Source: Polycladidibacter stylochi (lineage in GTDB: Bacteria > Pseudomonadota > Alphaproteobacteria > Rhizobiales > Stappiaceae). Taken from it: 64,000 nucleotides of DNA. The stretch's first letter is position 1; each line of letters starts with the position of its first letter. The stretch spans positions 186,001-250,000 of the forward strand of contig NZ_LLWE01000014.1 in the NCBI RefSeq assembly GCF_001562055.1, read 5' to 3'. Of the stretch, positions 1 through 64,000 are shown one piece after another. A program made the translations under genes and the position numbers. The notes beneath the pieces were generated by a model, which was given only the letters and a program-made list of their open reading frames with translations, did no database searches and was not told the DNA's origin.

Positions 1-1744
1 GCGTCCCCATACGCACGCGTACATGATCGGCAATTTGCTCAGGGCGACGCGCGTGAGGAGCTATTTCGGCGATGGCCTCAAGGATTAGAGATAGGTTGCG
101 GATTGAAATGCGCTCGGTCAAAAGTAGTTTCAAGACCGCTTGCAAACCGGAATAGGAAATATGCTGAGGGCAAATATCATCCAGTAGTCTTTGATAGGCA
201 GGATCCAAACGGTCGACAAGTGAGCGCATATCCTTGTATGACAACAACATAGACAAATTGTTACGAATAACCTCACTCAAGTGCGTTAATACCACAGAGA
301 GGTTATCGACAACCGTGTAACCATTGCGCTTCACTTCATGCTCAAAAGCGCTTTGAACCCACATCGCCTTCATACCAAAGGCCGGTTCTTTTGTCTCCAC
401 ACCTGGTAATGCTGGCAATTCACGATCGCCACCGATGACAAGCAGCTCGCCAACATTGATCGATTGTGCAGCAACTACGGTGCCATGAATTCTAAACTCA
501 TAGCTCTTGGGTGCAAGGTCGATATTGTCGGTTAACTTGATTTCAGGCACAACGAAGCCGTATTGCTCGGCAAACTTTTTACGCATTTTGTTAATGCGAT
601 TACCTATCTCAGGTTTTGCTGCCAACAAACGCGCTGTCAGCTGCTTGCCAAGGCGTACTTCAATTTCTGGTAGCTCCAAGCTATCCTTGACAGACTCGCG
701 CTTATTTTCAAGCTCCAGCTGTCTTGCTTCTTCAATTTGTTTCGCTTGCTCAGCTTCTGCTTCCTGTGCTTTACGCGGTATGATGTAGGTACCGAAAGCA
801 AATAGTGCGCCTAAGCCTACAAATGGTAAAAACGGTAGGCCAGGCATGATAGCCATGACGAACATCATAACAGCTGCAACTGCCAACGCACGGGGGTAAC
901 CTGCCAGCTGGCCGATAACAGCCGCTTCTGCGGTTCCTCTTGTGCCGCCTTTTGATACTAAAAGACCAGCAGCGAGTGATACAATAAGCGCCGGGATTTG
1001 CGAAACCAGGCCATCGCCTACAGATAGCTTCGTAAATACATCTGCAGCTTCTGCAAGTGTCATTTCATAGCGTGTTACGCCAATGATAATACCACCTAAA
1101 ATATTCACCGCGGTAATGATAAGACCGGCAACCGCATCACCGCGCACAAATTTCGAAGCACCATCCATCGCACCAAAGAAGGAGCTTTCTTCCTCCAACT
1201 CGGAGCGCCTTTGTTGTGCTTCTTTCTCATCAATCATGCCAGCTGATAAGTCGGCATCGATCGCCATTTGCTTGCCTGGAATAGCATCCAAGGTAAAACG
1301 AGCGCCCACTTCCGCAATACGTGTGGCACCCTTTGTAATAACAAGAAAGTTAACAATAACAAGAATTGCAAATACGATAAGACCAATGACAAAGTCGCCA
1401 CTCATCACGAACTTTGAAAAACCGTTGATAACGTAGCCCGCGGCCAAAGGCCCTTCGTGACCATTTGCCAAAATTGCGCGCGTTGTTGCAATATTGAGTG
1501 ATAATCGCAACATTGTAGCTATGAGTAGAATTGTTGGGAAAGAGGAGAATTCCAATGGTCTTTGAATCCAAAGGGACACCATTAGAATTAACACTGAAAA
1601 CGCCACTGATATCGCCAAACCAAAATCAATCATAAAGGTTGGCATCGGCAGGAATAGCACCGACAGGATAAATACTATCCCTAATGCGAACCCTATATCT
1701 CGACGGCTATCAGAACCGGTGACGGGAGCTTGTAATGTTGACAT
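1..1744 (-). CDS. flhA: Flagellar export gate protein FlhA (C-terminus cut by window edge)
   Basis: FlhA forms the nonameric inner-membrane ring of the flagellar type III export gate. Translating the minus strand from the ATG at 1744 gives about 580 residues without a stop. Hydrophobic segments start near residue 17, and the FHIPEP family signature ([19 protein letters not shown]) is at about residues 142-160. The cytoplasmic domain follows and runs off the window; by family length (about 695 aa) roughly 115 residues are missing. The gene lies downstream of fliQ but behind a terminator, with about 100 bp of leader, so it may have its own promoter. Identity is firm. Confidence 0.95.
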
Positions 1745-1846
1745 CTACTCTCTCAAAATACAACGTGCGCCTAGCGCTCTTCTTTGGGACATTCGCCAAC
1801 GAAACTTGTGTGAACATGGACCATAAAAACTCAAGGATTTAAACAG

Positions 1847-1870
1847 TAAAAAACCGGCTCAGAAGCCGGT
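1847..1870 (-). terminator. Terminator overlapping the fliQ stop codon
   Basis: On the minus strand ACCGGC (1870-1865) pairs with GCCGGT (1858-1853) and is followed by a run of T. The fliQ TGA stop (1861-1859) lies in the hairpin loop, so the end of the coding sequence forms the terminator. Confidence 0.75.
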
Positions 1871-2125
1871 CTCTATGCGCCCATATAACATTTCTGTTAG
1901 CGAATATATTTGGGCTCCCATATACGGCCCTGTCATCGCCACCATTAACATAATTATGATAATCTTCGGTATGAACGTTAGGGTCATTTCTTGAATCTGT
2001 GTCAGCGCTTGAAATAACGCGATAATCAGACCAACAAACATCGCTGCACCAACAGCTGGCCCTGTAGCCACAATAACTGTCCATACCGCATTACGCACTA
2101 TGTCCAGTGCATCGGCTTCATTCAT
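1859..2125 (-). CDS. fliQ: Flagellar export gate protein FliQ
   Basis: FliQ (88 aa, normal for the family) is a two-helix hairpin protein of the FliPQR export gate. Two long hydrophobic segments lie at about residues 15-38 and 50-72, separated by a short polar stretch with QIQEMTL. It is the last gene of the operon that starts at flgE, between flgD and flhA. The partner fliP lies in a different operon, at 22524-23288; fliR is not in the window. Confidence 0.95.
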   Translation of the reverse strand: MNEADALDIVRNAVWTVIVATGPAVGAAMFVGLIIALFQALTQIQEMTLTFIPKIIIIMLMVAMTGPYMGAQIYSLTEMLYGRIETGF

Positions 2126-2214
2126 AGTTTTTCCCTTGCAAACTTTTCGTCCTTGCAGGGCGATTGGGCAGACATCTCAGCCCAATCGTTGCGCAGATTA
2201 GTTCGATATCAGTT

Positions 2215-2643
2215 TTAGGCCTTTGCTTCAGGCTTAGTCTCAGATACTGTCATGCCAGGCCCTACTAAGACTTTCGTCCCATCATCAAGTATGGCCACAT
2301 TACCATCAGAGAAAATTTTGATCGAACTTACTTTACCAACAACACCGTCAGATGTTGTTACATATTTTCCTATAAGGTTAGAAGCTTGATTGACATTGCT
2401 TTGCTGCATCATCGCGGTCAAGTTCTTATTCATCTGAACGGTTTGTTCAACATTCGAGAACTGCGCCAGCTGCCCCATGTATTCGGCTGTTTTCATAGGA
2501 GCTGTTGGGTCCTGATTTTTCAAAGACGCCATAAATAGCTTTAAGAATGCCTGATAATCTAGATATGACTTATCTGTACGCTGGGTGCTTGTAGTTGGAT
2601 TTGATTTTGTGGATGCTGCCGGTGTAACTGGTGAAACTGTCAT
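2215..2643 (-). CDS. flgD: Hook-capping protein FlgD (short form)
   Basis: FlgD caps the growing hook and allows FlgE to polymerise. The protein has 142 aa. After a Thr/Ser/Pro-rich, probably secreted N-terminus comes the conserved FlgD core at about residues 29-63 (DYQAFLKLFMASLKNQDP, then QLAQFSNVEQ). It is much shorter than the enteric FlgD (about 230 aa) because the C-terminal Ig/tudor part is reduced, as is usual in rhizobia. It lies between flbT and fliQ. Confidence 0.92.
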   Translation of the reverse strand: MTVSPVTPAASTKSNPTTSTQRTDKSYLDYQAFLKLFMASLKNQDPTAPMKTAEYMGQLAQFSNVEQTVQMNKNLTAMMQQSNVNQASNLIGKYVTTSDGVVGKVSSIKIFSDGNVAILDDGTKVLVGPGMTVSETKPEAKA

Positions 2644-2652
2644 AATTGAATC

Positions 2653-3087
2653 CTAAGCTGCAACATTTGCAATTTCTTCAAGACGATCTCGTTCGGTACA
2701 CCCCTGTTCACCGTTCAAGATGCTTTCTTCAATTGCGAACAATTTTCTCAATGTTTTTAATGCATCGAAGTAGCGTTTCCTAGAAACTTGATCCTCAATT
2801 AAATCAAGTCCCTCGTGAATATCGATGTTCGAAATCGCCCTGCGAATTAGTCCCATGATAGTTGTATACTGGCACAAAGATGCCGCATCACCTATCGGAG
2901 AAATCAACGCGTCTTGTATTGTAAAGTAAAGTTGACGCAGTGGCGTTGTTGTCTCTTCTACCTGCAATACATAACTACCTAGTAGAAACCTGACATCATT
3001 CAACAAGTTGAGCGTTGTTTTTTGGTCAAACGAAATCACTGCTCCGTTTAGAAAAACTTTTTCCCCTGCCCTTAGATGAATCCGCAT
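2653..3087 (-). CDS. flbT: Flagellin post-transcriptional regulator FlbT
   Basis: FlbT controls flagellin synthesis after transcription. In Caulobacter it associates with the 5' untranslated region of flagellin mRNA and promotes its decay. This copy has 144 aa, with the conserved start LRAGEKVFLNGAVISFD at residues 5-21 and a mostly helical remainder. It is 9 bp downstream of flaF, its antagonist or partner in the family. In this window four flagellin genes carry a structured leader that is a plausible RNA target; that link is inference. Confidence 0.93.
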   Translation of the reverse strand: MRIHLRAGEKVFLNGAVISFDQKTTLNLLNDVRFLLGSYVLQVEETTTPLRQLYFTIQDALISPIGDAASLCQYTTIMGLIRRAISNIDIHEGLDLIEDQVSRKRYFDALKTLRKLFAIEESILNGEQGCTERDRLEEIANVAA

Positions 3088-3096
3088 CCAAGCCCC

Positions 3097-3444
3097 CTAA
3101 TTCAAACCGTCACGAATGTTTTCGTTAATCTCGATCAAGCCATCGAAGTCATCGCTCTCACCTGAGCGAATTTTATCAGCCTGCTTCACACACCAAAGGC
3201 CGATTGAAATCAAATCTGCACGTAGATTTTCAGGAAGCGAATTTTCGTCGCTCCCCAAGTCTTCAATTAAAAAAGTCCAGAGGCGACCAATAGTCGTTAA
3301 AGCAGTAATCGCTTCATCCGAGTTAGGTCCTTTTTCTTTTGCCTCGCGCAATTGCATGATTGCGAGCGTGAAGACTTCTTTTTCTTGTCCACGTTTATCG
3401 TAGGCTGAGTCTTCGATGGTCTCAGCATATGACATTTGATACAT
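3097..3444 (-). CDS. flaF: Flagellin synthesis regulator FlaF
   Basis: FlaF is an alphaproteobacterial cytoplasmic protein needed for flagellin translation or secretion; it works with FlbT. The protein has 115 aa, with the family N-terminus YAETIEDSAYDKRGQEKEVF and the conserved stretch ITALTTIGRLWTFLIEDL at about residues 46-63. The start at 3444 has AAGG seven bases upstream. It lies in the flgK-flgL-flaF-flbT-flgD order typical of Hyphomicrobiales. Confidence 0.93.
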   Translation of the reverse strand: MYQMSYAETIEDSAYDKRGQEKEVFTLAIMQLREAKEKGPNSDEAITALTTIGRLWTFLIEDLGSDENSLPENLRADLISIGLWCVKQADKIRSGESDDFDGLIEINENIRDGLN

Positions 3445-3470
3445 TAGATTACCTTACTGCCTATTTTGTC

Positions 3471-4532
3471 TTATCTGAGATAATTCAAAATGCTCAACTG
3501 GTTTAGACGTGATGTGACGCTATAATTGGCCTGAAGTTGAGTTTGCACATTATTCAGCTCAAGCGCGATTTGCTCCATACTCACGTTTTCAATAGAGTTG
3601 ATACGCTTATTTAAAACATCCATCTTCGCTTTAAGATCGGTAGACATATCATTGACACGCTTAACGTTCGCACCATTTTGCGCCTGATCTTTAATAATTA
3701 GAGATGTACCGGTATGTAGCTTTTCTGTTGCGTTATCGATTATTGTTTTTTCGACATCAGATTTCAAACCGATATTGCCAAAAGCGGTTATCATTACATA
3801 GCTAGAAGCAATATCTCGATAGCTCTTCGCATTTGCTGAGGCTGTATTATCTACGCTCACGCCTTCTGAGACTGTTGAGGTCATCAAATCATCAGTGGCT
3901 GTAGACCAGTTTGCCTTCCAGTTTGCTTCGCTAAATAAGTTAGCAAAATCACCCTTTAAGAAGGTGTCCATTTCCGCTGATGTAATGTCAGCAACACGTG
4001 GATCTGTGACTGGAAAACCAAAATGGGCGTCAAATGCCTCGTTCACCAAGTCCCTATTAGATTTTGCAGGTGTGCCTACTTTTTCATCAAATCCACGCAT
4101 CGGAGATTCGTTGACATTTAAGCCAGAGAAAACTGAAATACCGCCAACTGAAGTATTAAGCTGTGACAACAACGAATCCAGTTCGGTATTGGCAAGCTTT
4201 TCCATCGACTTCAAGGTACCTTTGGTATCGCGAAGACCGACCAAATCAGCACGAAAACGTTCTGCACCCTTACGCATCGCAGAATACGAAGTATCCATTA
4301 CATCGACGCGCATTTTCACTTGGCTGTTCGATGTTTTTAACGCGTCGAGATACAAAAACTCACGATGCATAGATACATCGTTACCGAGTGATGCTCCGAG
4401 GGTATTGGCCATATCCGCGTGTTTGCCAGTACCGGTTGATGTCACCAAATCATCAAGCTTACGCTTGTTGAATTCGATATAATCCATCATTTTGGTACTC
4501 ATCGTCAAAGACGAAACATTATAAATACCCAT
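3471..4532 (-). CDS. flgL: Hook-filament junction protein FlgL
   Basis: FlgL joins the hook to the filament together with FlgK. The 353-aa protein has flagellin-like ends: a helical N-terminus (NVSSLTMSTKMMDYIEF) and a C-terminal helix ending SRLNQLSILNYLR. The central part is variable. It starts two bases after the flgK stop, so the two are translationally linked, and no signal peptide is present, as expected for a type III export substrate. Confidence 0.9.
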   Translation of the reverse strand: MGIYNVSSLTMSTKMMDYIEFNKRKLDDLVTSTGTGKHADMANTLGASLGNDVSMHREFLYLDALKTSNSQVKMRVDVMDTSYSAMRKGAERFRADLVGLRDTKGTLKSMEKLANTELDSLLSQLNTSVGGISVFSGLNVNESPMRGFDEKVGTPAKSNRDLVNEAFDAHFGFPVTDPRVADITSAEMDTFLKGDFANLFSEANWKANWSTATDDLMTSTVSEGVSVDNTASANAKSYRDIASSYVMITAFGNIGLKSDVEKTIIDNATEKLHTGTSLIIKDQAQNGANVKRVNDMSTDLKAKMDVLNKRINSIENVSMEQIALELNNVQTQLQANYSVTSRLNQLSILNYLR

Positions 4533-4534
4533 AG

Positions 4535-5980
4535 CTACCTCGCAGCATTCAGCAATGTTTGGAACATGCCATCAATTGTCGTTAATAAACGCGCTGATGC
4601 GCTGTAAGACTTTTCAATACTTAGCAACAACTGCATTTGCTTATCTATGCTAACGCCTGTTTTACCTGAGAGCGTTTCATTTGCAGCACGGAATGCAGTC
4701 GAATTCAACGCGGCTGTCTCGGTTCCGCGTTTCCTCTCAGCAGCAAACCAGCTCGCCGTATTCGCGGCAAATTGCATCAAGTCAGATTCAGTATTTACAC
4801 TGGCAGCAGCATCAAATGTGCGTGACTGCTTCATGCTATCAACCAGAGTATTTAATCGATCTGCATATGCTGCGTTATTATCTGGATTATAATCGTAGGT
4901 AGCGCCATCACGCACTAGCTCAAGATTACCCACATAAGCATCATTTACCTGAATGGACGCTGCGATGTTATCTACATCTGCTGGCCTTGTCGGCATTGCT
5001 GTACCACCGGCCCAAGTAAATAGACCAGGTGCATCAGCTCCACCTCCTGCTGGATCCGTCTCTTTAAATGCATCAATGAGTGAAAAAGCGAGTTCATCAA
5101 CTTGCTTTTGCATAGTGATTGCAGTCTCATCACGCATTTTCGCATAGCCAGCAATAGCACCACCCTTAATAGGGTTCCTTGCACCAGGACCTGCTACAGT
5201 TACACCATCTACAAAAACATTATTAGCAACCGTACTACCGTCGAAAACGCCTGTTGGCGTGAACGAGACTTCACGCGCCGAAGTCTCAAACAACGTAATA
5301 CCACTATCAGTGTAGATAGCAATGTCGTTTTTTTCTCGATAAAGCACATCAATACCCATCTCCGAAGAGAGGGTTTTCAACATCGCATCGCGTTCATCAA
5401 GCTTTGCGTTAACGTCATGACCTAAAGCCGTACCGCGCACAATTTCTCTGTTGATCGTTTCTATATCAGCCAGAGTTTTATTGATATTCTTTACAGCCAA
5501 CTCAATTGACTGATCGGCACTCATGCGTGTTTTTTGTATATCAGCCGAGGCTTGCTTAATGGTATTTGCGAGTGAGCCGACCGAGTTCACAACCTGTTGG
5601 GCCATAACCATATTTGATGGCTCGTTGGAATAGGTGCGCAAGTCACCTTGCAACTGGCCTATACTCATCGATATACCAGTTGTAAACGGCTTTCCAACCG
5701 AAGATTCCAACTCGTTTAATAGCGTACCGTAAGAGCCTGATGCTGTTGCAACGCTCTGCGATTTAAAAACAGCATCCAGCGCTGAGTCGCTTGCTGCACG
5801 CTTTGCGTTCTTCACATAGATCCCCATACCACTGTCAGAGACAATGGTATGAACACTAGCGGTTTGGCGATGATAGTTCTGATTATTTACATTCGCAATA
5901 TTTTGCGAAGTAATTGAAAGCTCAGCACTACGCGCAGCCAAAGAAGACCGCGCTGTCATCATAGCTCCTGTTAATGACAT
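4535..5980 (-). CDS. flgK: Hook-associated protein FlgK
   Basis: FlgK (HAP1) is the first hook-filament junction protein. The 481-aa product starts with the rod/hook family motif (SLAARSAELSITSQNIANVN, about residues 12-31) and has a C-terminal helical end similar to FlgE and flagellin. It lies 12 bp downstream of flgE and 2 bp upstream of flgL in the operon flgE-flgK-flgL-flaF-flbT-flgD-fliQ. Confidence 0.93.
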   Translation of the reverse strand: MSLTGAMMTARSSLAARSAELSITSQNIANVNNQNYHRQTASVHTIVSDSGMGIYVKNAKRAASDSALDAVFKSQSVATASGSYGTLLNELESSVGKPFTTGISMSIGQLQGDLRTYSNEPSNMVMAQQVVNSVGSLANTIKQASADIQKTRMSADQSIELAVKNINKTLADIETINREIVRGTALGHDVNAKLDERDAMLKTLSSEMGIDVLYREKNDIAIYTDSGITLFETSAREVSFTPTGVFDGSTVANNVFVDGVTVAGPGARNPIKGGAIAGYAKMRDETAITMQKQVDELAFSLIDAFKETDPAGGGADAPGLFTWAGGTAMPTRPADVDNIAASIQVNDAYVGNLELVRDGATYDYNPDNNAAYADRLNTLVDSMKQSRTFDAAASVNTESDLMQFAANTASWFAAERKRGTETAALNSTAFRAANETLSGKTGVSIDKQMQLLLSIEKSYSASARLLTTIDGMFQTLLNAAR

Positions 5981-5992
5981 CGCTATAATTCC

Positions 5993-7165
5993 TTACCGAA
6001 GATTAACAAGAACCTGCAAAATCTCAGAGCTTGCAGTGAACACTTTAGAGTTTGCAGTATATGAACGCTGCGACTGGATCATACTTGTAAGCTCTGAAGC
6101 CAGATCAACGTTGGAACCTTCGATCTGATATCCGGCGATTTTACCTGTACCGCCAGAGCCCGCATTAACCACACGAAGCACACCTGCATCGTTATTCACA
6201 CGATAGGAGTTACCGCTTACAAGTGTTAACTTGTCCGGGTTCGCCACATTGCCGAGAGGAATTTTATAGACGGCTTTTTCTTCACCATTACTGTAAACAG
6301 CAAAGAGCGTCCCCTCATCATCAATACGCACATCAGAGACACTTGAAGGACCTGTACCATCTTTTTTCGCTTCGATAACACTAAAATCAGCAGCAAGCTG
6401 TGAACTACCTGCCATGTCGATATCCACTGAGCGACCACCAGGCAGCGCTATTGTCATAGTAGAGGATGCCGTTTTAATTTTACCTGTAGCTTTATCAAAT
6501 GTTAGATCTTGCGATGTACCTGGAGGAGTAACTGTCAACTCCCAAACTGGATCAGTTGTGCCACCTGCTGAGGCTGTTTTCTTTTTATACTCGAAAGTCA
6601 GCGTTTCTTCGTTACCGAGATTATCATAGACCTTCAGTGAGGTCGTTTGAATATCATCCACTGCAGCTGTATCTGGAAGGTTAACGTTTAATGTTGCGCT
6701 TTTACTTGCCTGTGCTTCCATTTGAACGTTTGAAACATTCACATTTGCTAGAGTTGTTCCGGCCTTACCTGAATCATCAACAGGATAACCTTGCAAGTAA
6801 AAACCGGCCGCATTTACCAGATTACGCTTACGATCGAACACGAAGTCGCCAGCACGAGTTAAGTATTGGCCGCCATTACTATCGTTAACAATAAAGAAAC
6901 CAGAGCCAGCAACAGACATATTTGTAGAAGTTTGGGTAAAGTTCGCAGAGCCGGACTTTGAAACAGACTGCTGGATAGTGGTCTTCACGGAACCTGAATC
7001 ATAGGAAGAACTAGAGGAGTTCACAACCATGGAAGAAAATGAAGTAGACACAGCCTTATAGCCATTTGTGTTTACGTTCGCGATATTATCGGCAACGGTT
7101 GAAAGCTTATTCGCCTGAGCGTTCATTCCAGAAACACTCGTATTCATGATACCGTAAATACCCAT
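5993..7165 (-). CDS. flgE: Flagellar hook protein FlgE
   Basis: FlgE is the hook subunit. The 390-aa protein has the N-terminal rod motif (SGMNAQANKLSTVADNIANV, residues 13-32), a FlgE-type D1/D2 middle (LTRAGDFVFDRKRNLVNAAG near residue 103) and the C-terminal motif (LASELTSMIQSQRSYTANSK). The ATG at 7165 has GGAG seven bases upstream. It is the first gene of its operon, with a strong direct-repeat box at 7224-7239. Confidence 0.95.
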   Translation of the reverse strand: MGIYGIMNTSVSGMNAQANKLSTVADNIANVNTNGYKAVSTSFSSMVVNSSSSSYDSGSVKTTIQQSVSKSGSANFTQTSTNMSVAGSGFFIVNDSNGGQYLTRAGDFVFDRKRNLVNAAGFYLQGYPVDDSGKAGTTLANVNVSNVQMEAQASKSATLNVNLPDTAAVDDIQTTSLKVYDNLGNEETLTFEYKKKTASAGGTTDPVWELTVTPPGTSQDLTFDKATGKIKTASSTMTIALPGGRSVDIDMAGSSQLAADFSVIEAKKDGTGPSSVSDVRIDDEGTLFAVYSNGEEKAVYKIPLGNVANPDKLTLVSGNSYRVNNDAGVLRVVNAGSGGTGKIAGYQIEGSNVDLASELTSMIQSQRSYTANSKVFTASSEILQVLVNLR

Positions 7166-7223
7166 TATTAGCTCCTACTGGCATTGGCCTAATACTATTT
7201 AGAGTAGAGTAAAGCGTTGTAAA

Positions 7224-7239
7224 CTTGCCCGTACCTGAC
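7224..7239 (-). promoter_or_regulatory. Candidate Rem box upstream of flgE
   Basis: On the minus strand the site reads GTCAG-GTACGG-GCAAG. It is two 5-bp half-sites at 11-bp spacing and is nearly identical to the site at 15811-15826. It lies 58 bp upstream of the flgE ATG. Confidence 0.6.
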
Positions 7240-7279
7240 TGTAACTAAGCTTTACGGAATATACTCTATACCATTGTTT

Positions 7280-7885
7280 TTATTGGCAAAATTTCTTCGA
7301 ATTTTTTGTCCATTTTCCGAATCCACTTGCCACCATGTTGGTTATTACCCGGCACACATAACGTTTTTGCGCCGGGTTGTTATTTGGTCCCGCGTGATAT
7401 CTTGCAACAGCCATTGTCCAGCTGCCTTCACGCTTTTTTAATTGTTTTAAAAATTTTGCAGCATAAGCTACATTAATTGATGGCTGCAGCATTTCCTCAA
7501 GCGAGGAAAAATGTTCTCCATGGTAATGAAGGTTTATTTGCATACAGCCAACATCAATTAGTTTCTTACCTTGCCGTTGCGCAGCTCTTACACGCTGTAT
7601 TGCTTCAGCCCTAGTTTTTGGAAAAAATGTTTTCCCGTGAATATTTAAGGCAAAAGGATGCAGCGAATTTTTCCGTCCTGTTTCAGTTAGGCCAACGGCA
7701 TAGAGAATACCAAGCGGCACCTGATAGGCCGCAGAGACTCTTTCCATCTCGCGCTCACAGGGCCGAACAGCTATTTTCGTCGCGGCATAGGCTGATACAA
7801 TGCTAGAGGTAAACACCGTCGCGTAGATTATTAGTATCTTGAGCCAAGTCACCATTTGCCAATGACTTTTCAATTTTATTCTCAT
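7280..7885 (-). CDS. Lytic transglycosylase-like protein of the mot operon
   Basis: Predicted exported SLT-type muramidase that would open peptidoglycan for flagellar assembly. From the ATG at 7885 the 201-aa product has a signal peptide (MRIKLK, hydrophobic core, cleavage near SAYA). The SLT motifs follow: LYAVGLTETG with the probable catalytic Glu, GCMQINL, and VARYHAGPNN. The frame stays open to 8155, but that part overlaps fliK deeply. An ATG at 7855 is a second possible start. The gene overlaps the fliK 3' end by 83 bp and matches the position of the transglycosylase gene after motD/fliK in rhizobia. Confidence 0.82.
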   Translation of the reverse strand: MRIKLKSHWQMVTWLKILIIYATVFTSSIVSAYAATKIAVRPCEREMERVSAAYQVPLGILYAVGLTETGRKNSLHPFALNIHGKTFFPKTRAEAIQRVRAAQRQGKKLIDVGCMQINLHYHGEHFSSLEEMLQPSINVAYAAKFLKQLKKREGSWTMAVARYHAGPNNNPAQKRYVCRVITNMVASGFGKWTKNSKKFCQ

Positions 7886-9281
7886 TATAGTTCTGATTGC
7901 GGCCTGCCTCTTGCTGATTACTTTGGCTGTTGCCGCCAGAAGAGCCTCGCTCTCCTTGTCCACCTGCAAAGCGACCGTCGGCCCCTTGCTTAAACTGGTC
8001 AAAGTTATCTTCCTTGAAAGATATTGTGATGTGAGAGCTCTCGGCTTTATAGCCAACCTGCTGCAATACGCGGTGTAATGTACCTTTATCCCTTTGCAAC
8101 ATTTCAGCAGCTTCGCGTGTAGTCGTGCTAAGCGAGACTTGTAATTCATTGCCACGAAGTTGCATATTCACCCGAACTGTACCCAAGTTATCTGGGCGAA
8201 GCTGTACTTGAAGAACCCGAAGCGGCTGCGTTTTCTTCATTTCCGAAATGGTGGAATTGATATCGTTTAAAATGCTTTGAGCTGGAGTTGTTCGACTTGT
8301 CGAACGCAATAAAGCTTCAGCAACCTGTTTGGAAGGCGTCTTTGCTTCAAGCGAAGGCATAAAGTGCGTTTCTACCTTCATCACCTTGACATCAGGTTTT
8401 TCAGCAAGATTGTCTGCCTTCGTTGTCGCCAGCTCTTTAGTGCTGGCTTGCAATGTGGCTTTTAGCTTATCGATATGCAAATCAGCCTTCTGGTCGACTT
8501 TCTCAACATTAACTGTATTCGTTTTGGCAGACTTTACATCAGTTTGAGCCGTATTTTGCGCGTTAGATGCTGATTTGCCTTTTCCATTCTTCTTTGCCTG
8601 AACAACAGAGGCAACTACAGTTTGGTGCTCATTTTTATTTGATGATTGCTTTTTCTTTGTTTTCGATAGGCCCTCACCAGCGACCAGCACACCCTGTTTC
8701 TCGGTATTATCTTTTAGTGCTGCAGATGTAACGGCCTCTTGTTTATCACTGCTCTTAGTTGCGAGCTCTTCTTTAGTTGCAGTGCTTTCTTTTTTTTCTT
8801 CGCCGCTCTTTTCAGTCTCTACTTTATCTTCAGTTTTATCTTTTGATTGTTTTTCATCTTTTTGAGAAACATCTTTAGTCAATTTCTTTAGGGAAGCTAA
8901 AACTTCTGCGATTGATTTAATATCAGATGTATCTTTAGCACCAACAGATTTTCCACTCGGCTCCTTGCCTGACTCACTATTGGATTGCGTTTCTTTTTTG
9001 CCTTCTTTGCCTTCGCTAGATGCAAATTCTTTTTTCGTAGAGTCAGCCTCTTTACCGTTTTTATCAGAGGTAATTGATTTTTCTTGATTACTACTCTTTG
9101 GGTTTTCATCCGCCTTTGAATAAGATTGACTAGGCTCATTCTTTGAACCTTTCTCATCCTGGCTTTTTACATTCTTATAAATTCGACCAAACTCTTCTGA
9201 TTGGTTATCAGATGGGTTTGTATTGTTTTTGGGAGGGACATTAGCTTGCTTATTGTTGACGCTTGTTAAGTATTCTAGCAT
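7803..9281 (-). CDS. fliK: Flagellar hook-length control protein FliK (MotD type)
   Basis: This secreted ruler protein switches export from hook to filament subunits. The 492-aa protein is dominated by a Lys/Ser/Glu-rich, low-complexity N-terminal two thirds with no fixed sequence. A compact C-terminal hook-length domain lies at about residues 330-430 (LRVLQVQLRPDNLGTVRVNM, then LQVSLSTTTREAAEML). The corresponding rhizobial gene was first named motD and later recognised as fliK. It lies between motC (2 bp) and the transglycosylase gene. Confidence 0.88.
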   Translation of the reverse strand: MLEYLTSVNNKQANVPPKNNTNPSDNQSEEFGRIYKNVKSQDEKGSKNEPSQSYSKADENPKSSNQEKSITSDKNGKEADSTKKEFASSEGKEGKKETQSNSESGKEPSGKSVGAKDTSDIKSIAEVLASLKKLTKDVSQKDEKQSKDKTEDKVETEKSGEEKKESTATKEELATKSSDKQEAVTSAALKDNTEKQGVLVAGEGLSKTKKKQSSNKNEHQTVVASVVQAKKNGKGKSASNAQNTAQTDVKSAKTNTVNVEKVDQKADLHIDKLKATLQASTKELATTKADNLAEKPDVKVMKVETHFMPSLEAKTPSKQVAEALLRSTSRTTPAQSILNDINSTISEMKKTQPLRVLQVQLRPDNLGTVRVNMQLRGNELQVSLSTTTREAAEMLQRDKGTLHRVLQQVGYKAESSHITISFKEDNFDQFKQGADGRFAGGQGERGSSGGNSQSNQQEAGRNQNYNENKIEKSLANGDLAQDTNNLRDGVYL

Positions 9282-9283
9282 TT

Positions 9284-10489
9284 TTAAAACTCCGCATCGG
9301 CAAGCGTTGCTTCAGCTGAAGCCAACGTTTCATTAAATGGTTCAAATGTTTTTGGCTCAAGTAGCTTATCGTCCAGCCCTACAAGCGGCATCTCAGGCAC
9401 AAACTCGGAAGCTGGCTCAATAACTGGAGAAGGCCATTTTCTAATCATGTTTGCGGTAATAATTGCTGAATGCAGCATAATCCGGTCTACTGATCGCAAT
9501 AATTTCTCATCAACCGCAATGAGCTCATTAAGACCCTTGCGCCATTCACGCGTTGGTGCCAACCCTGCACCATGATACAAATGAGCCGCTGCTTTTTGAT
9601 CTATGCTCGCACCATCTGATGCAAGAACAGCCTCTCCTGCTTTCACTGCAAAATGCGTATTACCAGTAGAGAGAGCGGCACGCCCTAATTTAAGCAGTAC
9701 TATACGCTGCGATTCAGGATCGTAATCGTTAAGAAGTTGCATAACCTTATCCCAATCACTTTCAGTGGAGAGATAGTCTTCTGTACTGATTGTTTGAGCT
9801 AAACGATCACGAAACTGTTTGGCAAAGACGGACGATTGATATTGAAACAAATAGCGCCTTGCCAAGCGCTCATACTTCTTGTTGTCACCAAGATTTGCAA
9901 CAATAGGCGCTTCACGTCGCAATGCACTCTCTTCAACCAGCGTGCCAGGCATCAGCAAACGCGCCAAATCGAAGTACTTTATCGATTTTTCCGGCTCATT
10001 TTGACTGAGCAAAATGGCTTGTGACAACGCTACCTGCCCTGCAATCACTGTTGGCAAATCAAGAGCCTCAACCTTCAACAGGAGATTTTTAGCCGCCTCG
10101 CGGTTACCTTGAGAATATGCCATTGCTCCCGCGAAGAGGTTAGGATCAACATTAAAAGTCACCCCCTCATCCGCCAGAGCTTGAAACACGGAACCGGAAC
10201 CACCTGAGAGCATAAAAGCAACCGCAGCATAGCTATTTTGCTTTGTTTTCCAAAGCGCCCTGTCTACGCTCAAAAAGCGACGACCAATAACTATCAATGA
10301 AGGTTGTAAAAGTTGGTAGGCCTCCCGATTGCCCATGACGATTTCATCTTGCAAGACCTGTAGCTCAAGCATCATCAAATCAGGGCTAGCATTCGACGAC
10401 ATCTGCGCTTTCGCAGGTAAATCTGAGATTTGCAGAGCCCCCACGGCTAATGCCGTGGAGAGACCTAACACTTTTAGAAAGCGACGCAT
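9284..10489 (-). CDS. motC: Periplasmic motility protein MotC
   Basis: MotC is a periplasmic protein specific to rhizobial-type motors; it interacts with MotB and is needed for rotation. The product has a signal peptide (MRRFLKVLGLSTALAVGAL, cleavage near AKA) and a helical repeat-rich body. I place the start at the ATG at 10489, which has AAGGGG at proper distance; a GTG at 10495 overlapping the motB stop is possible. The MotC chaperone gene motE lies in another operon at 24486-25040. Confidence 0.9.
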   Translation of the reverse strand: MRRFLKVLGLSTALAVGALQISDLPAKAQMSSNASPDLMMLELQVLQDEIVMGNREAYQLLQPSLIVIGRRFLSVDRALWKTKQNSYAAVAFMLSGGSGSVFQALADEGVTFNVDPNLFAGAMAYSQGNREAAKNLLLKVEALDLPTVIAGQVALSQAILLSQNEPEKSIKYFDLARLLMPGTLVEESALRREAPIVANLGDNKKYERLARRYLFQYQSSVFAKQFRDRLAQTISTEDYLSTESDWDKVMQLLNDYDPESQRIVLLKLGRAALSTGNTHFAVKAGEAVLASDGASIDQKAAAHLYHGAGLAPTREWRKGLNELIAVDEKLLRSVDRIMLHSAIITANMIRKWPSPVIEPASEFVPEMPLVGLDDKLLEPKTFEPFNETLASAEATLADAEF

Positions 10490-10491
10490 TA

Positions 10492-12411
10492 TCACCCCTT
10501 ATCTTTCAAAAGAACAATTTCGATACGTCTGTTCTCTGGGGCAAACGGTTCGTTTTTAAGTTTCAGGCGGCGATCTGCATAACCTTCAATGCCGACAATT
10601 CGCTTTTCATCCAGACCACCCCTTACCAACATGTAATAGGCCATATGGGCACGTGACATGGATAAGCGCCAGTTGTCATTGGTTTTAGAACGGAATGGAC
10701 GGCCATCTGTATGACCTCTAATAACCACATCGCCCTTTTCGTTTGCGAGCACTTTTGCGATACGCTCCATCGCCTTCACGACTGCCGGCTTTGGTTCTGC
10801 AGAACCGATGGCAAACATACCAAACTTATCATTATCCATAAGGCGGATGAGCACACCATCCGAGCTATTTGTAAGTTCAATACTCGCGCCGGCTTTAGAT
10901 TTGGTCAGTGCCTCATTAATCTCTGAAGATATTTTATTCAAGCGCCGCTTTTTCTCAATCTCCTGCTTTTCAGCCTCAGAGAGCTTGATATCCAATGGCG
11001 ATTGCTTACTCGCGTTTTGCTGTTGCTCAGATAGTCCTTGGTGAGCCAAGGCGAGTTTTTGATTTTCTTTAGAACTTGATTCTTCACCCTCAACAATGAG
11101 CTTTACTGGTGCATTTTCCTGATCCAGTTGTTTTGAGAGCTGCGAAGCAGTCAGTTTCTGATCGCTTCCTACATCAACACCATCTTGCGTGCCTAACCCA
11201 TGGTTTGCCCCCTGACCAGAGAACGCACTTTTACCACTCAGGTTATTTTTATCTTTAAAGTCGCTCGTATTCTTATCTGCAGAAGTAGAGAGAGGTTTAT
11301 TTGCATTAACCAACGCTTCAGCCGCCGCTAAAATTTGCTTCGCATCCACTAGGCTCATCTCATCTTGGCCAGTTTTTTGCTGTGCAACTTGTGAGGCTTG
11401 TGCAAGTGCTAGAACTAGCGCGAGCTCTTTCGCTTCCTCACTTGCTGGGTCAAGCTCTTCAGGTATTCCAGCTTCACCAGCGGCATCTTTAGCTTTACTG
11501 CGTATCATCATGAGAGCATTTTGCAGCTTCTCATTTCCTGTTAACTCGACACCCGGTATTTTTTTACCTTCTCGTGTCAAACGAACAGCTTCTTCTAATA
11601 CTTTTATTTGCTCAGGCGTCAAATTGCTGACATTGATACCAGCCTCGTCTCTTTCTAGGAGCGGTATTTGCGCAAGCAACGGTGCATTACCTGGTAGCGG
11701 GTCTTCTTGCCATCCTGAAGGATCGAAAGGGTCTCTAAAGCTTGTACCGTCAGCTAAACCTTCTCCATCCGGATCACGATTTGGCTGTGCAAATAGAACA
11801 GGCGTTTTCGCCATTTCTAATGCACCTTGCCCACCTGCGCCCGGAGAGCCATCTGTTTGCATGATAGCTTCTGCATCAGATGCGAGCGCTGCTAAAATAG
11901 CATAGGGATTTTCAAAGAGTTCTTTCTCGGAATACTTTGCTTGATCCTCACCATCAGCACTCGTTTTATTACTATCGATCTCACTAATTGAAGCATTACC
12001 GGCACCCGTTGGATCAAGTACCATATCCGCTTCATCATCCATAGGAGCGACCATATCGGAGCCACCACCTGTGGTTGGCCCCTGTATTTCTAAACCACCC
12101 TCACCTGCTGGACGTCCTGCTGATACACCTTCATCTCGGGTTGAGGGCAAAGCCACATCTTCAGGATCCTTGAGGCCTTTCGGCTTTTCAGCTGAGTCGA
12201 CAAGCTTTAACGGATTAAAGTATGTAACCATTGCCGCTCGTGTGGTTTCATCTGTTGCTGAGATCAACCACATGACCAAGAAAAATGCCATCATAGCGGT
12301 CATAAAGTCCGCATATGCAATTTTCCATACACCACCATGAGCGCTACCACCGTCGCCCAAACCGTGGCGACGCCTAACTATTATAAGCTCATTTGGTTCT
12401 ATATTTGACAT
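10492..12411 (-). CDS. motB: Flagellar stator protein MotB (long rhizobial form)
   Basis: MotB forms the proton-conducting stator with MotA and anchors it to peptidoglycan. The 639-aa protein has one membrane helix at about residues 35-52 with the essential proton-carrying Asp at residue 35 (AYADFMTAM). The OmpA-like peptidoglycan-binding domain is near the C-terminus (VVIRGHTDGRPF). Between them lies an unusually long acidic/Gly/Ser-rich insertion of about 450 residues, roughly doubling the enteric length. It is 7 bp downstream of the fliH-like gene, while motA is 20 kb away. Confidence 0.93.
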   Translation of the reverse strand: MSNIEPNELIIVRRRHGLGDGGSAHGGVWKIAYADFMTAMMAFFLVMWLISATDETTRAAMVTYFNPLKLVDSAEKPKGLKDPEDVALPSTRDEGVSAGRPAGEGGLEIQGPTTGGGSDMVAPMDDEADMVLDPTGAGNASISEIDSNKTSADGEDQAKYSEKELFENPYAILAALASDAEAIMQTDGSPGAGGQGALEMAKTPVLFAQPNRDPDGEGLADGTSFRDPFDPSGWQEDPLPGNAPLLAQIPLLERDEAGINVSNLTPEQIKVLEEAVRLTREGKKIPGVELTGNEKLQNALMMIRSKAKDAAGEAGIPEELDPASEEAKELALVLALAQASQVAQQKTGQDEMSLVDAKQILAAAEALVNANKPLSTSADKNTSDFKDKNNLSGKSAFSGQGANHGLGTQDGVDVGSDQKLTASQLSKQLDQENAPVKLIVEGEESSSKENQKLALAHQGLSEQQQNASKQSPLDIKLSEAEKQEIEKKRRLNKISSEINEALTKSKAGASIELTNSSDGVLIRLMDNDKFGMFAIGSAEPKPAVVKAMERIAKVLANEKGDVVIRGHTDGRPFRSKTNDNWRLSMSRAHMAYYMLVRGGLDEKRIVGIEGYADRRLKLKNEPFAPENRRIEIVLLKDKG

Positions 12412-12418
12412 TGCAGAA

Positions 12419-13048
12419 CTACCCTTTTAACGCGGCATATAATTCATCGCGCCATTCATCCAGCCCGGTGGAGAGCTTCATATCTCCAACTTTAACGAGC
12501 AAATCTGTTTTATCGTTTATTTTGAAATCGATTTTTCCATCAGAATCCAATTTCGCCTTAAACATCCCCTGCAAGTCCTCGGGTCCTTCAACCAAAACCA
12601 AATCACTTGAATTAGAGGAAAGCTGGGATTTTAAAACCGAGACAAGGGTGGACACAGCCCTTACACGCGCTTGCTCTTCAATGAACGGCACAAGAATCTG
12701 CGCTACTGAATGTGCAACCGTCTCTTCAATTTCACGAATGGCATTTGCCAACTCCATTTCGAGTTGCATTCCCTCATTCGCCTTAAAAGACGCTCGCTCA
12801 TCAGCTAGCTTCTGATCCAACTCGCGCTTCATTGCCTCGATTTTCTTTTCACTTTCTTCACGAGCCGTCTCCAAGCCTTCTGAAACCCCATTTTCATAGG
12901 CTTCAAAAACTCGGTTTACCCAGTCCCCGCCTTCGCTATAGCTCTTAGGTAATCTGGAGACGATTTCCTTAATTTCCTGAGCTTCAGCAATACTCGGCGG
13001 GTTTTCAGCTGTGAAATCCGAAAGACAAGAAGCAAGCGAGTTGGTCAT
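12419..13048 (-). CDS. fliH: FliH-like flagellar export regulator
   Basis: Probable FliH, the FliI ATPase-binding stalk protein. The 209-aa protein has a long charged coiled coil (about residues 55-110) followed by a compact C-terminal domain. This layout fits FliH, which is poorly conserved in this order. The support is position: the start overlaps the fliF stop by one base, and motB follows 7 bp later. Similarity alone is weak, so the symbol is tentative. Confidence 0.62.
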   Translation of the reverse strand: MTNSLASCLSDFTAENPPSIAEAQEIKEIVSRLPKSYSEGGDWVNRVFEAYENGVSEGLETAREESEKKIEAMKRELDQKLADERASFKANEGMQLEMELANAIREIEETVAHSVAQILVPFIEEQARVRAVSTLVSVLKSQLSSNSSDLVLVEGPEDLQGMFKAKLDSDGKIDFKINDKTDLLVKVGDMKLSTGLDEWRDELYAALKG

Positions 13049-14754
13049 TATGCTGGCTCCTGATTATACATCCATTGCTTCAGAATGATCGCAGCTTGCA
13101 TGTCATCAATCTCAACGGCACGCTCAAGTTTCTTAAGCGCTGAACGGTTAAGTAGCGTCTCATCCATTTCCTCAAGAGAGAATTGTGCGTCAGAATCTTG
13201 CGCATTCAAGTCCGGCAACAGAGCCAAGGCATCAGGATCACCTGCCGCTATTGCAGCCAACTGCTCTGGAGAAAGTTGTTTAGGTACACTACCTGCTTCA
13301 GCTTCTTGAGCAACTTTCTCTTCCGCCTGCGGTATAAGGAAAGCAACAGCTGGACGTAGACCGAACCAAATAATGAGCAAACTAACCACCAGAATAGATA
13401 GCGCATTTACGATACTACCCATATTTCTGGTTAAGACTTCTGTCAGTGTCCGCTCTGGGATAGCAGCCAATTCCCCGGTTGGATTAAGGAAGTTAACAGC
13501 CGTTACAGTAATCTCATCACCGCGCGCTTCTTTCAAACCCGAGGCCATTGCAATAATTTGCTTAATTTCTGTAATTTTTGGCGCAATATCAATCTCGGGC
13601 TGCTCTTCGCCTTCCGCAACAGGCGGCAACCCTTTCTTCACCTCATCGACCAAGCGATCTCTATTTACCAGCACCGCTATTGATAGCCGCTCTACTTTAT
13701 AATCATCAAATACTGTTTCGACAGTTTTTGATGATATTTCATAGTTCGTCAGCTCTTCACGACGCTCATTTTGCTCTGTAGAGCGCTCACCATTAGATGC
13801 TGACACATCCTCCTCGGGTAAGTTTTGCTCAACAGTTGTTGGATTTTCCAAGCTGGAATTTTGAGAGGATTCGTTTTCTTTAACAACTTTAAAAGAACGC
13901 TCAACACGCGAATCGGGATCGTAGGTCGTTTCAGAAACACGTTGATTATCTGTATTAACTGAAGCCGCTACACTGACCTCAAAGTTACTCATACCAAGGT
14001 ACGGGGTTAGCGCCTGGCGGATAGAAGCCTGAACTCGCGATGATATATTATCTTCAAGCATTGCCTTGCGACCCGTAGAGGCACTTTGCGGATCTTCACC
14101 GGTTGCCAACAACTTACCCTCAGTATCTAGCACAGTTACCGATTCTGCAGTCAAACCAGGAACAGCCGCCGCAACCAAATATCGTATCGACTGGGCCATA
14201 ACACCTTCATTGGTGCCATCTGTTCGAATAAGTACTGATGCTGTTGGCTTTTGCTTTTCAGCCCTAAAGGTTGCTTTTTCTGGCAAGACCAAATGCACGC
14301 GCGCGGCTTTAATGCCGTGCATGGACTGAATTGTACGACTTACCTCGCCTTCAAGCGCACGTACCTTTGTTACACTTTGCATAAACGACGTTAAGCCTAA
14401 TGAACCCATCTGGTCGAACAGTTCATAACCCGCGCCCGAACCACGCGGCAAACCTTTTTCTGCCAACAACATACGCGCACGCGCTGTACTACCGACACTA
14501 ACAGAAACGACGGTTCCATCTGCGCTAACATCGAACGGGATACCGGCAGATTGCAACGCTGTTCCAATTTGCGTAACATCATCGCGCTCTAAATTCGCAT
14601 AGAGCACTTCTTGCTCTGGACGGGATAACATATAAGCCGCAAAGCCAATTGCGGTAAAAGTAAAAATTGCAATAAAAGCCAAAGCCAAAAGGCGCTTTGC
14701 ACCCAACTCAGCTAGATTGGCATAAATTTTTTCTGCGTTTTCGCGAGCAGCCAT
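13048..14754 (-). CDS. fliF: Flagellar MS-ring protein FliF
   Basis: FliF is the MS-ring subunit of the basal body. The 568-aa protein has a membrane helix at about residues 22-42, ring-building domains (LLAEKGLPRGSGAGYELFDQ near residue 96; RVHLVLPEKATF near 148) and a second membrane helix at about 435-465. The C-terminal tail, with LNRSALKKLERAVEIDD, binds FliG. It heads the unit fliF-fliH-motB-motC-fliK-transglycosylase. A weak direct-repeat box at 14801-14816 is the only candidate control site seen. Confidence 0.95.
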   Translation of the reverse strand: MAARENAEKIYANLAELGAKRLLALAFIAIFTFTAIGFAAYMLSRPEQEVLYANLERDDVTQIGTALQSAGIPFDVSADGTVVSVSVGSTARARMLLAEKGLPRGSGAGYELFDQMGSLGLTSFMQSVTKVRALEGEVSRTIQSMHGIKAARVHLVLPEKATFRAEKQKPTASVLIRTDGTNEGVMAQSIRYLVAAAVPGLTAESVTVLDTEGKLLATGEDPQSASTGRKAMLEDNISSRVQASIRQALTPYLGMSNFEVSVAASVNTDNQRVSETTYDPDSRVERSFKVVKENESSQNSSLENPTTVEQNLPEEDVSASNGERSTEQNERREELTNYEISSKTVETVFDDYKVERLSIAVLVNRDRLVDEVKKGLPPVAEGEEQPEIDIAPKITEIKQIIAMASGLKEARGDEITVTAVNFLNPTGELAAIPERTLTEVLTRNMGSIVNALSILVVSLLIIWFGLRPAVAFLIPQAEEKVAQEAEAGSVPKQLSPEQLAAIAAGDPDALALLPDLNAQDSDAQFSLEEMDETLLNRSALKKLERAVEIDDMQAAIILKQWMYNQEPA

Positions 14755-14884
14755 ACGAACCTCTAAGGTATCTCATTCCTGCACACATTTGCTCAATAAC
14801 CTTGCGCGAAAATTGAGCACACATTCTCTAATGAGTTTTGGCATTAATTAACGAGCAATTAATACCAGAAGTTGCATCTAGACA

Positions 14885-14909
14885 TAAAAAAGAGGGGACA
14901 ACCCCCTCT
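14885..14909 (-). terminator. Terminator after the 267-aa unknown gene
   Basis: On the minus strand AGAGGGG (14909-14903) pairs with CCCCTCT (14897-14891) across a 5-base loop, followed by TTTTT. It separates the unknown gene from fliF. Confidence 0.85.
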
Positions 14910-14935
14910 CCGATAAGCCAGAAATATAATAGGAT

Positions 14936-15739
14936 TCAGCGAAAACTTTGAATTTTACCAATGTCTTTACTTAGTATTTTATGCTTATTAAATTTCATTT
15001 CTTTTTTCGCAAGCATTGCAACCGTAATTGCTTGCGACATAGACAGCGCGCGACCCTTTAACAAACGCTGTTTTCGATATACTTCACTTTGAACTTGCTC
15101 AAAAGCCTCAGTAAGTTTGCCGCGTAATTTGGCAATTTCCTCTGAACGCGCTTGAAGCACTTCCTGAACTTCGCCAATTGCCGTGACCAAACGAGGCAAA
15201 TTACCTTGCAAACCAGCAGATGAAACATCTACATTCAGCAAATTATATTCAGCACCGTCAGCATACTCAATTATTGGTTGCTCTAATAAGCCACCTGCGC
15301 CCATGAGTTGATAACGCGAGAGATCGAACACCTCCCAAGTCAAGTCAAATATATCTTTATTCCGTCTGGTAAATCCTACCAGTATAGCTTCAAGTGCCTC
15401 AACCTGCTTTTGCTTATTAACGCTTGGCAAGCCCGAAACTGCCAATACATCTTGCAACTGAGATTGAATTCTTGCTATTTCTGACTGCAACTTTTCACGA
15501 TCAGCGGTTTGCAACTCTGCCTCAAGCAAATAATTCCTTATTTGGAATATGAGCGAAGTAATACGCCCAAGGACCAACTCGGAACCGGCCTCCCAGTCAC
15601 TCACAAGAGGTTTGTTTTTTTGCTTAACCTGCTCCTTACGCGTAACCGCACTTGTTAGAACAGCACCGGAAAAGTCCTTAATTCCGAAGTTACTAGCATC
15701 ATCTACGGTTCTAATGGCCTGATTATAAGAGACTGCCAT
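14936..15739 (-). CDS. Unknown flagellar-regulon protein (267 aa)
   Basis: I do not recognise this protein. It has 267 aa with no signal peptide or membrane segment. It is mostly helical with heptad-like stretches at about residues 75-110 and 195-225, and a basic C-terminus (NKHKILSKDIGKIQSF). It stands alone between fliF and the flagellin array with its own terminator. The upstream box GTCAG-GTACGG-GCAAG (15811-15826) is identical to that of flgE, so it is very probably expressed with the hook genes. Export substrate, chaperone or filament-associated protein are all open. Confidence 0.8.
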   Translation of the reverse strand: MAVSYNQAIRTVDDASNFGIKDFSGAVLTSAVTRKEQVKQKNKPLVSDWEAGSELVLGRITSLIFQIRNYLLEAELQTADREKLQSEIARIQSQLQDVLAVSGLPSVNKQKQVEALEAILVGFTRRNKDIFDLTWEVFDLSRYQLMGAGGLLEQPIIEYADGAEYNLLNVDVSSAGLQGNLPRLVTAIGEVQEVLQARSEEIAKLRGKLTEAFEQVQSEVYRKQRLLKGRALSMSQAITVAMLAKKEMKFNKHKILSKDIGKIQSFR

Positions 15740-15810
15740 TTTTCACACCTTTTCGGTATTTTGCGCAGGAGTTATTGATCTTTTGAATATAAAAACAATA
15801 AAAAAAAAAG

Positions 15811-15826
15811 CTTGCCCGTACCTGAC
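15811..15826 (-). promoter_or_regulatory. Candidate Rem box upstream of the 267-aa unknown gene
   Basis: The minus strand reads GTCAG-GTACGG-GCAAG, identical over 16 bp to the flgE box, and is followed by a T-rich stretch. It lies 71 bp upstream of the ATG. Confidence 0.6.
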
Positions 15827-15863
15827 CCTCGGTACAATTTTATTCAATTAAAATATTTCACGT

Positions 15864-15895
15864 TTATGAAGGAGAGTCCCCCCCCTCCTCCATAA
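15864..15895 (-). terminator. Hairpin downstream of flagellin 1
   Basis: TTATGAAGGAG (15864-15874) pairs with CTCCTCCATAA (15885-15895), 11 bp with one wobble, directly after the flagellin 1 stop. There is no clear T run, so it is a weak terminator or an mRNA-stabilising end. Confidence 0.5.
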
Positions 15896-15900
15896 CCACC

Positions 15901-17082
15901 TCACTTAAATAAGCTTAGTAGTGTATTTGTCGAGGCATTTGCAATAGATAGAGCCTTAATACCCAATTGCTGTTGCGATTGAAGCGCTTTAAGCCGTGTT
16001 GACTCAATGTTCATATCCGCATCCACCATCTGGCTCACACCGCGCGTAATAGCATCAGACAAATCCGACACGAATTCCTTTTGCATATTTATACGCTTTT
16101 TCGCGGAACCCAAATGTGTCGCAGCATCTGTGATTTTACCCATCTGCTTATCAACAGTCGATATAACAGCTTTTAGTACCGCCTTATCTTCCACCGACTT
16201 TTCAAGCCGAGAAATATCAAGGTCAATAATTGCCTTACCACCAAGCTTCAGAAGGGATTGATCAACACGATCAACAATTTCACTGAGTACTACCTTATCG
16301 TAGTCTGGTGCATACTCAGCAATTGTATCCTTAAGAGCTTTCTCATAGGCCCGGATTTTATAGCCGTCAGCTTTATCTTCCGGAACAACTAGCTGCATTT
16401 CCGGCTCAACTGCAGGCGCTGCAACAATTACAGGCACAGCCAAGGGGTCGGCCTCAACGGGTGAACTACCTGGCTTATAATTTAGCCAAGCTGTATCCGC
16501 ATCCCCTTCCAGTGAAGAGGTCACCAAACCAATGTTTTTATCTGGATTGTCTTGCGTATCGACCAGAACCAACTTCGAACTATCAACTTGAATAGATTCT
16601 ATATGCACCGAACCATCGGCGTTACGCGTAAACGAACCAGTTATTTGCTTGTTAAGATCATCTAGTTCTGCATTCTGTTCCAGCCAATTCTCACCGGAGA
16701 AGTTAGCAGAGGAAGCTATTGTTGAAAGCTGTCCTTGAAGTTCATTCAAATCAGATTGGATTTTATCTTTATCAATGGACCCATCAGTGGAAGTTGTGAG
16801 CTTTTGTTCCATTTCAGATACGACCTTGACTGTCGTATCCATTGCTTTGAATGCCACATCAACAGTTGCAGCACCCAATCCAAGCGCGTCTTTTACAGCG
16901 GATAACGCCCCCTTATCGGAGCGCATTGTCGTTGCGATAGACCAATACGCGGCATTATCAGAAGCATTTGCCACGCGTTTACCTGAGGAAATTCGATCTT
17001 GCGTTACCGAAATTCCTTTTTCAATGCCACGCAATGTGTTTAGCGCGATCATTGCTGCTGTATTCGTCAGTAAAGCTGTCAT
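15901..17082 (-). CDS. Flagellin 1
   Basis: Filament subunit, 393 aa. The N-terminal D0/D1 region (LLTNTAAMIALNTLRGI, then RISSGKRVANASDNAAYWSI) and the C-terminal region (MQKEFVSDLSDAITRGV, then LKALQSQQQLGIKALSIAN) are those of alphaproteobacterial flagellins. The middle, about residues 150-290, is specific to this copy and carries an acidic, Pro/Val-rich stretch. It ends LLSLFK where the others end ILSLFR. It has its own direct-repeat box (17192-17207) and structured leader (17083-17147). Confidence 0.95.
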   Translation of the reverse strand: MTALLTNTAAMIALNTLRGIEKGISVTQDRISSGKRVANASDNAAYWSIATTMRSDKGALSAVKDALGLGAATVDVAFKAMDTTVKVVSEMEQKLTTSTDGSIDKDKIQSDLNELQGQLSTIASSANFSGENWLEQNAELDDLNKQITGSFTRNADGSVHIESIQVDSSKLVLVDTQDNPDKNIGLVTSSLEGDADTAWLNYKPGSSPVEADPLAVPVIVAAPAVEPEMQLVVPEDKADGYKIRAYEKALKDTIAEYAPDYDKVVLSEIVDRVDQSLLKLGGKAIIDLDISRLEKSVEDKAVLKAVISTVDKQMGKITDAATHLGSAKKRINMQKEFVSDLSDAITRGVSQMVDADMNIESTRLKALQSQQQLGIKALSIANASTNTLLSLFK

Positions 17083-17147
17083 TATGTGTCCCGCTAATTA
17101 CTAAGGGACATTCCAGATAACTGGATATTGCAAAACGGCCTCATGCC
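17083..17147 (-). promoter_or_regulatory. Structured flagellin leader RNA, copy 1
   Basis: Three hairpins are read on the minus strand. P1 is GGC/GCC with an ATGAG loop (17147-17137). P2 is TCCAG-TTAT-CTGGA (17125-17112). P3 is TGTCCC/GGGACA (17110-17087), whose right arm contains the GGGA Shine-Dalgarno six bases before the ATG. The same plan recurs before flagellins 2, 3 and 5. Confidence 0.7.
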
Positions 17148-17191
17148 TACTCATCGAGCTTGCAATTAATTAAAAGTATTAAGTCTTCAAA

Positions 17192-17207
17192 CTTGCTTCT
17201 AGCTTAT
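17192..17207 (-). promoter_or_regulatory. Candidate Rem box, flagellin 1
   Basis: The minus strand reads ATAAG-CTAGAA-GCAAG, a diverged first half-site with a perfect second one, 110 bp upstream of the start. Confidence 0.45.
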
Positions 17208-17261
17208 TAGTTCAGTTTTTATGTATTTTTTATTAGGTATTAATTCTAGTTATTTCATAAC

Positions 17262-17287
17262 AAAAGAGGCTGCCCGAAGACAGCCTC
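17262..17287 (-). terminator. Terminator of flagellin 2
   Basis: On the minus strand GAGGCTG (17287-17281) pairs with CAGCCTC (17272-17266), followed by TTTT. Confidence 0.8.
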
Positions 17288-17316
17288 CCGATGGTAAACC
17301 TTGAACTCGTTAAATA

Positions 17317-18528
17317 TTAACGGAACAGGCTCAGGATGTTTTGCGCACCGGAGTTCGCAATAGACAGCGCCTGAATACCAAGCTGTTGCTGTGTTTGCAG
17401 AGCTTTCAAACGTGTGGATTCTGCGTTCATGTCCGCATCCACAAGCTGACCAACACCGCGCTGGATCGCATCAGAAAGCTTACCAACAAATTCTTTTTGC
17501 ATGTTGATACGCTTTTTAGCGGAACCAAGGTTGGTTGCAGCAGTTGTCATTTTGGAGATCTGTGTATCCACAGAAGAAATAACAGCTTTCAGAACAGCTT
17601 TATCTTCAAGAGACTTACCAAGCTTAGAGATATCTATATCCAATACAGAGTTACCCTTAAGCTTAGCAAGGGATTTATCAACCCCATCCTTAATTGCTGT
17701 AAGACCAGCATCGTCAAACTTCGCATAATCTTCAGGCTTGGTTGTAGCAATCTTAGCTTCAATAGCTTTAGCATAAGCAAGAACTTTAAAGCCAACTTTC
17801 TTCTCGTCCAAAGATTTCCAATCAATATTCATCTTTGGAGCAACACCCGCTACGCCAGGTGTTGTTATAGCACCAGTTGCGGACTTAACTTCTTTGACTT
17901 CCTTAACACCATTAGTGATGAAGCTCTTAATCGCATCAAGATCCAACTCACCGGTCATATCTTTCGTCAAGATACCTTTATTATCGGCCTTTGTTTCCTG
18001 TGTATCAACAAGAACGACCTTCTCAGTATCAACACGGATATTCTTGATGGAAGTTGCGCCATCTGCAGTACGTGTAAAGGAACCTGTAATAGACTTATTC
18101 AGGTTGTCTTTTTTCATGTCCTGTTGCAGCCAGTTTTCACCGGAGAAGTTTGCAGAAGCAGCTACAGTTTTCAACTGACCTTGAATTTCTTTCAAGTCAG
18201 ACTGGATTTTTTCTTTGTCAACAGAACCGTCAGTTGCTGTTGTCAGCTTTTTCTTCATTTCGTTAACGTTGTCAACTGCCTTATCCATAGCAGTAAAGGC
18301 AACATCAACTGTCGCAGCACCAAGACCCAAAGCATCTTTAACAGCGGAAAGCGCGCCATTGTCAGATTTCATGGTTGTCGCAATAGACCAGTACGCAGCG
18401 TTGTCAGAAGCATCTGCCACGCGCAAACCAGTAGAAATGCGGTTTTGGGTTGTTGCCATGTTGTTGTTGATGTCCTGCAATGTGGACAGTGCAACCATGG
18501 CGGAGGTGTTGGTCAAAAGGCTAGACAT
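17317..18528 (-). CDS. Flagellin 2
   Basis: Filament subunit of 403 aa, the longest of the five. It has the conserved D0/D1 ends (SSLLTNTSAMVALSTLQDIN; LGIQALSIANSGAQNILSLFR minus its last residue) and a Lys-rich variable centre at about residues 165-290. It shares the N-terminal block RISTGLRVADASDNAAYWSI with the other copies. A Rem-type box (18645-18660), a complete leader (18529-18595) and a terminator make it a single-gene transcription unit. Confidence 0.95.
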   Translation of the reverse strand: MSSLLTNTSAMVALSTLQDINNNMATTQNRISTGLRVADASDNAAYWSIATTMKSDNGALSAVKDALGLGAATVDVAFTAMDKAVDNVNEMKKKLTTATDGSVDKEKIQSDLKEIQGQLKTVAASANFSGENWLQQDMKKDNLNKSITGSFTRTADGATSIKNIRVDTEKVVLVDTQETKADNKGILTKDMTGELDLDAIKSFITNGVKEVKEVKSATGAITTPGVAGVAPKMNIDWKSLDEKKVGFKVLAYAKAIEAKIATTKPEDYAKFDDAGLTAIKDGVDKSLAKLKGNSVLDIDISKLGKSLEDKAVLKAVISSVDTQISKMTTAATNLGSAKKRINMQKEFVGKLSDAIQRGVGQLVDADMNAESTRLKALQTQQQLGIQALSIANSGAQNILSLFR

Positions 18529-18595
18529 AATATTGTCCCTTCGATAATTGGGACATTCCGGATTAAAACCGGGACTGCAATTGGAGCATCATGCT
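18529..18595 (-). promoter_or_regulatory. Structured flagellin leader RNA, copy 2
   Basis: P1 is AGCA-TGA-TGCT (18595-18585), P2 is CCGG-N7-CCGG (18572-18558), and P3 is TGTCCC-N10-GGGACA (18555-18534). GGGAC is the ribosome binding site, and the linker AATG between P2 and P3 is shared with copy 1. Confidence 0.72.
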
Positions 18596-18644
18596 GACCA
18601 CCTATGGTGGTGGTATGCAGTAGTTATACAATTAATTAGTGTAT

Positions 18645-18660
18645 CTTGCCTGTAGCTGAC
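18645..18660 (-). promoter_or_regulatory. Candidate Rem box, flagellin 2
   Basis: The minus strand reads GTCAG-CTACAG-GCAAG, close to the consensus, 117 bp upstream of the ATG and about 50 bp upstream of leader hairpin P1. Confidence 0.6.
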
Positions 18661-18696
18661 CAAATAACAAGTAAACCAAAACCAATGGAATAATAT

Positions 18697-18721
18697 AAAA
18701 AGGGCCACCCGAGGGCGGCCC
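18697..18721 (-). terminator. Terminator of flagellin 3
   Basis: On the minus strand GGGCCGCCC pairs with GGGTGGCCC, a 9-bp stem with one G-T wobble, followed by TTTTT. Its core is shared with the terminator at 20051-20079. Confidence 0.88.
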
Positions 18722-18748
18722 AATTTAAATACTTTTTGCTATATCCGA

Positions 18749-19675
18749 TTAACGGAACAGGCTCAGGATGTTCTGCGCGCCTTGGTTAGCAATGTTAAGA
18801 GCTTGAATACCAAGCTGTTGCTGTGTTTGCAGTGCTTTCAGACGTGTAGATTCAGCATTCATGTCTGCATCAACAAGCTGACCAATACCGCGATCAACAG
18901 CATCTGTTAACTGACCAACAAACTCTTTTTGCATATCAACACGTTTCTTGAATGAACCAAGCTGAGAAGCAGCTTTCGTCATTGCCTTCAACTGCGTATC
19001 AACAGCCGTTTGAAGATTAGACAATGCTGTATCATCATCTGCAGTACCACCCATGGCAGAGATATTGAAGTCAAGAACATTCGTACCAGTGATACCGCCA
19101 CCAGCAAATGTTAATGCTGCATCAAGAATACCAGCGCCACCGCCTGCTGTATCAATCAACGTTATATTCTTAGTATCAATAGCAATCATCTCAACCTTAG
19201 GATTGCCAGCCGCATCACGCGAGAAGCTACCAACAGTTGATTTAATAGGATTTGCTGTACCAACTTGTTGTTGTAGCCAGTTTTCACCATTGAAAGTTGC
19301 AGATGCAGCAATAGTTTTCAGCTGGTTTTGCATTTCTGTCAGATCGTCCTGGATTTGTGCTTTTGGCACAGAACCTTGTGATGCAGCAATCAATTTTGCT
19401 TTCATATCACGAACAACTTTAACAGCAGAGTTCATTGAAGTGAAAGCGATATCTACAGTCGCAGCACCAAGACCCAAAGCATCTTTAACAGCAGAAAGAG
19501 CTTTGTTATCTGAACGCATTGTTGTTGCGATTGACCAGTATGCAGCATTGTCAGAAGCATCAGCAACACGGTAACCAGTAGAGATACGGTTTTGTGTCAT
19601 ACCCATGTCTTTATTAATAGAAGACAGAGTTTGCAGAGCAACCATTGCGTTGCTGTTAGTCATCAAGCTAGACAT
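18749..19675 (-). CDS. Flagellin 3
   Basis: Filament subunit of 308 aa with a compact centre. The conserved ends are SSLMTNSNAMVALQTLSSIN and the C-terminal block ending QNILSLFR. The short centre at about residues 150-220 is Gly/Ala/Thr-rich (DTAGGGAGILDAALTFAGGG). It carries its own box, leader and terminator. The leader at 19676-19754 has the longest hairpins of the set. Confidence 0.95.
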   Translation of the reverse strand: MSSLMTNSNAMVALQTLSSINKDMGMTQNRISTGYRVADASDNAAYWSIATTMRSDNKALSAVKDALGLGAATVDIAFTSMNSAVKVVRDMKAKLIAASQGSVPKAQIQDDLTEMQNQLKTIAASATFNGENWLQQQVGTANPIKSTVGSFSRDAAGNPKVEMIAIDTKNITLIDTAGGGAGILDAALTFAGGGITGTNVLDFNISAMGGTADDDTALSNLQTAVDTQLKAMTKAASQLGSFKKRVDMQKEFVGQLTDAVDRGIGQLVDADMNAESTRLKALQTQQQLGIQALNIANQGAQNILSLFR

Positions 19676-19754
19676 ATCTAAAAGTCCCTAATGAATAGAA
19701 TTAGTGGACATGTCGGATTTACTTATACCGACAGCAGCAGAATGGCATCATACC
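19676..19754 (-). promoter_or_regulatory. Structured flagellin leader RNA, copy 3
   Basis: P1 is GGTA-TGA-TGCC (19754-19744), P2 is TGTCGG-N11-CCGACA (19733-19711), and P3 is GTCC plus an inner CTAAT/ATTAG stem closing on GGGAC (19709-19684). The base pairs differ from copies 1, 2 and 5 but the fold is kept, which argues for selection on structure. Confidence 0.7.
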
Positions 19755-20050
19755 AACTAATTAGCAACTATTTACTTATCAGCTCTGCGCTGACAACAGA
19801 TAATTAGTTGAAACTTGCCTGAAATTTACCTATTTACTGTGCATAATATAGTATTTAATATCATAAATACATTTTTATTATTGTATGTATGGCGTATATT
19901 TCATACATTATTAATATATATGCATAATATTAGTAATAGTCGCTATGTATTTGCTTTGCATTTTTAGATATGAAATTGATAATAGATTTATTTTTTTTGC
20001 TCTGACTGTGAATTATCATGTTTTATCGAAAGGAATTCACTGCAAAACAC
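19755..20050. other. AT-rich spacer in the flagellin array
   Basis: This is the longest gap of the array. It holds a candidate Rem box (minus strand GTAAA-TTTCAG-GCAAG, 19814-19829) for flagellin 3. Beyond it lie about 200 bp of very AT-rich sequence with many TA and AT runs and no reading frame. It could be bent upstream DNA; nothing more can be supported. Confidence 0.4.
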
Positions 20051-20079
20051 AAAAAGGCCACCCTATCGGGCGGCCTTTT
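20051..20079 (-). terminator. Terminator of flagellin 4
   Basis: The stem is AGGCCACCC/GGGCGGCCT (20055-20063 with 20068-20076), pairing with one wobble on the minus strand, with T runs on both sides. It can work in both directions. Confidence 0.85.
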
Positions 20080-20100
20080 ATCTTCTAAACCACTATCTTA

Positions 20101-21126
20101 TTATCTAAATAAGCTGAGTATGTTTTGAGCGCTGTTGTTTGCTATTGAGAGGGCCTGGATACCCAACTGCTGTTGTGTTTGAAGCGCCTTCAAATGCGTA
20201 GCCTCAACATTCATATCCGCATCAACAAGCTGACCTACACCTCGAGATATCGCATCTGATAGTTCAATTACAAACTCACTTTGTAAGGTAACACGCTTTT
20301 TCACTGAACCTAATGTGGAAGCTGCAGAACTCATTTTCTTTTGTACAATATCAATTTCTTCTATGAGCTTGTTCAGTATCTTTAAATCGTTTTTAGATGT
20401 CGACAGACCTGAAATATCCATAGTTAAAGTGGACATTTCGCTAAAGTCTTTTTTATCGTCACTGCTTCCCATCCAACGGAACGTATCGGTCAAGATTGCT
20501 TTTTTAACTGGTACTTCAAAGAAAAGGCCTGCACCGTGCGTGTGCATCTCCCCATCTCTCATTCCAAAATGCAGCCACTCCAATTCTGGAGGCTTGGGAG
20601 ATGTATTCACGAGTACAATATGTTTGGTATCAATATGGATTTCTTCTAAAGAAAAGACACCTTTATTCCGCCTGACCGAGCCTGAAATAGATTTTTTCAG
20701 CTCATCTTTATCAACGTTTTGCTGTAACCAGTTTTCTCCAGAAAAATTGGCTGAGGCTGTAATCGTGCTAAGTTGCTTTTGGAGCTGACTAATATCAGAT
20801 TGGATCTTCTCTTTATCAAGCCCATTATCCGTAGCAGCGACGAGTTTATTTTTAATTTCATCGACGACTTTAATGGATTGATCCATCGCCGTAAAAGCCA
20901 CATCAATTGTCGCAGCCCCTAGGCCTAGAGAATCTTTCACTGCTGAAAGCGCAGTATTATCCGATTTCATTGTCGTTGAAATTGACCAGTATGCAGCATT
21001 ATCCGATGCATCACTCACACGCAGTCCAGTAGAAATTCTAGATTGTGTTTCGCCCATTTTTTTATTGACTGCACTTAAAGTGTTCAATGCAATCATCGCT
21101 GAACTATTTGTTAATAGGCTAGACAT
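20101..21126 (-). CDS. Flagellin 4 (divergent, without leader element)
   Basis: Filament subunit of 341 aa. The ends are clearly flagellin (SSLLTNSSAMIALNTLSAVN; LGIQALSIANNSAQNILSLF). The centre at about residues 155-245 is unlike the other copies, with His, Met and aromatic residues (GMRDGEMHTHGAGLFFEV). The 187-bp upstream gap lacks both the three-hairpin leader and a convincing direct-repeat box. A minor, differently timed or stress-linked filament subunit is likely, but that is inference. Confidence 0.93.
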   Translation of the reverse strand: MSSLLTNSSAMIALNTLSAVNKKMGETQSRISTGLRVSDASDNAAYWSISTTMKSDNTALSAVKDSLGLGAATIDVAFTAMDQSIKVVDEIKNKLVAATDNGLDKEKIQSDISQLQKQLSTITASANFSGENWLQQNVDKDELKKSISGSVRRNKGVFSLEEIHIDTKHIVLVNTSPKPPELEWLHFGMRDGEMHTHGAGLFFEVPVKKAILTDTFRWMGSSDDKKDFSEMSTLTMDISGLSTSKNDLKILNKLIEEIDIVQKKMSSAASTLGSVKKRVTLQSEFVIELSDAISRGVGQLVDADMNVEATHLKALQTQQQLGIQALSIANNSAQNILSLFR

Positions 21127-21257
21127 AAAGCCCCCATATTCCAGAAATATATTTTTTTTACTGCATTTTGTTTTTTCTTATGCAACTTACAGCATAAATT
21201 TTTTTATAATACAACCAAATTTGAAGAATAGATTATTTGATTTATTTGCTGTTTTAA

Positions 21258-21292
21258 TAAAAATAGCCGCGCCTTTTAACAGACGCGGCTAT
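21258..21292 (-). terminator. Terminator of flagellin 5
   Basis: On the minus strand ATAGCCGCG (21292-21284) pairs with CGCGGCTAT (21271-21263), followed by TTTTATT. Confidence 0.85.
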
Positions 21293-21313
21293 CTCATTTA
21301 TTTATATTGCTAA

Positions 21314-22222
21314 TTAGCGGAACAAGCTTAGGATATTCTGAGAACCGGAGTTCGCAATTGAAAGCGCTTGAATACCCAGCTGCTGTTGAGTCTGCAATGC
21401 TTTCAAGCGTGTTGATTCGGCATTCATGTCCGCATCAACCAGCTGACCAACACCACGGGAAATCGCGTCGGACAAGGCACCAACAAAATCTTGCTGCATA
21501 TCAATACGCTTTTTCGCAGAACCGAGTGTGGTTGCAGCATCTGTCATTTTAGAAAGCTGTCCATCAACATCAGATACTAAAGTATCCAATTTTGCCAAGT
21601 CGGCTGCGCTATCTGTCAAAGCAGAAATATCAATGGTAAGCATTGTCGAGGCACCGTCAGTGAGAACTGTATCAAGCAAACCTGCATTACCACCTGCAGA
21701 ATCGACAAGAACAACACCTGATGTATCAACTGTAATAGTCTCTATGGAAACAGCTGTACCGGAGCGGGAGAACGACCCTACTACTTCCTTATTGGTGTTT
21801 GCTGTACCAATAGCTTGCTCCAGCCAGTTTTCACCGTTGAAGTTTGCAGAGCTTGCGATTGTTTGCAGCTGCTCTTGAAGAGCGGCAACGTCTTCCTGAA
21901 TTTTAGCACGATCCACACCAGGCTCACGCGCAGCAACAAGTTTCTGTTTGATTTCATCAACTGTTTTAACAGCCTGATCCATTGCAGTGAAAGCAACATC
22001 CACTGTCGCAGCACCTAAACCAAGCGCATCTTTAACAGCGGATAGTGCGCCATTATCAGACTTCATGGTTGTTGCAATAGACCAGTAGGCAGCATTGTCG
22101 GATGCATCAGCAACACGCAGACCAGTAGAAATACGGTTCTGCGTTGTTGCCATCTGATCGTTAATACCCTGCAACGTTTGAAGAGCAACCATTGCTGAAG
22201 TGTTTGTCAGTAAGCTAGACAT
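21314..22222 (-). CDS. Flagellin 5
   Basis: Filament subunit of 302 aa from the ATG at 22222. The frame extends 8 codons upstream to 22246, but that part overlaps the leader hairpins and lacks family similarity. The ends are SSLLTNTSAMVALQTLQGIN and LGIQALSIANSGSQNILSLF. The centre is short and Thr/Ala/Gly-rich. It is the first flagellin downstream of the fliP operon terminator and has a perfect GCAAG direct repeat upstream. Confidence 0.95.
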   Translation of the reverse strand: MSSLLTNTSAMVALQTLQGINDQMATTQNRISTGLRVADASDNAAYWSIATTMKSDNGALSAVKDALGLGAATVDVAFTAMDQAVKTVDEIKQKLVAAREPGVDRAKIQEDVAALQEQLQTIASSANFNGENWLEQAIGTANTNKEVVGSFSRSGTAVSIETITVDTSGVVLVDSAGGNAGLLDTVLTDGASTMLTIDISALTDSAADLAKLDTLVSDVDGQLSKMTDAATTLGSAKKRIDMQQDFVGALSDAISRGVGQLVDADMNAESTRLKALQTQQQLGIQALSIANSGSQNILSLFR

Positions 22223-22292
22223 ATTATTCGTCCCTATTTGATGCACTGGGACATTTCGGATTTTAACCGAAGCAACGAAACGGCTTCATACC
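22223..22292 (-). promoter_or_regulatory. Structured flagellin leader RNA, copy 4 (before flagellin 5)
   Basis: P1 is GGT/GCC around ATGAA (22292-22282), P2 is TTCGG-N7-CCGAA (22271-22255), and P3 is GTCCC-N13-GGGAC (22252-22230), with the right arm acting as Shine-Dalgarno. Confidence 0.7.
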
Positions 22293-22347
22293 CTGCCCTA
22301 TTATTATTTTGTGGCAGTTCGTTACAGGACAAACATTGTACATGTAA

Positions 22348-22363
22348 CTTGCATGAAGCTTGC
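22348..22363 (-). promoter_or_regulatory. Candidate Rem box, flagellin 5
   Basis: The minus strand reads GCAAG-CTTCAT-GCAAG, a perfect 5-bp direct repeat at 11-bp spacing. Just upstream lies GTAACGTAA, a word also present upstream of rem. Confidence 0.55.
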
Positions 22364-22457
22364 TTAAATTACGTTACGTTACTTAGGGTTGTATTTATTT
22401 TATATTCTCTTTTTAGTTGTGTTAATAATTATGTTAAGGCTCTGATTAACAATAGAA

Positions 22458-22491
22458 AAGGCCTGAATATAGTTTCCTATATTCAGGCCTT
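22458..22491 (-). terminator. Terminator of the flgB-fliP operon
   Basis: A perfect 15-bp stem (22458-22472 with 22477-22491, loop of 4) is followed by TTTT on the minus strand. It is the strongest hairpin in the flagellar region. Confidence 0.9.
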
Positions 22492-22523
22492 GACTTAAAA
22501 ATACAATTTTAAAAAGTAATTTC

Positions 22524-23288
22524 TTAAACGAACGAGCGTATCAGACCAGCTGTCAAAAGATGCCACCCATCGACGAGTACAAAAAACAAAACCTTGAATG
22601 GCATTGATATTACTGTCGGCGGTAACATCATCATCCCCATGGACATCGTTAGCGTCGCAACAATCATATCTATAACAACAAAAGGCAACGCTATGAGAAA
22701 GCCAATTTCAAAGCCACGCCTTAGTTCTGATATCATGAAGGCTGGAATGACAACGCGTAGATCCAGTTTTTCTACCGGTGCATCCTTATCGTAGCCAAAA
22801 GAGCTAACTGCCAACTCATCGAATAAGACTAAATCTTTTTCGCGTATGTTATTTAACATAAAAGTTCGAAAAGGCTTTGTCATTTCATCGTAGGCGGCTT
22901 CTTCGCTAATCTCATTATTTATGAGCGGCTGTAGGCCATTACGCCATGCCTGATCGAAAGTCGGCGCCATTACGTAAAACGTCATAAACAAGGCAAGAGA
23001 TACCATGATTATATTGGCAGGCGTCGTTTGCAAGCCCATACCAGAACGCAAGAAACTCAATGCAACTGCAAAGCGAGTGAAGCTCGTTACCATTACCATT
23101 ATACCAGGCGCTAGCGAAAGTACTGTCAATATCATCAAGTACTGTATTATTCGCCCGGAAGCTGCACCCTGCCCTTGAGGCAACATATCTGCTAGGTTAA
23201 ACGATTGTGCAAAAGCAGCCCCCCCTATTGTTGTAAGAAAGAGGGCTGCCAATATAATCTGTATTTTTTTACGGTGTTTCGAGATCAC
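22524..23288 (-). CDS. fliP: Flagellar export gate protein FliP
   Basis: FliP is the core pore subunit of the type III export gate. The 254-aa protein has a cleavable signal peptide (to about AFAQ, residue 28) and the family signature MVTSFTRFAVALSFLR near residue 66. More membrane segments end at LLTAGLIRSF. The start overlaps the fliL stop by 4 bp (ATGA). It is the last gene of the flgB operon. Confidence 0.95.
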   Translation of the reverse strand: MISKHRKKIQIILAALFLTTIGGAAFAQSFNLADMLPQGQGAASGRIIQYLMILTVLSLAPGIMVMVTSFTRFAVALSFLRSGMGLQTTPANIIMVSLALFMTFYVMAPTFDQAWRNGLQPLINNEISEEAAYDEMTKPFRTFMLNNIREKDLVLFDELAVSSFGYDKDAPVEKLDLRVVIPAFMISELRRGFEIGFLIALPFVVIDMIVATLTMSMGMMMLPPTVISMPFKVLFFVLVDGWHLLTAGLIRSFV

Positions 23289-23770
23289 TGTATTACCACC
23301 GATTCAAGTACCAGTTCCCGCACATTATTGCCCCCGCGCATTTTAGCACGTTCATTAAGATCATCTCGTAATCTCAGTAGGCCGCGTGTACCTTCAAGCT
23401 GCCTTGGCCCGAGTGTTCGCGCATAAAGCAAAAAATCCTGCTCTATCTCTTTTACCAAAACAGCGTGATCATCTTCACTAAGGCTATCTTTTACTAAGAT
23501 AATCGAAGCTTCAATTCTTATCCAATGATCGGATGAGGAAAGCAGGTTGGTAACAATAGGCTTTAGGCCAATTATCTCGCTTCCCTTTACATATATTGGA
23601 TTAATCATGCCTGGGTTATCTTCACGACGCTCTTCAATAAGTTGCGTATGTACACGGTCAACTAAAGAGGAACCTAGCAAAGCTCCTCCGATTGCAGCAA
23701 AAACTGTTAGTGTAAAAATTGCTGTTGCAGCTGCGGCTTTAGGGTTTTCCCGAAAAAAATTCTTGAGCAT
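23285..23770 (-). CDS. fliL: Flagellar basal body protein FliL
   Basis: FliL is a single-pass inner-membrane protein that surrounds and supports the stator. The 161-aa product has one membrane helix at about residues 14-36 and a periplasmic domain with a family-typical end (LLRLRDDLNERAKMRGGNNV). It lies between flgH (8 bp) and fliP (4-bp overlap), as in rhizobia. Confidence 0.88.
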   Translation of the reverse strand: MLKNFFRENPKAAAATAIFTLTVFAAIGGALLGSSLVDRVHTQLIEERREDNPGMINPIYVKGSEIIGLKPIVTNLLSSSDHWIRIEASIILVKDSLSEDDHAVLVKEIEQDFLLYARTLGPRQLEGTRGLLRLRDDLNERAKMRGGNNVRELVLESVVIQ

Positions 23771-23778
23771 AGTCTCTC

Positions 23779-24489
23779 CTAGAATGGGGAAATCTTATCA
23801 AACACTTGCTGCCCTAAACCTGGCTGCTGCATTTGTGTCATTTGTCCACGCCCACCGTAAGATACACGAGCTTCTGCGATCTTGTCATAGGCGATGGTGT
23901 TGCGGCCGGTAATATCCATTGGTCTGACGATACCAGCTACATTAAGTACACGAATTTCGAAATTAACGCGCACCTCCTGTTGACCACTGATAATCAAATT
24001 TCCGTTTGGCAATACACGCGTAACAACTGCTGCAATTGATAGGTTAATTTTTTCTGCCCTATCAATTTGCCCCTCACCTTTCATTGTAGAACCACCAGTA
24101 CCAGATACTTGTGCTTCCATGCTACCGGTGGATACTGTACCCCACTTAAATGAGCCACCAATTCCATTCTTTGCAGAAGAATTGCGTTTTCTTTCTGAGG
24201 TATTATCCAATTGCGCGTTGTCGTTTATTGAAATTAAAACTGTAACAACGTCTCCGACATCATGCGCTCTTGGGTCCTTAAAAAAGTTTTGCTTGTCTTT
24301 GGCCCAGAGCCCATGAAAGCTCCGCTTTTTTTGCAGGTTTTGATTAGGAACAGCAAAGCTGGAACGAGCTATTTTGGGGTGCAAACCATCACCAAGTGGT
24401 GTCAGTTCAGGCTCTCTTCCAATATCACTCATCACTGTTGAGCAGCCTCCGAGCGCTGTCAATGCAGCAATAATCATAAGTTTTCTCAT
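23779..24489 (-). CDS. flgH: Flagellar L-ring lipoprotein FlgH
   Basis: FlgH builds the outer-membrane L ring. The 236-aa protein has a lipoprotein signal with lipobox LGGC (Cys16). The family motifs are DVVTVLISINDNAQLDNTSE, NLIISGQQEVRVNFE and the C-terminal RVSYGGRGQM. The start overlaps the motE stop by 4 bp, so translation is coupled. Confidence 0.95.
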   Translation of the reverse strand: MRKLMIIAALTALGGCSTVMSDIGREPELTPLGDGLHPKIARSSFAVPNQNLQKKRSFHGLWAKDKQNFFKDPRAHDVGDVVTVLISINDNAQLDNTSERKRNSSAKNGIGGSFKWGTVSTGSMEAQVSGTGGSTMKGEGQIDRAEKINLSIAAVVTRVLPNGNLIISGQQEVRVNFEIRVLNVAGIVRPMDITGRNTIAYDKIAEARVSYGGRGQMTQMQQPGLGQQVFDKISPF

Positions 24490-25040
24490 GATTGACCCTC
24501 TTTTGCTTTGCGCGCTGTAAGCATTGCCATTGTATCCGTTAGGAAAGCTGCACGATCTGATGGCATTTCGGCCAAGATTGCACCTGCCTGTCTTGGTTTC
24601 ATTTGTAATAGAATAGAAACAGCGGTGTTATCATCCAGGGTACCCAACTGGGCTGCAGCTGCATCAGCACGCATTTGCGCATAAATCTGCACAACGTGCC
24701 CTTCTGAGCGCTTTAAAATCTCATCTCGCTTGGTAACCCACTTTTTAAGCTCTGCAATTTTTGCATCAAGTGCAGTCATTTTATCATGCATACGCTTTTC
24801 AACATCGAATAATGCACGCATTTGCCATTCAATACGCGCATCCGTTGCAGATTCGGCAGTTGTTTTACAATAATTTTGCGCATCCTTTACAGCTTGGTGA
24901 ATTAGTTCCTTTTCCACCTCAACCTGCTCCGGCTGTTCATTATATTTTTGCGCCATCACCGGTGATACACACACCATCAACACACTGGAAATGGCCAGGG
25001 TACGTATAACTTGCAGCGCTTGATTATGTGGTCTCAACAT
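24486..25040 (-). CDS. motE: MotE, periplasmic chaperone for MotC
   Basis: In Sinorhizobium, MotE is a periplasmic chaperone that stabilises MotC. The 184-aa protein has a signal peptide (cleavage near VMAQ, residue 31), a coiled coil at about residues 85-115 and a C-terminal MgtE-N-like helical repeat (AAAQLGTLDDNTAVSILLQM). Its place between flgI and flgH is typical of the order. motC is in a separate operon at 9284-10489, so the pair depends on coordinated expression. Confidence 0.85.
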   Translation of the reverse strand: MLRPHNQALQVIRTLAISSVLMVCVSPVMAQKYNEQPEQVEVEKELIHQAVKDAQNYCKTTAESATDARIEWQMRALFDVEKRMHDKMTALDAKIAELKKWVTKRDEILKRSEGHVVQIYAQMRADAAAAQLGTLDDNTAVSILLQMKPRQAGAILAEMPSDRAAFLTDTMAMLTARKAKEGQS

Positions 25041-25079
25041 GGGCCTAACAGTTTCAATTCTATTTTATTGAATGTCTTT

Positions 25080-25104
25080 GAGTAAGCTTGTTTGTAGCTT
25101 ACTC
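25080..25104 (-). promoter_or_regulatory. Perfect inverted repeat containing a Rem-like box, between flgI and motE
   Basis: GAGTAAGCT (25080-25088) and AGCTTACTC (25096-25104) form a 9-bp stem with a 7-base loop. The same bases include GTAAG-CTACAA-ACAAG (25102-25087, minus strand), which fits the direct-repeat pattern. No T run follows. It is either an internal promoter site or an mRNA-processing hairpin. Confidence 0.45.
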
Positions 25105-25121
25105 TCTCAGGTACAAACGGA

Positions 25122-26249
25122 TCACTTAACAACCAAAGTTGCCTGAAGCGCTCCTGCACGTTTAATGGATTGCAAAATCGCAATAATCCCAGTTGGCTTC
25201 AAACCAATTCTGTTGAGCCCGCGCACCAGCGTTTGTAGGTCCGTACCTTGAACAATTTTGAGTTGACCATCGCCTTCTTCGGCATCAATTGCGGTTCGGG
25301 GCACAACTTGTGTTTCCCCAACACGAGCAAACGGACTTGGCTGAGAGACTTGCGGCTGCTCAGACACACGCACAGTTAAATTACCATGCGTAACAGCAAC
25401 CGTTGAAACTCGTACATTGCTACCAATAACAACTGTTCCAGTACGTTCATCAATGACAACTTTTGCAGGACTATCCGGCTGTACCATCAACCCTTCAATT
25501 TGAGAGATGAAGCGTACTGCACTCATGGAAACAGGTCGTTGCACCTCAATCGAACGATAGTCCAACTCCTTAGCCATCTTCACACCGTAACGGTTCATTG
25601 TGAAAGCATTAATTGCATCCGTTACTCGTACAGAAGTCTTAAAATCGGGATTTCTCAACTCATAAATAAGTGCCGGCAACTCAGCAAATTGGTCTGGCAA
25701 TGTTCTTTCAATTAAAGCACCATTGGAAACGACACCTGCTGTTGGCACACCTTGTGTCAATTGCTCGGCTTCACCTTCAGCAGAAAAGCCAGAAACAAAT
25801 ACAGAGCCTTGAGCCACTGCATAAACGTTTCCATCTGCCCCCATTAATGGTGTTACGAGCAAGGTACCCCCTTGCAGTGAACTTGCATCGCCAAGAGAGC
25901 CAACTGAAACATCAATTCTTGAGCCAAAGCCAGCGAATGGTGGCAATTCGGCTGTTACAACAACAGCAGCAACGTTAGCGGTTCCCAAACTAACATCGCG
26001 CACGTTAACACCCATACGCTCCAACATGCTTTGCAAAGCCTGCTCAGTAAAAGGTGAGCTTCGCATACTGTCACCGGTTCCATTCAAACCGATAACCAAG
26101 CCGTACCCAACCAATTGGTTGTCGCGCATGCCGCGTAAATGAGCAATATCCTTAATACGGACCATTGCTTGAGATGCTTCTGTCGCTGCAATAAAAATCA
26201 TTACCACCGGGAGAACCAGGCGGATCATTCGAGACAATAAAGCCGTCAT
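25122..26249 (-). CDS. flgI: Flagellar P-ring protein FlgI
   Basis: FlgI forms the periplasmic P ring around the rod. The 375-aa protein has a signal peptide (to about SQAM, residue 29) and the family start VRIKDIAHLRGMRDNQLVGY, followed by GLVIGLNGTGDS and GTLLVTPLMGADG. It ends with the conserved IGLKPTGIIAILQSIKRAGA block. It lies 3 bp downstream of flgA, its chaperone. Confidence 0.96.
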   Translation of the reverse strand: MTALLSRMIRLVLPVVMIFIAATEASQAMVRIKDIAHLRGMRDNQLVGYGLVIGLNGTGDSMRSSPFTEQALQSMLERMGVNVRDVSLGTANVAAVVVTAELPPFAGFGSRIDVSVGSLGDASSLQGGTLLVTPLMGADGNVYAVAQGSVFVSGFSAEGEAEQLTQGVPTAGVVSNGALIERTLPDQFAELPALIYELRNPDFKTSVRVTDAINAFTMNRYGVKMAKELDYRSIEVQRPVSMSAVRFISQIEGLMVQPDSPAKVVIDERTGTVVIGSNVRVSTVAVTHGNLTVRVSEQPQVSQPSPFARVGETQVVPRTAIDAEEGDGQLKIVQGTDLQTLVRGLNRIGLKPTGIIAILQSIKRAGALQATLVVK

Positions 26250-26252
26250 GGC

Positions 26253-26729
26253 CTAGCCTCCCTTAGCCAGTAAGGTACCATCTTCCTGAATTTCTCCAGT
26301 AACATTCAGGTCGGTATCCATATTTCTTGCTTTAATAATATCGCCAACACTGCCGGATTCGAGCGCTTCAACAACAGCACGAATTTCCAAACCGTTTTCT
26401 TTAAAAATGAGCGTTGCTGCTGCGCCGCGCTTAATCAGAATTGGCTTACGTAGGGCATTAAATGGAATTGGCTGACCAGGTAAAAGTGTTCGGCGCGCCT
26501 CTTGACCAATTAATTTAGAAGGATTTCTTACAACAGACATATTGCCTATTGATTTTTGATAGAAACGTTTTTCCGTCACCATGCCAACAGAAATAAGATC
26601 ACCAGGATAAATTACGACAACTGGAACTGGTAAAGTTATTGTTGGCCTTGCTGCTTGTGCACTCAACGAGACAAGTAACAAGGTTGTTACAACAACAAAA
26701 AAACGTATTAGCCTATCAATAAGCAACAT
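26253..26729 (-). CDS. flgA: P-ring assembly chaperone FlgA
   Basis: FlgA is the periplasmic chaperone for FlgI polymerisation. The 158-aa product has a signal peptide (cleavage after AQA, residue 26) and an SAF-like beta domain: LLPGQPIPFNALRKPILIKRG, then GSVGDIIKARNMDTD. It lies between flgG and flgI. Confidence 0.9.
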   Translation of the reverse strand: MLLIDRLIRFFVVVTTLLLVSLSAQAARPTITLPVPVVVIYPGDLISVGMVTEKRFYQKSIGNMSVVRNPSKLIGQEARRTLLPGQPIPFNALRKPILIKRGAAATLIFKENGLEIRAVVEALESGSVGDIIKARNMDTDLNVTGEIQEDGTLLAKGG

Positions 26730-26747
26730 GCCTGCTTCATGTCCTAA

Positions 26748-27536
26748 CTAGCGAATACCCTGACTAACGACGCCAGCCATACTATCAGCTGCTTTAATCA
26801 CCTTCGAGTTCATCTCGTAGGCACGTTGTGCTGTTATCAACTCGGTAATTTCTTTTACAGGATCAACGTTAGCCGTTTCGAGGTAGCTTTGTTTAATTGA
26901 GCCAAAACCGCCCTCACCTGCAACGCCATTTATTGCTGCACCTGATGCTTCGGTTTCTTTAAACAGATTACCACCCATTGCGCGGAGACCTGCATCATTC
27001 ACAAAACTTGTCATTGTGATCTGACCAAGATTCTGTGCAGGCTGATCATCATTGAACAACGCAAACACTTGACCGCTTTCGTTAATTGTCACATCTACGG
27101 CGTCTTCTGGAATACTAATGGAGGGCTGAATTTGATAGCCATCCAGTGTTACCAACTGCCCTGTGGCATTCACATTGAACGAGCCAGCGCGTGTATATAA
27201 GTTCTGACCTTCAGGACCTTGAACAGCGAACCAGCCATTTCCATCAATAGCCAGATCATACTTATTGCCTGTATTAACGAGCGGTCCTTGTTTAAACATT
27301 TTGCGCACAGCCGCGGTACGCACACCCAAACCTTGCTGAACACCCTCAGGTATAGCACCCTCTCCACCACGGTTTGCAATACCTGCAGCGCGATCCACTT
27401 GATACAGCAGATCTGTAAACTCAGCACGCGCCCCTTTATATGCTGTTGTGTTCATATTCGCGATATTGTTGGAAATCACTTCCAAGTTTTTGGCTTGAGC
27501 CGACATACCTGTGGCTGCAATCGCTAATGCTTTCAT
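26748..27536 (-). CDS. flgG: Distal rod protein FlgG
   Basis: FlgG is the distal rod subunit. From the ATG at 27536 the protein has 262 aa, the normal length, starting MKALAIAATGMSAQAKNLEV with the rod motif NIANMNTTAYKGAR. The C-terminus is ITELITAQRAYEMNSKVIKA. The frame is open to 27644, but the extra N-terminus is unlike the family and overlaps fliE. It lies 10 bp downstream of fliE. Confidence 0.95.
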   Translation of the reverse strand: MKALAIAATGMSAQAKNLEVISNNIANMNTTAYKGARAEFTDLLYQVDRAAGIANRGGEGAIPEGVQQGLGVRTAAVRKMFKQGPLVNTGNKYDLAIDGNGWFAVQGPEGQNLYTRAGSFNVNATGQLVTLDGYQIQPSISIPEDAVDVTINESGQVFALFNDDQPAQNLGQITMTSFVNDAGLRAMGGNLFKETEASGAAINGVAGEGGFGSIKQSYLETANVDPVKEITELITAQRAYEMNSKVIKAADSMAGVVSQGIR

Positions 27537-27546
27537 GGTCGTTTTC

Positions 27547-27891
27547 CTAAATAGCCATCCGTGAAAATTCTTGGTATGCAGCAACAACCTTATCGCGAAC
27601 AGCAATAGCTGTGCGCAAGGAAACTTCGGCCTGCATAACGGCATCCACTACCTGTTGAGCAGAAGCCTCGCCTTTAACCGCTGCGATTGAAGCAGCCTCA
27701 GCTTTTTTCAAATCACCAGATGTATTTTTCGCAACTTGAGCCATCGCATCAACAAAGCTCGGCTCACCACTAACATCTGCTTTTGCAGGGGCATTCAAGT
27801 GCACAGTTTTCTCGCGAATACCACCAAGCAATTGTGTATCGCCAATCTTTTGACGTCCAAATGCGGTAACGCCCGAAACCAAATCAACCAT
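27547..27891 (-). CDS. fliE: MS ring-rod junction protein FliE
   Basis: FliE links the MS ring to the rod and is an early export substrate. The protein has 114 aa; the conserved C-terminal half (MQAEVSLRTAIAVRDKVVAA) is clear. The ATG overlaps the flgC stop by one base (TAATG). Order flgB-flgC-fliE-flgG is the standard rod cluster. Confidence 0.92.
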   Translation of the reverse strand: MVDLVSGVTAFGRQKIGDTQLLGGIREKTVHLNAPAKADVSGEPSFVDAMAQVAKNTSGDLKKAEAASIAAVKGEASAQQVVDAVMQAEVSLRTAIAVRDKVVAAYQEFSRMAI

Positions 27892-28310
27892 TACCGGCTC
27901 CTCAGTAGATCAATAGTTTGATTAATCATTGTGCGCGACTGCTTCATAACTTGCAGTCCAGCCTCATAAGAACGGGAAGCTTCACGCATATCAGCCAATT
28001 CAATTAATGTATTAACATTTGGCATTTTCACATTACCGTCAGCATCTGCTGCCGGATTTGATGGATCGTGCTCGATACGATAATCAGATCTATCTGTACC
28101 AATGGCTTTAATTTCAACGAGCTCAGCGTTGAGCGCACGGTCCATTTCACTTTTAAAAGTGACTGTTTTCCGTGTATAAGGGCGCGCTCCTGGTGTATTC
28201 CCAGTTGAGTTTGCGTTTGCCAAGTTCTCTGAAACCACACGCATACGCTGTGATTGTGCATGAAGGCCTGAACCGGCAATTCGCAAGGACGCTGAAAGTG
28301 GATCAACCAT
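27891..28310 (-). CDS. flgC: Proximal rod protein FlgC
   Basis: FlgC is a proximal rod subunit. The 139-aa protein has the N-terminal rod motif ([16 protein letters not shown], about residues 22-37) and the C-terminal FlgC signature ([20 protein letters not shown]). It starts 30 bp after flgB and overlaps fliE by one base. Confidence 0.95.
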
Positions 28311-28340
28311 TATCTTTGTTTTCCTAAATACTATCTAACT

Positions 28341-28730
28341 CTAGCGACTGAGACTCGCGAGCGTTAATGAATGAAATTTACCAACGATACCTGTTGTTAA
28401 ACTGTATTCACGCGCCACCTGCCCTGATTTAATCATTTCCTGCTCTAAAGAAACAGAGTTCTTGGAGACCGAAACCTGCCAACTCTTACTGTCTGCCGCT
28501 TCTATCTGCGAACCAAGAGAGCCGTCCATTTGCAAGTGACCAGCCTGTGTTGCACGCATACCTAAATTTTCAAGATGTGTTTTATCGAAGACATCTCGAA
28601 AAGGCTCGACATCTTTCGCCGCATAGCCTGGGGTGTCCGCATTTGCGATATTCTCAGCAACAGCAGTTTGCCTTACAGACAACCACTGAGTCTTCCTAGA
28701 AGCTAGGCTGAACAAATAGACTGGATCCAA
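28341..28730 (-). CDS. flgB: Proximal rod protein FlgB (TTG start)
   Basis: FlgB is a proximal rod subunit. I place the start at the TTG at 28730, which has GGAG eight bases upstream and gives a 129-aa protein beginning MDPVYLFSLASRKTQWLSVR, in line with rhizobial FlgB. The rod motif NIANADTPGY follows. A TTG at 28772 would add 14 residues, has no ribosome binding site and lies 7 bp from the Rem-like box (28779-28794). This is the first gene of a ten-gene operon. Confidence 0.9.
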   Translation of the reverse strand: MDPVYLFSLASRKTQWLSVRQTAVAENIANADTPGYAAKDVEPFRDVFDKTHLENLGMRATQAGHLQMDGSLGSQIEAADSKSWQVSVSKNSVSLEQEMIKSGQVAREYSLTTGIVGKFHSLTLASLSR

Positions 28731-28778
28731 CGAACCTACTCCGAACAAATCAAACTTGAGTTTGAGTAACAAGCCAAT

Positions 28779-28794
28779 CTTGCCCGTAGCTTTC
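28779..28794 (-). promoter_or_regulatory. Candidate Rem box upstream of flgB
   Basis: The minus strand reads GAAAG-CTACGG-GCAAG, 48 bp upstream of the TTG start. CTACGG is shared with other boxes of the set. Confidence 0.55.
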
Positions 28795-28924
28795 GGATTA
28801 AAAAAGGTTCTTAATCATATATTTTTCTTTTTAAAATCATAGACTTAAAGAGTGTAAACATTGACTTCCACTCAAACGAAAAATTAGAAATGCATATTTA
28901 AAGCCGAGTCAAAAATATACACTT

Positions 28925-29362
28925 TTAATTAATATTTTTCTTAGCGTCGTCCAACGCCTCTTTAAGTCTTTGGGTATTAATTAACGGCTCTTCTGAGGGA
29001 TTATCAAATGCTATGTACTTAACCTCTACTGCAGAGTTCAACGGTAGAAGTATTAAGTGAAAAAGAATACAAACCCCGCGGTTTGCAAATGACATATGCA
29101 AGCAGATACTTGTTTCCCCACTCCAGCTAATATCTATCGTAGAAGTTGAAGCAAATTTAAGTGTATCTTGTTTAAAATACAGCTCACTTGATGACCCGAT
29201 AAGATCCTCAAGGTTCGCGGTTTCATTCCCAAGAACATGCCTTGCTAAAGAGGTTAACTCAACCAAACGAAGCTCTGCAGCCACCGGACGAATAGCTTCT
29301 GCGACTATTGCCTCTCGTTGCGCTTCGATACTTACACTTTCCGTTGCGTTCATATTAGTCAC
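28925..29362 (-). CDS. Unknown protein downstream of flhB (145 aa)
   Basis: I do not recognise this protein. It has 145 aa with no signal peptide. The N-terminal half is helical and acidic, and the C-terminal half has alternating hydrophobic residues suggesting a beta sheet (ICLHMSFANRGVCILFHLIL). It follows flhB by 50 bp on the same strand, so it is probably the last gene of the motA-flhB unit and part of the flagellar regulon. About 190 AT-rich bases separate it from flgB. Confidence 0.75.
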   Translation of the reverse strand: MTNMNATESVSIEAQREAIVAEAIRPVAAELRLVELTSLARHVLGNETANLEDLIGSSSELYFKQDTLKFASTSTIDISWSGETSICLHMSFANRGVCILFHLILLPLNSAVEVKYIAFDNPSEEPLINTQRLKEALDDAKKNIN

Positions 29363-29412
29363 TTCAACCGGCTAATCCTGCAACCCTATAAAAATATAGT
29401 CTACAGCTATTA

Positions 29413-30480
29413 CTAGTTCTTTTTCTGCATATACACGTAAGAAATGATTTCAGCAACAGCCCTATAATATTCCGGTGGAATAAATTGATCAACTTCCACG
29501 GCAGAAAAAAGCGCCCGCGCAAGTGGTTTATCTTCAATGACAGCTACGTCATGTAAATATGCCAGTTCTTTAATTTTCAATGCGATTAAATCTTGCCCTT
29601 TTGCAATTACTTTCGGAGCCTCAGAACCAGTACGATCATACTTTAGTGCAACTGCAAAGTGTGTGGGGTTTGCGACAACCACGGTTGCCTCAGAAACATT
29701 CCCCATCATGCGCTTACGCGCACGATCCCTTGCAAGAGAGCGCTGGCGAGCCTTCACCATCGGATCGCCTTCAGTTTGCTTGTACTCGTCTTTGATCTCC
29801 TGCTTGGTCATACGAAGCTTTTTACGCCATTGGAAGCGCGCCAAAACCAAATCGAAACCAACCAATGCAATAGTTGCGATACAAACACCTGAAAGTAGCT
29901 TGATTGCCATTTTAACAATTGTTACTGGCAGCATATCTGGATCAGAATACATTGTCGTCAAAGCTGCAGCCGTTTGCGACTTCATAACAATAATTGCTAC
30001 GGAGGCAACTGTAACCAGCTTAAATAGTGACTTCAAAAATTCCATCAGATTATTCATGCTAAACAATCTCTTAACACCTTTTGGAATTGATATTTTTTCC
30101 AATTTCGGCTGAATTCTGTTCAGCACCATGCGAGGTGTATTCTGCAAGAAAGAAGAAGCGAGACCAAAACCAATCAGCAATGCAACTATTGGCAATGTAA
30201 ATATAAGTAGTTGCCTACTAACTGCTATTAATAAGTTCGTTAGGTCAGCACTTGAGTTTAAGGCAATCTCACCAGGGTTATCAATAAACCAAACAAGCAA
30301 GTTTATTAGGGAGTGTGCCCTATCTACAGCTAGAAAGCTAAAAATGAGCACCATTGCCAGGAGAGAGGCCAATACGGAAGCTTCCTTTGAAACAGGCACG
30401 TTACCTTTTTCAATTGCATCACGTATCTTTTTTTCGGAGGGTTCCTCCGTTTTACTTTCTTGATCCTGATCGTCGGCCAT
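29413..30480 (-). CDS. flhB: Flagellar export switch protein FlhB
   Basis: FlhB sets export substrate specificity. The 355-aa protein has four membrane segments between about residues 32 and 210 and a cytoplasmic domain with the self-cleavage motif NPTH (VVVANPTHFAVALKY). The N-terminus is the usual charged stretch (QESKTEEPSEKKIRDA). It lies between fliG and the 145-aa unknown gene. Confidence 0.96.
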   Translation of the reverse strand: MADDQDQESKTEEPSEKKIRDAIEKGNVPVSKEASVLASLLAMVLIFSFLAVDRAHSLINLLVWFIDNPGEIALNSSADLTNLLIAVSRQLLIFTLPIVALLIGFGLASSFLQNTPRMVLNRIQPKLEKISIPKGVKRLFSMNNLMEFLKSLFKLVTVASVAIIVMKSQTAAALTTMYSDPDMLPVTIVKMAIKLLSGVCIATIALVGFDLVLARFQWRKKLRMTKQEIKDEYKQTEGDPMVKARQRSLARDRARKRMMGNVSEATVVVANPTHFAVALKYDRTGSEAPKVIAKGQDLIALKIKELAYLHDVAVIEDKPLARALFSAVEVDQFIPPEYYRAVAEIISYVYMQKKN

Positions 30481-30512
30481 GGCCCCTCGTATCGCATCAG
30501 AATATAGAGAGG

Positions 30513-30536
30513 TAGGCCGGCGTTAAAACCGGCCTA
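30513..30536 (-). repeat. Hairpin between fliG and flhB
   Basis: TAGGCCGG (30513-30520) and CCGGCCTA (30529-30536) form an 8-bp stem with an 8-base loop just after the fliG stop. There is no T run on the minus strand, so an mRNA-stability or partial terminator role is more likely than full termination. Confidence 0.5.
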
Positions 30537-30541
30537 TTACA

Positions 30542-31573
30542 CTATACAAATACTTCTTCACCACGTCCGATCTCTAAGTCAATTTCACCGTTGTTTGCTT
30601 TTTCAAGAGCAAGGTCAGTGATTTCGCGACGAGCATCAAGCACTTCACGCTGAGCAACAGGCTCACCTGTAGCCAGGTCATTCTCAACAATACGACGCGC
30701 ACGAGATGACATTGATTCCAAAATCGCTTCACGGAAGGTCGCATCTGTCCCTTTAAGAGAGATCGTAACCATATCCGTCGTCACGTCATCAAAGATAGCC
30801 ATACGTGTACGAAGATCGAGATTTTGAATATCTTCGAAAGTAAACAACAGGCCAGCCAGTTGTTCTGCAGATTTTGGCAAAACTTCGCGCAGATTGGAAA
30901 GTGTGTCTTCCAGATCGTCACGCTCCATTTTGTTCAAGATATCAGCCATTCTTGAATGCGCATCCGTACCAACAGTTCGCGCAAAGTTAACCATGAAGTC
31001 TTCATGAAGTGTTTTTTGCACTTCATCGATAACATCCTCAACAATTGGCTTGAGGGTTAACATTCTACGGACAATTTGATTTCGCCGACGGCGCGGTATT
31101 TGCGAGATGACTTTAGCCGCAGCATTTGGTGAAATCTTAGATAGAATTACAGCTGCGGTTTGAGGATGCTCTTTTTGCAAATACGTCGAGAGAACATGTT
31201 CAGATATTTGAGAGACTTTATCCCAAATCGAACGCTTGGAATAGCCCATAACATCGGACATAATTTCCGCAACCTGATCTTCTGGAAGCAGACCACGCAA
31301 TAAGTTTTCAGCACCTTCAGCAGTACCAAAAAGGTTCACACCACCTGAGAATAAGCCAATAAATTCTTCGATGAGTTCATCGAGTTCATTTGCAGGTACT
31401 GTACCCAAGTCCGCAGCAGCACGAATTATCATGCGCATTTCGTCATTATCGAAATGCTTGAGTACTTTCGTTGCTTTTTCACTCCCCATAGCCAGAAGCA
31501 AAGCGGCTGCTTTTTGCGTTCCCGGTTTATTTGGAGTTAATGCTTCATTTGTATTGGCAAGAGCGTTTTTCAT
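30542..31573 (-). CDS. fliG: Flagellar motor switch protein FliG
   Basis: FliG is the C-ring protein that contacts MotA. The 343-aa protein shows the N-terminal FliF-binding domain (KAAALLLAMGSEKATKVLKH), the middle EHPQTAAVILSKISPNAAAK block, and the C-terminal torque helix region with charged residues (RTRMAIFDDVTTDMV, SRARRIVENDLA). It lies downstream of fliN in the C-ring group fliM-fliN-fliG. Confidence 0.96.
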   Translation of the reverse strand: MKNALANTNEALTPNKPGTQKAAALLLAMGSEKATKVLKHFDNDEMRMIIRAAADLGTVPANELDELIEEFIGLFSGGVNLFGTAEGAENLLRGLLPEDQVAEIMSDVMGYSKRSIWDKVSQISEHVLSTYLQKEHPQTAAVILSKISPNAAAKVISQIPRRRRNQIVRRMLTLKPIVEDVIDEVQKTLHEDFMVNFARTVGTDAHSRMADILNKMERDDLEDTLSNLREVLPKSAEQLAGLLFTFEDIQNLDLRTRMAIFDDVTTDMVTISLKGTDATFREAILESMSSRARRIVENDLATGEPVAQREVLDARREITDLALEKANNGEIDLEIGRGEEVFV

Positions 31574-31594
31574 GTCCGACCTGTATTACTAGAA

Positions 31595-32017
31595 TTAAGC
31601 GTAGCTGCCTTTTGCCCCTACGATCTCGGTCAACGAAACACCAAAACGAGAGTTATCATCTTCAACCACAACGATCTCGCCACGTGCGACGGTACGACCA
31701 TTCACAACCAAGTTCACAGGTTCGCCAACACGGTGATCAAGTGGAATTACCGCACCGCGACCCAGCTTAAGCAAACTTGCAACAGGCATAGTTGCAGAAC
31801 CAAGAACAACCTGCATATCAACAGGAATGCCTAATACTGCATCTAAGTTGCGATCAACATTCTCATCACTCACGCCATCAGAAATTGACTTAGTGGTTGC
31901 CGCACTTGCTGTACCTGTCGCAAAGGCCGGCTCTTCTAAATCCATTTCACTTTCAGAAGCAGCAGCTTCCCATTGCAGGGCAAGAGCTTCATCACTTAAT
32001 TCATTTGGGTTTGACAT
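31595..32017 (-). CDS. fliN: Flagellar motor switch protein FliN
   Basis: FliN forms the base of the C ring. The 140-aa protein has an acidic N-terminal extension and a C-terminal SpoA domain at about residues 62-135 (GIPVDMQVVLGSATMPVASL, then LGRGAVIPLDHRVGEPVNL). It lies between the DUF6468-like gene and fliG. Confidence 0.95.
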   Translation of the reverse strand: MSNPNELSDEALALQWEAAASESEMDLEEPAFATGTASAATTKSISDGVSDENVDRNLDAVLGIPVDMQVVLGSATMPVASLLKLGRGAVIPLDHRVGEPVNLVVNGRTVARGEIVVVEDDNSRFGVSLTEIVGAKGSYA

Positions 32018-32027
32018 TTTCGATCAC

Positions 32028-32702
32028 TCACTTTTGAGGAATATTCTTTTCAGAGCTAGCAGGATGCGACTGAATATCTTGATCTTTTGCACTTACATGA
32101 CGAAAAGCACCATCATCACCAACACCAACTTTACGAACGCGCATCGCCCCTTGCTCCTCAGACTTTTCTGCTGGAGTGACAGCTGGTGTCGTAATTGAAG
32201 CTGTTTTACCACCTGTCAAAAGCAACGCCGCACCGGAAACAGATGTCGCCTTTTTCACGGGCTTGTTCGTCGCCTTGGCGGTTGATACATTTTGGCGTGC
32301 ACGCGTTTCTGAAGCTGTTCTTTCTCGTCGCCCCCGCCCAAATGAAGAGGGCATTGATACAGCATCATCTACTTTGCCGTTTTTCTTTAGCCACTCTATA
32401 TGCTCTTGTAGCACTTTCATTTCTGTTTGTGCTTGTAATATGACAGAGCTTATATCAACAGTCGCTTCACGCGCATCATCTATTCTTGCTCCGAGGGACT
32501 TGAGAATTTCCTCTCCACGCACCCTCAACTCCTGAAGCGAGATACCAACAGCATCCATAGCTTCAGTTGTCTGCTCAAAAATACGCGTATAATCCTCATG
32601 GTATTCCGAAAGCTTTTGCAGCTTCTTATACATAAGCATCACACGCCAAGTCGTTACTAGTAACGCAAGGAATAGACCGGCATCAATTAGATAAGATATC
32701 AT
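32028..32702 (-). CDS. DUF6468-like membrane-anchored coiled-coil protein
   Basis: Function unknown. The 224-aa protein has one N-terminal membrane helix (residues 3-22), a cytoplasmic coiled coil at about 25-110 and a low-complexity basic/Thr-rich tail. The N-terminal 90 residues resemble DUF6468, a family I recall from alphaproteobacterial flagellar loci; this is a judgement from memory. It overlaps fliM by 20 bp and precedes fliN by 10 bp, so it is inserted in the C-ring gene group and translated with it. Confidence 0.72.
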   Translation of the reverse strand: MISYLIDAGLFLALLVTTWRVMLMYKKLQKLSEYHEDYTRIFEQTTEAMDAVGISLQELRVRGEEILKSLGARIDDAREATVDISSVILQAQTEMKVLQEHIEWLKKNGKVDDAVSMPSSFGRGRRERTASETRARQNVSTAKATNKPVKKATSVSGAALLLTGGKTASITTPAVTPAEKSEEQGAMRVRKVGVGDDGAFRHVSAKDQDIQSHPASSEKNIPQK

Positions 32703-33648
32703 CCAGCAACTCTCCTTCTTGCTGTATCAACTCATCAACACGAACCGTATAATTACCAGCCACTTGACCCAAGCGACAGTTAAACAGCGGCTGACTGTTA
32801 CATTCCAGCTTTACAGGTGTCTTCGGAGTTGCGTTCAATTCAAGCACCATACCCACTTCAAACTGAGCAACTTCATCAAGCGACAAACGCTGCTCTTCAA
32901 GAACCGCAGTCAACTCAACCTCAGTTTTCTGCACCTCTTGCTGGAACTGCTTCGTCCAACGGGTATCCCGACCTGCCATCTCGCCTGACAGTACCTGTGC
33001 CAGGTTCTGGCGTAACGGGTTAAGCACCGATTGAGGAATGATAATAAAGATCTCACCCTCACGGCCAATAATTTCGGCAGTCATTCGCGCGATAACACAT
33101 GGATTTGAGCGCCGCCCAGTCTGCGCAAACTCCATGCGCGTCTCTAAGCGCTCAACCTTAAGCGAGGTATCTGCGATTGCCTCAAACGCCGATTCGAGCG
33201 CTAATGCAGCCTCAGCAAACATTTTATAGGCAAGACGCTGCTCGACGTTTGTCAGGCCGCGATTTTCCTCTAGCGCCTCTTCTTCACCATCACCGCCTAA
33301 TAACACTTCTACCATGGAGTAGATAAAAGCCCGATCAAAACCTAAGAGAATACGAGCATCCCACTCTTGCGCGTGCAATACCGCAACAATTGCCTTCTCA
33401 TCATATTGATCAAGAACGTCGCCAATGCGCTCATTATCTACTGATTTCACAGCTATATATGGCGCCGAAGCTGCCATCTGCCTTAGCGTATCAATGAACT
33501 GCCTCGCCATACGATCAAAGACCACATGCAACATCGGCAATCGATCAACACCCAAACCAGAGGCATCTAACAGTCTGGATGGCAAATCAAACTTTGTACC
33601 ATCGCCCTCTGGATTTGGCTTAATCGTTTCCAAATTCAGATCATCCAT
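32683..33648 (-). CDS. fliM: Flagellar motor switch protein FliM
   Basis: FliM is the CheY-P-binding C-ring protein. The 321-aa product has the middle CheC-like domain (with VEVLLGGDGEEEALEENRGL) and a C-terminal SpoA domain (FEVGMVLELNATPKTPVKLE). The N-terminal CheY-binding motif is not the classical one. Its ATG overlaps the motA stop by one base. Confidence 0.93.
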   Translation of the reverse strand: MDDLNLETIKPNPEGDGTKFDLPSRLLDASGLGVDRLPMLHVVFDRMARQFIDTLRQMAASAPYIAVKSVDNERIGDVLDQYDEKAIVAVLHAQEWDARILLGFDRAFIYSMVEVLLGGDGEEEALEENRGLTNVEQRLAYKMFAEAALALESAFEAIADTSLKVERLETRMEFAQTGRRSNPCVIARMTAEIIGREGEIFIIIPQSVLNPLRQNLAQVLSGEMAGRDTRWTKQFQQEVQKTEVELTAVLEEQRLSLDEVAQFEVGMVLELNATPKTPVKLECNSQPLFNCRLGQVAGNYTVRVDELIQQEGELLDDILSN

Positions 33649-34508
33649 CAGACCGCTCCTGCGCTCATGGTTTCTTCTTCAACTTCATCGATTGTAGGGC
33701 GATCATCAGACGAGATTGTCTTACGGCCATGCTCAAGTGCAATTTGCGGGGCAGCACCATTCATAAACGCCAAGAGCGTTTGCTTGACCTCTACATACAT
33801 CTGGAACTTGCGTTCACGCACAGAGCGAAGCTTATTTGCTATTGGCGTAACGATACCATAACTACAGAAGATACCGAGAAACGTCCCCACCAAAGCTGCA
33901 CCGATCAAATGCCCGAGAACTTCCGGCTCCTGATCAATTGCACCCATCGCTTTAATAACACCTAAAACCGCAGCCACAATACCAAGAGCAGGCAAGGCCT
34001 CTGCAATAACGGCTAGCGCATTGTAAGGACGAAGCTCTTCACGAGAAAGCGTGTGCAACTCCTCATCCATCAAAGCTTCAATTTCATGAGGACGCACATT
34101 CCCAATAACAATCAACCGGAAATAGTCACAAATGAAGTTACGCAGAGAATCATCCGCCAAGACCTTCGGAAAGGTTTGAAACAACTCGGACTCATGTGGG
34201 TTATCGATTATAACCTCCACATCATTACGCCCTTTAGCACGCATAGTGCGCATCAAACCATACAACACACTCAAAGTATCCAAATGATCGCGCTTTGTGG
34301 GCGCTGCATTCATTAGCGCCTCGCGAATGCCACGCCCTGTATCTTTGAGGGTCTTTGCGGAATTGGCGACGATAAATGTCCCAAAACCAGCACCACAGAT
34401 AATCAGGAATTCAAAAGGCTGATACAGAACACTTAAGTAACCACCCATGGCTACATAACCGCCCAATATTGAGCCAATAACGATAATAAGACCAATTATG
34501 ATATTCAA
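33648..34508 (-). CDS. motA: Flagellar stator protein MotA (TTG start)
   Basis: MotA is the four-helix stator subunit. I choose the TTG at 34508, which has GGAG six bases upstream and gives a 286-aa protein starting [20 protein letters not shown], as in rhizobial MotA. The frame is open to 34598, but the extra 30 residues are unlike MotA. The later membrane pair contains [20 protein letters not shown]. It is the first gene of motA-fliM-DUF6468-fliN-fliG-flhB and is divergent from the DUF1217 operon. Confidence 0.92.
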
Positions 34509-34684
34509 AACCTGCTCCACGCGTTTAGGGAACCAGACTGGGTTAAGTAGCGTGGTACATTTAGTGGCTTGTCTGAAACTGGTTAGTCCCTGAGCCATTT
34601 CAATTAATAGGCCCTCTGTTCAGTTATCCCAATCAATTTCACTAAATTGCTAGCAAAAAAACAACACCCTAGAGAATTCATCAG

Positions 34685-34700
34685 CTCAGCTTCAGACAAG
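34685..34700 (+). promoter_or_regulatory. Candidate Rem box upstream of the DUF1217-flgF operon
   Basis: The plus strand reads CTCAG-CTTCAG-ACAAG, matching the minus-strand flagellar boxes in orientation to its own operon. It lies 47 bp upstream of the start at 34748. Confidence 0.5.
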
Positions 34701-34747
34701 GAAAGAGCAAGATTATTTGCAGCAAATAATTATAAATGAGGTTCACC

Positions 34748-35524
34748 ATGATCGACACTGCACTGCGTTACGGCATGATCGCTCGCGACATGAGCAAGAC
34801 ACTTGCACTCACAAAGTCCGATCCTATGGTGACCCGAGAGAGCGCTTATTATTTGGAACACATACGCGAAATTAAAAATGTTGATGATTTTATCAAGAAT
34901 GACCGCATTTTTAATTATGCAATGAAGGCAATGGGCCTTGAAGACATGGCCTACGCAAAGGGGTTTATGAAAAAGGCCTTGAAAGAAGGCATCGCGGATA
35001 AAGACAGCTTTGCGAACAAACTTTCCGACCCGCGCTACAAAGAGTTTGTAAAGGTTTTTAACTTTGCCGAATATGGGGAAACAGCTACCAACTTTACTAG
35101 TTCACAAACGGCTATTGTTGATAAGTACGTTGAAATGACCCTAGAAATCAATGAGGGCAATGAAAACGAAGGCGTACGCCTTGCGTTGTACTTCAAACGT
35201 AAGTCAACAGGTATTAAGAGCCCGTATGAGCTACTGGCGGACCCTGCATTATACAAAGTTATTCGTACTGCCATTGGTATGCCTGACCAAATGGTTGGCA
35301 CTGATGTCGACAAGCAAGCCAATTACATTAAGAACAAACTAGACATGAAGGTTTTTAAGAATCCGAATGAAGTTGACAAGCTCATTAATAAATTCACAGC
35401 GCTTTATGATGTTCTCAATAACATAAACACCTCTCCCACTCTTCAACTATTCACCGGGAATGCATTTGCAGGCGTCAATCCCAATACGCTTGCCTCCTTT
35501 AACGCAATCAAATTCGGGGGTTAA
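34748..35524 (+). CDS. DUF1217 flagellar-operon protein
   Basis: Function unknown; DUF1217 proteins occur in front of flgF in rhizobial flagellar loci. From the ATG at 34748 (GAGG six bases upstream) the protein has 258 aa. It is largely helical, with AKGFMKKALKEGIADKDSFA near residue 64 and a Pro/Ala/Asn-rich C-terminus. An in-frame ATG at 34736 lacks a ribosome binding site. It is the first gene of the plus-strand operon and ends 2 bp before flgF. Confidence 0.85.
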   Translation: MIDTALRYGMIARDMSKTLALTKSDPMVTRESAYYLEHIREIKNVDDFIKNDRIFNYAMKAMGLEDMAYAKGFMKKALKEGIADKDSFANKLSDPRYKEFVKVFNFAEYGETATNFTSSQTAIVDKYVEMTLEINEGNENEGVRLALYFKRKSTGIKSPYELLADPALYKVIRTAIGMPDQMVGTDVDKQANYIKNKLDMKVFKNPNEVDKLINKFTALYDVLNNINTSPTLQLFTGNAFAGVNPNTLASFNAIKFGG

Positions 35525-35526
35525 TA

Positions 35527-36246
35527 ATGGAATCAGCTCTCTACGTTTCCCTCTCAGGCCAAGTAGCACTTGAGCGAAGACTTAATACAGTTGCGCGAAA
35601 TATTGCTAATATGAATACTGCGGGATATCGCGCAGATGAAGTTAAATTTGAAAGTTTAGTTACAAAGCCTGGGAAAGACCCAATCGCATTCGCATCTAGC
35701 GGAGAAACTTTCATTTCACGTCAGGCTGGCGCAATTGAAAAGACAGGCAATGCCTTGGATGTTGCTGTGAATGGCGAAGGATGGCTGGCGATGCAAACCG
35801 GAAATGGTGTTGCATATACACGCGATGGGCGCATGAGCATTGGCGTGGACGGCGTTTTGCGCACCGTAAACGGTAATCCTATACTTGATGCGGGCGGCGC
35901 GCAAATTGCGCTTGACCCACTAGGTGGCTCTCCAAGCATTTCACGCGATGGCACCATTACTCAAGGCAATCGCCGCGCTGGGGTTCTCGGTCTTTTCAGT
36001 ATCGATCAAGATGCCAAGCTGAGTCGTGTCGGCAACTCTGGCGTTGTTCCGAACAAACCCGCGAAAGCTATTTTAGATTTTTCAGAAAATAGTTTTGAGC
36101 AGGGCTACGTTGAAGGTGCCAACGTCAACCCAATGCTCGAAATGACAAAGCTTATTGAAATTACACGGACTTTTGAGAGTACTAACTCTGCTATGCGTGA
36201 AGCCGAGAACATGCGCCAACGTGCCCTGAGAGAGATGGGAGCTTAG
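35527..36246 (+). CDS. flgF: Proximal rod protein FlgF
   Basis: FlgF is a rod protein. The 239-aa product starts MESALYVSLSGQVALERRL, with the rod motif RNIANMNTAGYRADE (residues 24-38). The C-terminus has VNPMLEMTKLIEITRTFEST. It lies between the DUF1217 gene and an unknown gene, with 2- and 1-bp gaps. Confidence 0.93.
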   Translation: MESALYVSLSGQVALERRLNTVARNIANMNTAGYRADEVKFESLVTKPGKDPIAFASSGETFISRQAGAIEKTGNALDVAVNGEGWLAMQTGNGVAYTRDGRMSIGVDGVLRTVNGNPILDAGGAQIALDPLGGSPSISRDGTITQGNRRAGVLGLFSIDQDAKLSRVGNSGVVPNKPAKAILDFSENSFEQGYVEGANVNPMLEMTKLIEITRTFESTNSAMREAENMRQRALREMGA

Positions 36247-36247
36247 C

Positions 36248-37075
36248 ATGTCCGTTGAAGCGGTTTCAAACAACAAGCCTCAGTTTGAGGAGACTATGTC
36301 TCCCACTTTGAATGAACTTCATCGCCGAACAGCTTTGAAAGCACAAGGTATTGAACAGACAAAGGATGTACCTGAATTCACACTAGGGGAATTCATTGAT
36401 ATTATTAACCCGCTTCAACACATTCCAGGCATTAATACTCTTTATCGCAATATTACCGGCGATGAAGCGTCTGTGCGCTCCAGAGTATTAGGCAGCTCAA
36501 TCTACGGCATTGCAATAGCAGGTCCTGTCGGTATGGCCGGCCTTTTAGCGGGTAATGTTGCTGAAATGGCCGCTACTGGCCAACTTGATGAAGCTATGGC
36601 GAAAGCGAATACAAATGAAGTCGCCATGAATACAGCCAGTAATGCCTTAATTGATGGTGCCGATGTTCATAATGCCTTAGCTTCTCGTCCAGATGTTAAA
36701 GAGCTAATAACTGGTGAGCAAGCTCGTACAAGAGAAGAGAATGCCCTTGATATCCTTGAGCAAAAGCTCAAAGTAAATGGGGCTAATAATTTTGACCATA
36801 ACAAACAAGCCCCTGTTTTTAATGAGAATATGGGAAGCTCTTCCGGGCCGCTTAATCTGACACCTGCCTATGATAACAATAGAGGCACTAACTTTCCTAT
36901 GGCGCCTCAACGAGGTTGGGACGGGTCAAGCCTTGATGAAACAAAAGATTCCTATCCAAGTGTAAACAGGCTCGCAAGCGATCCCCGCAATGCCATTCCA
37001 ACCAATATCCTTGAGCAAATGCAAAACATTCATTTGCAGAAGTCAGTAAGCCCAGATGAAAATGACGCCACTTGA
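36248..37075 (+). CDS. Unknown protein between flgF and fliI (275 aa)
   Basis: I cannot name this protein. The 275-aa product has a conserved-looking segment FIDIINPLQHIPGINTLYRN at about residues 49-68, then a Gly/Ala-rich hydrophobic stretch at about 83-110 (YGIAIAGPVGMAGLLAGNVA) that could be one membrane helix. A polar, disordered-looking C-terminal half follows. I recall similar NPLQHIP motifs in other alphaproteobacterial proteins, without known function. It starts one base after flgF and overlaps fliI by 20 bp, so it is coupled to the export ATPase gene. Confidence 0.8.
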   Translation: MSVEAVSNNKPQFEETMSPTLNELHRRTALKAQGIEQTKDVPEFTLGEFIDIINPLQHIPGINTLYRNITGDEASVRSRVLGSSIYGIAIAGPVGMAGLLAGNVAEMAATGQLDEAMAKANTNEVAMNTASNALIDGADVHNALASRPDVKELITGEQARTREENALDILEQKLKVNGANNFDHNKQAPVFNENMGSSSGPLNLTPAYDNNRGTNFPMAPQRGWDGSSLDETKDSYPSVNRLASDPRNAIPTNILEQMQNIHLQKSVSPDENDAT

Positions 37076-38378
37076 TCGATTAAAGTCGTTATCACGAACC
37101 ATTCCAGATGGCGGGTGGGATATTGGTATTAGCGGGCGCCTGAGCGAGGTCACTCCTACTTACTTTAAGGTGAGCGGGCTTTCTAATGGCGTAAAACTTG
37201 GCGACCAAGTGAGCTATATTCAAGGGGACCAAAAAGAGTTTGGCGAAGTCATTCGAGTTGACTCCGACAGCGTTATGGTAAAGCCATATACCACCAAAAC
37301 AGATTTAGGCCTAGGAACTGAAGTTTCGCGGCATGGTGCCCTTAAGCTCAAACCCGATCTAAGCTGGCGGGGGCGCGTAGTAAATGCACTTGGCCAACCC
37401 GCCGATAATTTAGGCCCCCTTTCTGCCGGGCCTGTAGATGTACCTTTTGACAGAGCACCACCAAGAGCTGTGGAGCGTGCTCGTGTTACCGAACCAGCCA
37501 TAACCGGTGTAAGGGCGATAGATATTTTTACACCTATTTGTCATGGACAACGCATCGGGATTTTTGCTGGCTCAGGTGTTGGTAAATCCACTTTGCTGTC
37601 CATGATAACCCGATCGAACTCATTTGATACCGTCGTAATCGGGCTTGTGGGTGAACGTGGCCGCGAAGTGCGCGAGTTTCTTGAAGATACTTTGGGGGAA
37701 CAGCTTAAAAAGTCTGTTGTCGTTGTCGCAACTGGTGATGAAAGCCCAATGATGCGCCGCCTTGCTCCTAAAACTGCAGTGTCAATTGCAGAAAGCTTCC
37801 GCGATCAGGGGCAGTCGGTATTATTGGTGTTAGATAGCGTTACCCGCTACGCACACGCTGCACGAGATGTCGCTCTTGCAGCCGGAGAGCCTGCCGTTTC
37901 AAGGGGGTATCCACCAAGCGTATTTACAGCGCTCCCAAGCCTCTTAGAGCGTACAGGGCCTGGCATTGAAGGCAGCGGCATGATTACAGCTGTCATTTCC
38001 GTCTTAGTTGATGGTGATGATCACAATGATCCAATTGCCGACAATATTCGTGGTCTTTTAGATGGCCATATTGTTCTTGATAGGGCAATCGCCGAAGAAG
38101 GGCGCTACCCTGCTGTTAATCTACTTTCTTCTGTATCACGGCTTTCTCAGCTTTGCTGGTCTGAGCAAGAGCAAGAACTGGTTATGAAACTTCGCGCTAT
38201 GGTAGCCAAGTTTGAAGATACAAAAGACTTGAGAATGATGGGTGGCTATAAAAGTGGTGCCGAGCCATTTTTAGACCAAGCAATCGAAGTGGTACCCAAG
38301 CTTTATGAAGCTCTGAAACAGCCACTTAACGCTCCTTCTTCAGTAAATGCCTTTAGCGAGTTGGCTCAACTTCTTTAG
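37056..38378 (+). CDS. fliI: Flagellar export ATPase FliI
   Basis: FliI is the ATPase that energises and unfolds export substrates. The 440-aa protein has the Walker A motif (GIFAGSGVGKSTLL, about residues 168-181), the Walker B region SVLLVLDSVTRYAHAARD, and the F1-beta-like signature PAVSRGYPPSVF. The start overlaps the 275-aa unknown gene; an ATG two codons later is also possible. A strong bidirectional terminator follows. Confidence 0.95.
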   Translation: MKMTPLDRLKSLSRTIPDGGWDIGISGRLSEVTPTYFKVSGLSNGVKLGDQVSYIQGDQKEFGEVIRVDSDSVMVKPYTTKTDLGLGTEVSRHGALKLKPDLSWRGRVVNALGQPADNLGPLSAGPVDVPFDRAPPRAVERARVTEPAITGVRAIDIFTPICHGQRIGIFAGSGVGKSTLLSMITRSNSFDTVVIGLVGERGREVREFLEDTLGEQLKKSVVVVATGDESPMMRRLAPKTAVSIAESFRDQGQSVLLVLDSVTRYAHAARDVALAAGEPAVSRGYPPSVFTALPSLLERTGPGIEGSGMITAVISVLVDGDDHNDPIADNIRGLLDGHIVLDRAIAEEGRYPAVNLLSSVSRLSQLCWSEQEQELVMKLRAMVAKFEDTKDLRMMGGYKSGAEPFLDQAIEVVPKLYEALKQPLNAPSSVNAFSELAQLL

Positions 38379-38514
38379 CTAACTACTGATTTGGAAGCCT
38401 GCCTCATGTTGTGTCGGGCTCCTATTTTTCAAATAGTAGTTTTTTGATTAAGTGAAAGCATAGGTAATTTGAAAATAGAGCTCTGCTCTCAAAAACTATT
38501 ACAGTCTTATAAAC

Positions 38515-38546
38515 GACAAAACCCCGCTTCTACGCGGGGTTTTGTC
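38515..38546. terminator. Bidirectional terminator between fliI and rem
   Basis: A 13-bp perfect stem, GACAAAACCCCGC (38515-38527) with its complement (38534-38546) around a 6-base loop, gives T runs on both strands between two convergent genes. Confidence 0.92.
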
Positions 38547-38561
38547 TGTTGAGCTAGTCAA

Positions 38562-39236
38562 TTACACAGTATTAATAATATAACCAAGATATCTTTTTGA
38601 ATCTATAGGATCATAACCCATGTTGTTTCTTAGTTTTTTGCGGAGCTTTGAAATATGACTTTCGATAACATTTTCATCAACATCACTTTCAAAAATTCCG
38701 TAAACGTAATTGTAAATCTGTGTTTTCGTTAGTCGACGTCCATTATTTTGCGCTAAGTATTCAAGGATGCGACGTTCACGTCTTGGCAGAGGTAAAACGC
38801 TTCCTGCAATTTCAGGATCTCTTCCATCAAAATAAACCGTTAAATCACCAAGATCAACTTGAGCAGATTGCTTAACAGTACGTCGTTTAATCGCATTCAC
38901 GCGTGCAAGAATTTCTTGCGGATGTATTGGTTTTCTTACAACGTCATCAACGCCTGCTGCAAAAAGCTTTAGTGTTTGATCCAATGCCTGTGTGTTGTTC
39001 ATCACAATCACAGGTTTTTGTGCGCATCGCCTTCTGATAATTGGCGGAAGCATTTCCCTGTCACTACAATCACCTAATAAAATAGCTTCGATTGCATCGA
39101 AGTCAGAGTCTGGCGCAGTATCGAGCCAGTCACGAAAGTCTTCAGGTGTGAAGCCACTTGTTGAAATGCCTTCGCGACTAAAACCAGATGCATAGCCCTC
39201 AGTCACTAGCTCCTGCTCATCTACAATAAGAAACAT
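38562..39236 (-). CDS. rem: Rem-type OmpR-family flagellar transcription regulator
   Basis: In rhizobia Rem activates flagellar genes during exponential growth. The 224-aa protein has an N-terminal receiver-like domain (1-115) and a C-terminal OmpR/PhoB winged helix (PRRERRILEYLAQNNGRRLT, then DENVIESHISKLRKKL). The receiver is degenerate: the acidic pocket is DE at residues 6-7, the expected phospho-Asp region reads AILLGDC, an Asn replaces the usual Ser/Thr near residue 80, and Lys102 is kept. No kinase gene is adjacent. Its place beside the flagellar cluster supports the name. Confidence 0.85.
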   Translation of the reverse strand: MFLIVDEQELVTEGYASGFSREGISTSGFTPEDFRDWLDTAPDSDFDAIEAILLGDCSDREMLPPIIRRRCAQKPVIVMNNTQALDQTLKLFAAGVDDVVRKPIHPQEILARVNAIKRRTVKQSAQVDLGDLTVYFDGRDPEIAGSVLPLPRRERRILEYLAQNNGRRLTKTQIYNYVYGIFESDVDENVIESHISKLRKKLRNNMGYDPIDSKRYLGYIINTV

Positions 39237-39911
39237 TACCCTAAACCTAAAATAATCCCCACAACTGCTATTGAATTAATCTAATGAATTGGCCGATGTC
39301 AATTTATGTTTTAAACATTTTTCAACTTACGTTACGTTTGTTTTTGCAGGCTTTTTCTTATTTTGTTAGTCTTCTTTTATAATTAATTACATAAATTTTT
39401 ACATTATTTTTCATTAAGAATATTTACATTGTAAACGCTACGTTTTTTTAGTTGCAATTTTAACAGTAAGGTTGGATCTTGTAAAAATTTGTAAGCCATA
39501 AGTGGTCATTGATTAAAAGATATATGAAAATAGTAGAGTTAATTTTATTTTGTTTTATCGAATAAGATTGTTCGCTGATCTTAAATTTTGTTAATAACTT
39601 AATCACATCTACTGCAATTATTCCATTGATTCTATCTGAGAGGAATTATTCCAAGTTTATGCTAGTATCAATTAGCAGTTCTCTAATTAAGTTCTTAGAG
39701 GCGTTTATTGTAAATAACACTTACAAGTAAGTTACAGGAAACAGGTCTTGTTATTCTTCAAAAGTGTGCCGCAACATTAAAATTATAAATAATTATTTAC
39801 CAAAAATACATAAACTGGTGGCTTAACCCATATTAAAACATTTATCTATTATATAAAGATATAGCAAGGTGGAGTATTGTCACCACCTTGCAAAGACTTA
39901 GTTATATTAAC
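39237..39911. other. AT-rich intergenic region upstream of rem
   Basis: About 675 bp without a credible gene. It carries a weak Rem-like box on the minus strand (ACAAA-CGTAAC-GTAAG, 39341-39326), about 90 bp upstream of rem, suggesting autoregulation. The rest is very AT-rich with long T and A runs. A 9-bp stem GCAAGGTGG/CCACCTTGC (39864-39891) probably ends the next gene's transcript. Confidence 0.4.
39864..39891 (-). terminator. Hairpin downstream of the esterase-like gene
   Basis: A 9-bp stem (39864-39872 with 39883-39891) lies 20 bp after the stop. Only a TATAT tail follows on the minus strand, so it is a weak terminator. Confidence 0.5.
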
Positions 39912-42116
39912 TTATCTTATTTGAAGCTTTAAAAGGGTTGTCTCGCCATTTGCATCATCAACTCCATCATTGTCTGTTAGGACAATAATCTCGTTGTTTT
40001 GAAGTGCTAAGCCTTCTACCTTATCAGGCACCCAGCCATTGCTAAGAGTAAGTAAGGGCAATAAATCTCTAACCTGCTGCTTTTTCAATATCGGATATGT
40101 TTCGCCGTACTTAACCGGCTTAACACCATCCAATGAAACCTTAGTGATCTGTTTTATTGCCGCGTTTTGACCGCCCTGATTATCGCGCTCGATAAACAAG
40201 AGATCATTATCTTCTGTTGTCGTTACTTCAGAGAGACCAACCCAGCCGCCAGATTTGCTTTTTGGTGTATCGAGCGGATAATGGGCGAAACTCCAAGATT
40301 GTGTTTCCGGATTGTAAAAGATGACCTTGCTCAATCCTTTAGGGTCATCATTCCACTCGCGTTGAACAGCCATGACAACATTGATTTTACCATCTACTAT
40401 GGCCTCTGTTACACCTTCTAGTGAAAACCTTTTGGCTTGTTCCACCAGCTTTGCAGGCAATTCAATTTCTTCAATGACCCGACCTGTTTCATCAGCCGCA
40501 ATAAGAAGATGTTTTAGACCTTTCTTAGGATGCCCTTCAGAGACCAACCAAAAACCGCCCATTGACCTAATTGCAATCCCTTCCAGGTCATATTTTTTTT
40601 GTTGCCCGTCATATAATGAAACATAAGAAGTTATTTGAGCAGGATTTTGGGCTACATCCATTTTGTAGATACGCGCTTGATCGTAAAAACTATCATTTAC
40701 CGCATATAGTTGATTTGGATTTTGCTTATCAGCTGCCAAACCCGACATAGCTCCCCAGCCAATAGGTGCTCCAGTTTCTGGGTCTTGTTGCGATACCACT
40801 TGCGGATAAAAACGCTTCTTGGCACCATATTTATAGACACTCAAATGAGAGCGAACCTTTTCTTCAATATCATCGACTTCATTTGCAACAATAAATAGAC
40901 CACGTTTTGGAAGAGCGAGTAAACCCTCCGGGCCAATGTGAGTTGGCAAAACCTGCAAGAATTCAGGCTTACCACCTGTATCGCGATAGATCGCCACAAA
41001 ATTACCGCGCTCGGAGTTTACGAAAATTAGTGTATCTGCGCCAAACTTTGCGGTTGTTACACCTTCAGGCTCACTCCCCTTTTTATGGGCGCGCTTTGCC
41101 GGATAATGACCTATCGACATGGCAAGGTGCTCGATTTGCTCTTTGCTGTCGAATAGAACCTTACCTTGCTTATTCCAAATGGTAAATCCACGGGATCCAC
41201 CTTCGTAGTCGCCTTCATTGGCTGTTACGAAGCGATTTTCATCCAACCAAGCAACAGCGTCCGGTTCGCGGCGCACATCCTCCAAATTCCCTGAAGCATC
41301 GCTCATACGGGCTTTTTTCACCGGAATGCTCTTCAAAGATACGGTACCTGCAGAAAAGTGCTCTGTGATTTTTGATGTCTCTAAATCAACAATAGCAATA
41401 TGATTATTTTCCTGCAGTGTAACAACAACCTCGTTGCTGTCGTTAATAGAAACAAATTCAGGCTCCGGGTCTGAACCGCCAATGGTTGCCAAACCCTGCA
41501 TATCTACGATTGTGGCATTGTCACAGTTTTGCGGAACACCACTTTTATCCAGCTTGAATATTGCCAAGTGGCCTGCCGGTGCTTGCGGGAGGACACCATC
41601 GTTCAAGTCTTCATCGCGTTCATTTTCAACCGCCACCGTAAGAAAGCGACCATCCTTTGAAATTGCAAGAGAATCCGGCTGTCCTTTGACATCGCATTTA
41701 GCTGTAATTTGGTATTTTTCTTGATTTATTACGGCAACATAGCCCGAAGGCGCAATAAAGCTGGGTGAGGTATTAACACCGGCCAACGCCACTTCACTGG
41801 CCATAACAACAGAAGTGGGCTCTCCACCAACAGCGACACGCGCCTGCACTTTTAACCCACTTGGATTTTCAGCATTAAGGAAAACAATTTCTTCTCTAGC
41901 ACCATCTGTAAATGCCAATGTCTTTTCATCGTCACTGGCAGCTATGATTTCAGCAAGGGTGTTTGTTTGCTTTGAAACCCCTTCTGGCAGACTTTGGTAA
42001 ACCGGATAAGTGGCTACGCGGGTAAAAAAATTGGTCGGGGCAGAGAATGCATTAGTACTGCTGAGCGCTGCACCAAGTGATACTGTAAAGCACAAAGCAT
42101 TTTTGAAAGATCTCAT
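39912..42116 (-). CDS. Secreted esterase-like/phytase-family beta-propeller protein
   Basis: Probably a periplasmic or secreted phosphate-scavenging hydrolase. The 734-aa product has a signal peptide (cleavage near AFSAP, residue 27) and an N-terminal propeller with repeated IA...D blades. A C-terminal half of the esterase-like activity of phytase family type follows (KYDLEGIAIRSMGGFWLVSE, RFSLEGVTEAIVDGKINVVM). The ATG at 42116 has GAGG five bases upstream; a GTG at 42122 overlaps that site. A three-repeat PHO box lies 58 bp upstream, so phosphate control is likely. The exact substrate is unknown. Confidence 0.85.
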   Translation of the reverse strand: MRSFKNALCFTVSLGAALSSTNAFSAPTNFFTRVATYPVYQSLPEGVSKQTNTLAEIIAASDDEKTLAFTDGAREEIVFLNAENPSGLKVQARVAVGGEPTSVVMASEVALAGVNTSPSFIAPSGYVAVINQEKYQITAKCDVKGQPDSLAISKDGRFLTVAVENERDEDLNDGVLPQAPAGHLAIFKLDKSGVPQNCDNATIVDMQGLATIGGSDPEPEFVSINDSNEVVVTLQENNHIAIVDLETSKITEHFSAGTVSLKSIPVKKARMSDASGNLEDVRREPDAVAWLDENRFVTANEGDYEGGSRGFTIWNKQGKVLFDSKEQIEHLAMSIGHYPAKRAHKKGSEPEGVTTAKFGADTLIFVNSERGNFVAIYRDTGGKPEFLQVLPTHIGPEGLLALPKRGLFIVANEVDDIEEKVRSHLSVYKYGAKKRFYPQVVSQQDPETGAPIGWGAMSGLAADKQNPNQLYAVNDSFYDQARIYKMDVAQNPAQITSYVSLYDGQQKKYDLEGIAIRSMGGFWLVSEGHPKKGLKHLLIAADETGRVIEEIELPAKLVEQAKRFSLEGVTEAIVDGKINVVMAVQREWNDDPKGLSKVIFYNPETQSWSFAHYPLDTPKSKSGGWVGLSEVTTTEDNDLLFIERDNQGGQNAAIKQITKVSLDGVKPVKYGETYPILKKQQVRDLLPLLTLSNGWVPDKVEGLALQNNEIIVLTDNDGVDDANGETTLLKLQIR

Positions 42117-42173
42117 GATCACCTCTTCTGATCGAATACAGCGACGTGATTACATGGACCGGTTATAGCAATC

Positions 42174-42202
42174 ATGACAGTTTCATAACTGCTTGGTGAC
42201 AG
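42174..42202 (-). promoter_or_regulatory. PHO box (PhoB binding site), three repeats
   Basis: On the minus strand the site reads CTGTCAC-CAAG-CAGTTAT, then GAAA-CTGTCAT. These are three 7-bp repeats with 4-bp spacers (11-bp period). The outer two match the PhoB half-site CTGTCAT almost exactly. It points to the esterase-like gene. Confidence 0.8.
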
Positions 42203-42503
42203 TTTGATTGAAGTTGTTTTGCTTAATGACGTAGGACTTTAAATGTCAATTTTATAAAGGGCACTGAGTTAACTGGCAAACCACATAGCCCAATGAAACT
42301 GATAGAATAGCTCTTTATAGTCTTTTCCCTAACCTAGAATGATCTTGTTATTTTTCAAGACGTGGATATTGTGTCAGCAAGTTCGTGCATGCCTTGAACA
42401 TGCCCATATTACTTGCCAAAAAGCTAGCCGCCAAGAGAGAACGCTTTTTAGCAAACTAATATTTGAATTTTAGTTATGGCAGAAGCAATAACAGGATAAA
42501 CCT
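42203..42503. other. Intergenic region before the UDP-glucose dehydrogenase gene
   Basis: It holds no reading frame of note. The two flanking genes are divergent, so promoters for both must lie here and in the PHO-box segment. I see no clear sigma-70 pair. Confidence 0.3.
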
Positions 42504-43823
42504 ATGATTATTACAGTAATTGGCAGCGGTTATGTGGGCCTCGTTTCTGGTGCATGTTTTGCCGATTTTGGGCACCAAGTGATTTGCGTTGATAAAGCAG
42601 AAGATAAAATAGCCAAGTTGAATAACGGCGTTATTCCTATTTTTGAGCCCGGCCTTGAGGACTTGGTGGCAAACAACACAAGTGCTGGAAGGCTGAGCTT
42701 TACAACTGACCTTGCCAGCTCTGTTGCGCTAGCTGACGTTGTGTTTATTGCTGTTGGCACACCCTCGCGGCGCGGCGATGGCCATGCGGACTTAAGCTAT
42801 GTTTATGAGGCCTCTAAAGAAATTGCGGCTGCATTGCAGGGCTATACTGTTGTTGTAACCAAATCGACCGTACCAGTTGGCACTGGCGATGAAGTGGCGC
42901 GTATCATTCGTGAAACCAACAAAAGCGCTGACTTTGATGTGGTTTCCAACCCCGAGTTTTTAAGGGAAGGCGCTGCCATTGATGACTTCAAGCGCCCAGA
43001 CCGCATTGTTGTGGGCACGGAAAGCAAGCGCGCACAAGAGGTTATGACTGAAGTCTATCGGCCACTCTATTTAAACCAATCACCTATTGTGTTTACTGCC
43101 AGACGGACATCGGAGCTCATTAAGTATGCTGCCAATGCATTTTTGGCGATGAAAATTACTTTTATCAATGAACTGGCGGATTTAAGCGAGGCCGTTGGCG
43201 CGAACGTACAAGATGTGGCGCGGGGAATTGGCCTTGATAACCGTATTGGCAGCAAGTTTTTGCATGCTGGCCCCGGTTATGGCGGCTCATGCTTTCCCAA
43301 AGATACTTTGGCATTGGTGAAAACTGCCCAAGATTATTCTTCGCCCATACGCCTGATAGAAGCGACATGTGCTGTGAACGATCAGCGGAAACGCTCCATG
43401 GCGAAGAAGGTCATTGATAGCCTTAACGGAGATGTACGCGGTAAGAAAATTGCTATTTTGGGACTGACTTTCAAACCCAATACGGATGATATGCGCGACA
43501 GCCCTGCCCTTTCGATTGTTCAGGCTTTGCAAGATGTTGGCGCGGATATTCATGCTTTTGACCCCGAAGGTATGCCGAGCGCCGCTACACTTATGGATAA
43601 TGTTCATTTTGGTGATGATGCCTATTCTATTGCTGAAGGTGCCCATGCCTTGGTGATTGTTACCGAGTGGAATGCCTTCCGCGCACTGGATTTTTCGCGT
43701 TTGAAGCAAACAATGGCGCAACCTGTACTGGTGGATTTGCGCAATATTTACCGTCGGGAAGAGCTGGAAAAACATGGGTTTAGTTACAAATGTGTTGGAA
43801 GGCCGGAGCAAGAGATTAGCTAG
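42504..43823 (+). CDS. UDP-glucose 6-dehydrogenase
   Basis: Oxidises UDP-glucose to UDP-glucuronate with NAD, for exopolysaccharide or lipopolysaccharide sugars. The 439-aa protein starts with the Rossmann motif ITVIGSGYVGLVSGACFADF. Further family motifs are VVTKSTVPVGTGDE, SNPEFLREGAAIDDF and GPGYGGSCFPKDT, with the catalytic Cys at about residue 263. The C-terminal block is GLTFKPNTDDMRDSPALSI. It is a single-gene unit closed by a terminator. Confidence 0.96.
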   Translation: MIITVIGSGYVGLVSGACFADFGHQVICVDKAEDKIAKLNNGVIPIFEPGLEDLVANNTSAGRLSFTTDLASSVALADVVFIAVGTPSRRGDGHADLSYVYEASKEIAAALQGYTVVVTKSTVPVGTGDEVARIIRETNKSADFDVVSNPEFLREGAAIDDFKRPDRIVVGTESKRAQEVMTEVYRPLYLNQSPIVFTARRTSELIKYAANAFLAMKITFINELADLSEAVGANVQDVARGIGLDNRIGSKFLHAGPGYGGSCFPKDTLALVKTAQDYSSPIRLIEATCAVNDQRKRSMAKKVIDSLNGDVRGKKIAILGLTFKPNTDDMRDSPALSIVQALQDVGADIHAFDPEGMPSAATLMDNVHFGDDAYSIAEGAHALVIVTEWNAFRALDFSRLKQTMAQPVLVDLRNIYRREELEKHGFSYKCVGRPEQEIS

Positions 43824-43830
43824 GATAGCA

Positions 43831-43859
43831 GGTCAGTACTTTTTGTACTGGCCTTTTTT
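43831..43859 (+). terminator. Terminator after UDP-glucose dehydrogenase
   Basis: GGTCAGTAC (43831-43839) pairs with GTACTGGCC (43845-43853), 9 bp with one wobble, followed by TTTTTT. Confidence 0.88.
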
Positions 43860-43873
43860 ACCGGGAGTTTAAT

Positions 43874-44419
43874 ATGTTGGATTTGCTTGAAAAGGAATAT
43901 GTTAGTGCCCCTAGGCTAGAAACCGAGCGGTTGATTTTACGGGCGCATACAAAAGACGATTACTTGGCTATACACGAAATGTGGAGCGAAGAAGCCGTTT
44001 ATAAATACATAAGCGGTACGCCCCCTACAATGACCGAGAGTTGGCTGCGGTTGCTGCGTTATTCCGGCCATTGGCAGCTTATGGGTTTTGGTGGTTTTGC
44101 CGTTGAGCTGCGCGAAAACGGGCGCTACATTGGCGAGGTTGGCGTTTCTACCTACAAACGCAATATGGGTGGGGATTTTGACCAATTGCCTGAGGCGGGC
44201 TGGATACTCCACCCCGATTACCACGGAAATGGCTATGCCTTCGAGGCAATGAGTGCCGTTCTGGATTTTGCAGCATCAAAGCTAGGGTTTTCCAAGAGTG
44301 TTTGTATGGTGGATGATGACAATGCCGCATCCAACCGGCTGGCGAACCGCTTGGGCTATGTGGCCTATAAGCAGGCCACATACAAAGACACGCCCGTAAC
44401 ATTGTATATGCGAACGTAA
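43874..44419 (+). CDS. GNAT-family N-acetyltransferase (RimJ/RimL-like)
   Basis: Predicted acetyl-CoA-dependent acetyltransferase of unknown substrate. The 181-aa protein has the RimJ/RimL-type start PRLETERLILRAHTKDDYLA, a central GRYIGEVGVS strand and the acetyl-CoA loop region GWILHPDYHGNGYAFEAM. It ends NRLANRLGYVAYKQA. The ATG has GGGAG six bases upstream. It lies between the dehydrogenase terminator and the convergent DUF971 gene. Confidence 0.88.
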   Translation: MLDLLEKEYVSAPRLETERLILRAHTKDDYLAIHEMWSEEAVYKYISGTPPTMTESWLRLLRYSGHWQLMGFGGFAVELRENGRYIGEVGVSTYKRNMGGDFDQLPEAGWILHPDYHGNGYAFEAMSAVLDFAASKLGFSKSVCMVDDDNAASNRLANRLGYVAYKQATYKDTPVTLYMRT

Positions 44420-44426
44420 TGAAAGC

Positions 44427-44813
44427 CTAAGAAAAATCGCGGGAGAGCCCTTTTTTATTCAGCTCTTGCAAGTAGTTATGCCAGTTATGCTCGTGTTCTT
44501 TATGTAGCTCATGCAGGTACTGCCAAGTGTAGATACCGGTGACGTGCAGATCGTCGAAGAACAGTTTAATGGCATAATTACCAACGGGTTTCACATCGAT
44601 AATTTCTACATTGCGTTTGCCATACTGAGTTTTACGCTGGTCTGGCGCGTGGCCCTGCACTTCGGCCGATGGTGAAAAAACGCGCAAATATTCTGCGGAG
44701 AGCTCAATCACCTCATCATTTTTGTATTTTATTTTCAGCGCCCTACGGTTTTCCAACAGGCGGATTTCGGCTGGCCAAACCTGTTCATCTTCCATTGCTT
44801 GTAGCGTTGCCAT
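44427..44813 (-). CDS. DUF971 (gamma-butyrobetaine hydroxylase-like N-terminal) protein
   Basis: Small 128-aa protein made of the DUF971 domain (PAEIRLLENRRALKIKYKND, then YAIKLFFDDLHVTGIYTWQY). This domain forms the N-terminus of gamma-butyrobetaine dioxygenases and also occurs alone in bacteria, where it has been linked to Fe-S and Mrp-type proteins. An mrp/apbC gene is 4 kb away. It is divergent from moaA. Confidence 0.85.
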   Translation of the reverse strand: MATLQAMEDEQVWPAEIRLLENRRALKIKYKNDEVIELSAEYLRVFSPSAEVQGHAPDQRKTQYGKRNVEIIDVKPVGNYAIKLFFDDLHVTGIYTWQYLHELHKEHEHNWHNYLQELNKKGLSRDFS

Positions 44814-45103
44814 TGATGCAGCTCCTTTTTGCTAGACAGCTCTTTTCATCACTGTTTGTAGCTATATTGACAGCTTATTCAACCACTGAGCCTTGATGCC
44901 TACAAATACTTATGCCCGCCCTATATAAGGGGTATATACTTAGTTATGTCCGACAGGATGTCGCAGGGTGCTTGTAGATTTATGCAAAAGTGATAGGTTT
45001 TGGAAAAATAAATATTTTAGATTGTTTCAGCATTTATTGCAGATGTGATAAATGCTGAAGATCTTGGTGGCAAATACAGCCCATAGTTGTTCAGGAGTAT
45101 GGA
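44814..45103. promoter_or_regulatory. moaA upstream region with TATATA palindrome
   Basis: The divergent spacer between the DUF971 gene and moaA contains TATATA-AGGGG-TATATA (44922-44938), followed by a small hairpin CGACA-GGA-TGTCG (44951-44963). TATAT-spacer-TATAT resembles ModE-type molybdate operators, but the assignment is tentative. Confidence 0.35.
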
Positions 45104-46138
45104 ATGCCTGCAAACACACATAGCGTTACACCAGCAAACAACAACGGATTGGTTGACGCTTTTGGCCGCACAATCAACTATTTGCGGGTTTCGGTTACGG
45201 ATCGCTGTGATTTTCGCTGTGTTTATTGCATGGCCGAGAATATGAGCTTTTTGCCAAAGTCGGAAGTTTTAACACTGGAAGAACTTGACCGGCTGTGCAC
45301 TGCATTTATTGAAAAAGGGGTTCATAAACTCAGGCTTACCGGCGGTGAGCCATTGGTTCGCAAGAACATTATGGGCTTTATTCGCGGTATGTCGCGCCAC
45401 CTTGAAAGCGGTGCATTGCGTGAGCTGGCGATAACCACCAATGGCTCGCAGCTACACCGTTTTGCCGAAGAATTGTATGATTGCGGTGTCCGGCGCATTA
45501 ACGTTTCGTTAGACACTCTGGATGCTGACAAGTTCAAGCACATCACCCGCTGGGGGGATTTAAACAAGGTAATGCGCGGCATTGAAGCGGCACAAAAAGC
45601 GGGATTAAAGATTAAAATCAACGCTGTAGCTGTAAAAGGCTTTAATGATGGCGAAATTGCCGATTTGCTGCGCTGGTGTCATAGCCATGAATACGGCCTC
45701 ACCTTGATTGAAACCATGCCCATGGGCGAGATTGACGGAGATCGTGCTGACCAGTATTTGCCCCTTAGCCAAGTGCGGCAAACCTTAAGCGAGCAGTTTA
45801 CCCTTGAGGATTTGAGCGAGCGTACCGGCGGGCCGGCGCGCTATATGCTTGTGAAAGAAACCGGTGGTAAGCTGGGCTTTATTACCCCAATGAGCCATAA
45901 TTTTTGTGAGGATTGTAACCGCGTGCGCCTGACCTGTACGGGCCAGCTTTATATGTGCCTCGGGCAAGAGGGCAAGGTGGATTTACGTGCGGCGCTGCGC
46001 AATAGCGAGGGCCCGTTTGCGCTGGATACGGCGATTGCAACCGCTATTGCCAACAAGCCGAAGGGGCATGATTTTGTGATTGACCGCGAACAAACCCAGA
46101 TATCTGTTGGGCGGCATATGAGCATGACGGGCGGCTAA
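45104..46138 (+). CDS. moaA: GTP 3',8-cyclase MoaA
   Basis: MoaA is the radical SAM enzyme that starts molybdenum cofactor synthesis by cyclising GTP; MoaC completes the step. The 344-aa protein has the N-terminal cluster motif C-X3-C-X2-C (Cys35, 39, 42: [10 protein letters not shown]), [14 protein letters not shown], and the second cluster site [20 protein letters not shown]. It ends with the required GG dipeptide (RHMSMTGG). The partners mobA and moeA are 10 kb downstream; moaC, moaD and moaE are not in the window. Confidence 0.96.
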
Positions 46139-46170
46139 GAAGCTTAGAAAGAGCTTATTTTGTAAAGAGA

Positions 46171-46197
46171 AGCCCGGCTTACGCCGGGCTTTATTTT
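46171..46197. terminator. Bidirectional terminator between moaA and flp1
   Basis: AGCCCGGC (46171-46178) pairs with GCCGGGCT (46183-46190), a perfect 8-bp stem. TTATTTT follows on the plus strand; the flp1 stop lies at its edge. Confidence 0.8.
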
Positions 46198-46381
46198 ATG
46201 TTGTAGGCGGTGTAGGCTTAGTTGAGCCATCCATGATTTTCCCTATATAATCAAAACCCTTTTGGATGTGGCCTTGTAATGAACCAAATACGGCCAGAAC
46301 AATAACACCCATTACACCGGCGATTAGAGCGTATTCAATGGCGGTGGCGCCAGACTCGTCTTGCAAAAACTTCTTCAACAT
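46196..46381 (-). CDS. Flp/PilA-family pilin 1
   Basis: Type IVb pilin subunit for a Tad/Flp pilus. From the ATG at 46381 (GGAG eight bases upstream) the protein has 61 aa: MLKKFLQDESGATAIEYALI, i.e. a short positively charged leader, then the conserved G-A-T-A-x-E-Y-A motif for prepilin peptidase processing and a hydrophobic helix. The upstream extension of the frame to 46462 is not pilin-like. No tad/cpa genes are near. Confidence 0.88.
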   Translation of the reverse strand: MLKKFLQDESGATAIEYALIAGVMGVIVLAVFGSLQGHIQKGFDYIGKIMDGSTKPTPPTT

Positions 46382-46817
46382 AACTTTGTCTCCAGTTGAA
46401 CCCAACATGTTGCCCAGTTTAGGGCTCCCCCAGATTATTTTGCTTGGGGTTGATTTGAGCAAACCGCAGCACAGTCAGCGTGGCAAGATGTAACCTAAAA
46501 TAAATATTAGATATTATTTACAATTTACTAAATATATAATTGTATTTTACATAAATATATTAAGTAGTTGTAACTTAGCAATATTTACTATGGTTGCTAT
46601 TTTATTAAAGTTTTAAATATTGTCGCAAATGTGTAAAAATATATATGCATGTGTTAGATTTAAATATTTCCAACGATGTTTTATCCTAGAAACCACTAGC
46701 TTTTATTGATTCCACCAAGTACCTAACCTTGGAATTACTTGTTTTACTGGAGAGCAGAAACCAATGCGGCTGGTGACAGAACATTATTTGGCAGGAGTTA
46801 AGCTAACACCCTCTTTG
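46382..46817. other. Intergenic region between the two flp genes
   Basis: 436 bp, very AT-rich in its middle, with no credible reading frame. It contains the promoter region of flp1 and the 3' end of the flp2 transcript. No clear terminator was found. Confidence 0.35.
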
Positions 46818-46970
46818 TTACATGGCGCTCACAAATGGGCTGAAACTGGCCGTAATGTCGGTTTTTAATGTTGCGAAAATGGCGATAAGAATTGTTGCCA
46901 TAATCGCCGCAATCAATGCGTATTCAACTGCCGTTGCTGCCGATTTATCCTTACGAAACTTTTTAAGCAT
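46818..46970 (-). CDS. Flp/PilA-family pilin 2
   Basis: Short type IVb pilin. From the ATG at 46970 (AGGG six bases upstream) it has 50 aa: MLKKFRKDKSAATAVEYALI, then a hydrophobic helix. It is a paralogue of flp1 on the same strand. The processing site has Ser-Ala in place of Ser-Gly. The open frame to 47024 adds residues foreign to the family. Confidence 0.85.
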   Translation of the reverse strand: MLKKFRKDKSAATAVEYALIAAIMATILIAIFATLKTDITASFSPFVSAM

Positions 46971-47044
46971 TTTTAACCCTATTGACGTCGGAACTATAAG
47001 TTGCACTAGGCACACATAAAGCAACCAATATGCAGTTAACGCAA

Positions 47045-47091
47045 GGGCCCGATTACCGCTTAATATTCGTAATTAAGCTGTAATCAGGCCC
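47045..47091 (-). repeat. Long hairpin upstream of flp2
   Basis: GGGCCCGATTAC (47045-47056) pairs with 47080-47091 with one mismatch, and the inner arms CTTAAT/ATTAAG (47059-47064, 47072-47077) add six pairs. It lies 75 bp upstream of the flp2 start, on its likely leader. Confidence 0.55.
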
Positions 47092-47401
47092 ATTTAGGGA
47101 ACATATTCTTATCTATTTGTAATTATTGGATATTTTATTGCCATTATTCCAATTAGCTTCCTAAGAGAAACTGTGTATAACCGCCAAAAGATGAATAATA
47201 TCTAACAATTCACCTTTAAAGCGCCATTATGTGATTCCTATCACTTCTTACAGTTCGTAAAGATTCGCTTGAACATATTTATGGCTGCGCGGGAGCGTTG
47301 ATGGCGGGCAATGAGCATATATTGATAGTGACCGCCAAGAGCCTGATTGTTGGTATCTTGCTTTTCGTAGAGGTTGTACATTTGCCTTGCTTTCTGTTTT
47401 T
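47092..47401. other. Intergenic region between flp2 and the EamA transporter gene
   Basis: About 310 bp without a supported gene. Apart from AT-rich runs I see no motif here that I can assign. Confidence 0.3.
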
Positions 47402-48334
47402 TTATTTGGCAACGCCAATTAGCAGGTCGTTTGCTTGAGTTGTTTTGATAGTAATTTCAGAAGGTTGTTCGTTTTTACGTTTGTGCTCGCGGTAAACCAT
47501 ATAGAGGCCAGAGCTAACAACGACGAGCATTCCAATGCCGGTAAGCCAATCTGGTTTGGTGCCCCAAACAACAACACCAATGCCTGTGGCCCATATGAGA
47601 CCGGTGTAGCGCATGGGGGCTACTGCACACATATCGCCTGTTCTTGTGGCCAATATGGCAAAGAAATACGCCCCAATTAAGAACAGGGATAAAGCCCCCA
47701 TCGGGTAAGCGTGGCTTTGGCTCACACTGACCCATTGTTCTTTAAGGCCCAAACCCCAACCCATTAGCGTTACAGCCAAGCAAACCACAAAACACACAGC
47801 GGTAGATGGCAGACCTTTGGGCATGGAACGGGTTACCAAATCACGCAGGGCCATGAAGAAAACAGCACCGAGCGCAAGCAATGCCCAGGCATCAAAGCCT
47901 TGCATACCGGGGCGGATAATAAGCATAACCCCTAGAAAACCCACAAAAATTGCAGACCAGCGCCGCCAGCCCACCTGCTCGCCATAAACTAGGGCGGCAC
48001 CTGCTGTTACCATGAGCGGCATGGCCTGAAGCATGGCGGTGGCATTGGCGATCGGCATTTGTGTGAGTGCTGTCAGGTACATAAGCGAGCCGATGACCTC
48101 GAGAATAGAGCGCGCCAAAATGACCGGATGCAGCAGCTTGCGGCCAATTTTAAAATCACCCAGATACAGACAAATCAAGCCCATTATGGACGTGGTTATC
48201 AGGCCACGCAGGAATATAACCTGCCCTAAAGGCATTGATTGCGCTGTATATTTTAATGTTGCATCATTGAACATGAAAAAGGCTGTAGAAAGCAGCATGG
48301 CCACAATAGCGCGGCCATTTTCCCGGGCGAACAT
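47402..48334 (-). CDS. EamA/DMT-family transporter
   Basis: Predicted inner-membrane exporter or importer of small metabolites; substrate unknown. The 310-aa protein has about ten membrane segments arranged as two EamA repeats, with the repeat features LGQVIFLRGLITTSIMGLIC and LLIGVAK-type tail. The second repeat contains APMRYTGLIWATGIGVVVWG. No partner gene gives a hint of substrate; the neighbour is mrp on the same strand. Confidence 0.88.
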   Translation of the reverse strand: MFARENGRAIVAMLLSTAFFMFNDATLKYTAQSMPLGQVIFLRGLITTSIMGLICLYLGDFKIGRKLLHPVILARSILEVIGSLMYLTALTQMPIANATAMLQAMPLMVTAGAALVYGEQVGWRRWSAIFVGFLGVMLIIRPGMQGFDAWALLALGAVFFMALRDLVTRSMPKGLPSTAVCFVVCLAVTLMGWGLGLKEQWVSVSQSHAYPMGALSLFLIGAYFFAILATRTGDMCAVAPMRYTGLIWATGIGVVVWGTKPDWLTGIGMLVVVSSGLYMVYREHKRKNEQPSEITIKTTQANDLLIGVAK

Positions 48335-48686
48335 CTTTTTGTCTCCAAGAGATGAATAGAGCGATTACTTCAATTCGTCTTCGGGGCTACGCCAGAGTTT
48401 CGGAGCGTAGCTCCTTTATGATTTTTACAAGTTATATATAGCGATGTTTTGTTTTAGGTGTGAGGTGACAAGTTGCCACGATAGCGCTATTTACCGTGAA
48501 ATATCATGGTATTAGTAAAAGTAGGCATACATGCACAGGTTCGGCGTTAAAGTGTGCAAATGTGATTAGAACGTGATGCAAAAGTGATGAACAGGTGGTG
48601 CAAAGCGGTTGAAGATTGTGCGTTGAGGCTCACAGTTTCTTAGCTTGTGCAGCTATGGAGACTGTGAGCCCGATGGTTGCCAACAA
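48335..48686. other. Intergenic region between mrp and the EamA gene
   Basis: Contains two hairpins. GGGGCTACGC/GCGTAGCTCC (48383-48414) is about 50 bp upstream of the EamA start. A 10-bp perfect stem GGCTCACAGT/ACTGTGAGCC (48627-48636 with 48661-48670) lies 16 bp after the mrp stop and probably marks its 3' end. Confidence 0.45.
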
Positions 48687-49874
48687 TTATTCGAAGATGA
48701 TTTTTGGCGCGGGCCGGGCCAGCTGGTCTTTACTCATGGCCAACATGGGCTGCAACTGGCGTGCAATTGCATTATAGCTCACCGCCTCTGGTGCTTTCGG
48801 GTTTGCCACCAGCACAGGCGTGCCGGCATCGGAATATTCACGCAGCTTCATGGAAAGCGGCACCTCGCCCAAGAACGGAACCGCCTGCTTGTCGGCTTCC
48901 TCTTTCGCGCCGCCCGTTGCGAAGATGTCGTGACGCTCACCACATGATGGGCAAACGAAGTGGGACATATTCTCCACCACCCCGAGGATTTTTATGCCCG
49001 TTTTTTCGAACATGGCGATGGCGCGGCGGGCATCGATCAAGGCCAAGTCTTGCGGTGTGGAAACCACAATCGCCCCGCTCAGCGGCACCCGTTGCGCCAT
49101 GGTCAGTTGTACATCGCCTGTGCCCGGGGGCATGTCGATAATTAGCACATCCAATTCGCCCCAAGCCACTTCGCGCAGCATCTGGTTTAATGCCGAGGTT
49201 ATCATAGGGCCACGCCAGATCATGGCCGCGCTATCATCGACCAGAAAGCCGATGGACATGAGCTTGATGCCATGGGCTTCGTGCGGGTTTATGATGTTAT
49301 TCTCACCCACTGTGGGTGAACCGCTCACGCCCATTAGTTTTGGTAGTGACGGGCCGTAGATATCGGCATCCAATATACCGACTTTCAAACCCTGCGCACT
49401 TAATGCCAATGCCATATTGACCGAAGTGGTGGACTTACCCACCCCGCCCTTACCCGACGCAACGGCGATGATATGGCGCACACCCGGGATTGCGAGCGCA
49501 TCTTTACTTTGACGCGGGGCTGCGGGGGCGGCAGCTTTTGGTTTTGACGGCATTGGCGGCTTTACCGGCGATTGACCCTTTTGCGCTTGCGCCGTTAATG
49601 CAACCAGTACTTGCCCGGCACCTGGCAGCACTGAAACAACCTTTTCGGCAGCGGCACGCATTCCTTCCAGCTGGGGGGCCAATTCCTGCGGGACTTCGAT
49701 GGAAAAAATGACCTTATTATCCGTAATAAGCAGGTCTTTCACCAAGCCCAAGTCAACAATATTGCCTTGTTTTTGCGGACCCTTGACCTGCTTCAAGACT
49801 TCAAGCACCCGCGCTTGTGTGAGGGGTTCTTGTTGGGAGGAGTTTTTTTTATGCCCTTTAAACAAGTTTATCAC
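48687..49874 (-). CDS. apbC: Mrp/ApbC Fe-S cluster carrier P-loop ATPase
   Basis: Mrp/ApbC (NBP35 family) binds and transfers Fe-S clusters. The 395-aa protein has an N-terminal MIP18-like domain (ARVLEVLKQVKGPQKQGNIV), a Pro/Ala/Lys linker, and a deviant Walker A ATPase domain (VASGKGGVGKSTTSVN). The cluster-binding CPSC motif is MSHFVCPSCGERHDI. The start is a GTG at 49874. Fe-S supply may serve enzymes such as MoaA, but no link is shown. Confidence 0.92.
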   Translation of the reverse strand: MINLFKGHKKNSSQQEPLTQARVLEVLKQVKGPQKQGNIVDLGLVKDLLITDNKVIFSIEVPQELAPQLEGMRAAAEKVVSVLPGAGQVLVALTAQAQKGQSPVKPPMPSKPKAAAPAAPRQSKDALAIPGVRHIIAVASGKGGVGKSTTSVNMALALSAQGLKVGILDADIYGPSLPKLMGVSGSPTVGENNIINPHEAHGIKLMSIGFLVDDSAAMIWRGPMITSALNQMLREVAWGELDVLIIDMPPGTGDVQLTMAQRVPLSGAIVVSTPQDLALIDARRAIAMFEKTGIKILGVVENMSHFVCPSCGERHDIFATGGAKEEADKQAVPFLGEVPLSMKLREYSDAGTPVLVANPKAPEAVSYNAIARQLQPMLAMSKDQLARPAPKIIFE

Positions 49875-49964
49875 GACCTGACCCTTTTAAAATATGCATT
49901 CCTCCCTGCCTAGCACATTGGCGGGGCAAGTTCAGCTGTTTGTGGCGTGGAAATGCACATTTGC

Positions 49965-50672
49965 CTATTCAAAAGCGGCGGTTTGGATGGCGGTTGATTG
50001 CTGCCATAGGACTTTGAGCGTCAACTGCCAATAACAATAGAGCGGGACAAAGCAAACGGTAAGATACAAGTGCGCGACTTGCTGAGTGAGCAACGAGGCC
50101 ATTGCCAAGGACACTATAATATAGGCAAGACTTATAATCGCTGCGATGTTGCTTTGTCGCCTCACTTTTTTTGCAGCAAGCCATGTGAGTTGCAGTTTCT
50201 TGCGTTTGGTATGAACGTAGTGCGGAAAGGCCAGAAAGAGGCGAATGTGCACACTCACATAAAATAAGGTGAGTAAGGTTAGCAATACAAAAAACAACGG
50301 CGTTTGCAGCACAGAAACAGTGGGGAATAAATTCCCGAGTTCTATGAGTAGGAAAGTCATGACTACCATGATTAGATAGGAATAGATAAGGGCTTTTGTG
50401 CCCTCTCTTATAAAAATACCAATAAAGCTGCCCATGGCTTTGACGAGCGCATTTACAGAGAGCCGATCGCCTGCCAATTTTTGCTGCCATACTATAAAAA
50501 GTGATAGGGAAAGCAGTAAGCTTGCAACCGAGATAGGCAGCAACATCACATCGCTTTCCGGCAGTTTTTCGCCCCAATAATCCAGGCCCATGGCAAGCAG
50601 CGTGAGCGACCAGAGAAGCGGCGTTATTTTTTTTAGATTATCGCGATAAAGACAATAGGTGCGTAAAGCCAT
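49965..50672 (-). CDS. Uncharacterised polytopic membrane protein A
   Basis: Not recognised. The 235-aa protein has about six membrane segments and few polar loops. The loop HIRLFLAFPHYVHTKRKKLQ is matched in the next protein (LRVALLLPSYFTKGNCSIQL), so the two are probably paralogues. It lies upstream of, and about 90 bp from, mrp on the same strand. No enzymatic motif is visible. Confidence 0.75.
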   Translation of the reverse strand: MALRTYCLYRDNLKKITPLLWSLTLLAMGLDYWGEKLPESDVMLLPISVASLLLSLSLFIVWQQKLAGDRLSVNALVKAMGSFIGIFIREGTKALIYSYLIMVVMTFLLIELGNLFPTVSVLQTPLFFVLLTLLTLFYVSVHIRLFLAFPHYVHTKRKKLQLTWLAAKKVRRQSNIAAIISLAYIIVSLAMASLLTQQVAHLYLTVCFVPLYCYWQLTLKVLWQQSTAIQTAAFE

Positions 50673-50795
50673 AGGAGCCCCAATATTATGTGGTGCTGAT
50701 TTTTATGGCAACTTCTACTTACACGCAATAGTTGTGTTTAAAGAAAACCATCGGGATAGTCCTTAAACCGCTCTTCTCATCGCTTATTTAATTAG

Positions 50796-51536
50796 TTATT
50801 CGGCATTTTCCTGCAGTTTTTGAAAGTTCTCCTGCACATATTCAAAACACGCTTGCAGGAAAATGATGCATGCTGCCAATGCCATTATGTCAATCGAAAA
50901 TGACAAGCCTTTGAACAACATCTTTGATAACGGACCAGCTGGAATACGTGTCCAGATAGCTTCAAAAACGAAATCACTGAATTTGGCTGCCAATAAACAA
51001 ATTGCAGAGAACATGAAGAATACTGGCTTTATCTTCTCGCTCGCCATTAAAGCAAGTTGTATGGAACAGTTGCCTTTTGTAAAGTAGCTAGGCAGCAGTA
51101 ATGCTACTCTGAGCAAATATGCACCAATAATTATAGTGACACAAAAAAATACGAGGTACAACATTGGCGGGATGGACTGCATTGGCCCTAATGCCTGCAT
51201 CAGAATAAACATGATAGCAGTACTTATGAGTGCGATTAGCAAATGTGCCAAAATTACTTTTCCGAGACATAGTAAGTAACCAGCAATGCTTGATATTTTT
51301 TCACCGGAAACCTCTCGCATTAAATAATAGGCAGCCGTTATCATCAATAAAGTAGAAAATAAAATATACAGAATAATAGGATATACAGTAAAAATAGCCT
51401 GCAATTCTGCATCATAGAACATAATTTCCGACAAAAAACCTAGTGAACAAATACCAGCAACTATAAAATAAAATGCTTTTGACTGCCTCTTTAATACAAT
51501 CATAAAAGAATTTATTATTTTTCTAAGATCTTGCAT
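50796..51536 (-). CDS. Uncharacterised polytopic membrane protein B
   Basis: Not recognised. From the ATG at 51536 the protein has 246 aa, with about six membrane segments arranged as in the neighbour at 49965-50672, including the shared Arg/Leu-rich, Pro-Ser/His-Tyr loop near residue 143-160. A GTG at 51545 is another possible start, but it lies only two bases after GGAGAA. The pair probably arose by duplication; the role is unknown. Confidence 0.75.
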   Translation of the reverse strand: MQDLRKIINSFMIVLKRQSKAFYFIVAGICSLGFLSEIMFYDAELQAIFTVYPIILYILFSTLLMITAAYYLMREVSGEKISSIAGYLLCLGKVILAHLLIALISTAIMFILMQALGPMQSIPPMLYLVFFCVTIIIGAYLLRVALLLPSYFTKGNCSIQLALMASEKIKPVFFMFSAICLLAAKFSDFVFEAIWTRIPAGPLSKMLFKGLSFSIDIMALAACIIFLQACFEYVQENFQKLQENAE

Positions 51537-51902
51537 AAGTACCACTTCTCCAGATTATAATTTTAATCATTTCTTATTAGAAGTATAATTCTTATGCAAA
51601 CTAAAAGTTGTGTGCTTAGCTTAGAAGCATAACTTTCACGGTAATCCCCCATTTGTAGCTGATTGCTCTGCAGCAAAACTGTTACTGAAAAAGTTGCCCG
51701 AGTGCCGGATGTGCACACAGATAAAGCCTGGGACAACAGCGCTTTGCGTAGGCAAATCGAGGAGAGCGGCACAGAAAACTGCTCTAATTAGGCTGTATTA
51801 TTAAACTATTAAGTGGATAAACGGGTGCTTGTGGTCACATCATAAGCTCCCCTCTTCAATACTGTATCGAAGAGGGGCATTATTTATATTTTTGTCTCAG
51901 AT
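51537..51902. other. Intergenic region after the lipoprotein gene
   Basis: A 9-bp stem CCCCTCTTC/GAAGAGGGG (51849-51857 with 51869-51877) lies close after the lipoprotein stop, and is followed by a T-rich stretch only on the plus strand. A 69-codon minus-strand frame at 51563-51772 shows no coding character. Confidence 0.4.
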
Positions 51903-52595
51903 TTACTTCTGCGTCAGATCGCCGAGAACTTCCCAACCATTTTCGACCAGGAATTTTGAAGAGGCGTCTGTCATACGTACAGCAACACTTTGCCTTCTAT
52001 CCAACTCAATTTTTTTATCGGTTAGGTTACCAACGGCTTCACCATTTACGAATGAAGACAGGGCCTTGTAAACGACAGGTGAACGCAGGTCATTTTGCAG
52101 CTCGAAGGATACAATGCCGCCTTTTTCTGCCAAGTCGGAACCGTTGATAATATCGTCAAGCTTTTTCGCAAACCGATCGTAGTTTGCACCTCTTCTGAAA
52201 ACAAGCACACGCTGGTTTTCGTTACTTGTTGCAGCGACCACAACAGCAAGAGGATTTTTAAAGGACATCTCTGTCGCTACTTTCACGTCACTGGCGCTCA
52301 ATAATGGGATCTTGGCCATGAAGGTGATTTGCGAGTCCATACCCGAGCCTTTACCACAAGACTTGTAGGTCACATCCTCGAAAAACTTAGTCAGCACTGA
52401 TTCAGCTTTGGATTGTAATTCACCGCACTTATCTTTGTTGAATGTACCTTCGCCGCGCAATTCTACAGGCACTGTGAGTGGCTTATCGCTGTTTACTTCA
52501 AAAACATCACCAGCATATAACTCTACCTTCGCCTCGTAGTCACAGGCAGCGGTAAACAATAAGAGTGGCACAACAGCAAATTTTAAAAGTTTCAT
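51903..52595 (-). CDS. Predicted lipoprotein, function unknown
   Basis: The 230-aa protein has a lipoprotein signal peptide with lipobox TAAC (Cys18) and then a mixed alpha/beta domain with two further Cys pairs (KDKCGEL, YKSCGKG) that could form disulfides. I do not recognise the family. It is divergent from cpdB and stands alone. Confidence 0.8.
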   Translation of the reverse strand: MKLLKFAVVPLLLFTAACDYEAKVELYAGDVFEVNSDKPLTVPVELRGEGTFNKDKCGELQSKAESVLTKFFEDVTYKSCGKGSGMDSQITFMAKIPLLSASDVKVATEMSFKNPLAVVVAATSNENQRVLVFRRGANYDRFAKKLDDIINGSDLAEKGGIVSFELQNDLRSPVVYKALSSFVNGEAVGNLTDKKIELDRRQSVAVRMTDASSKFLVENGWEVLGDLTQK

Positions 52596-53112
52596 TCCCT
52601 AAACTCCTGCGGGATAAATGATAAATCCTTTAACTATAGGTAAATATAGAAATCGATTATACAGATAACCATTAGAATACTATATAAGTGAATATTTCTA
52701 ATGCTAAATACGCTCCTATCTACATTTAATAACTATAATTTTTAAAGGCAGTTCACCCTATAATCTTTATAGTACAATTAAAGTAGATTTTGTTCTTTTG
52801 CACAATTTATGGTTGTACTTTGATTTTCACCTACTGAACAAAAGTATTAATATTGAATTTCATTGAAAATGAGCGGGGATATTTTAATTAAATGCGACCA
52901 ATTTCTTTCTTAAACCGATAGTCACTTTGCAGCCGCTTCATTGGGTAGTCATCGTTATTTTACAAAAAATTACTTCTCTTGAAAAATCATCACAAACTTG
53001 CAATATTTTTCAGCGATAAAATAAAAGACTCATCACGTAGAGTTTTATTTTGTCCAAAGCGCTAAATATTTACCAAATAGCGCATAGTACACCATATTCA
53101 TGGGAGGCTGTT
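52596..53112. other. Divergent intergenic region before cpdB
   Basis: 517 bp of AT-rich DNA between the lipoprotein gene and cpdB, with several T/A runs and no reading frame of note. I looked for PHO boxes here and did not find a convincing one. Confidence 0.35.
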
Positions 53113-55086
53113 TTGACTTCTTTACTCCTATCACGCCGCAGCTTTATGGGTGGCCTTGCCGCCAGCGGTGCCGCTACGCTTATGCATCCTTATTCCGTAC
53201 TTGCCTCTGAAAACAAAGCGCATTTACGCCTTATGGAAACAACCGATTTGCATGTGCATGTCATGCCCTACGATTATTACTCGGATCGACCAGTCGATAC
53301 GGCCGGTTTGGCGCGCACTGCCAGCATCATCAACCGTATCCGCTCAAAAGCCACCAACACCATGCTGGTTGACAATGGTGACTTTTTGCAGGGCAACCCA
53401 ATGGGCGATTATATTGCCTATGAGCGTGGCATGCATGATGGGGATGTACACCCTGTTATTAAAGGCATGAATGTGCTTGGCTTTGATGCGGCAACCCTTG
53501 GCAACCATGAATTCAACTACGGCCTTGATTTTATGGCCAAAGTTTTAAATGGTGCCAACTTCCCGTTTGTTTGTGCCAACCTGGTTAAAGGGCAGTTAGG
53601 TAGTAACGGACGCAAGGATAGCTTATTCTTGAAGCCCTACGTGATTGTCGAGAAGCAAATCAAAGATGGTAGTGGGAAGGTTTCGCCTATTAAAGTGGGC
53701 TTTATCGGCTTTGTACCGCCTCAGATCATGAATTGGGACGCGCGTCATCTCACCGGCAAAGTCAATGCCCGTGACATTGTTGATGCGGCCAAGGCCTGGG
53801 TGCCTGTGATGAAAGAGGAAGGCTGCGATATTGTTGTTGCTCTTTCACACTCCGGTATTACCGGCGGCAACCATGTGGAGGGCATGGAAAACGCCTCGCT
53901 ACAACTGGCAGCCGTTGATGGCATTGATGCGCTGTTCACCGGTCACCAACACCTTGTGTTCCCCGGTCCTGCATTTGCCGGTATAGAAGGCGTTGACGTT
54001 GCCAAAGGCACACTGCACGGCAAGCCTGCTGCCATGGGTGGTTTTTGGGGCTCTAACCTTGGTGTGATTGACCTGATGGTTGAGCGTGATGGCAATAACG
54101 GTTGGAAAATTGCCAGCTTCTCTACCGAAGTGCCTGCCATTTATAAAAAGGATGGCCGCAAGAAAATTCCATTGGTTGAGAGTGATCTAAAAGTGGAAGC
54201 TGCAGTGGCTGAAGACCACAAAGCCACACTGGCCTATATCCGCCGTCCGGTTGGCGAAACCTCGGCTCCGCTGTATTCATATTTCGCACTTGTTGCTGAT
54301 GATCCATCGGTGCAAATCGTCTCAAAAGCACAGACTTGGTATATTAAAGACATGCTGAAAGGCGGCGAATATGCCGACTTGCCTGTGCTTTCTGCCGCGG
54401 CACCATTTAAAGCCGGAGGTCGCGGTGGACCGGACTATTACACCGATGTGGCAAAAGGTGCCATTGCCATTAAGAACGTTGCGGACCTTTACCTTTACCC
54501 CAACACAGTACGTGCTGTGAAGATCAAGGGCAAAGACGTGAAAGAGTGGCTGGAACGCTCTGCCGGTATCTTCAACCAAGTCAAACCGGGTGTTGCGGAC
54601 CAACCTTTGATCAACAACAAGTTCCCGAGCTATAACTTTGATGTTATGGACGGGGTTAGCTATGATATTGATTTAAGCCAGCCTTCCAAATTTGACCCTA
54701 AGGGTGAGTTGATTAACAAAGATGCCAACCGCATTGTTAATTTACAATTCGAAGGCAAACCAATTGACCCTGAACAGGACTTTATTGTGGCCACCAACAA
54801 TTACCGTGCCGGTGGTGGCGGCAAGTTCCCGGGTATTAATTCCGACGTTGTGGTTTATGTGGCTCCGGACACCAACCGCGATGTGATTGTGCGCTATATC
54901 GTTGAGCAAGGCACAATTAACCCTTCTGCCGATGCCAATTGGCACTTCAAAAAACTTGCCAACACCAGCGTGTTGTTTGAGACCGGCCCTGCTGGCAAGA
55001 AATACATGAAGGACGTGAAGGGCGTGGACATTGAAGAAGCAGGTGACGGCAAAGACGGCTTTGCCGCCTATCGAATTGCTCTTTAA
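53113..55086 (+). CDS. cpdB: 2',3'-cyclic-nucleotide 2'-phosphodiesterase/3'-nucleotidase (CpdB type, Tat substrate)
   Basis: Periplasmic phosphatase that hydrolyses 2',3'-cyclic nucleotides and 3'-nucleotides from RNA breakdown. I choose the TTG at 53113 with GGAGG five bases upstream; it gives 657 aa with a twin-arginine signal (SRRSFMGGLAASG). The frame is open to 53050. The metallophosphatase motifs are ETTDLHVHVMPYDY, LVDNGDFLQGNP, LGNHEFNYGLD and FTGHQHLVFPG. A 5'-nucleotidase C-terminal domain follows from about residue 365. Confidence 0.93.
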   Translation: MTSLLLSRRSFMGGLAASGAATLMHPYSVLASENKAHLRLMETTDLHVHVMPYDYYSDRPVDTAGLARTASIINRIRSKATNTMLVDNGDFLQGNPMGDYIAYERGMHDGDVHPVIKGMNVLGFDAATLGNHEFNYGLDFMAKVLNGANFPFVCANLVKGQLGSNGRKDSLFLKPYVIVEKQIKDGSGKVSPIKVGFIGFVPPQIMNWDARHLTGKVNARDIVDAAKAWVPVMKEEGCDIVVALSHSGITGGNHVEGMENASLQLAAVDGIDALFTGHQHLVFPGPAFAGIEGVDVAKGTLHGKPAAMGGFWGSNLGVIDLMVERDGNNGWKIASFSTEVPAIYKKDGRKKIPLVESDLKVEAAVAEDHKATLAYIRRPVGETSAPLYSYFALVADDPSVQIVSKAQTWYIKDMLKGGEYADLPVLSAAAPFKAGGRGGPDYYTDVAKGAIAIKNVADLYLYPNTVRAVKIKGKDVKEWLERSAGIFNQVKPGVADQPLINNKFPSYNFDVMDGVSYDIDLSQPSKFDPKGELINKDANRIVNLQFEGKPIDPEQDFIVATNNYRAGGGGKFPGINSDVVVYVAPDTNRDVIVRYIVEQGTINPSADANWHFKKLANTSVLFETGPAGKKYMKDVKGVDIEEAGDGKDGFAAYRIAL

Positions 55087-55113
55087 TTTCTAGCTAGACG
55101 ATTTGAAACTGTG

Positions 55114-55141
55114 AGCGGGGCCAATTGGCTCCGCTTTTATT
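55114..55141 (+). terminator. Terminator after cpdB
   Basis: AGCGGGGCC (55114-55122) pairs with GGCTCCGCT (55127-55135), one wobble, followed by TTTATTT. Confidence 0.82.
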
Positions 55142-55255
55142 TCAATGTTAAAAATACCCTAGTTTACCTTGAGTGAATAACTTCAGGTTTTAACGGATGC
55201 GTTTAGAAACTGCTGAGAGCTGATGGTCATAGTAATGCCAGCAATGGAGAAAGCT

Positions 55256-55711
55256 ATGACCACACAAATGTTTCTTGCAGCCCGCCTGCACTGGCCGGCG
55301 CTGCATTATTCAATAGACGATAAGCTGGAGGCCATTCGCGCACAGCTGCAACAGGCCTATAGTGAACTGGATTTAACCGGGGCGTGCTTTTTGGCCGATG
55401 AAATGGTGTACATGCTGCTGGAGGGGCCGTTTGGTCATGTTCAGCATTTATTCGGGCATGCGCTAGGCGATAAGCGAATCAGCCAATTACGGGTCGTTGC
55501 ACGTGAGGACAAGGCTTTTCGGCTATTTGCCCACCAGCCATTACAGCTTTGCGATTTACGCGAGAGCGCGCGGTGTAACCTTGCGCCCAGTTACTGGCCG
55601 TTGGCTGAGTCGTCAACAAACGTGCATGGTGATGATCTCAAAGAGGCTTTTACCTTGCTCTCGTTACAAATGGAGCAATTTTTGTTCACAGAACGCCATG
55701 CCTTAATCTAG
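55256..55711 (+). CDS. BLUF-like protein lacking flavin-contact residues
   Basis: From the ATG at 55256 (GGAG six bases upstream) the protein has 151 aa. Its plan matches BLUF blue-light sensors: LHYSIDDKLEAIRAQLQ, then DLTGACFLADEMVYMLLEGP and VQHLFGHALGDKRISQLRVV. At the positions of the BLUF flavin-binding Asn and Gln I see other residues (Ser/Tyr and Met), so it probably cannot bind FAD. It is a degenerate or non-photosensory member. Assignment is by motif pattern only. Confidence 0.68.
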   Translation: MTTQMFLAARLHWPALHYSIDDKLEAIRAQLQQAYSELDLTGACFLADEMVYMLLEGPFGHVQHLFGHALGDKRISQLRVVAREDKAFRLFAHQPLQLCDLRESARCNLAPSYWPLAESSTNVHGDDLKEAFTLLSLQMEQFLFTERHALI

Positions 55712-55995
55712 GCAATATGATGGTGCAGCTATGGCGTAAATGCGGCAAGTAATTGGGTATACTGATAAAGTTTCCATTGGTAAAATACCTATAAAATGTA
55801 GCGGTTATTTGTATTAGATTATTGTTTTAATATAAGAAATTTGGGCTCTTGCTATTAGAGCAAAAATTGACCATTGGTTCATAATCTCCTCGCTTGCCTT
55901 TAGAGAATGAGCGCAAAAGAGCCAGTACATGTGGCCACAAATGCCTTTTTATGCAGGGCATTCGAGTTTGGCCGGAATATTTAAGGGAATGAAAT
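55712..55995. other. Intergenic region before mobA
   Basis: 284 bp, AT-rich with no gene or recognisable operator. It does not repeat the TATATA palindrome of the moaA upstream region. Confidence 0.3.
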
Positions 55996-56700
55996 ATGCC
56001 TGATGGTCAGCTGGTAGACACCCCCCAAGACAATTTTGAGGCTGCTCTTAAGCCCGTTGTTTATGGTTGTATTCTTTGCGGGGGGCAATCACGGCGTATG
56101 CATTATCGCGATAAAGCGCAGGTTTTGCTAAATGGTAGCCCTTTACTCAAACGGGTTTTCGAGCGCCTGGCACCACAGGTGAAAGGGGTGGTTTTGAGCG
56201 TGAACAACCCCGCTGATATTCACCGCAGTCTTGGCATTCCATTAATTGAGGATCAATTGCCCGGTCAGCTGGGGCCGTTGGTGGGGATTTTAAGCGCTAT
56301 GGAGTATGTGGCGACGAACGATCCGAGCGCACAGTATTTGCTCAGCGTCGCTACAGATACCCCGTTTTTCCCAAGAGATTTAGTGGGGCAACTGCTAAAG
56401 TACAGTGCCAGTGATACAAAGCCGCGGTTGAGCGTTTGTGCCTCGAACGAGCGTGAACACCCGACCATGGCACTTTGGCCGATGCATTTGCGCCCTGCCC
56501 TTAAAGACTATCTTTTATCAGGAAAACGCAAACTGATGGCATTCACCGAACAATACGATCCGGCCATAGTGCATTTTACCGGTGTTTTCATAAATGGCTT
56601 GGAAATGGATCCGTTTTTCAATATCAATCAACCTGATGATTTGGACTTAGCACTTATGGTTGATGAAGCCTTGAGTGCGTATGAAGCAAAAATGGAATAA
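55996..56700 (+). CDS. mobA: Molybdenum cofactor guanylyltransferase MobA
   Basis: Transfers GMP to molybdopterin to make the MGD cofactor. The 234-aa protein has the nucleotidyltransferase start GCILCGGQSRRMHYRDKAQV, then GPLVGILSAMEYV and SVATDTPFFPRDLV. It lies 5 bp before moeA, so both are one unit. MobA implies use of MGD-type enzymes such as DMSO-reductase-family enzymes. Confidence 0.93.
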   Translation: MPDGQLVDTPQDNFEAALKPVVYGCILCGGQSRRMHYRDKAQVLLNGSPLLKRVFERLAPQVKGVVLSVNNPADIHRSLGIPLIEDQLPGQLGPLVGILSAMEYVATNDPSAQYLLSVATDTPFFPRDLVGQLLKYSASDTKPRLSVCASNEREHPTMALWPMHLRPALKDYLLSGKRKLMAFTEQYDPAIVHFTGVFINGLEMDPFFNINQPDDLDLALMVDEALSAYEAKME

Positions 56701-56705
56701 CCCTT

Positions 56706-57953
56706 ATGGCCCCCACTGGCAGCACTATTTCGCACCATGAAGCAATTTCGCAGATAGAAAACTATGCAAGTTGTCAATTGAATGTGGAGCAAGTGCCGCT
56801 TGATCTAGCATTTTGCCGGGTGGCTGCACATGACTTTCTTGCCGCGCGTGATGTGCCGCCCTGTGACAACTCGGCTATGGACGGGTTTGTCATCGCCCGC
56901 GGCAGCGATACTTCGCAAACACGTTTTCCTATTGTTGACGAGATTTTTGCCGGTGACGGGCGCAAGCTGACTTTGAACACCGGTGAAGCCATGCGCATTT
57001 TTACCGGTGCACCCGTACCTGCTGGCGCGGAATTTGTTTGCCTCCAAGAAGAATGCCAGATTGAGAGTTTAGAGGGACGTGAAACCGTCGTGATCCCTGA
57101 GGGGGTATCGGTTGGTGCCAATATCCGCCGCCGCGCTGAAGATATGGCGCTTGGCGATGTGGTGGTGCCCAAGGGGCGTTTTTTGCGGGCACCTGAAGTT
57201 GCCATATATGCCGCCAGTGGCCATGAGACGATTGACGTTTTCAAAAAACTGCGCGTTGGTGTTTTTTCAACCGGCGATGAACTCGTTTTGCCCGGCGCTG
57301 AGGCTGGGACGGGCAAGATTTATGATGCCAATCGCTATCTACTCAAAGGGGCGCTACGCTCTTTGCCCGTGGATATTGTTGATTTGGGTATTTTGCCAGA
57401 TGATTTGGATGTGGTGCGCTCTCGCTTACAGCAGGCCAGTAAAGACTGTGATTTCCTACTCACCTCTGGTGGCGCCGGACACGGCAAGGCCGATTATGTG
57501 GGGCAAGTTCTTAAAGAACTCGGGCAAGCACGGTTTTGGCAACTGGCCATTAAGCCGGGCCGCCCGCTGATGATGGGTGAAATTGGAAATTGCCTGTTTA
57601 TGGGATTGCCCGGCAACCCTGTTGCCGCCCTGATCAGCTTTATTAATTATGCCCGTCCATTAATATCTGCCCGTTGCGGAATGGCCTTTCAATTACCCTG
57701 CCCCAGCTTGCTGCCCGCACAATTTTCGATTGGCAAACGCAAGCAGGGCCGGCGCGAGTTTATTCGGGTGCGCACCGTTACAGCAGCCGATGGCCAATTG
57801 CAGCTCAAGAAGTTCAAGGGCGATGGCTCTGCCCTACTCTCCTCCCTCGCCTTTGCCGACGGGATTGCCATTTTAGACGAAGAGTTGAGCGCTGTACGCG
57901 AAGGCGACTTACTGCCCTACATCAGCTTTTCCGAGGTGGGACTTTGCGGTTAA
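56706..57953 (+). CDS. moeA: Molybdopterin molybdenumtransferase MoeA
   Basis: Inserts molybdenum into molybdopterin. The 415-aa protein has the MoeA signature PPCDNSAMDGFVIARGSD, ERGRETVV-type linker region, and the catalytic MoCF_biosynth block TSGGAGHGKADYVG, followed by KPGRPLMMGEIGN and GLPGNPVAAL. It forms an operon with mobA; moaA is separate. Length is normal for the family. Confidence 0.95.
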   Translation: MAPTGSTISHHEAISQIENYASCQLNVEQVPLDLAFCRVAAHDFLAARDVPPCDNSAMDGFVIARGSDTSQTRFPIVDEIFAGDGRKLTLNTGEAMRIFTGAPVPAGAEFVCLQEECQIESLEGRETVVIPEGVSVGANIRRRAEDMALGDVVVPKGRFLRAPEVAIYAASGHETIDVFKKLRVGVFSTGDELVLPGAEAGTGKIYDANRYLLKGALRSLPVDIVDLGILPDDLDVVRSRLQQASKDCDFLLTSGGAGHGKADYVGQVLKELGQARFWQLAIKPGRPLMMGEIGNCLFMGLPGNPVAALISFINYARPLISARCGMAFQLPCPSLLPAQFSIGKRKQGRREFIRVRTVTAADGQLQLKKFKGDGSALLSSLAFADGIAILDEELSAVREGDLLPYISFSEVGLCG

Positions 57954-57995
57954 GCAAGCGCTTTGCCGCCCCTTTAAATAAGAGAATTAGCAATA

Positions 57996-58166
57996 TTATT
58001 TGGCTGCCGCATTCACTGCAGCCTTTTTACCGTTTTGAGTTTTTATAGTATTAAGTAAAGACTGCGTTTTGCCCGCATTCTTATCAAGCGCATTTTCGAT
58101 AGAGCTTTTATTTGTAGAGCTACTCACAATCGACCAAAATCGATTTGAATTAAATTTACTCATCAT
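57996..58166 (-). CDS. Possible small protein (56 aa)
   Basis: A minus-strand frame of 56 codons starts at two adjacent ATGs (58166 or 58163) and ends at 57996. The product is basic and Ser/Asn/Lys/Ala-rich (MMSKFNSNRFWSIVSS; C-terminus GKKAAVNAAAK). It lies in the 422-bp gap between moeA and the binding protein gene. Only a weak ribosome binding site is visible, so it could be spurious. Confidence 0.35.
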   Translation of the reverse strand: MMSKFNSNRFWSIVSSSTNKSSIENALDKNAGKTQSLLNTIKTQNGKKAAVNAAAK

Positions 58167-58375
58167 TTAGTAATTTCTAAAATAATGTAACTAGGTGCTA
58201 TGTTTTACTTATTGAGATTTTATTTAAAAACTTAGTTTGACAGCATTCATGTGTTCAGGCAGAAGTTTTGAGCCGAAAGAATACGGCACGAGCTCGCTCG
58301 GCCTCATGGGCATCTTGAAATGGTTAACTCCGGCTTGATGCATGGTGCCTGAGCGCTACACAAAAGGACAAAAAA

Positions 58376-59152
58376 ATGAAAATCGCAAAATTGGCCGCTG
58401 TTGCCGTTGTTGCACTTAGCACTCTCACCGGCGCACAAGCCAAGGAATGGAAAGAAATTCGCATTGGCACCGAAGCTGCGTACCCTCCCTTTGCCTATGT
58501 AACAGCAGACGGCAAACTGGCGGGCTTTGACATTGATATGGGCAATGCCATTTGTGAGCAGATGAAGGCCAAATGTACATGGATTGCGCAGGACTGGGAT
58601 GGCCTCATTCCGGGCCTGTTGGCGGGTAAGCACGATGCTATTCTAGCCTCAATGTCCATCACCGAAGAACGTAAGCAAATTATTGGTTTTTCTAAGAAAT
58701 ACTACCAAACACCGTCGGGTATCGCGATCCCTAAGGACAGCGATTTGACAGAGGCTACACCTGAGGCTCTAGCAGGAAAAACCATCGGTGCGCAAGCTTC
58801 TACCACCCACTCCATATATGCTGAAACCATGTTCCCCGACTCAACAATCAAGCTTTATACATCTGCCGATGAATATAAGCTGGATCTTGAGTCCGGCCGG
58901 ATTGATGCAGCTATTGATGATATCATGATCTTAAGCGAGTGGGTTAAAGCAAAAGACGGTGCTTGCTGCAAAGTTTTGACCGGTTTCAAGAGCGTTCCCG
59001 AGATTCACGGGGAAGGTGCCGGTATTGGTGTACGTAAAGAAGATACCGACTTGGCAGACCAGTTCTCGAAAGCAGTAGCGGAGCTTCGCGCAAATGGTAA
59101 GTACAAGAAAATCAACGACAAATACTTTGATTTTGATGTGTACGGCGAATAA
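58376..59152 (+). CDS. Basic amino acid ABC transporter substrate-binding protein 1
   Basis: Periplasmic binding protein of the lysine/arginine/ornithine-histidine type. The 258-aa product has a signal peptide (cleavage after AQA, residue 22), the ligand-binding region IRIGTEAAYPPFAYVTADGK, the disulfide pair CEQMKAKC, and SMSITEERKQIIGFSKKYY. It is a tandem paralogue of the protein at 59630-60409. A terminator separates the two, so each has its own promoter. Confidence 0.92.
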   Translation: MKIAKLAAVAVVALSTLTGAQAKEWKEIRIGTEAAYPPFAYVTADGKLAGFDIDMGNAICEQMKAKCTWIAQDWDGLIPGLLAGKHDAILASMSITEERKQIIGFSKKYYQTPSGIAIPKDSDLTEATPEALAGKTIGAQASTTHSIYAETMFPDSTIKLYTSADEYKLDLESGRIDAAIDDIMILSEWVKAKDGACCKVLTGFKSVPEIHGEGAGIGVRKEDTDLADQFSKAVAELRANGKYKKINDKYFDFDVYGE

Positions 59153-59174
59153 TCTCCTCCTATAATCTAAGCGT

Positions 59175-59203
59175 AAAGGCAGCCCCTGTGGCTGCCTTTT
59201 TTT
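59175..59203 (+). terminator. Terminator after binding protein 1
   Basis: GGCAGCC (59178-59184) pairs with GGCTGCC (59190-59196), followed by seven T. Confidence 0.9.
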
Positions 59204-59629
59204 ATGCGCCGCTTCGCTTTTATACGCCATTCAACGACAGGAAAGCTATACACTCACCGATCCCACCATTTTTAAATCTTATCAATAGCTCTGTTTTATC
59301 GCGTCTATGAAAATAAATCGTGCCCTTATGCGCAATAATCGTGCGTGGGATTCTTTTGCGCCTTTTAACGCTTCACCCTAAATAAGTATTTTTTCGGTAA
59401 TTAATTGGTATATCAGGAAGAATTGTGCTCTATTTCTGAATTTTTTAAATAGTTACCCCCAACCTACGGCTAATTGCCACCTAATCGTACCTATTGACAG
59501 TGTTTTTGACGTGCCATAATGCAAATAATCCGTTAAATAGGTTCTCAATGAACCAATAATAATAAAAAATGACGAAATGTGACAAATGAGAGTGCGCCAA
59601 GCACTTCGCGTTAGTACAGAGGGCTTAAA
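59204..59629. other. Promoter region of binding protein 2
   Basis: No reading frame. TTGACA at 59494-59499 and CATAAT at 59515-59520 give a 15-bp spacer, and TAATGC two bases later a 17-bp one; a sigma-70 type promoter about 110 bp upstream of the ATG is plausible. A 5' leader of that length would be long. Confidence 0.35.
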
Positions 59630-60409
59630 ATGAAATTTATGCGTTTAGCGGCCGTAGCTGCATTATCGTTGGCAACCCTTGCCGGTGTTGCTGAAGCAAA
59701 AGAATGGAAAAAGGTCCGCATGGGCACAGAGGGTGCCTACCCTCCATTCAACTATGTTGATGCCTCCGGCAAATTGACCGGCTTTGATGTTGAAATTGGT
59801 CAAGCCTTGTGCGACGAGATGAAAGTTGAATGTGAATGGGTCACTCAAGAGTGGGATGGTATTATTCCAGGTCTCGTGGCAGGTAAGTTCGATACCATTA
59901 TCGCCTCTATGTCGATTACCGATGAACGTCGCCAGAAGATCAGCTTTTCTGAAAAGTATTATAATACACCACCAGCTTTGGCCGTACGCAAAGACACGGA
60001 CCTAACAGGTGTTACGCCTGCGGATTTGAAAGACCGTGTGATTGGTGCCCAGTCATCGACCACCCATGCTATTTATGCGGAACAAACATTCGTAGATTCC
60101 GATGTTCGCCTATACCCAACCTCTGAAGATTATAAGTTGGACCTTGAATCCGGCCGTGTTGACGGTGTTAATGACGATATTATGGTTTTGACCGAGTGGA
60201 TCGACTCCGACAAAGGTGCCTGCTGTAAAATCCTCGGTACTTATAAAACTGTTCCTTCCATTCATGGTGAAGGTGCCGGTATTGGGGTACGTAAAGGAGA
60301 CGAGGACCTTGCCGCCATGTTCTCCAAGGCGATTAAAGCGATCCGTGCAAATGGCAAGTATAAGGAAATCAACGATAAATACTTCAAGTTCGACGTTTAC
60401 GGCGACTAA
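59630..60409 (+). CDS. Basic amino acid ABC transporter substrate-binding protein 2
   Basis: The 259-aa paralogue of binding protein 1. It has a signal peptide to about residue 23 (GVAEA), the family blocks VRMGTEGAYPPFNYVDASGK and SMSITDERRQKISFSEKYY, and the disulfide pair CDEMKVEC. It differs in ligand-contact stretches (GVNDDIMVLTEW against AIDDIMILSEW), so it may prefer another basic amino acid. It is followed by a hairpin and then both permeases. Confidence 0.92.
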   Translation: MKFMRLAAVAALSLATLAGVAEAKEWKKVRMGTEGAYPPFNYVDASGKLTGFDVEIGQALCDEMKVECEWVTQEWDGIIPGLVAGKFDTIIASMSITDERRQKISFSEKYYNTPPALAVRKDTDLTGVTPADLKDRVIGAQSSTTHAIYAEQTFVDSDVRLYPTSEDYKLDLESGRVDGVNDDIMVLTEWIDSDKGACCKILGTYKTVPSIHGEGAGIGVRKGDEDLAAMFSKAIKAIRANGKYKEINDKYFKFDVYGD

Positions 60410-60437
60410 GTGTTAGGGTTATAACCTTTTCAACAAC

Positions 60438-60465
60438 AAGAGTGGGAGCCTCAGCTTCCGCTCTT
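60438..60465 (+). repeat. Hairpin between binding protein 2 and permease genes
   Basis: AAGAGTGGGAGC (60438-60449) pairs with GCTTCCGCTCTT (60454-60465), 12 bp with two wobbles and only ATTC after it. Such hairpins protect the upstream mRNA and lower permease expression relative to the binding protein. Confidence 0.6.
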
Positions 60466-60496
60466 ATTCTATGCGCGACTAGGGAAAACTTCCCAG

Positions 60497-61207
60497 ATGG
60501 AAGAATATTTGACATTATTGTCGTTTGGGCCCAATGGCTGGGGCGACGAGATCCTGCTAGGGACAAAAATGACCGTAGGGCTGGCACTGGCAACCTTACC
60601 GGTCGGATTTATACTCGGGCTTATGGTAGCTTTGGCCAAGCGATCGCAAGAGCCCTCCCTACGCGCGGCGGCCAATGTTTATACGACAATTTTCCGCGGC
60701 TTGCCCGAACTGCTGACCCTGTTTCTGGTTTATTATGGCGTGCAGATACTGGTGCAAAGCGCCGTACAATACTTTGGTTATGAGCACTTTGAAGTGAATG
60801 CCTTTGTGGCTGGTATGGTTGCCTTGGCACTGGTGTTTTCATCTTACGCGTCCGAGGCCTTTCTCTCAGCGTTTAAGGCCATTCCGCAGGGACAATACGA
60901 AGGCGCCTACGCGCTGGGGATCAGCCGCACCAAAACCTTTTGGCTGGTGATTTTTCCGCAGCTTATTCGCCTATCTTTAGCTGCGCTCAATAACCTTTGG
61001 CTGGTGCTTTTAAAGGATACCGCACTGGTTTCTATTATCGGGCTTAACGACTTAATTCGTTATTCAAATACGGCCGCACGCGTGAGTAAAGAGCCGTTCC
61101 TATTCTTCTCCGTTGCCTGCGCCATTTATCTTGTACTGGCGATGCTCTCTTCTGTTGGACTGTCACGCATTGAAAAATGGGCCAATCGCGGGGAGGTCTC
61201 TAAATGA
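60497..61207 (+). CDS. Basic amino acid ABC transporter permease, HisQ type
   Basis: Inner-membrane permease of the polar amino acid group. The 236-aa protein has about five membrane helices and the ATPase-contact EAA loop (GAYALGISRTKTFWLVIFPQ). It overlaps the next permease by 4 bp (ATGA), as for a heterodimer. It would pair with the HisM-type protein and an ATPase that is not encoded here. Confidence 0.92.
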   Translation: MEEYLTLLSFGPNGWGDEILLGTKMTVGLALATLPVGFILGLMVALAKRSQEPSLRAAANVYTTIFRGLPELLTLFLVYYGVQILVQSAVQYFGYEHFEVNAFVAGMVALALVFSSYASEAFLSAFKAIPQGQYEGAYALGISRTKTFWLVIFPQLIRLSLAALNNLWLVLLKDTALVSIIGLNDLIRYSNTAARVSKEPFLFFSVACAIYLVLAMLSSVGLSRIEKWANRGEVSK

Positions 61208-62112
61208 GTATGAGTGAGCCATTTAAAGATTACATTGCCCCTTCATCGCCGCCTGTTGTTCATAATGCACGTGGCTGGAATGCAGAGCGCATTATTGGCA
61301 CCACGTGGCTTTTCCTATGGATTGTTATGGGCGTTGGCCTTTTGTGGTTTATGCTGGTCAGCAATAATGTGGCACTACATGTAAGCTGGCAAGAGCAGTT
61401 TCCGTATTTTGCCCATGTGGAGCTGAGCTCTGACGCGCATTTTATCAATAAATACGCCAGCAAACTGTTAAAGGGTTTCTTTTTAACCTTACAGCTGGTT
61501 GGGCTTTCTTTGATTATCGGTGCGATGATATCGCTTCCGGTTGCTGCCATGCGCATGAGCAACATACCGGTATTGAGCCAAGTTGCTTATGTTTATGTTT
61601 ACTTCTTCCGTGGCACACCACTTTTAGCGCAAACCTTCCTGATTTATTATGGTTCAGGATCGTTTATGCATTTCTTCAAAGATATCGGCGTCTGGTGGTT
61701 CTTCCGTGATGCCTGGAATTGTGCTGTACTGGCTTTTTCCCTCAATACCGGTGCGTATCAGGCGGAAATATTGCGCGGCGCTATTCGCTCTATCCCCAAA
61801 GGGCAATGGGAAGCGGCAGATGCACTGGGGCTTTCACGCATTGTAACCTTCTTCAAGATCATATTGCCGCAAGCGCTCATTGTTTCGCTACGTCCTTATG
61901 GTAACGAAATCATCTTGATGATTAAAGGATCGGCTATCGCTTCTATTATTACTATTTTGGATTTAATGGGCGAAACCCGGCGGGCATTTTCACGGACCTT
62001 CGATTTCCAAGCTTATTTATGGGCTGCATTTGCCTACCTGATAATGGTGGAATTCTTGCGGCGTGTTTGGGAACTGTTTGAAAAACGGCTGACACGTCAC
62101 CTGAAGCGCTAG
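61204..62112 (+). CDS. Basic amino acid ABC transporter permease, HisM type
   Basis: Second permease subunit. The 302-aa protein has a longer N-terminus than usual with an extra membrane segment and periplasmic loop (about residues 35-90), then the permease domain with EAA loop (EAADALGLSRIVTFFKIILP). It ends the operon; a terminator follows. No ATP-binding subunit follows. Confidence 0.9.
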   Translation: MSMSEPFKDYIAPSSPPVVHNARGWNAERIIGTTWLFLWIVMGVGLLWFMLVSNNVALHVSWQEQFPYFAHVELSSDAHFINKYASKLLKGFFLTLQLVGLSLIIGAMISLPVAAMRMSNIPVLSQVAYVYVYFFRGTPLLAQTFLIYYGSGSFMHFFKDIGVWWFFRDAWNCAVLAFSLNTGAYQAEILRGAIRSIPKGQWEAADALGLSRIVTFFKIILPQALIVSLRPYGNEIILMIKGSAIASIITILDLMGETRRAFSRTFDFQAYLWAAFAYLIMVEFLRRVWELFEKRLTRHLKR

Positions 62113-62139
62113 CGCAGATAAACTCAACTATTTACTAAG

Positions 62140-62171
62140 AAAGCATCGGTTGAAATACCGGTGCTTTTTTT
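62140..62171 (+). terminator. Terminator after the permease genes
   Basis: AAAGCATCGG (62140-62149) pairs with CCGGTGCTTT (62158-62167), one wobble, followed by a T run. Confidence 0.88.
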
Positions 62172-62212
62172 GCTTTTGGACTTATACTGCTGGCAAAAAT
62201 TCGAGGTTTGTC

Positions 62213-63082
62213 ATGAGCGTAGTTTGTTTTTTAGGACTTGGTGTTATGGGTTTCCCCATGGCCGGGCATTTGGCGGCACAAAAGGGGTTAACTGTTCGGG
62301 TATATAACCGCACATTCGCAAAGGCCGAAGCCTGGGCGCAAAAGCATCAGGGGCAGGCTTTTGCCAGCCTACAAGAAGCGGTCTTGGGTGCAGATATTGT
62401 TTTCAGCTGCCTTGGCAATGATGACGATGTGCGGGCTATTTGCCTTGGCACTAACGGTGCCTTTGCTGCCATGAAAAAAGGGGCGCTGTTTGTTGACCAC
62501 ACCACAACATCTGACTCGCTGGCGCGAGAGCTTGGGGAGGCTGCCACGCTTGTAGGTATACGCTTTATGGATGCACCAGTTTCCGGTGGTCAGGCAGGGG
62601 CAGAGAATGGCCAGCTTACAGTAATGGCTGGTGGCAGCGAAGCCGATTATGCCGACGCCGAACCTGCAGTCAACGCCTATGCCAAGTACTTTGGGCTTAT
62701 GGGGCCTGTTGGTGCCGGGCAGCAAACCAAGATGATAAACCAAGTGTGTATTGCCGGTTTGGTGCAGGGTCTTAGTGAAGGGGTTCACCTAGCGCAAAAG
62801 CTTGGGCTTAATATGGACAATGTTTTAGAGGCGATACGCGGCGGTGCAGCCCAAAGCTGGCAAATGGAAAACCGTTGGCAGACCATGAATGAAGGTCATT
62901 ATAAGCACGGTTTTGCCGTGGACTGGATGCGTAAGGACCTCAAATTTTGTCTCGATGCCGCGGCAAGACTGGGCACGGAGCTGCCTGTTACCCAACTGGT
63001 GGACGGCTATTATCGCGAAGTACAAGAGATGGGCGGCGGTCGCTGGGATACCTCTTCATTACTGGCGCGTTTGAACAAATAA
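62213..63082 (+). CDS. NAD(P)-dependent beta-hydroxyacid dehydrogenase (3-hydroxyisobutyrate dehydrogenase family)
   Basis: Predicted oxidoreductase of the 3-hydroxyisobutyrate/tartronate semialdehyde/glyoxylate reductase family. From the ATG at 62213 (GAGG six bases upstream) it has 290 aa. It starts with the cofactor loop FLGLGVMGFPMAGHLAAQKG, then the substrate motif DAPVSGGQAGAENGQLTVMA and the catalytic Lys block GAGQQTKMINQV. Open reading to 62150 adds non-family residues over the preceding terminator. Substrate not predictable. Confidence 0.9.
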   Translation: MSVVCFLGLGVMGFPMAGHLAAQKGLTVRVYNRTFAKAEAWAQKHQGQAFASLQEAVLGADIVFSCLGNDDDVRAICLGTNGAFAAMKKGALFVDHTTTSDSLARELGEAATLVGIRFMDAPVSGGQAGAENGQLTVMAGGSEADYADAEPAVNAYAKYFGLMGPVGAGQQTKMINQVCIAGLVQGLSEGVHLAQKLGLNMDNVLEAIRGGAAQSWQMENRWQTMNEGHYKHGFAVDWMRKDLKFCLDAAARLGTELPVTQLVDGYYREVQEMGGGRWDTSSLLARLNK

Positions 63083-63105
63083 CAACCATTATAATAACTT
63101 GTATC

Positions 63106-63133
63106 GGGCGGAGGCCCCCTCCTGCTTCCGCCC
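63106..63133. terminator. Hairpin between the dehydrogenase and lrp genes
   Basis: GGGCGGA (63106-63112) pairs with TCCGCCC (63127-63133) between convergent genes. It has no T run, so it is a weak terminator candidate. Confidence 0.45.
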
Positions 63134-63167
63134 TAACACCGAATGCAAATGTATTGCGATAGACGCG

Positions 63168-63659
63168 TTAAGCTACTGTTGCTTTCGGTTTTTCTGCGGG
63201 CACATAGCCCAATGGCAATTCTGTTGTGTACTTGATTTGCTCCATAGCAAAAGTGGTGGAGACATCGCCAATATCGATTTTCGCGATGAGACGCTTGTAA
63301 AAGTCATCGTATGCTTCGATATCTGGAACGGCGACGCGCAACAAGTAATCGACCTGTCCGGCCATGCGATAAAACTCAACCACCTCTGGAAACTCTTGTA
63401 TGACGTCGGCAAATTTTTTCAGCCAATCATCGGTATGCTGGCTGGTCGTGACCGCAACAAAAGCCGTGACTTTTGCGTTGACCTTTTTAGGGTCCAGCAG
63501 TGCCACGCGGCGCAAGATAACGCCATCCTCCTCCAGCTTTTGAATGCGCCGCCAGCAGGGCGTGGTTGACAGGCCAACACGGCGACCAATTTCGGCAACC
63601 GGTACTGTGCTATCTTCTTGTAATATCGCCAATATACGACGATCAATACGGTCAATCAT
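63168..63659 (-). CDS. Lrp/AsnC-family transcription regulator
   Basis: Amino-acid-responsive regulator. The 163-aa protein has an N-terminal helix-turn-helix (MIDRIDRRILAILQEDSTVP, then IGRRVGLSTTPCWRRIQKLE) and a C-terminal RAM ligand/oligomer domain. Lrp proteins often control a neighbouring divergent gene; the partner would lie beyond the right edge or be the truncated frame at 63901. Confidence 0.94.
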   Translation of the reverse strand: MIDRIDRRILAILQEDSTVPVAEIGRRVGLSTTPCWRRIQKLEEDGVILRRVALLDPKKVNAKVTAFVAVTTSQHTDDWLKKFADVIQEFPEVVEFYRMAGQVDYLLRVAVPDIEAYDDFYKRLIAKIDIGDVSTTFAMEQIKYTTELPLGYVPAEKPKATVA

Positions 63660-63900
63660 TTTTACCCTCTAGTATTATTTTTAGGCCCCTAAGCTTATTT
63701 GCACGTAGTTTAACTGAGCCTAAGTTTATGGGCATGGCATAACACACTAAATGTAAAAACAATAATAGAAACTTATTTCTTTTTTCTGCTTCTATAGTAA
63801 TAATTTTTATTTCAGTCAGAAATTTGAGATGTTAATATAAAAATCTACCCTATTTTAGCAGGTTCGTATATTCAATTTTTCAATCAAGCCCTAGCATAAA
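63660..63900. other. Intergenic region upstream of the lrp gene
   Basis: 241 bp, AT-rich, with no gene and no symmetric Lrp-type site that I can define. Confidence 0.3.
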
Positions 63901-64000
63901 TTACAGATTGTTCCCGATGAGCGGTGCGAGCGCTTTCCTGAGGCGTGGCAGTGTGCTTTGAGAAAACCACGGGCGGGAATTAAGTGCAGCCGAGTTGCGC
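63901..64000 (-). CDS. Possible C-terminal end of a gene cut by the window edge
   Basis: The last 100 bases hold a minus-strand frame of 32 codons ending in TAA at 63903-63901, with codon use like a real C-terminus (STLPRLRKALAPLIGNNL). Too short to name. Confidence 0.35.
   Translation of the reverse strand, partial: RNSAALNSRPWFSQSTLPRLRKALAPLIGNNL

Follow-up and report, generated by a model that had tools for sequence, protein, structure and literature searches.

The flagellin cluster of Polycladidibacter stylochi touches a question of timing: how do alphaproteobacteria that have no known flagellar sigma factor withhold their flagellin and chemotaxis proteins until a basal body is ready? 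According to one abstract, Alphaproteobacteria have no known flagellum-specific sigma factor; the same abstract reports an ECF sigma factor for a minor Azospirillum flagellin (PMC12826043). A review gives a transcriptional account of the late genes with Rem, FliM and Orf38, so that existing knowledge does not call for a post-transcriptional layer. The window, that is the whole stretch of 64 kb analysed, carries five flagellin genes on the minus strand, all matching PF00669: fla1 (15901-17082, start at 17082), fla2 (17317-18528, start at 18528), fla3 (18749-19675, start at 19675), fla4 (20101-21126, ATG at 21126) and fla5 (21314-22222, ATG at 22222). The GTG start listed for fla5 (22246) lies inside the P3 region of the leader described below.

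The original prediction placed a leader of three hairpins before fla1, fla2, fla3 and fla5, and all the hairpins listed were found there on the minus strand, with fla4 lacking all of them. Hairpins P1, P2 and P3 exist as described, but they make up only the 3' half of the element, an outer stem Pa and a hairpin P0 having been missed. From 5' to 3', P0 and P1 sit inside Pa, forming a three-way junction with it; P2 comes next, and then P3 on the Shine-Dalgarno sequence. The copies, at 17080-17168, 18526-18623, 19673-19793 and 22220-22327, are longer than claimed, and the span given for them, 17083-22292, therefore cuts off the 5' part of the fla5 copy.

The fla5 leader (22220-22327) is complete from Pa to P3 and runs to the start codon at 22222-22220. 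In the model alignment its Pa 5' strand GTAACGAA (22318-22325) pairs with TTCGTTGC (22272-22279). Within Pa lie the P0 hairpin CTGCC..GGCAG (22293-22317; a 5-bp register assigned by eye, of which model R1 aligns only two pairs) and P1 (22282-22292; from sequence and model alignment). P2 (22255-22271, UUCGG-UUAAAAU-CCGAA) has a 7-base loop that looks T-loop-like by eye, and P3 (22229-22253) is predicted to pair the presumed Shine-Dalgarno sequence GGGAC as its 3' strand. The fla2 leader is also complete, with Pa at 18615-18621/18574-18582 (arms ACTGCA/TGCAGT), P0 at 18597-18614, P1 at 18585-18595, P2 at 18558-18572 and P3 at 18534-18555 in the model alignment, as is that of fla1, with Pa at 17159-17166/17127-17134 (ATTGCAAG/TTTGCAAT), P0 at 17150-17158, P1 at 17137-17147, P2 at 17112-17125 (register by eye) and P3 at 17087-17110. 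For fla3, Pa (19784-19791/19733-19741), P1 (19744-19754), P2 (19711-19733) and P3 (19684-19709) were counted by eye from the R1 alignment; this Pa has one bulge, and the outermost P2 pair competes with it.

The P1 mini-hairpin of the conserved core is GGCAUGANGCC, and the stem around ATGA was confirmed as GGC-AUGAG-GCC in fla1, AGC-AUGAU-GCU in fla2, GGU-AUGAU-GCC in fla3 and GGU-AUGAA-GCC in fla5. P3 pairs GTCCC with GGGAC in fla1, fla2 and fla5, and fla3 has GTCC/GGAC with a CTAAT/ATTAG extension, again as described. Covariance model R1 was built from 50 leaders including fla1, fla2 and fla5 and excluding fla3; the core model R2 was trained on flagellin leaders only. R1 scored 50.9 bits for fla1, 62.7 for fla2, 70.7 for fla5 and 41.2 for fla3, which lies outside its training set, whereas the next-best place reached 6.9 bits in the window and 14.6 bits in the whole genome. 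Therefore, the four copies are more than a chance resemblance. R2 gave 40.7 bits for fla3 and 53.1 bits for the fla5 core (22251-22327).

The claim that the leader covaries was borne out. Among 117 non-redundant leaders in a model alignment, 11 pairs were significant against a tree-based null and all 11 fall within the structure (five in Pa, five in P0 and one in P1). With 50 leaders aligned by MAFFT, blind to structure, three pairs were significant against the tree null, all in Pa; with 68 held-out leaders aligned by MAFFT only, in rows that look misaligned around P0, there were none. The covariation score was 0.440 versus 0.189 after shuffling, with slid versions at 0.091 or below. For the 162 of 219 leaders with a located P2, the outer stem scored 15.74 against 12.33 ± 0.21 with swapped partners. 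Pairing was again compared with swapped partners in 53 held-out leaders, in a model-made alignment that favours the structure, giving 0.861 versus 0.684 for Pa and 0.817 versus 0.511 for P0. The covariation signal is thus carried by Pa and P0. For P2 the prediction stood in part: the arms change between the window copies with pairing kept (TCCAG/CTGGA, CCGG/CCGG, TGTCGG/CCGACA and TTCGG/CCGAA in fla1, fla2, fla3 and fla5), but held-out pairing was barely above the control (0.849 versus 0.798). P3 reached 0.919 versus 0.913, with a swapped maximum of 0.925, and had no significant pair in either the 50-leader MAFFT or the 117-leader model alignment. Since its held-out pairing equals the control, P3 is not demonstrated by covariation; it is conserved and complementary, and covariation neither supports nor refutes it. 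The earlier interpretation is supported in describing a conserved, covarying leader RNA.

Burial of the ribosome binding site was examined by predicted folding. The GGG of the Shine-Dalgarno sequence is predicted to be paired, with a mean unpaired probability of 0.034 over 150 leaders (below 0.2 in 94.7% of them) and values of 0.001-0.039 in the four window copies. The leader would accordingly resemble, in having its Shine-Dalgarno sequence paired, translational control elements that sequester this site. In a longer fold with 120 nt upstream, the unpaired probability of the Shine-Dalgarno-like hexamer was 0.255 for fla1, 0.475 for fla2, 0.013 for fla3 and 0.354 for fla5. Since 36 other genes in the window average 0.50, the flagellin sites are unexceptional on this cruder measure.

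Promoter-like motifs would place the transcription start a few bases 5' of Pa, outside the hairpins. On the minus strand upstream of fla5, GCAAG (22348-22352) and TACAAT (22335-22340) form a putative promoter just 5' of Pa (22335-22352). Among 144 upstream regions, promoter-like words recur at a fixed distance 5' of Pa, with TTAACC at -33 in 29 and CTA[AG] at -14 in 22; we take the TTAACC words to be CtrA-like half sites.

A covariance-model search, as suggested with the original prediction, showed that many Hyphomicrobiales carry the RNA at the start of flagellin genes. When the best 150 of 192 matches were aligned, all 150 ended at a flagellin start. A survey of 297 genomes of the order detected the element in 75 and the flagellin type in 76, with both in 73, and R1 found nothing convincing outside Hyphomicrobiales in 385 genomes of the class under strict filters. 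In some genomes R2 also matches upstream of chemoreceptor genes, of a GGDEF-EAL gene and of a Rhizobium che operon, and the core also precedes a CheA-like gene. Two further R2 matches, L231 and L341, fit no motility gene.

A scan with the 4227 models of Rfam 15 at gathering cut-offs, covering positions 14000-26000 of the window, seven loci of the same genome and 18 loci of relatives (nine of them non-flagellin), returned no family at cut-off. A MicX match overlapping the fla2 leader is at chance level (20.2 bits versus a cut-off of 75, E 0.75). A close likeness is the flg-Rhizobiales RNA RF01736 (Weinberg et al. 2010, PMC2864571), a structured RNA that also lies 5' of a flagellar gene in this order and, like the window leader, is described as containing stem-loops, three in number (PMC3765529). 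RF01736, with a gathering score of 55 bits, had no match in 14000-26000 at E ≤1 or in the seven flagellin loci of the genome at E ≤10, and its best place in this genome, at 17.7 bits, is on a different contig. Across the order 47 places were found and 30 loci were read (L008 was read by eye together with them); the downstream protein looks FlgF-like by eye, with TTGGGAGA- or CTGGGGAG-type words, also at the 17.7-bit place, and no flagellin was found within ~1.5 kb by tblastn. RF01736 is a different RNA, before an FlgF-like gene, and the window leaders, with flagellins downstream and without TTGGGAGA-type words, do not belong to it by context. One genome (G121) of the genus with the highest RF01736 scores carries the present element before two adjacent flagellins.

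Both flbT and flaF are encoded in the window on the minus strand, as had been stated: FlbT, the candidate reader of the RNA, at 2653-3087 (PF07378, 113.9 bits) and FlaF at 3097-3444 (PF07309, 113.5 bits). The window element thus lies in the presumed 5' UTR of flagellin genes in an FlbT-encoding genome. A likeness is offered by the Caulobacter fljK 5' UTR, reported to be under FlbT control (Anderson and Gober 2000, as cited in PMC4347634 and PMC3930126), in being a flagellin leader with FlbT and FlaF genes and post-transcriptional coupling to assembly; unlike that leader, as far as it is described there, some genomes also have the window type of RNA before chemotaxis genes. Published accounts of FlbT differ, the cited passages presenting it as a repressor or mRNA destabiliser in Caulobacter, a proposed activator in Brucella and a translational inducer in Bradyrhizobium. 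The Bradyrhizobium lateral flagellins LafA1 and LafA2 are probably of the same flagellin type; FlbT induces their translation according to a review, whose passage on them mentions no RNA structure (PMC8429497). FlbT thus acts positively there and negatively in Caulobacter. Of the 75 genomes carrying the element 73 have an FlbT gene, as do 137 of the 297 surveyed genomes that lack the element, and FlbT alone is no predictor of the element. FlbT is a plausible candidate, and that FlbT or FlaF reads the leader, as originally proposed, we infer. A flagellin-only FlbT model does not account for the core found before chemotaxis genes in certain genomes.

Based on these data, we propose that the leader is a cis-regulatory, post-transcriptional switch of late motility genes, with P3 as flagellin-specific output arm and FlbT as candidate reader, a reading to which we give an even chance. 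The four flagellin mRNAs would start a few bases 5' of Pa with a cis-regulatory RNA of ~90-120 nt, whose conserved core is Pa closing the three-way junction of P0 and P1, with P2 directly after it. In flagellin leaders the extra stem P3 would pair UGUCCC with the Shine-Dalgarno GGGAC. The core would be bound by a motility checkpoint factor, for flagellins most plausibly FlbT, perhaps with FlaF, and this binding might set P3 to hide or free the ribosome site, so that flagellin synthesis would wait for a ready basal body. The same core may act via other output sequences in the leaders of chemoreceptor genes and the che operon. The RNA may in this way help the cell to time the production of its swimming tail.

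The enteric Sigma-28 (FliA) regulon of late motility genes comprises flagellin, chemoreceptors, che genes and c-di-GMP enzymes. The genes here are of the same kinds; the shared mark, unlike in that regulon, is an RNA fold rather than a promoter. More tentatively, it is possible that the Hyphomicrobiales late motility regulon of this flagellar system is marked and controlled by this one fold in place of a sigma factor. One trans-acting signal (basal-body completion via FlbT/FlaF, or a small molecule) would read the Pa/P0/P1/P2 core on the mRNAs for flagellins, chemoreceptors, the che operon and c-di-GMP enzymes, and every gene class would have an output arm of its own, P3 in the case of flagellins. 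The flagellins and the Rhizobium che operon are then predicted to obey one post-transcriptional signal. The conserved three-way-junction RNA in these leaders offers mutagenesis a concrete target and, in laboratory rhizobia, provides a defined RNA for testing the role of FlbT.

In a rival reading without switching, the structured leader would only stabilise highly expressed motility mRNAs, through 5' end protection or RNase III or E processing. Flagellin mRNAs are abundant, a stem probably stands at the leader 5' end and P3 is conserved rather than covarying, but stability needs neither the conserved AUGA loop nor a nested junction nor a stem covering the Shine-Dalgarno sequence, and a specific partner is suggested by the recurrence of the RNA in leaders of chemotaxis genes, so that we consider this explanation rather unlikely. 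Somewhat more doubtful is a riboswitch whose core is a small-molecule aptamer, e.g. for cyclic di-GMP or another motility signal, with FlbT acting elsewhere. The genes concerned (flagellin, chemoreceptors, che operon, CheA-like and GGDEF-EAL) look like a second-messenger regulon, P3 looks like an expression platform apart from the core, and the junction and the partly T-loop-like P2 loop are compatible with a folded aptamer: the loop has seven bases in 55 of 150 leaders, 35 of these beginning with U and 38 having A at position 5. However, its length differs from seven in the other 95, and the scanned stretches held no c-di-GMP riboswitch match from Rfam, which presumably includes the known classes. 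Few unpaired positions, mainly the P1 AUGA, are strictly conserved, and most aptamers have more of them.

In favour of DNA operator sites, e.g. for CtrA, in place of RNA structure are the CtrA-like TTAACC half sites just upstream, the P0 sequence GTTAACC..GGTTAAC in many Rhizobiaceae leaders and the CtrA motifs listed for S. meliloti flaA, flaC, flaD, mcpE and mcpY (PMC3616915), yet P0 and Pa vary freely with pairing kept and arms nested, and the promoter-like sites precede the element, making operators very improbable. Equally hard to credit is a short leader peptide controlling the flagellin gene from the P1 AUG, which is present in 206 of 219 leaders (MKPFRCFG in fla5) with no stop within its first 8 codons (0/206, versus 54/206 in the +2 frame), but is AUC in the other 13, lacks a Shine-Dalgarno sequence at the usual spacing by eye, is in random frame relative to the flagellin start (72/70/64) and opens frames that continue through that start in 86 of 206. 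Terminator-like hairpins were recognised by pattern match on the minus strand 3' of fla2 (17264-17289), fla3 (18702-18721) and fla4 (20052-20079).

The five flagellin genes of the window (G+C content 44.7%) are encoded on the minus strand and start at 17082 (fla1), 18528 (fla2), 19675 (fla3), 21126 (fla4) and 22222 (fla5); the mechanical ORF start of fla5 is a GTG at 22246, within the P3 region, and its homology-based start is the ATG at 22222. Sequence inspection revealed the three hairpins of the original prediction, P1, P2 and the Shine-Dalgarno (SD)-pairing P3, in the leaders of fla1, fla2, fla3 and fla5; all three were looked for and absent in the fla4 leader. However, this description was incomplete, as it missed a hairpin P0, sitting upstream of P1, and an outer stem Pa, which surrounds P0 and P1 and has its 3' strand between P1 and P2. 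The sequences 5' of flagellin starts in relatives yielded 233 distinct leaders, 219 of which contain the P1 pattern G[CT]AT[GC]A.G[CT], most commonly as GCATGATGC (109) or GCATGACGC (43); the 14 lacking it were left out of the leader counts. Pa reads CAGCAGG/CCTGCTG, CGACAGG/CCTGTCG, CGGCAGG/CCTGCCG or GTTACAG/CTGTAAC in relatives, GTAACGAA/TTCGTTGC in fla5, ATTGCAAG/TTTGCAAT in fla1 and ACTGCA/TGCAGT in fla2. Over the 162 of 219 leaders with P2 located (the script did not place P2 in the other 57, which were left out), the best inter-region stem, Pa, has a mean score of 15.74 against 12.33 ± 0.21 for swapped partners, the highest of 20 shuffles being 12.74.

Omission of 38 of the 219 leaders, which had no clear Pa candidate, left 181 leaders, 114 of them non-redundant. 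From these 114, 50 were hand-picked for a clean Pa, with fla3 excluded, as the seed of R1, a covariance model of the full flagellin leader with 116 positions and 29 pairs. In a MAFFT alignment of 50 leaders (A1), for which no structure was used, the top three corrected mutual-information pairs are all within Pa, and the covariation score of the 29-pair structure is 0.333, compared with 0.180 ± 0.008 when shuffled and at most 0.112 when slid. A custom tree test, using substitutions on the tree as the null, gave three significant pairs in A1, all in Pa. Searching 95 loci with R1 yielded 192 places, the best 150 of which constitute alignment A2, with 88.8% of paired cells against 74.8% shuffled and a covariation score of 0.440 against 0.189. 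Removal of near-identical rows reduced A2 to 117 for the tree test, in which all 11 significant pairs are within the structure (five in Pa, five in P0 and one in P1); the A2 rows had been fitted to the structure by the model, which biases these values in its favour. For 53 held-out rows unlike any training sequence, aligned by the model, the paired fraction of cells is 0.861 in Pa (0.684 with swapped partners), 0.817 in P0 (0.511), 0.981 in P1 (0.927) and 0.849 in P2 (0.798). The same rows gave two significant pairs under the tree null, both within the structure, and 68 held-out leaders in a MAFFT-only alignment gave none. The predicted covarying leader is thus established by covariation for Pa and P0 and weakly supported for P2, whereas P3 (0.919 against 0.913 swapped) is conserved in sequence on both strands and cannot be judged by covariation. 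The seven-base P2 loops, 55 of 150 in A2, tend to U-G-N-A-A-N-Y, resembling a tRNA T-loop, which suggests a possible tertiary contact.

We are almost certain that the element represents a genuine family of structured RNAs that is widespread across the Hyphomicrobiales. In the 64 kb window, R1 detected the leaders of fla1, fla2, fla3 and fla5 at 41.2-70.7 bits, with the next place at 6.9 bits, and the same four in the whole genome, with the next at 14.6 bits. All 150 rows aligned from the best 150 of the 192 R1 hits end at a flagellin start. R2, a core-only model (Pa, P0, P1 and P2; 78 positions) trained on flagellin leaders only (core seed A3, 51/76), has matches in 75 of 297 genomes of the order, and 76 of the 297 encode a flagellin of the fla5 type (E up to 1e-20). 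Element and flagellin type occur together in 73 genomes. The three flagellin-only genomes (G264, G305 and G323) belong to one genus, some other members of which have weak hits. In the element-only genome G311 a contig end cuts the locus, and the match in element-only G368 (28.2 bits, TldD-like protein by eye) is probably due to chance. Named relatives with R1 hits include Pseudovibrio, Rhizobium, Neorhizobium, Ensifer/Sinorhizobium, Agrobacterium, Mesorhizobium, Hoeflea, Aurantimonas, Salinarimonas and Tardiphaga. The fla5 type of flagellin probably corresponds to the 'lateral' system described in the literature, as inferred from PMC6406911. Outside the order, R1 gave 13 hits in 12 genomes among 385 of the class, in searches whose strict filters and few scored candidates per genome may let weak members escape. 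These hits were judged to be chance, at no more than 29.7 bits and with no flagellin found by tblastn at the 13 loci, one of which (L193) ends at a contig end.

Across the window region, seven loci of the same genome and 18 loci of relatives, the element matched no Rfam family at or above the gathering score. The flg-Rhizobiales RNA, RF01736, was ruled out as its identity, being a different RNA that precedes an FlgF-like gene at 30 loci of the order and at one place in the window's own genome, whereas the window element precedes flagellins. That place (G000:C12:132967-133067), RF01736-like at 17.7 bits (cut-off 55) and before an FlgF-like gene by eye, carries CTGGGGAG words and shares its contig with the second flagellar system; the weak score may mean that RF01736 is under-called in this family. 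The overlap of MicX with the fla2 leader is at chance level (20.2 bits, cut-off 75, E 0.75). DNA operators and a leader peptide were rejected as readings of the element. No description of this leader appeared among the papers listed by searches of an open-access library.

In ensembles predicted for 150 leaders, each extended by 30 nt of coding sequence, the GGG of the SD is unpaired with a mean probability of 0.034, and the value is below 0.2 in 94.7%; the values for fla1, fla2, fla3 and fla5 are 0.001, 0.001, 0.039 and 0.002. By a cruder measure on an SD-like hexamer with 120 nt upstream folded, they are 0.255, 0.475, 0.013 and 0.354, and 36 other window genes average 0.50. The proposal that the SD can be hidden agrees with the predicted pairing of GGG in the four copies, but the hexamers are not exceptionally paired in the longer fold relative to those 36 genes. 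We think it rather probable that the element controls flagellin translation through P3. Transcription likely starts a few bases 5' of Pa, because promoter-like words occur at fixed distances from it. Among 144 distinct upstream regions, TTAACC, which we take to be a CtrA half site, is found at -33 from Pa in 29 and CTA[AG] at -14 in 22, and GCAAG-type words are mostly at -28 to -30, each class being commoner than in shuffled regions. Scanning the window for the sigma-70 consensus gave 16 promoter-like sites, no more than the 16.0 in shuffles, and a sigma-54 promoter at the P1 stretch was rejected by eye for its wrong spacing. Since terminator-like hairpins follow fla2, fla3 and fla4, these genes are probably separate transcripts. 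Sub-threshold Rfam matches on both strands at 19971-20129 (Phe_leader, at most 33.3 bits, RNAI and Leu_leader) overlap or adjoin the hairpin 3' of fla4 and are presumably spurious. The upstream region of fla4 (21127-21240), the sole window flagellin without the leader, is very A+T-rich; its expression may differ, or the gene may be silent.

Reviews describe FlbT as a repressor that binds the flagellin 5' UTR in Caulobacter (PMC3930126), as a proposed activator in Brucella (PMC4347634) and as a translational inducer of LafA1/LafA2 in Bradyrhizobium (PMC8429497). We regard FlbT as a tentative candidate for the reader of the flagellin copies. It is present in 210 of 297 genomes of the order. Of the 75 element genomes, 73 have it, the exceptions being G197 (86% complete) and G368; as a predictor of the element its presence fails, 137 FlbT genomes being without it. 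In families f11 and f44, several element genomes have two FlbT copies where element-free sister genomes have a single one; the window's genome likewise has two. A second flagellin type in the window's genome (G000:C12:141163-142349) shares contig C12 with the second FlbT, neither having the leader RNA, so leader type apparently differs between the two flagellar systems. Two copies are what one FlbT per flagellar system would predict; thus the copy pattern fits a system-specific FlbT and does not single FlbT out.

The core also precedes other motility gene classes, and a tentative regulon-wide reading of the element is testable. The R2 hit table has 126 rows, 123 of which were assessed, three having too little downstream sequence. 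A flagellin start follows within 250 nt in 108 of the 123, in 106 of these 21-52 nt after the core. Of the 15 remaining hits, 11 precede chemoreceptor genes: nine have an MCP domain by Pfam (L224, L225, L226, L227, L229, L234, L237, L238 and L239), and two were assigned by eye, L228 through its orthology to L226 and L227 and L378 through a signature sequence. In addition, R2 hits precede a CheA-like fragment (L235) and a PAS-GGDEF-EAL gene (L242/L347), and an R1 hit with only 23.3 bits by R2 (L230) precedes another PAS-GGDEF-EAL gene. No motility gene fits at L231 (G087:C3:273580; 34.1 bits), before a 120-aa ORF with no Pfam match, or at L341 (G368:C7:105538), before the TldD-like ORF. In the window's own genome the element was not found 5' of chemoreceptors and is carried by flagellins alone; the next R1 places (14.6, 12.1 and 10.9 bits) are more than 30 kb from its 20 MCP-domain matches. 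In Rhizobium G357 the core is 5' of a protoglobin chemoreceptor gene, followed by genes for a single-domain response regulator, CheA, CheR, CheB, a response regulator, CheD and FliF. All 37 genomes of its genus have R2 hits, and at least 34 have one before the flagellins on the same contig and strand, at a distance of 27.7-30.6 kb in 33 genomes and of 41.9 kb in another; the gene behind this hit was examined in G109, G268 and G357 and inferred from position elsewhere. In G174 the core precedes genes for an MCP, CheA, CheW, CheR, CheB and a response regulator. By eye, the non-flagellin leaders retain P1 and P2 with Pa- and P0-like stems, and most lack the UGUCCC/SD arm.
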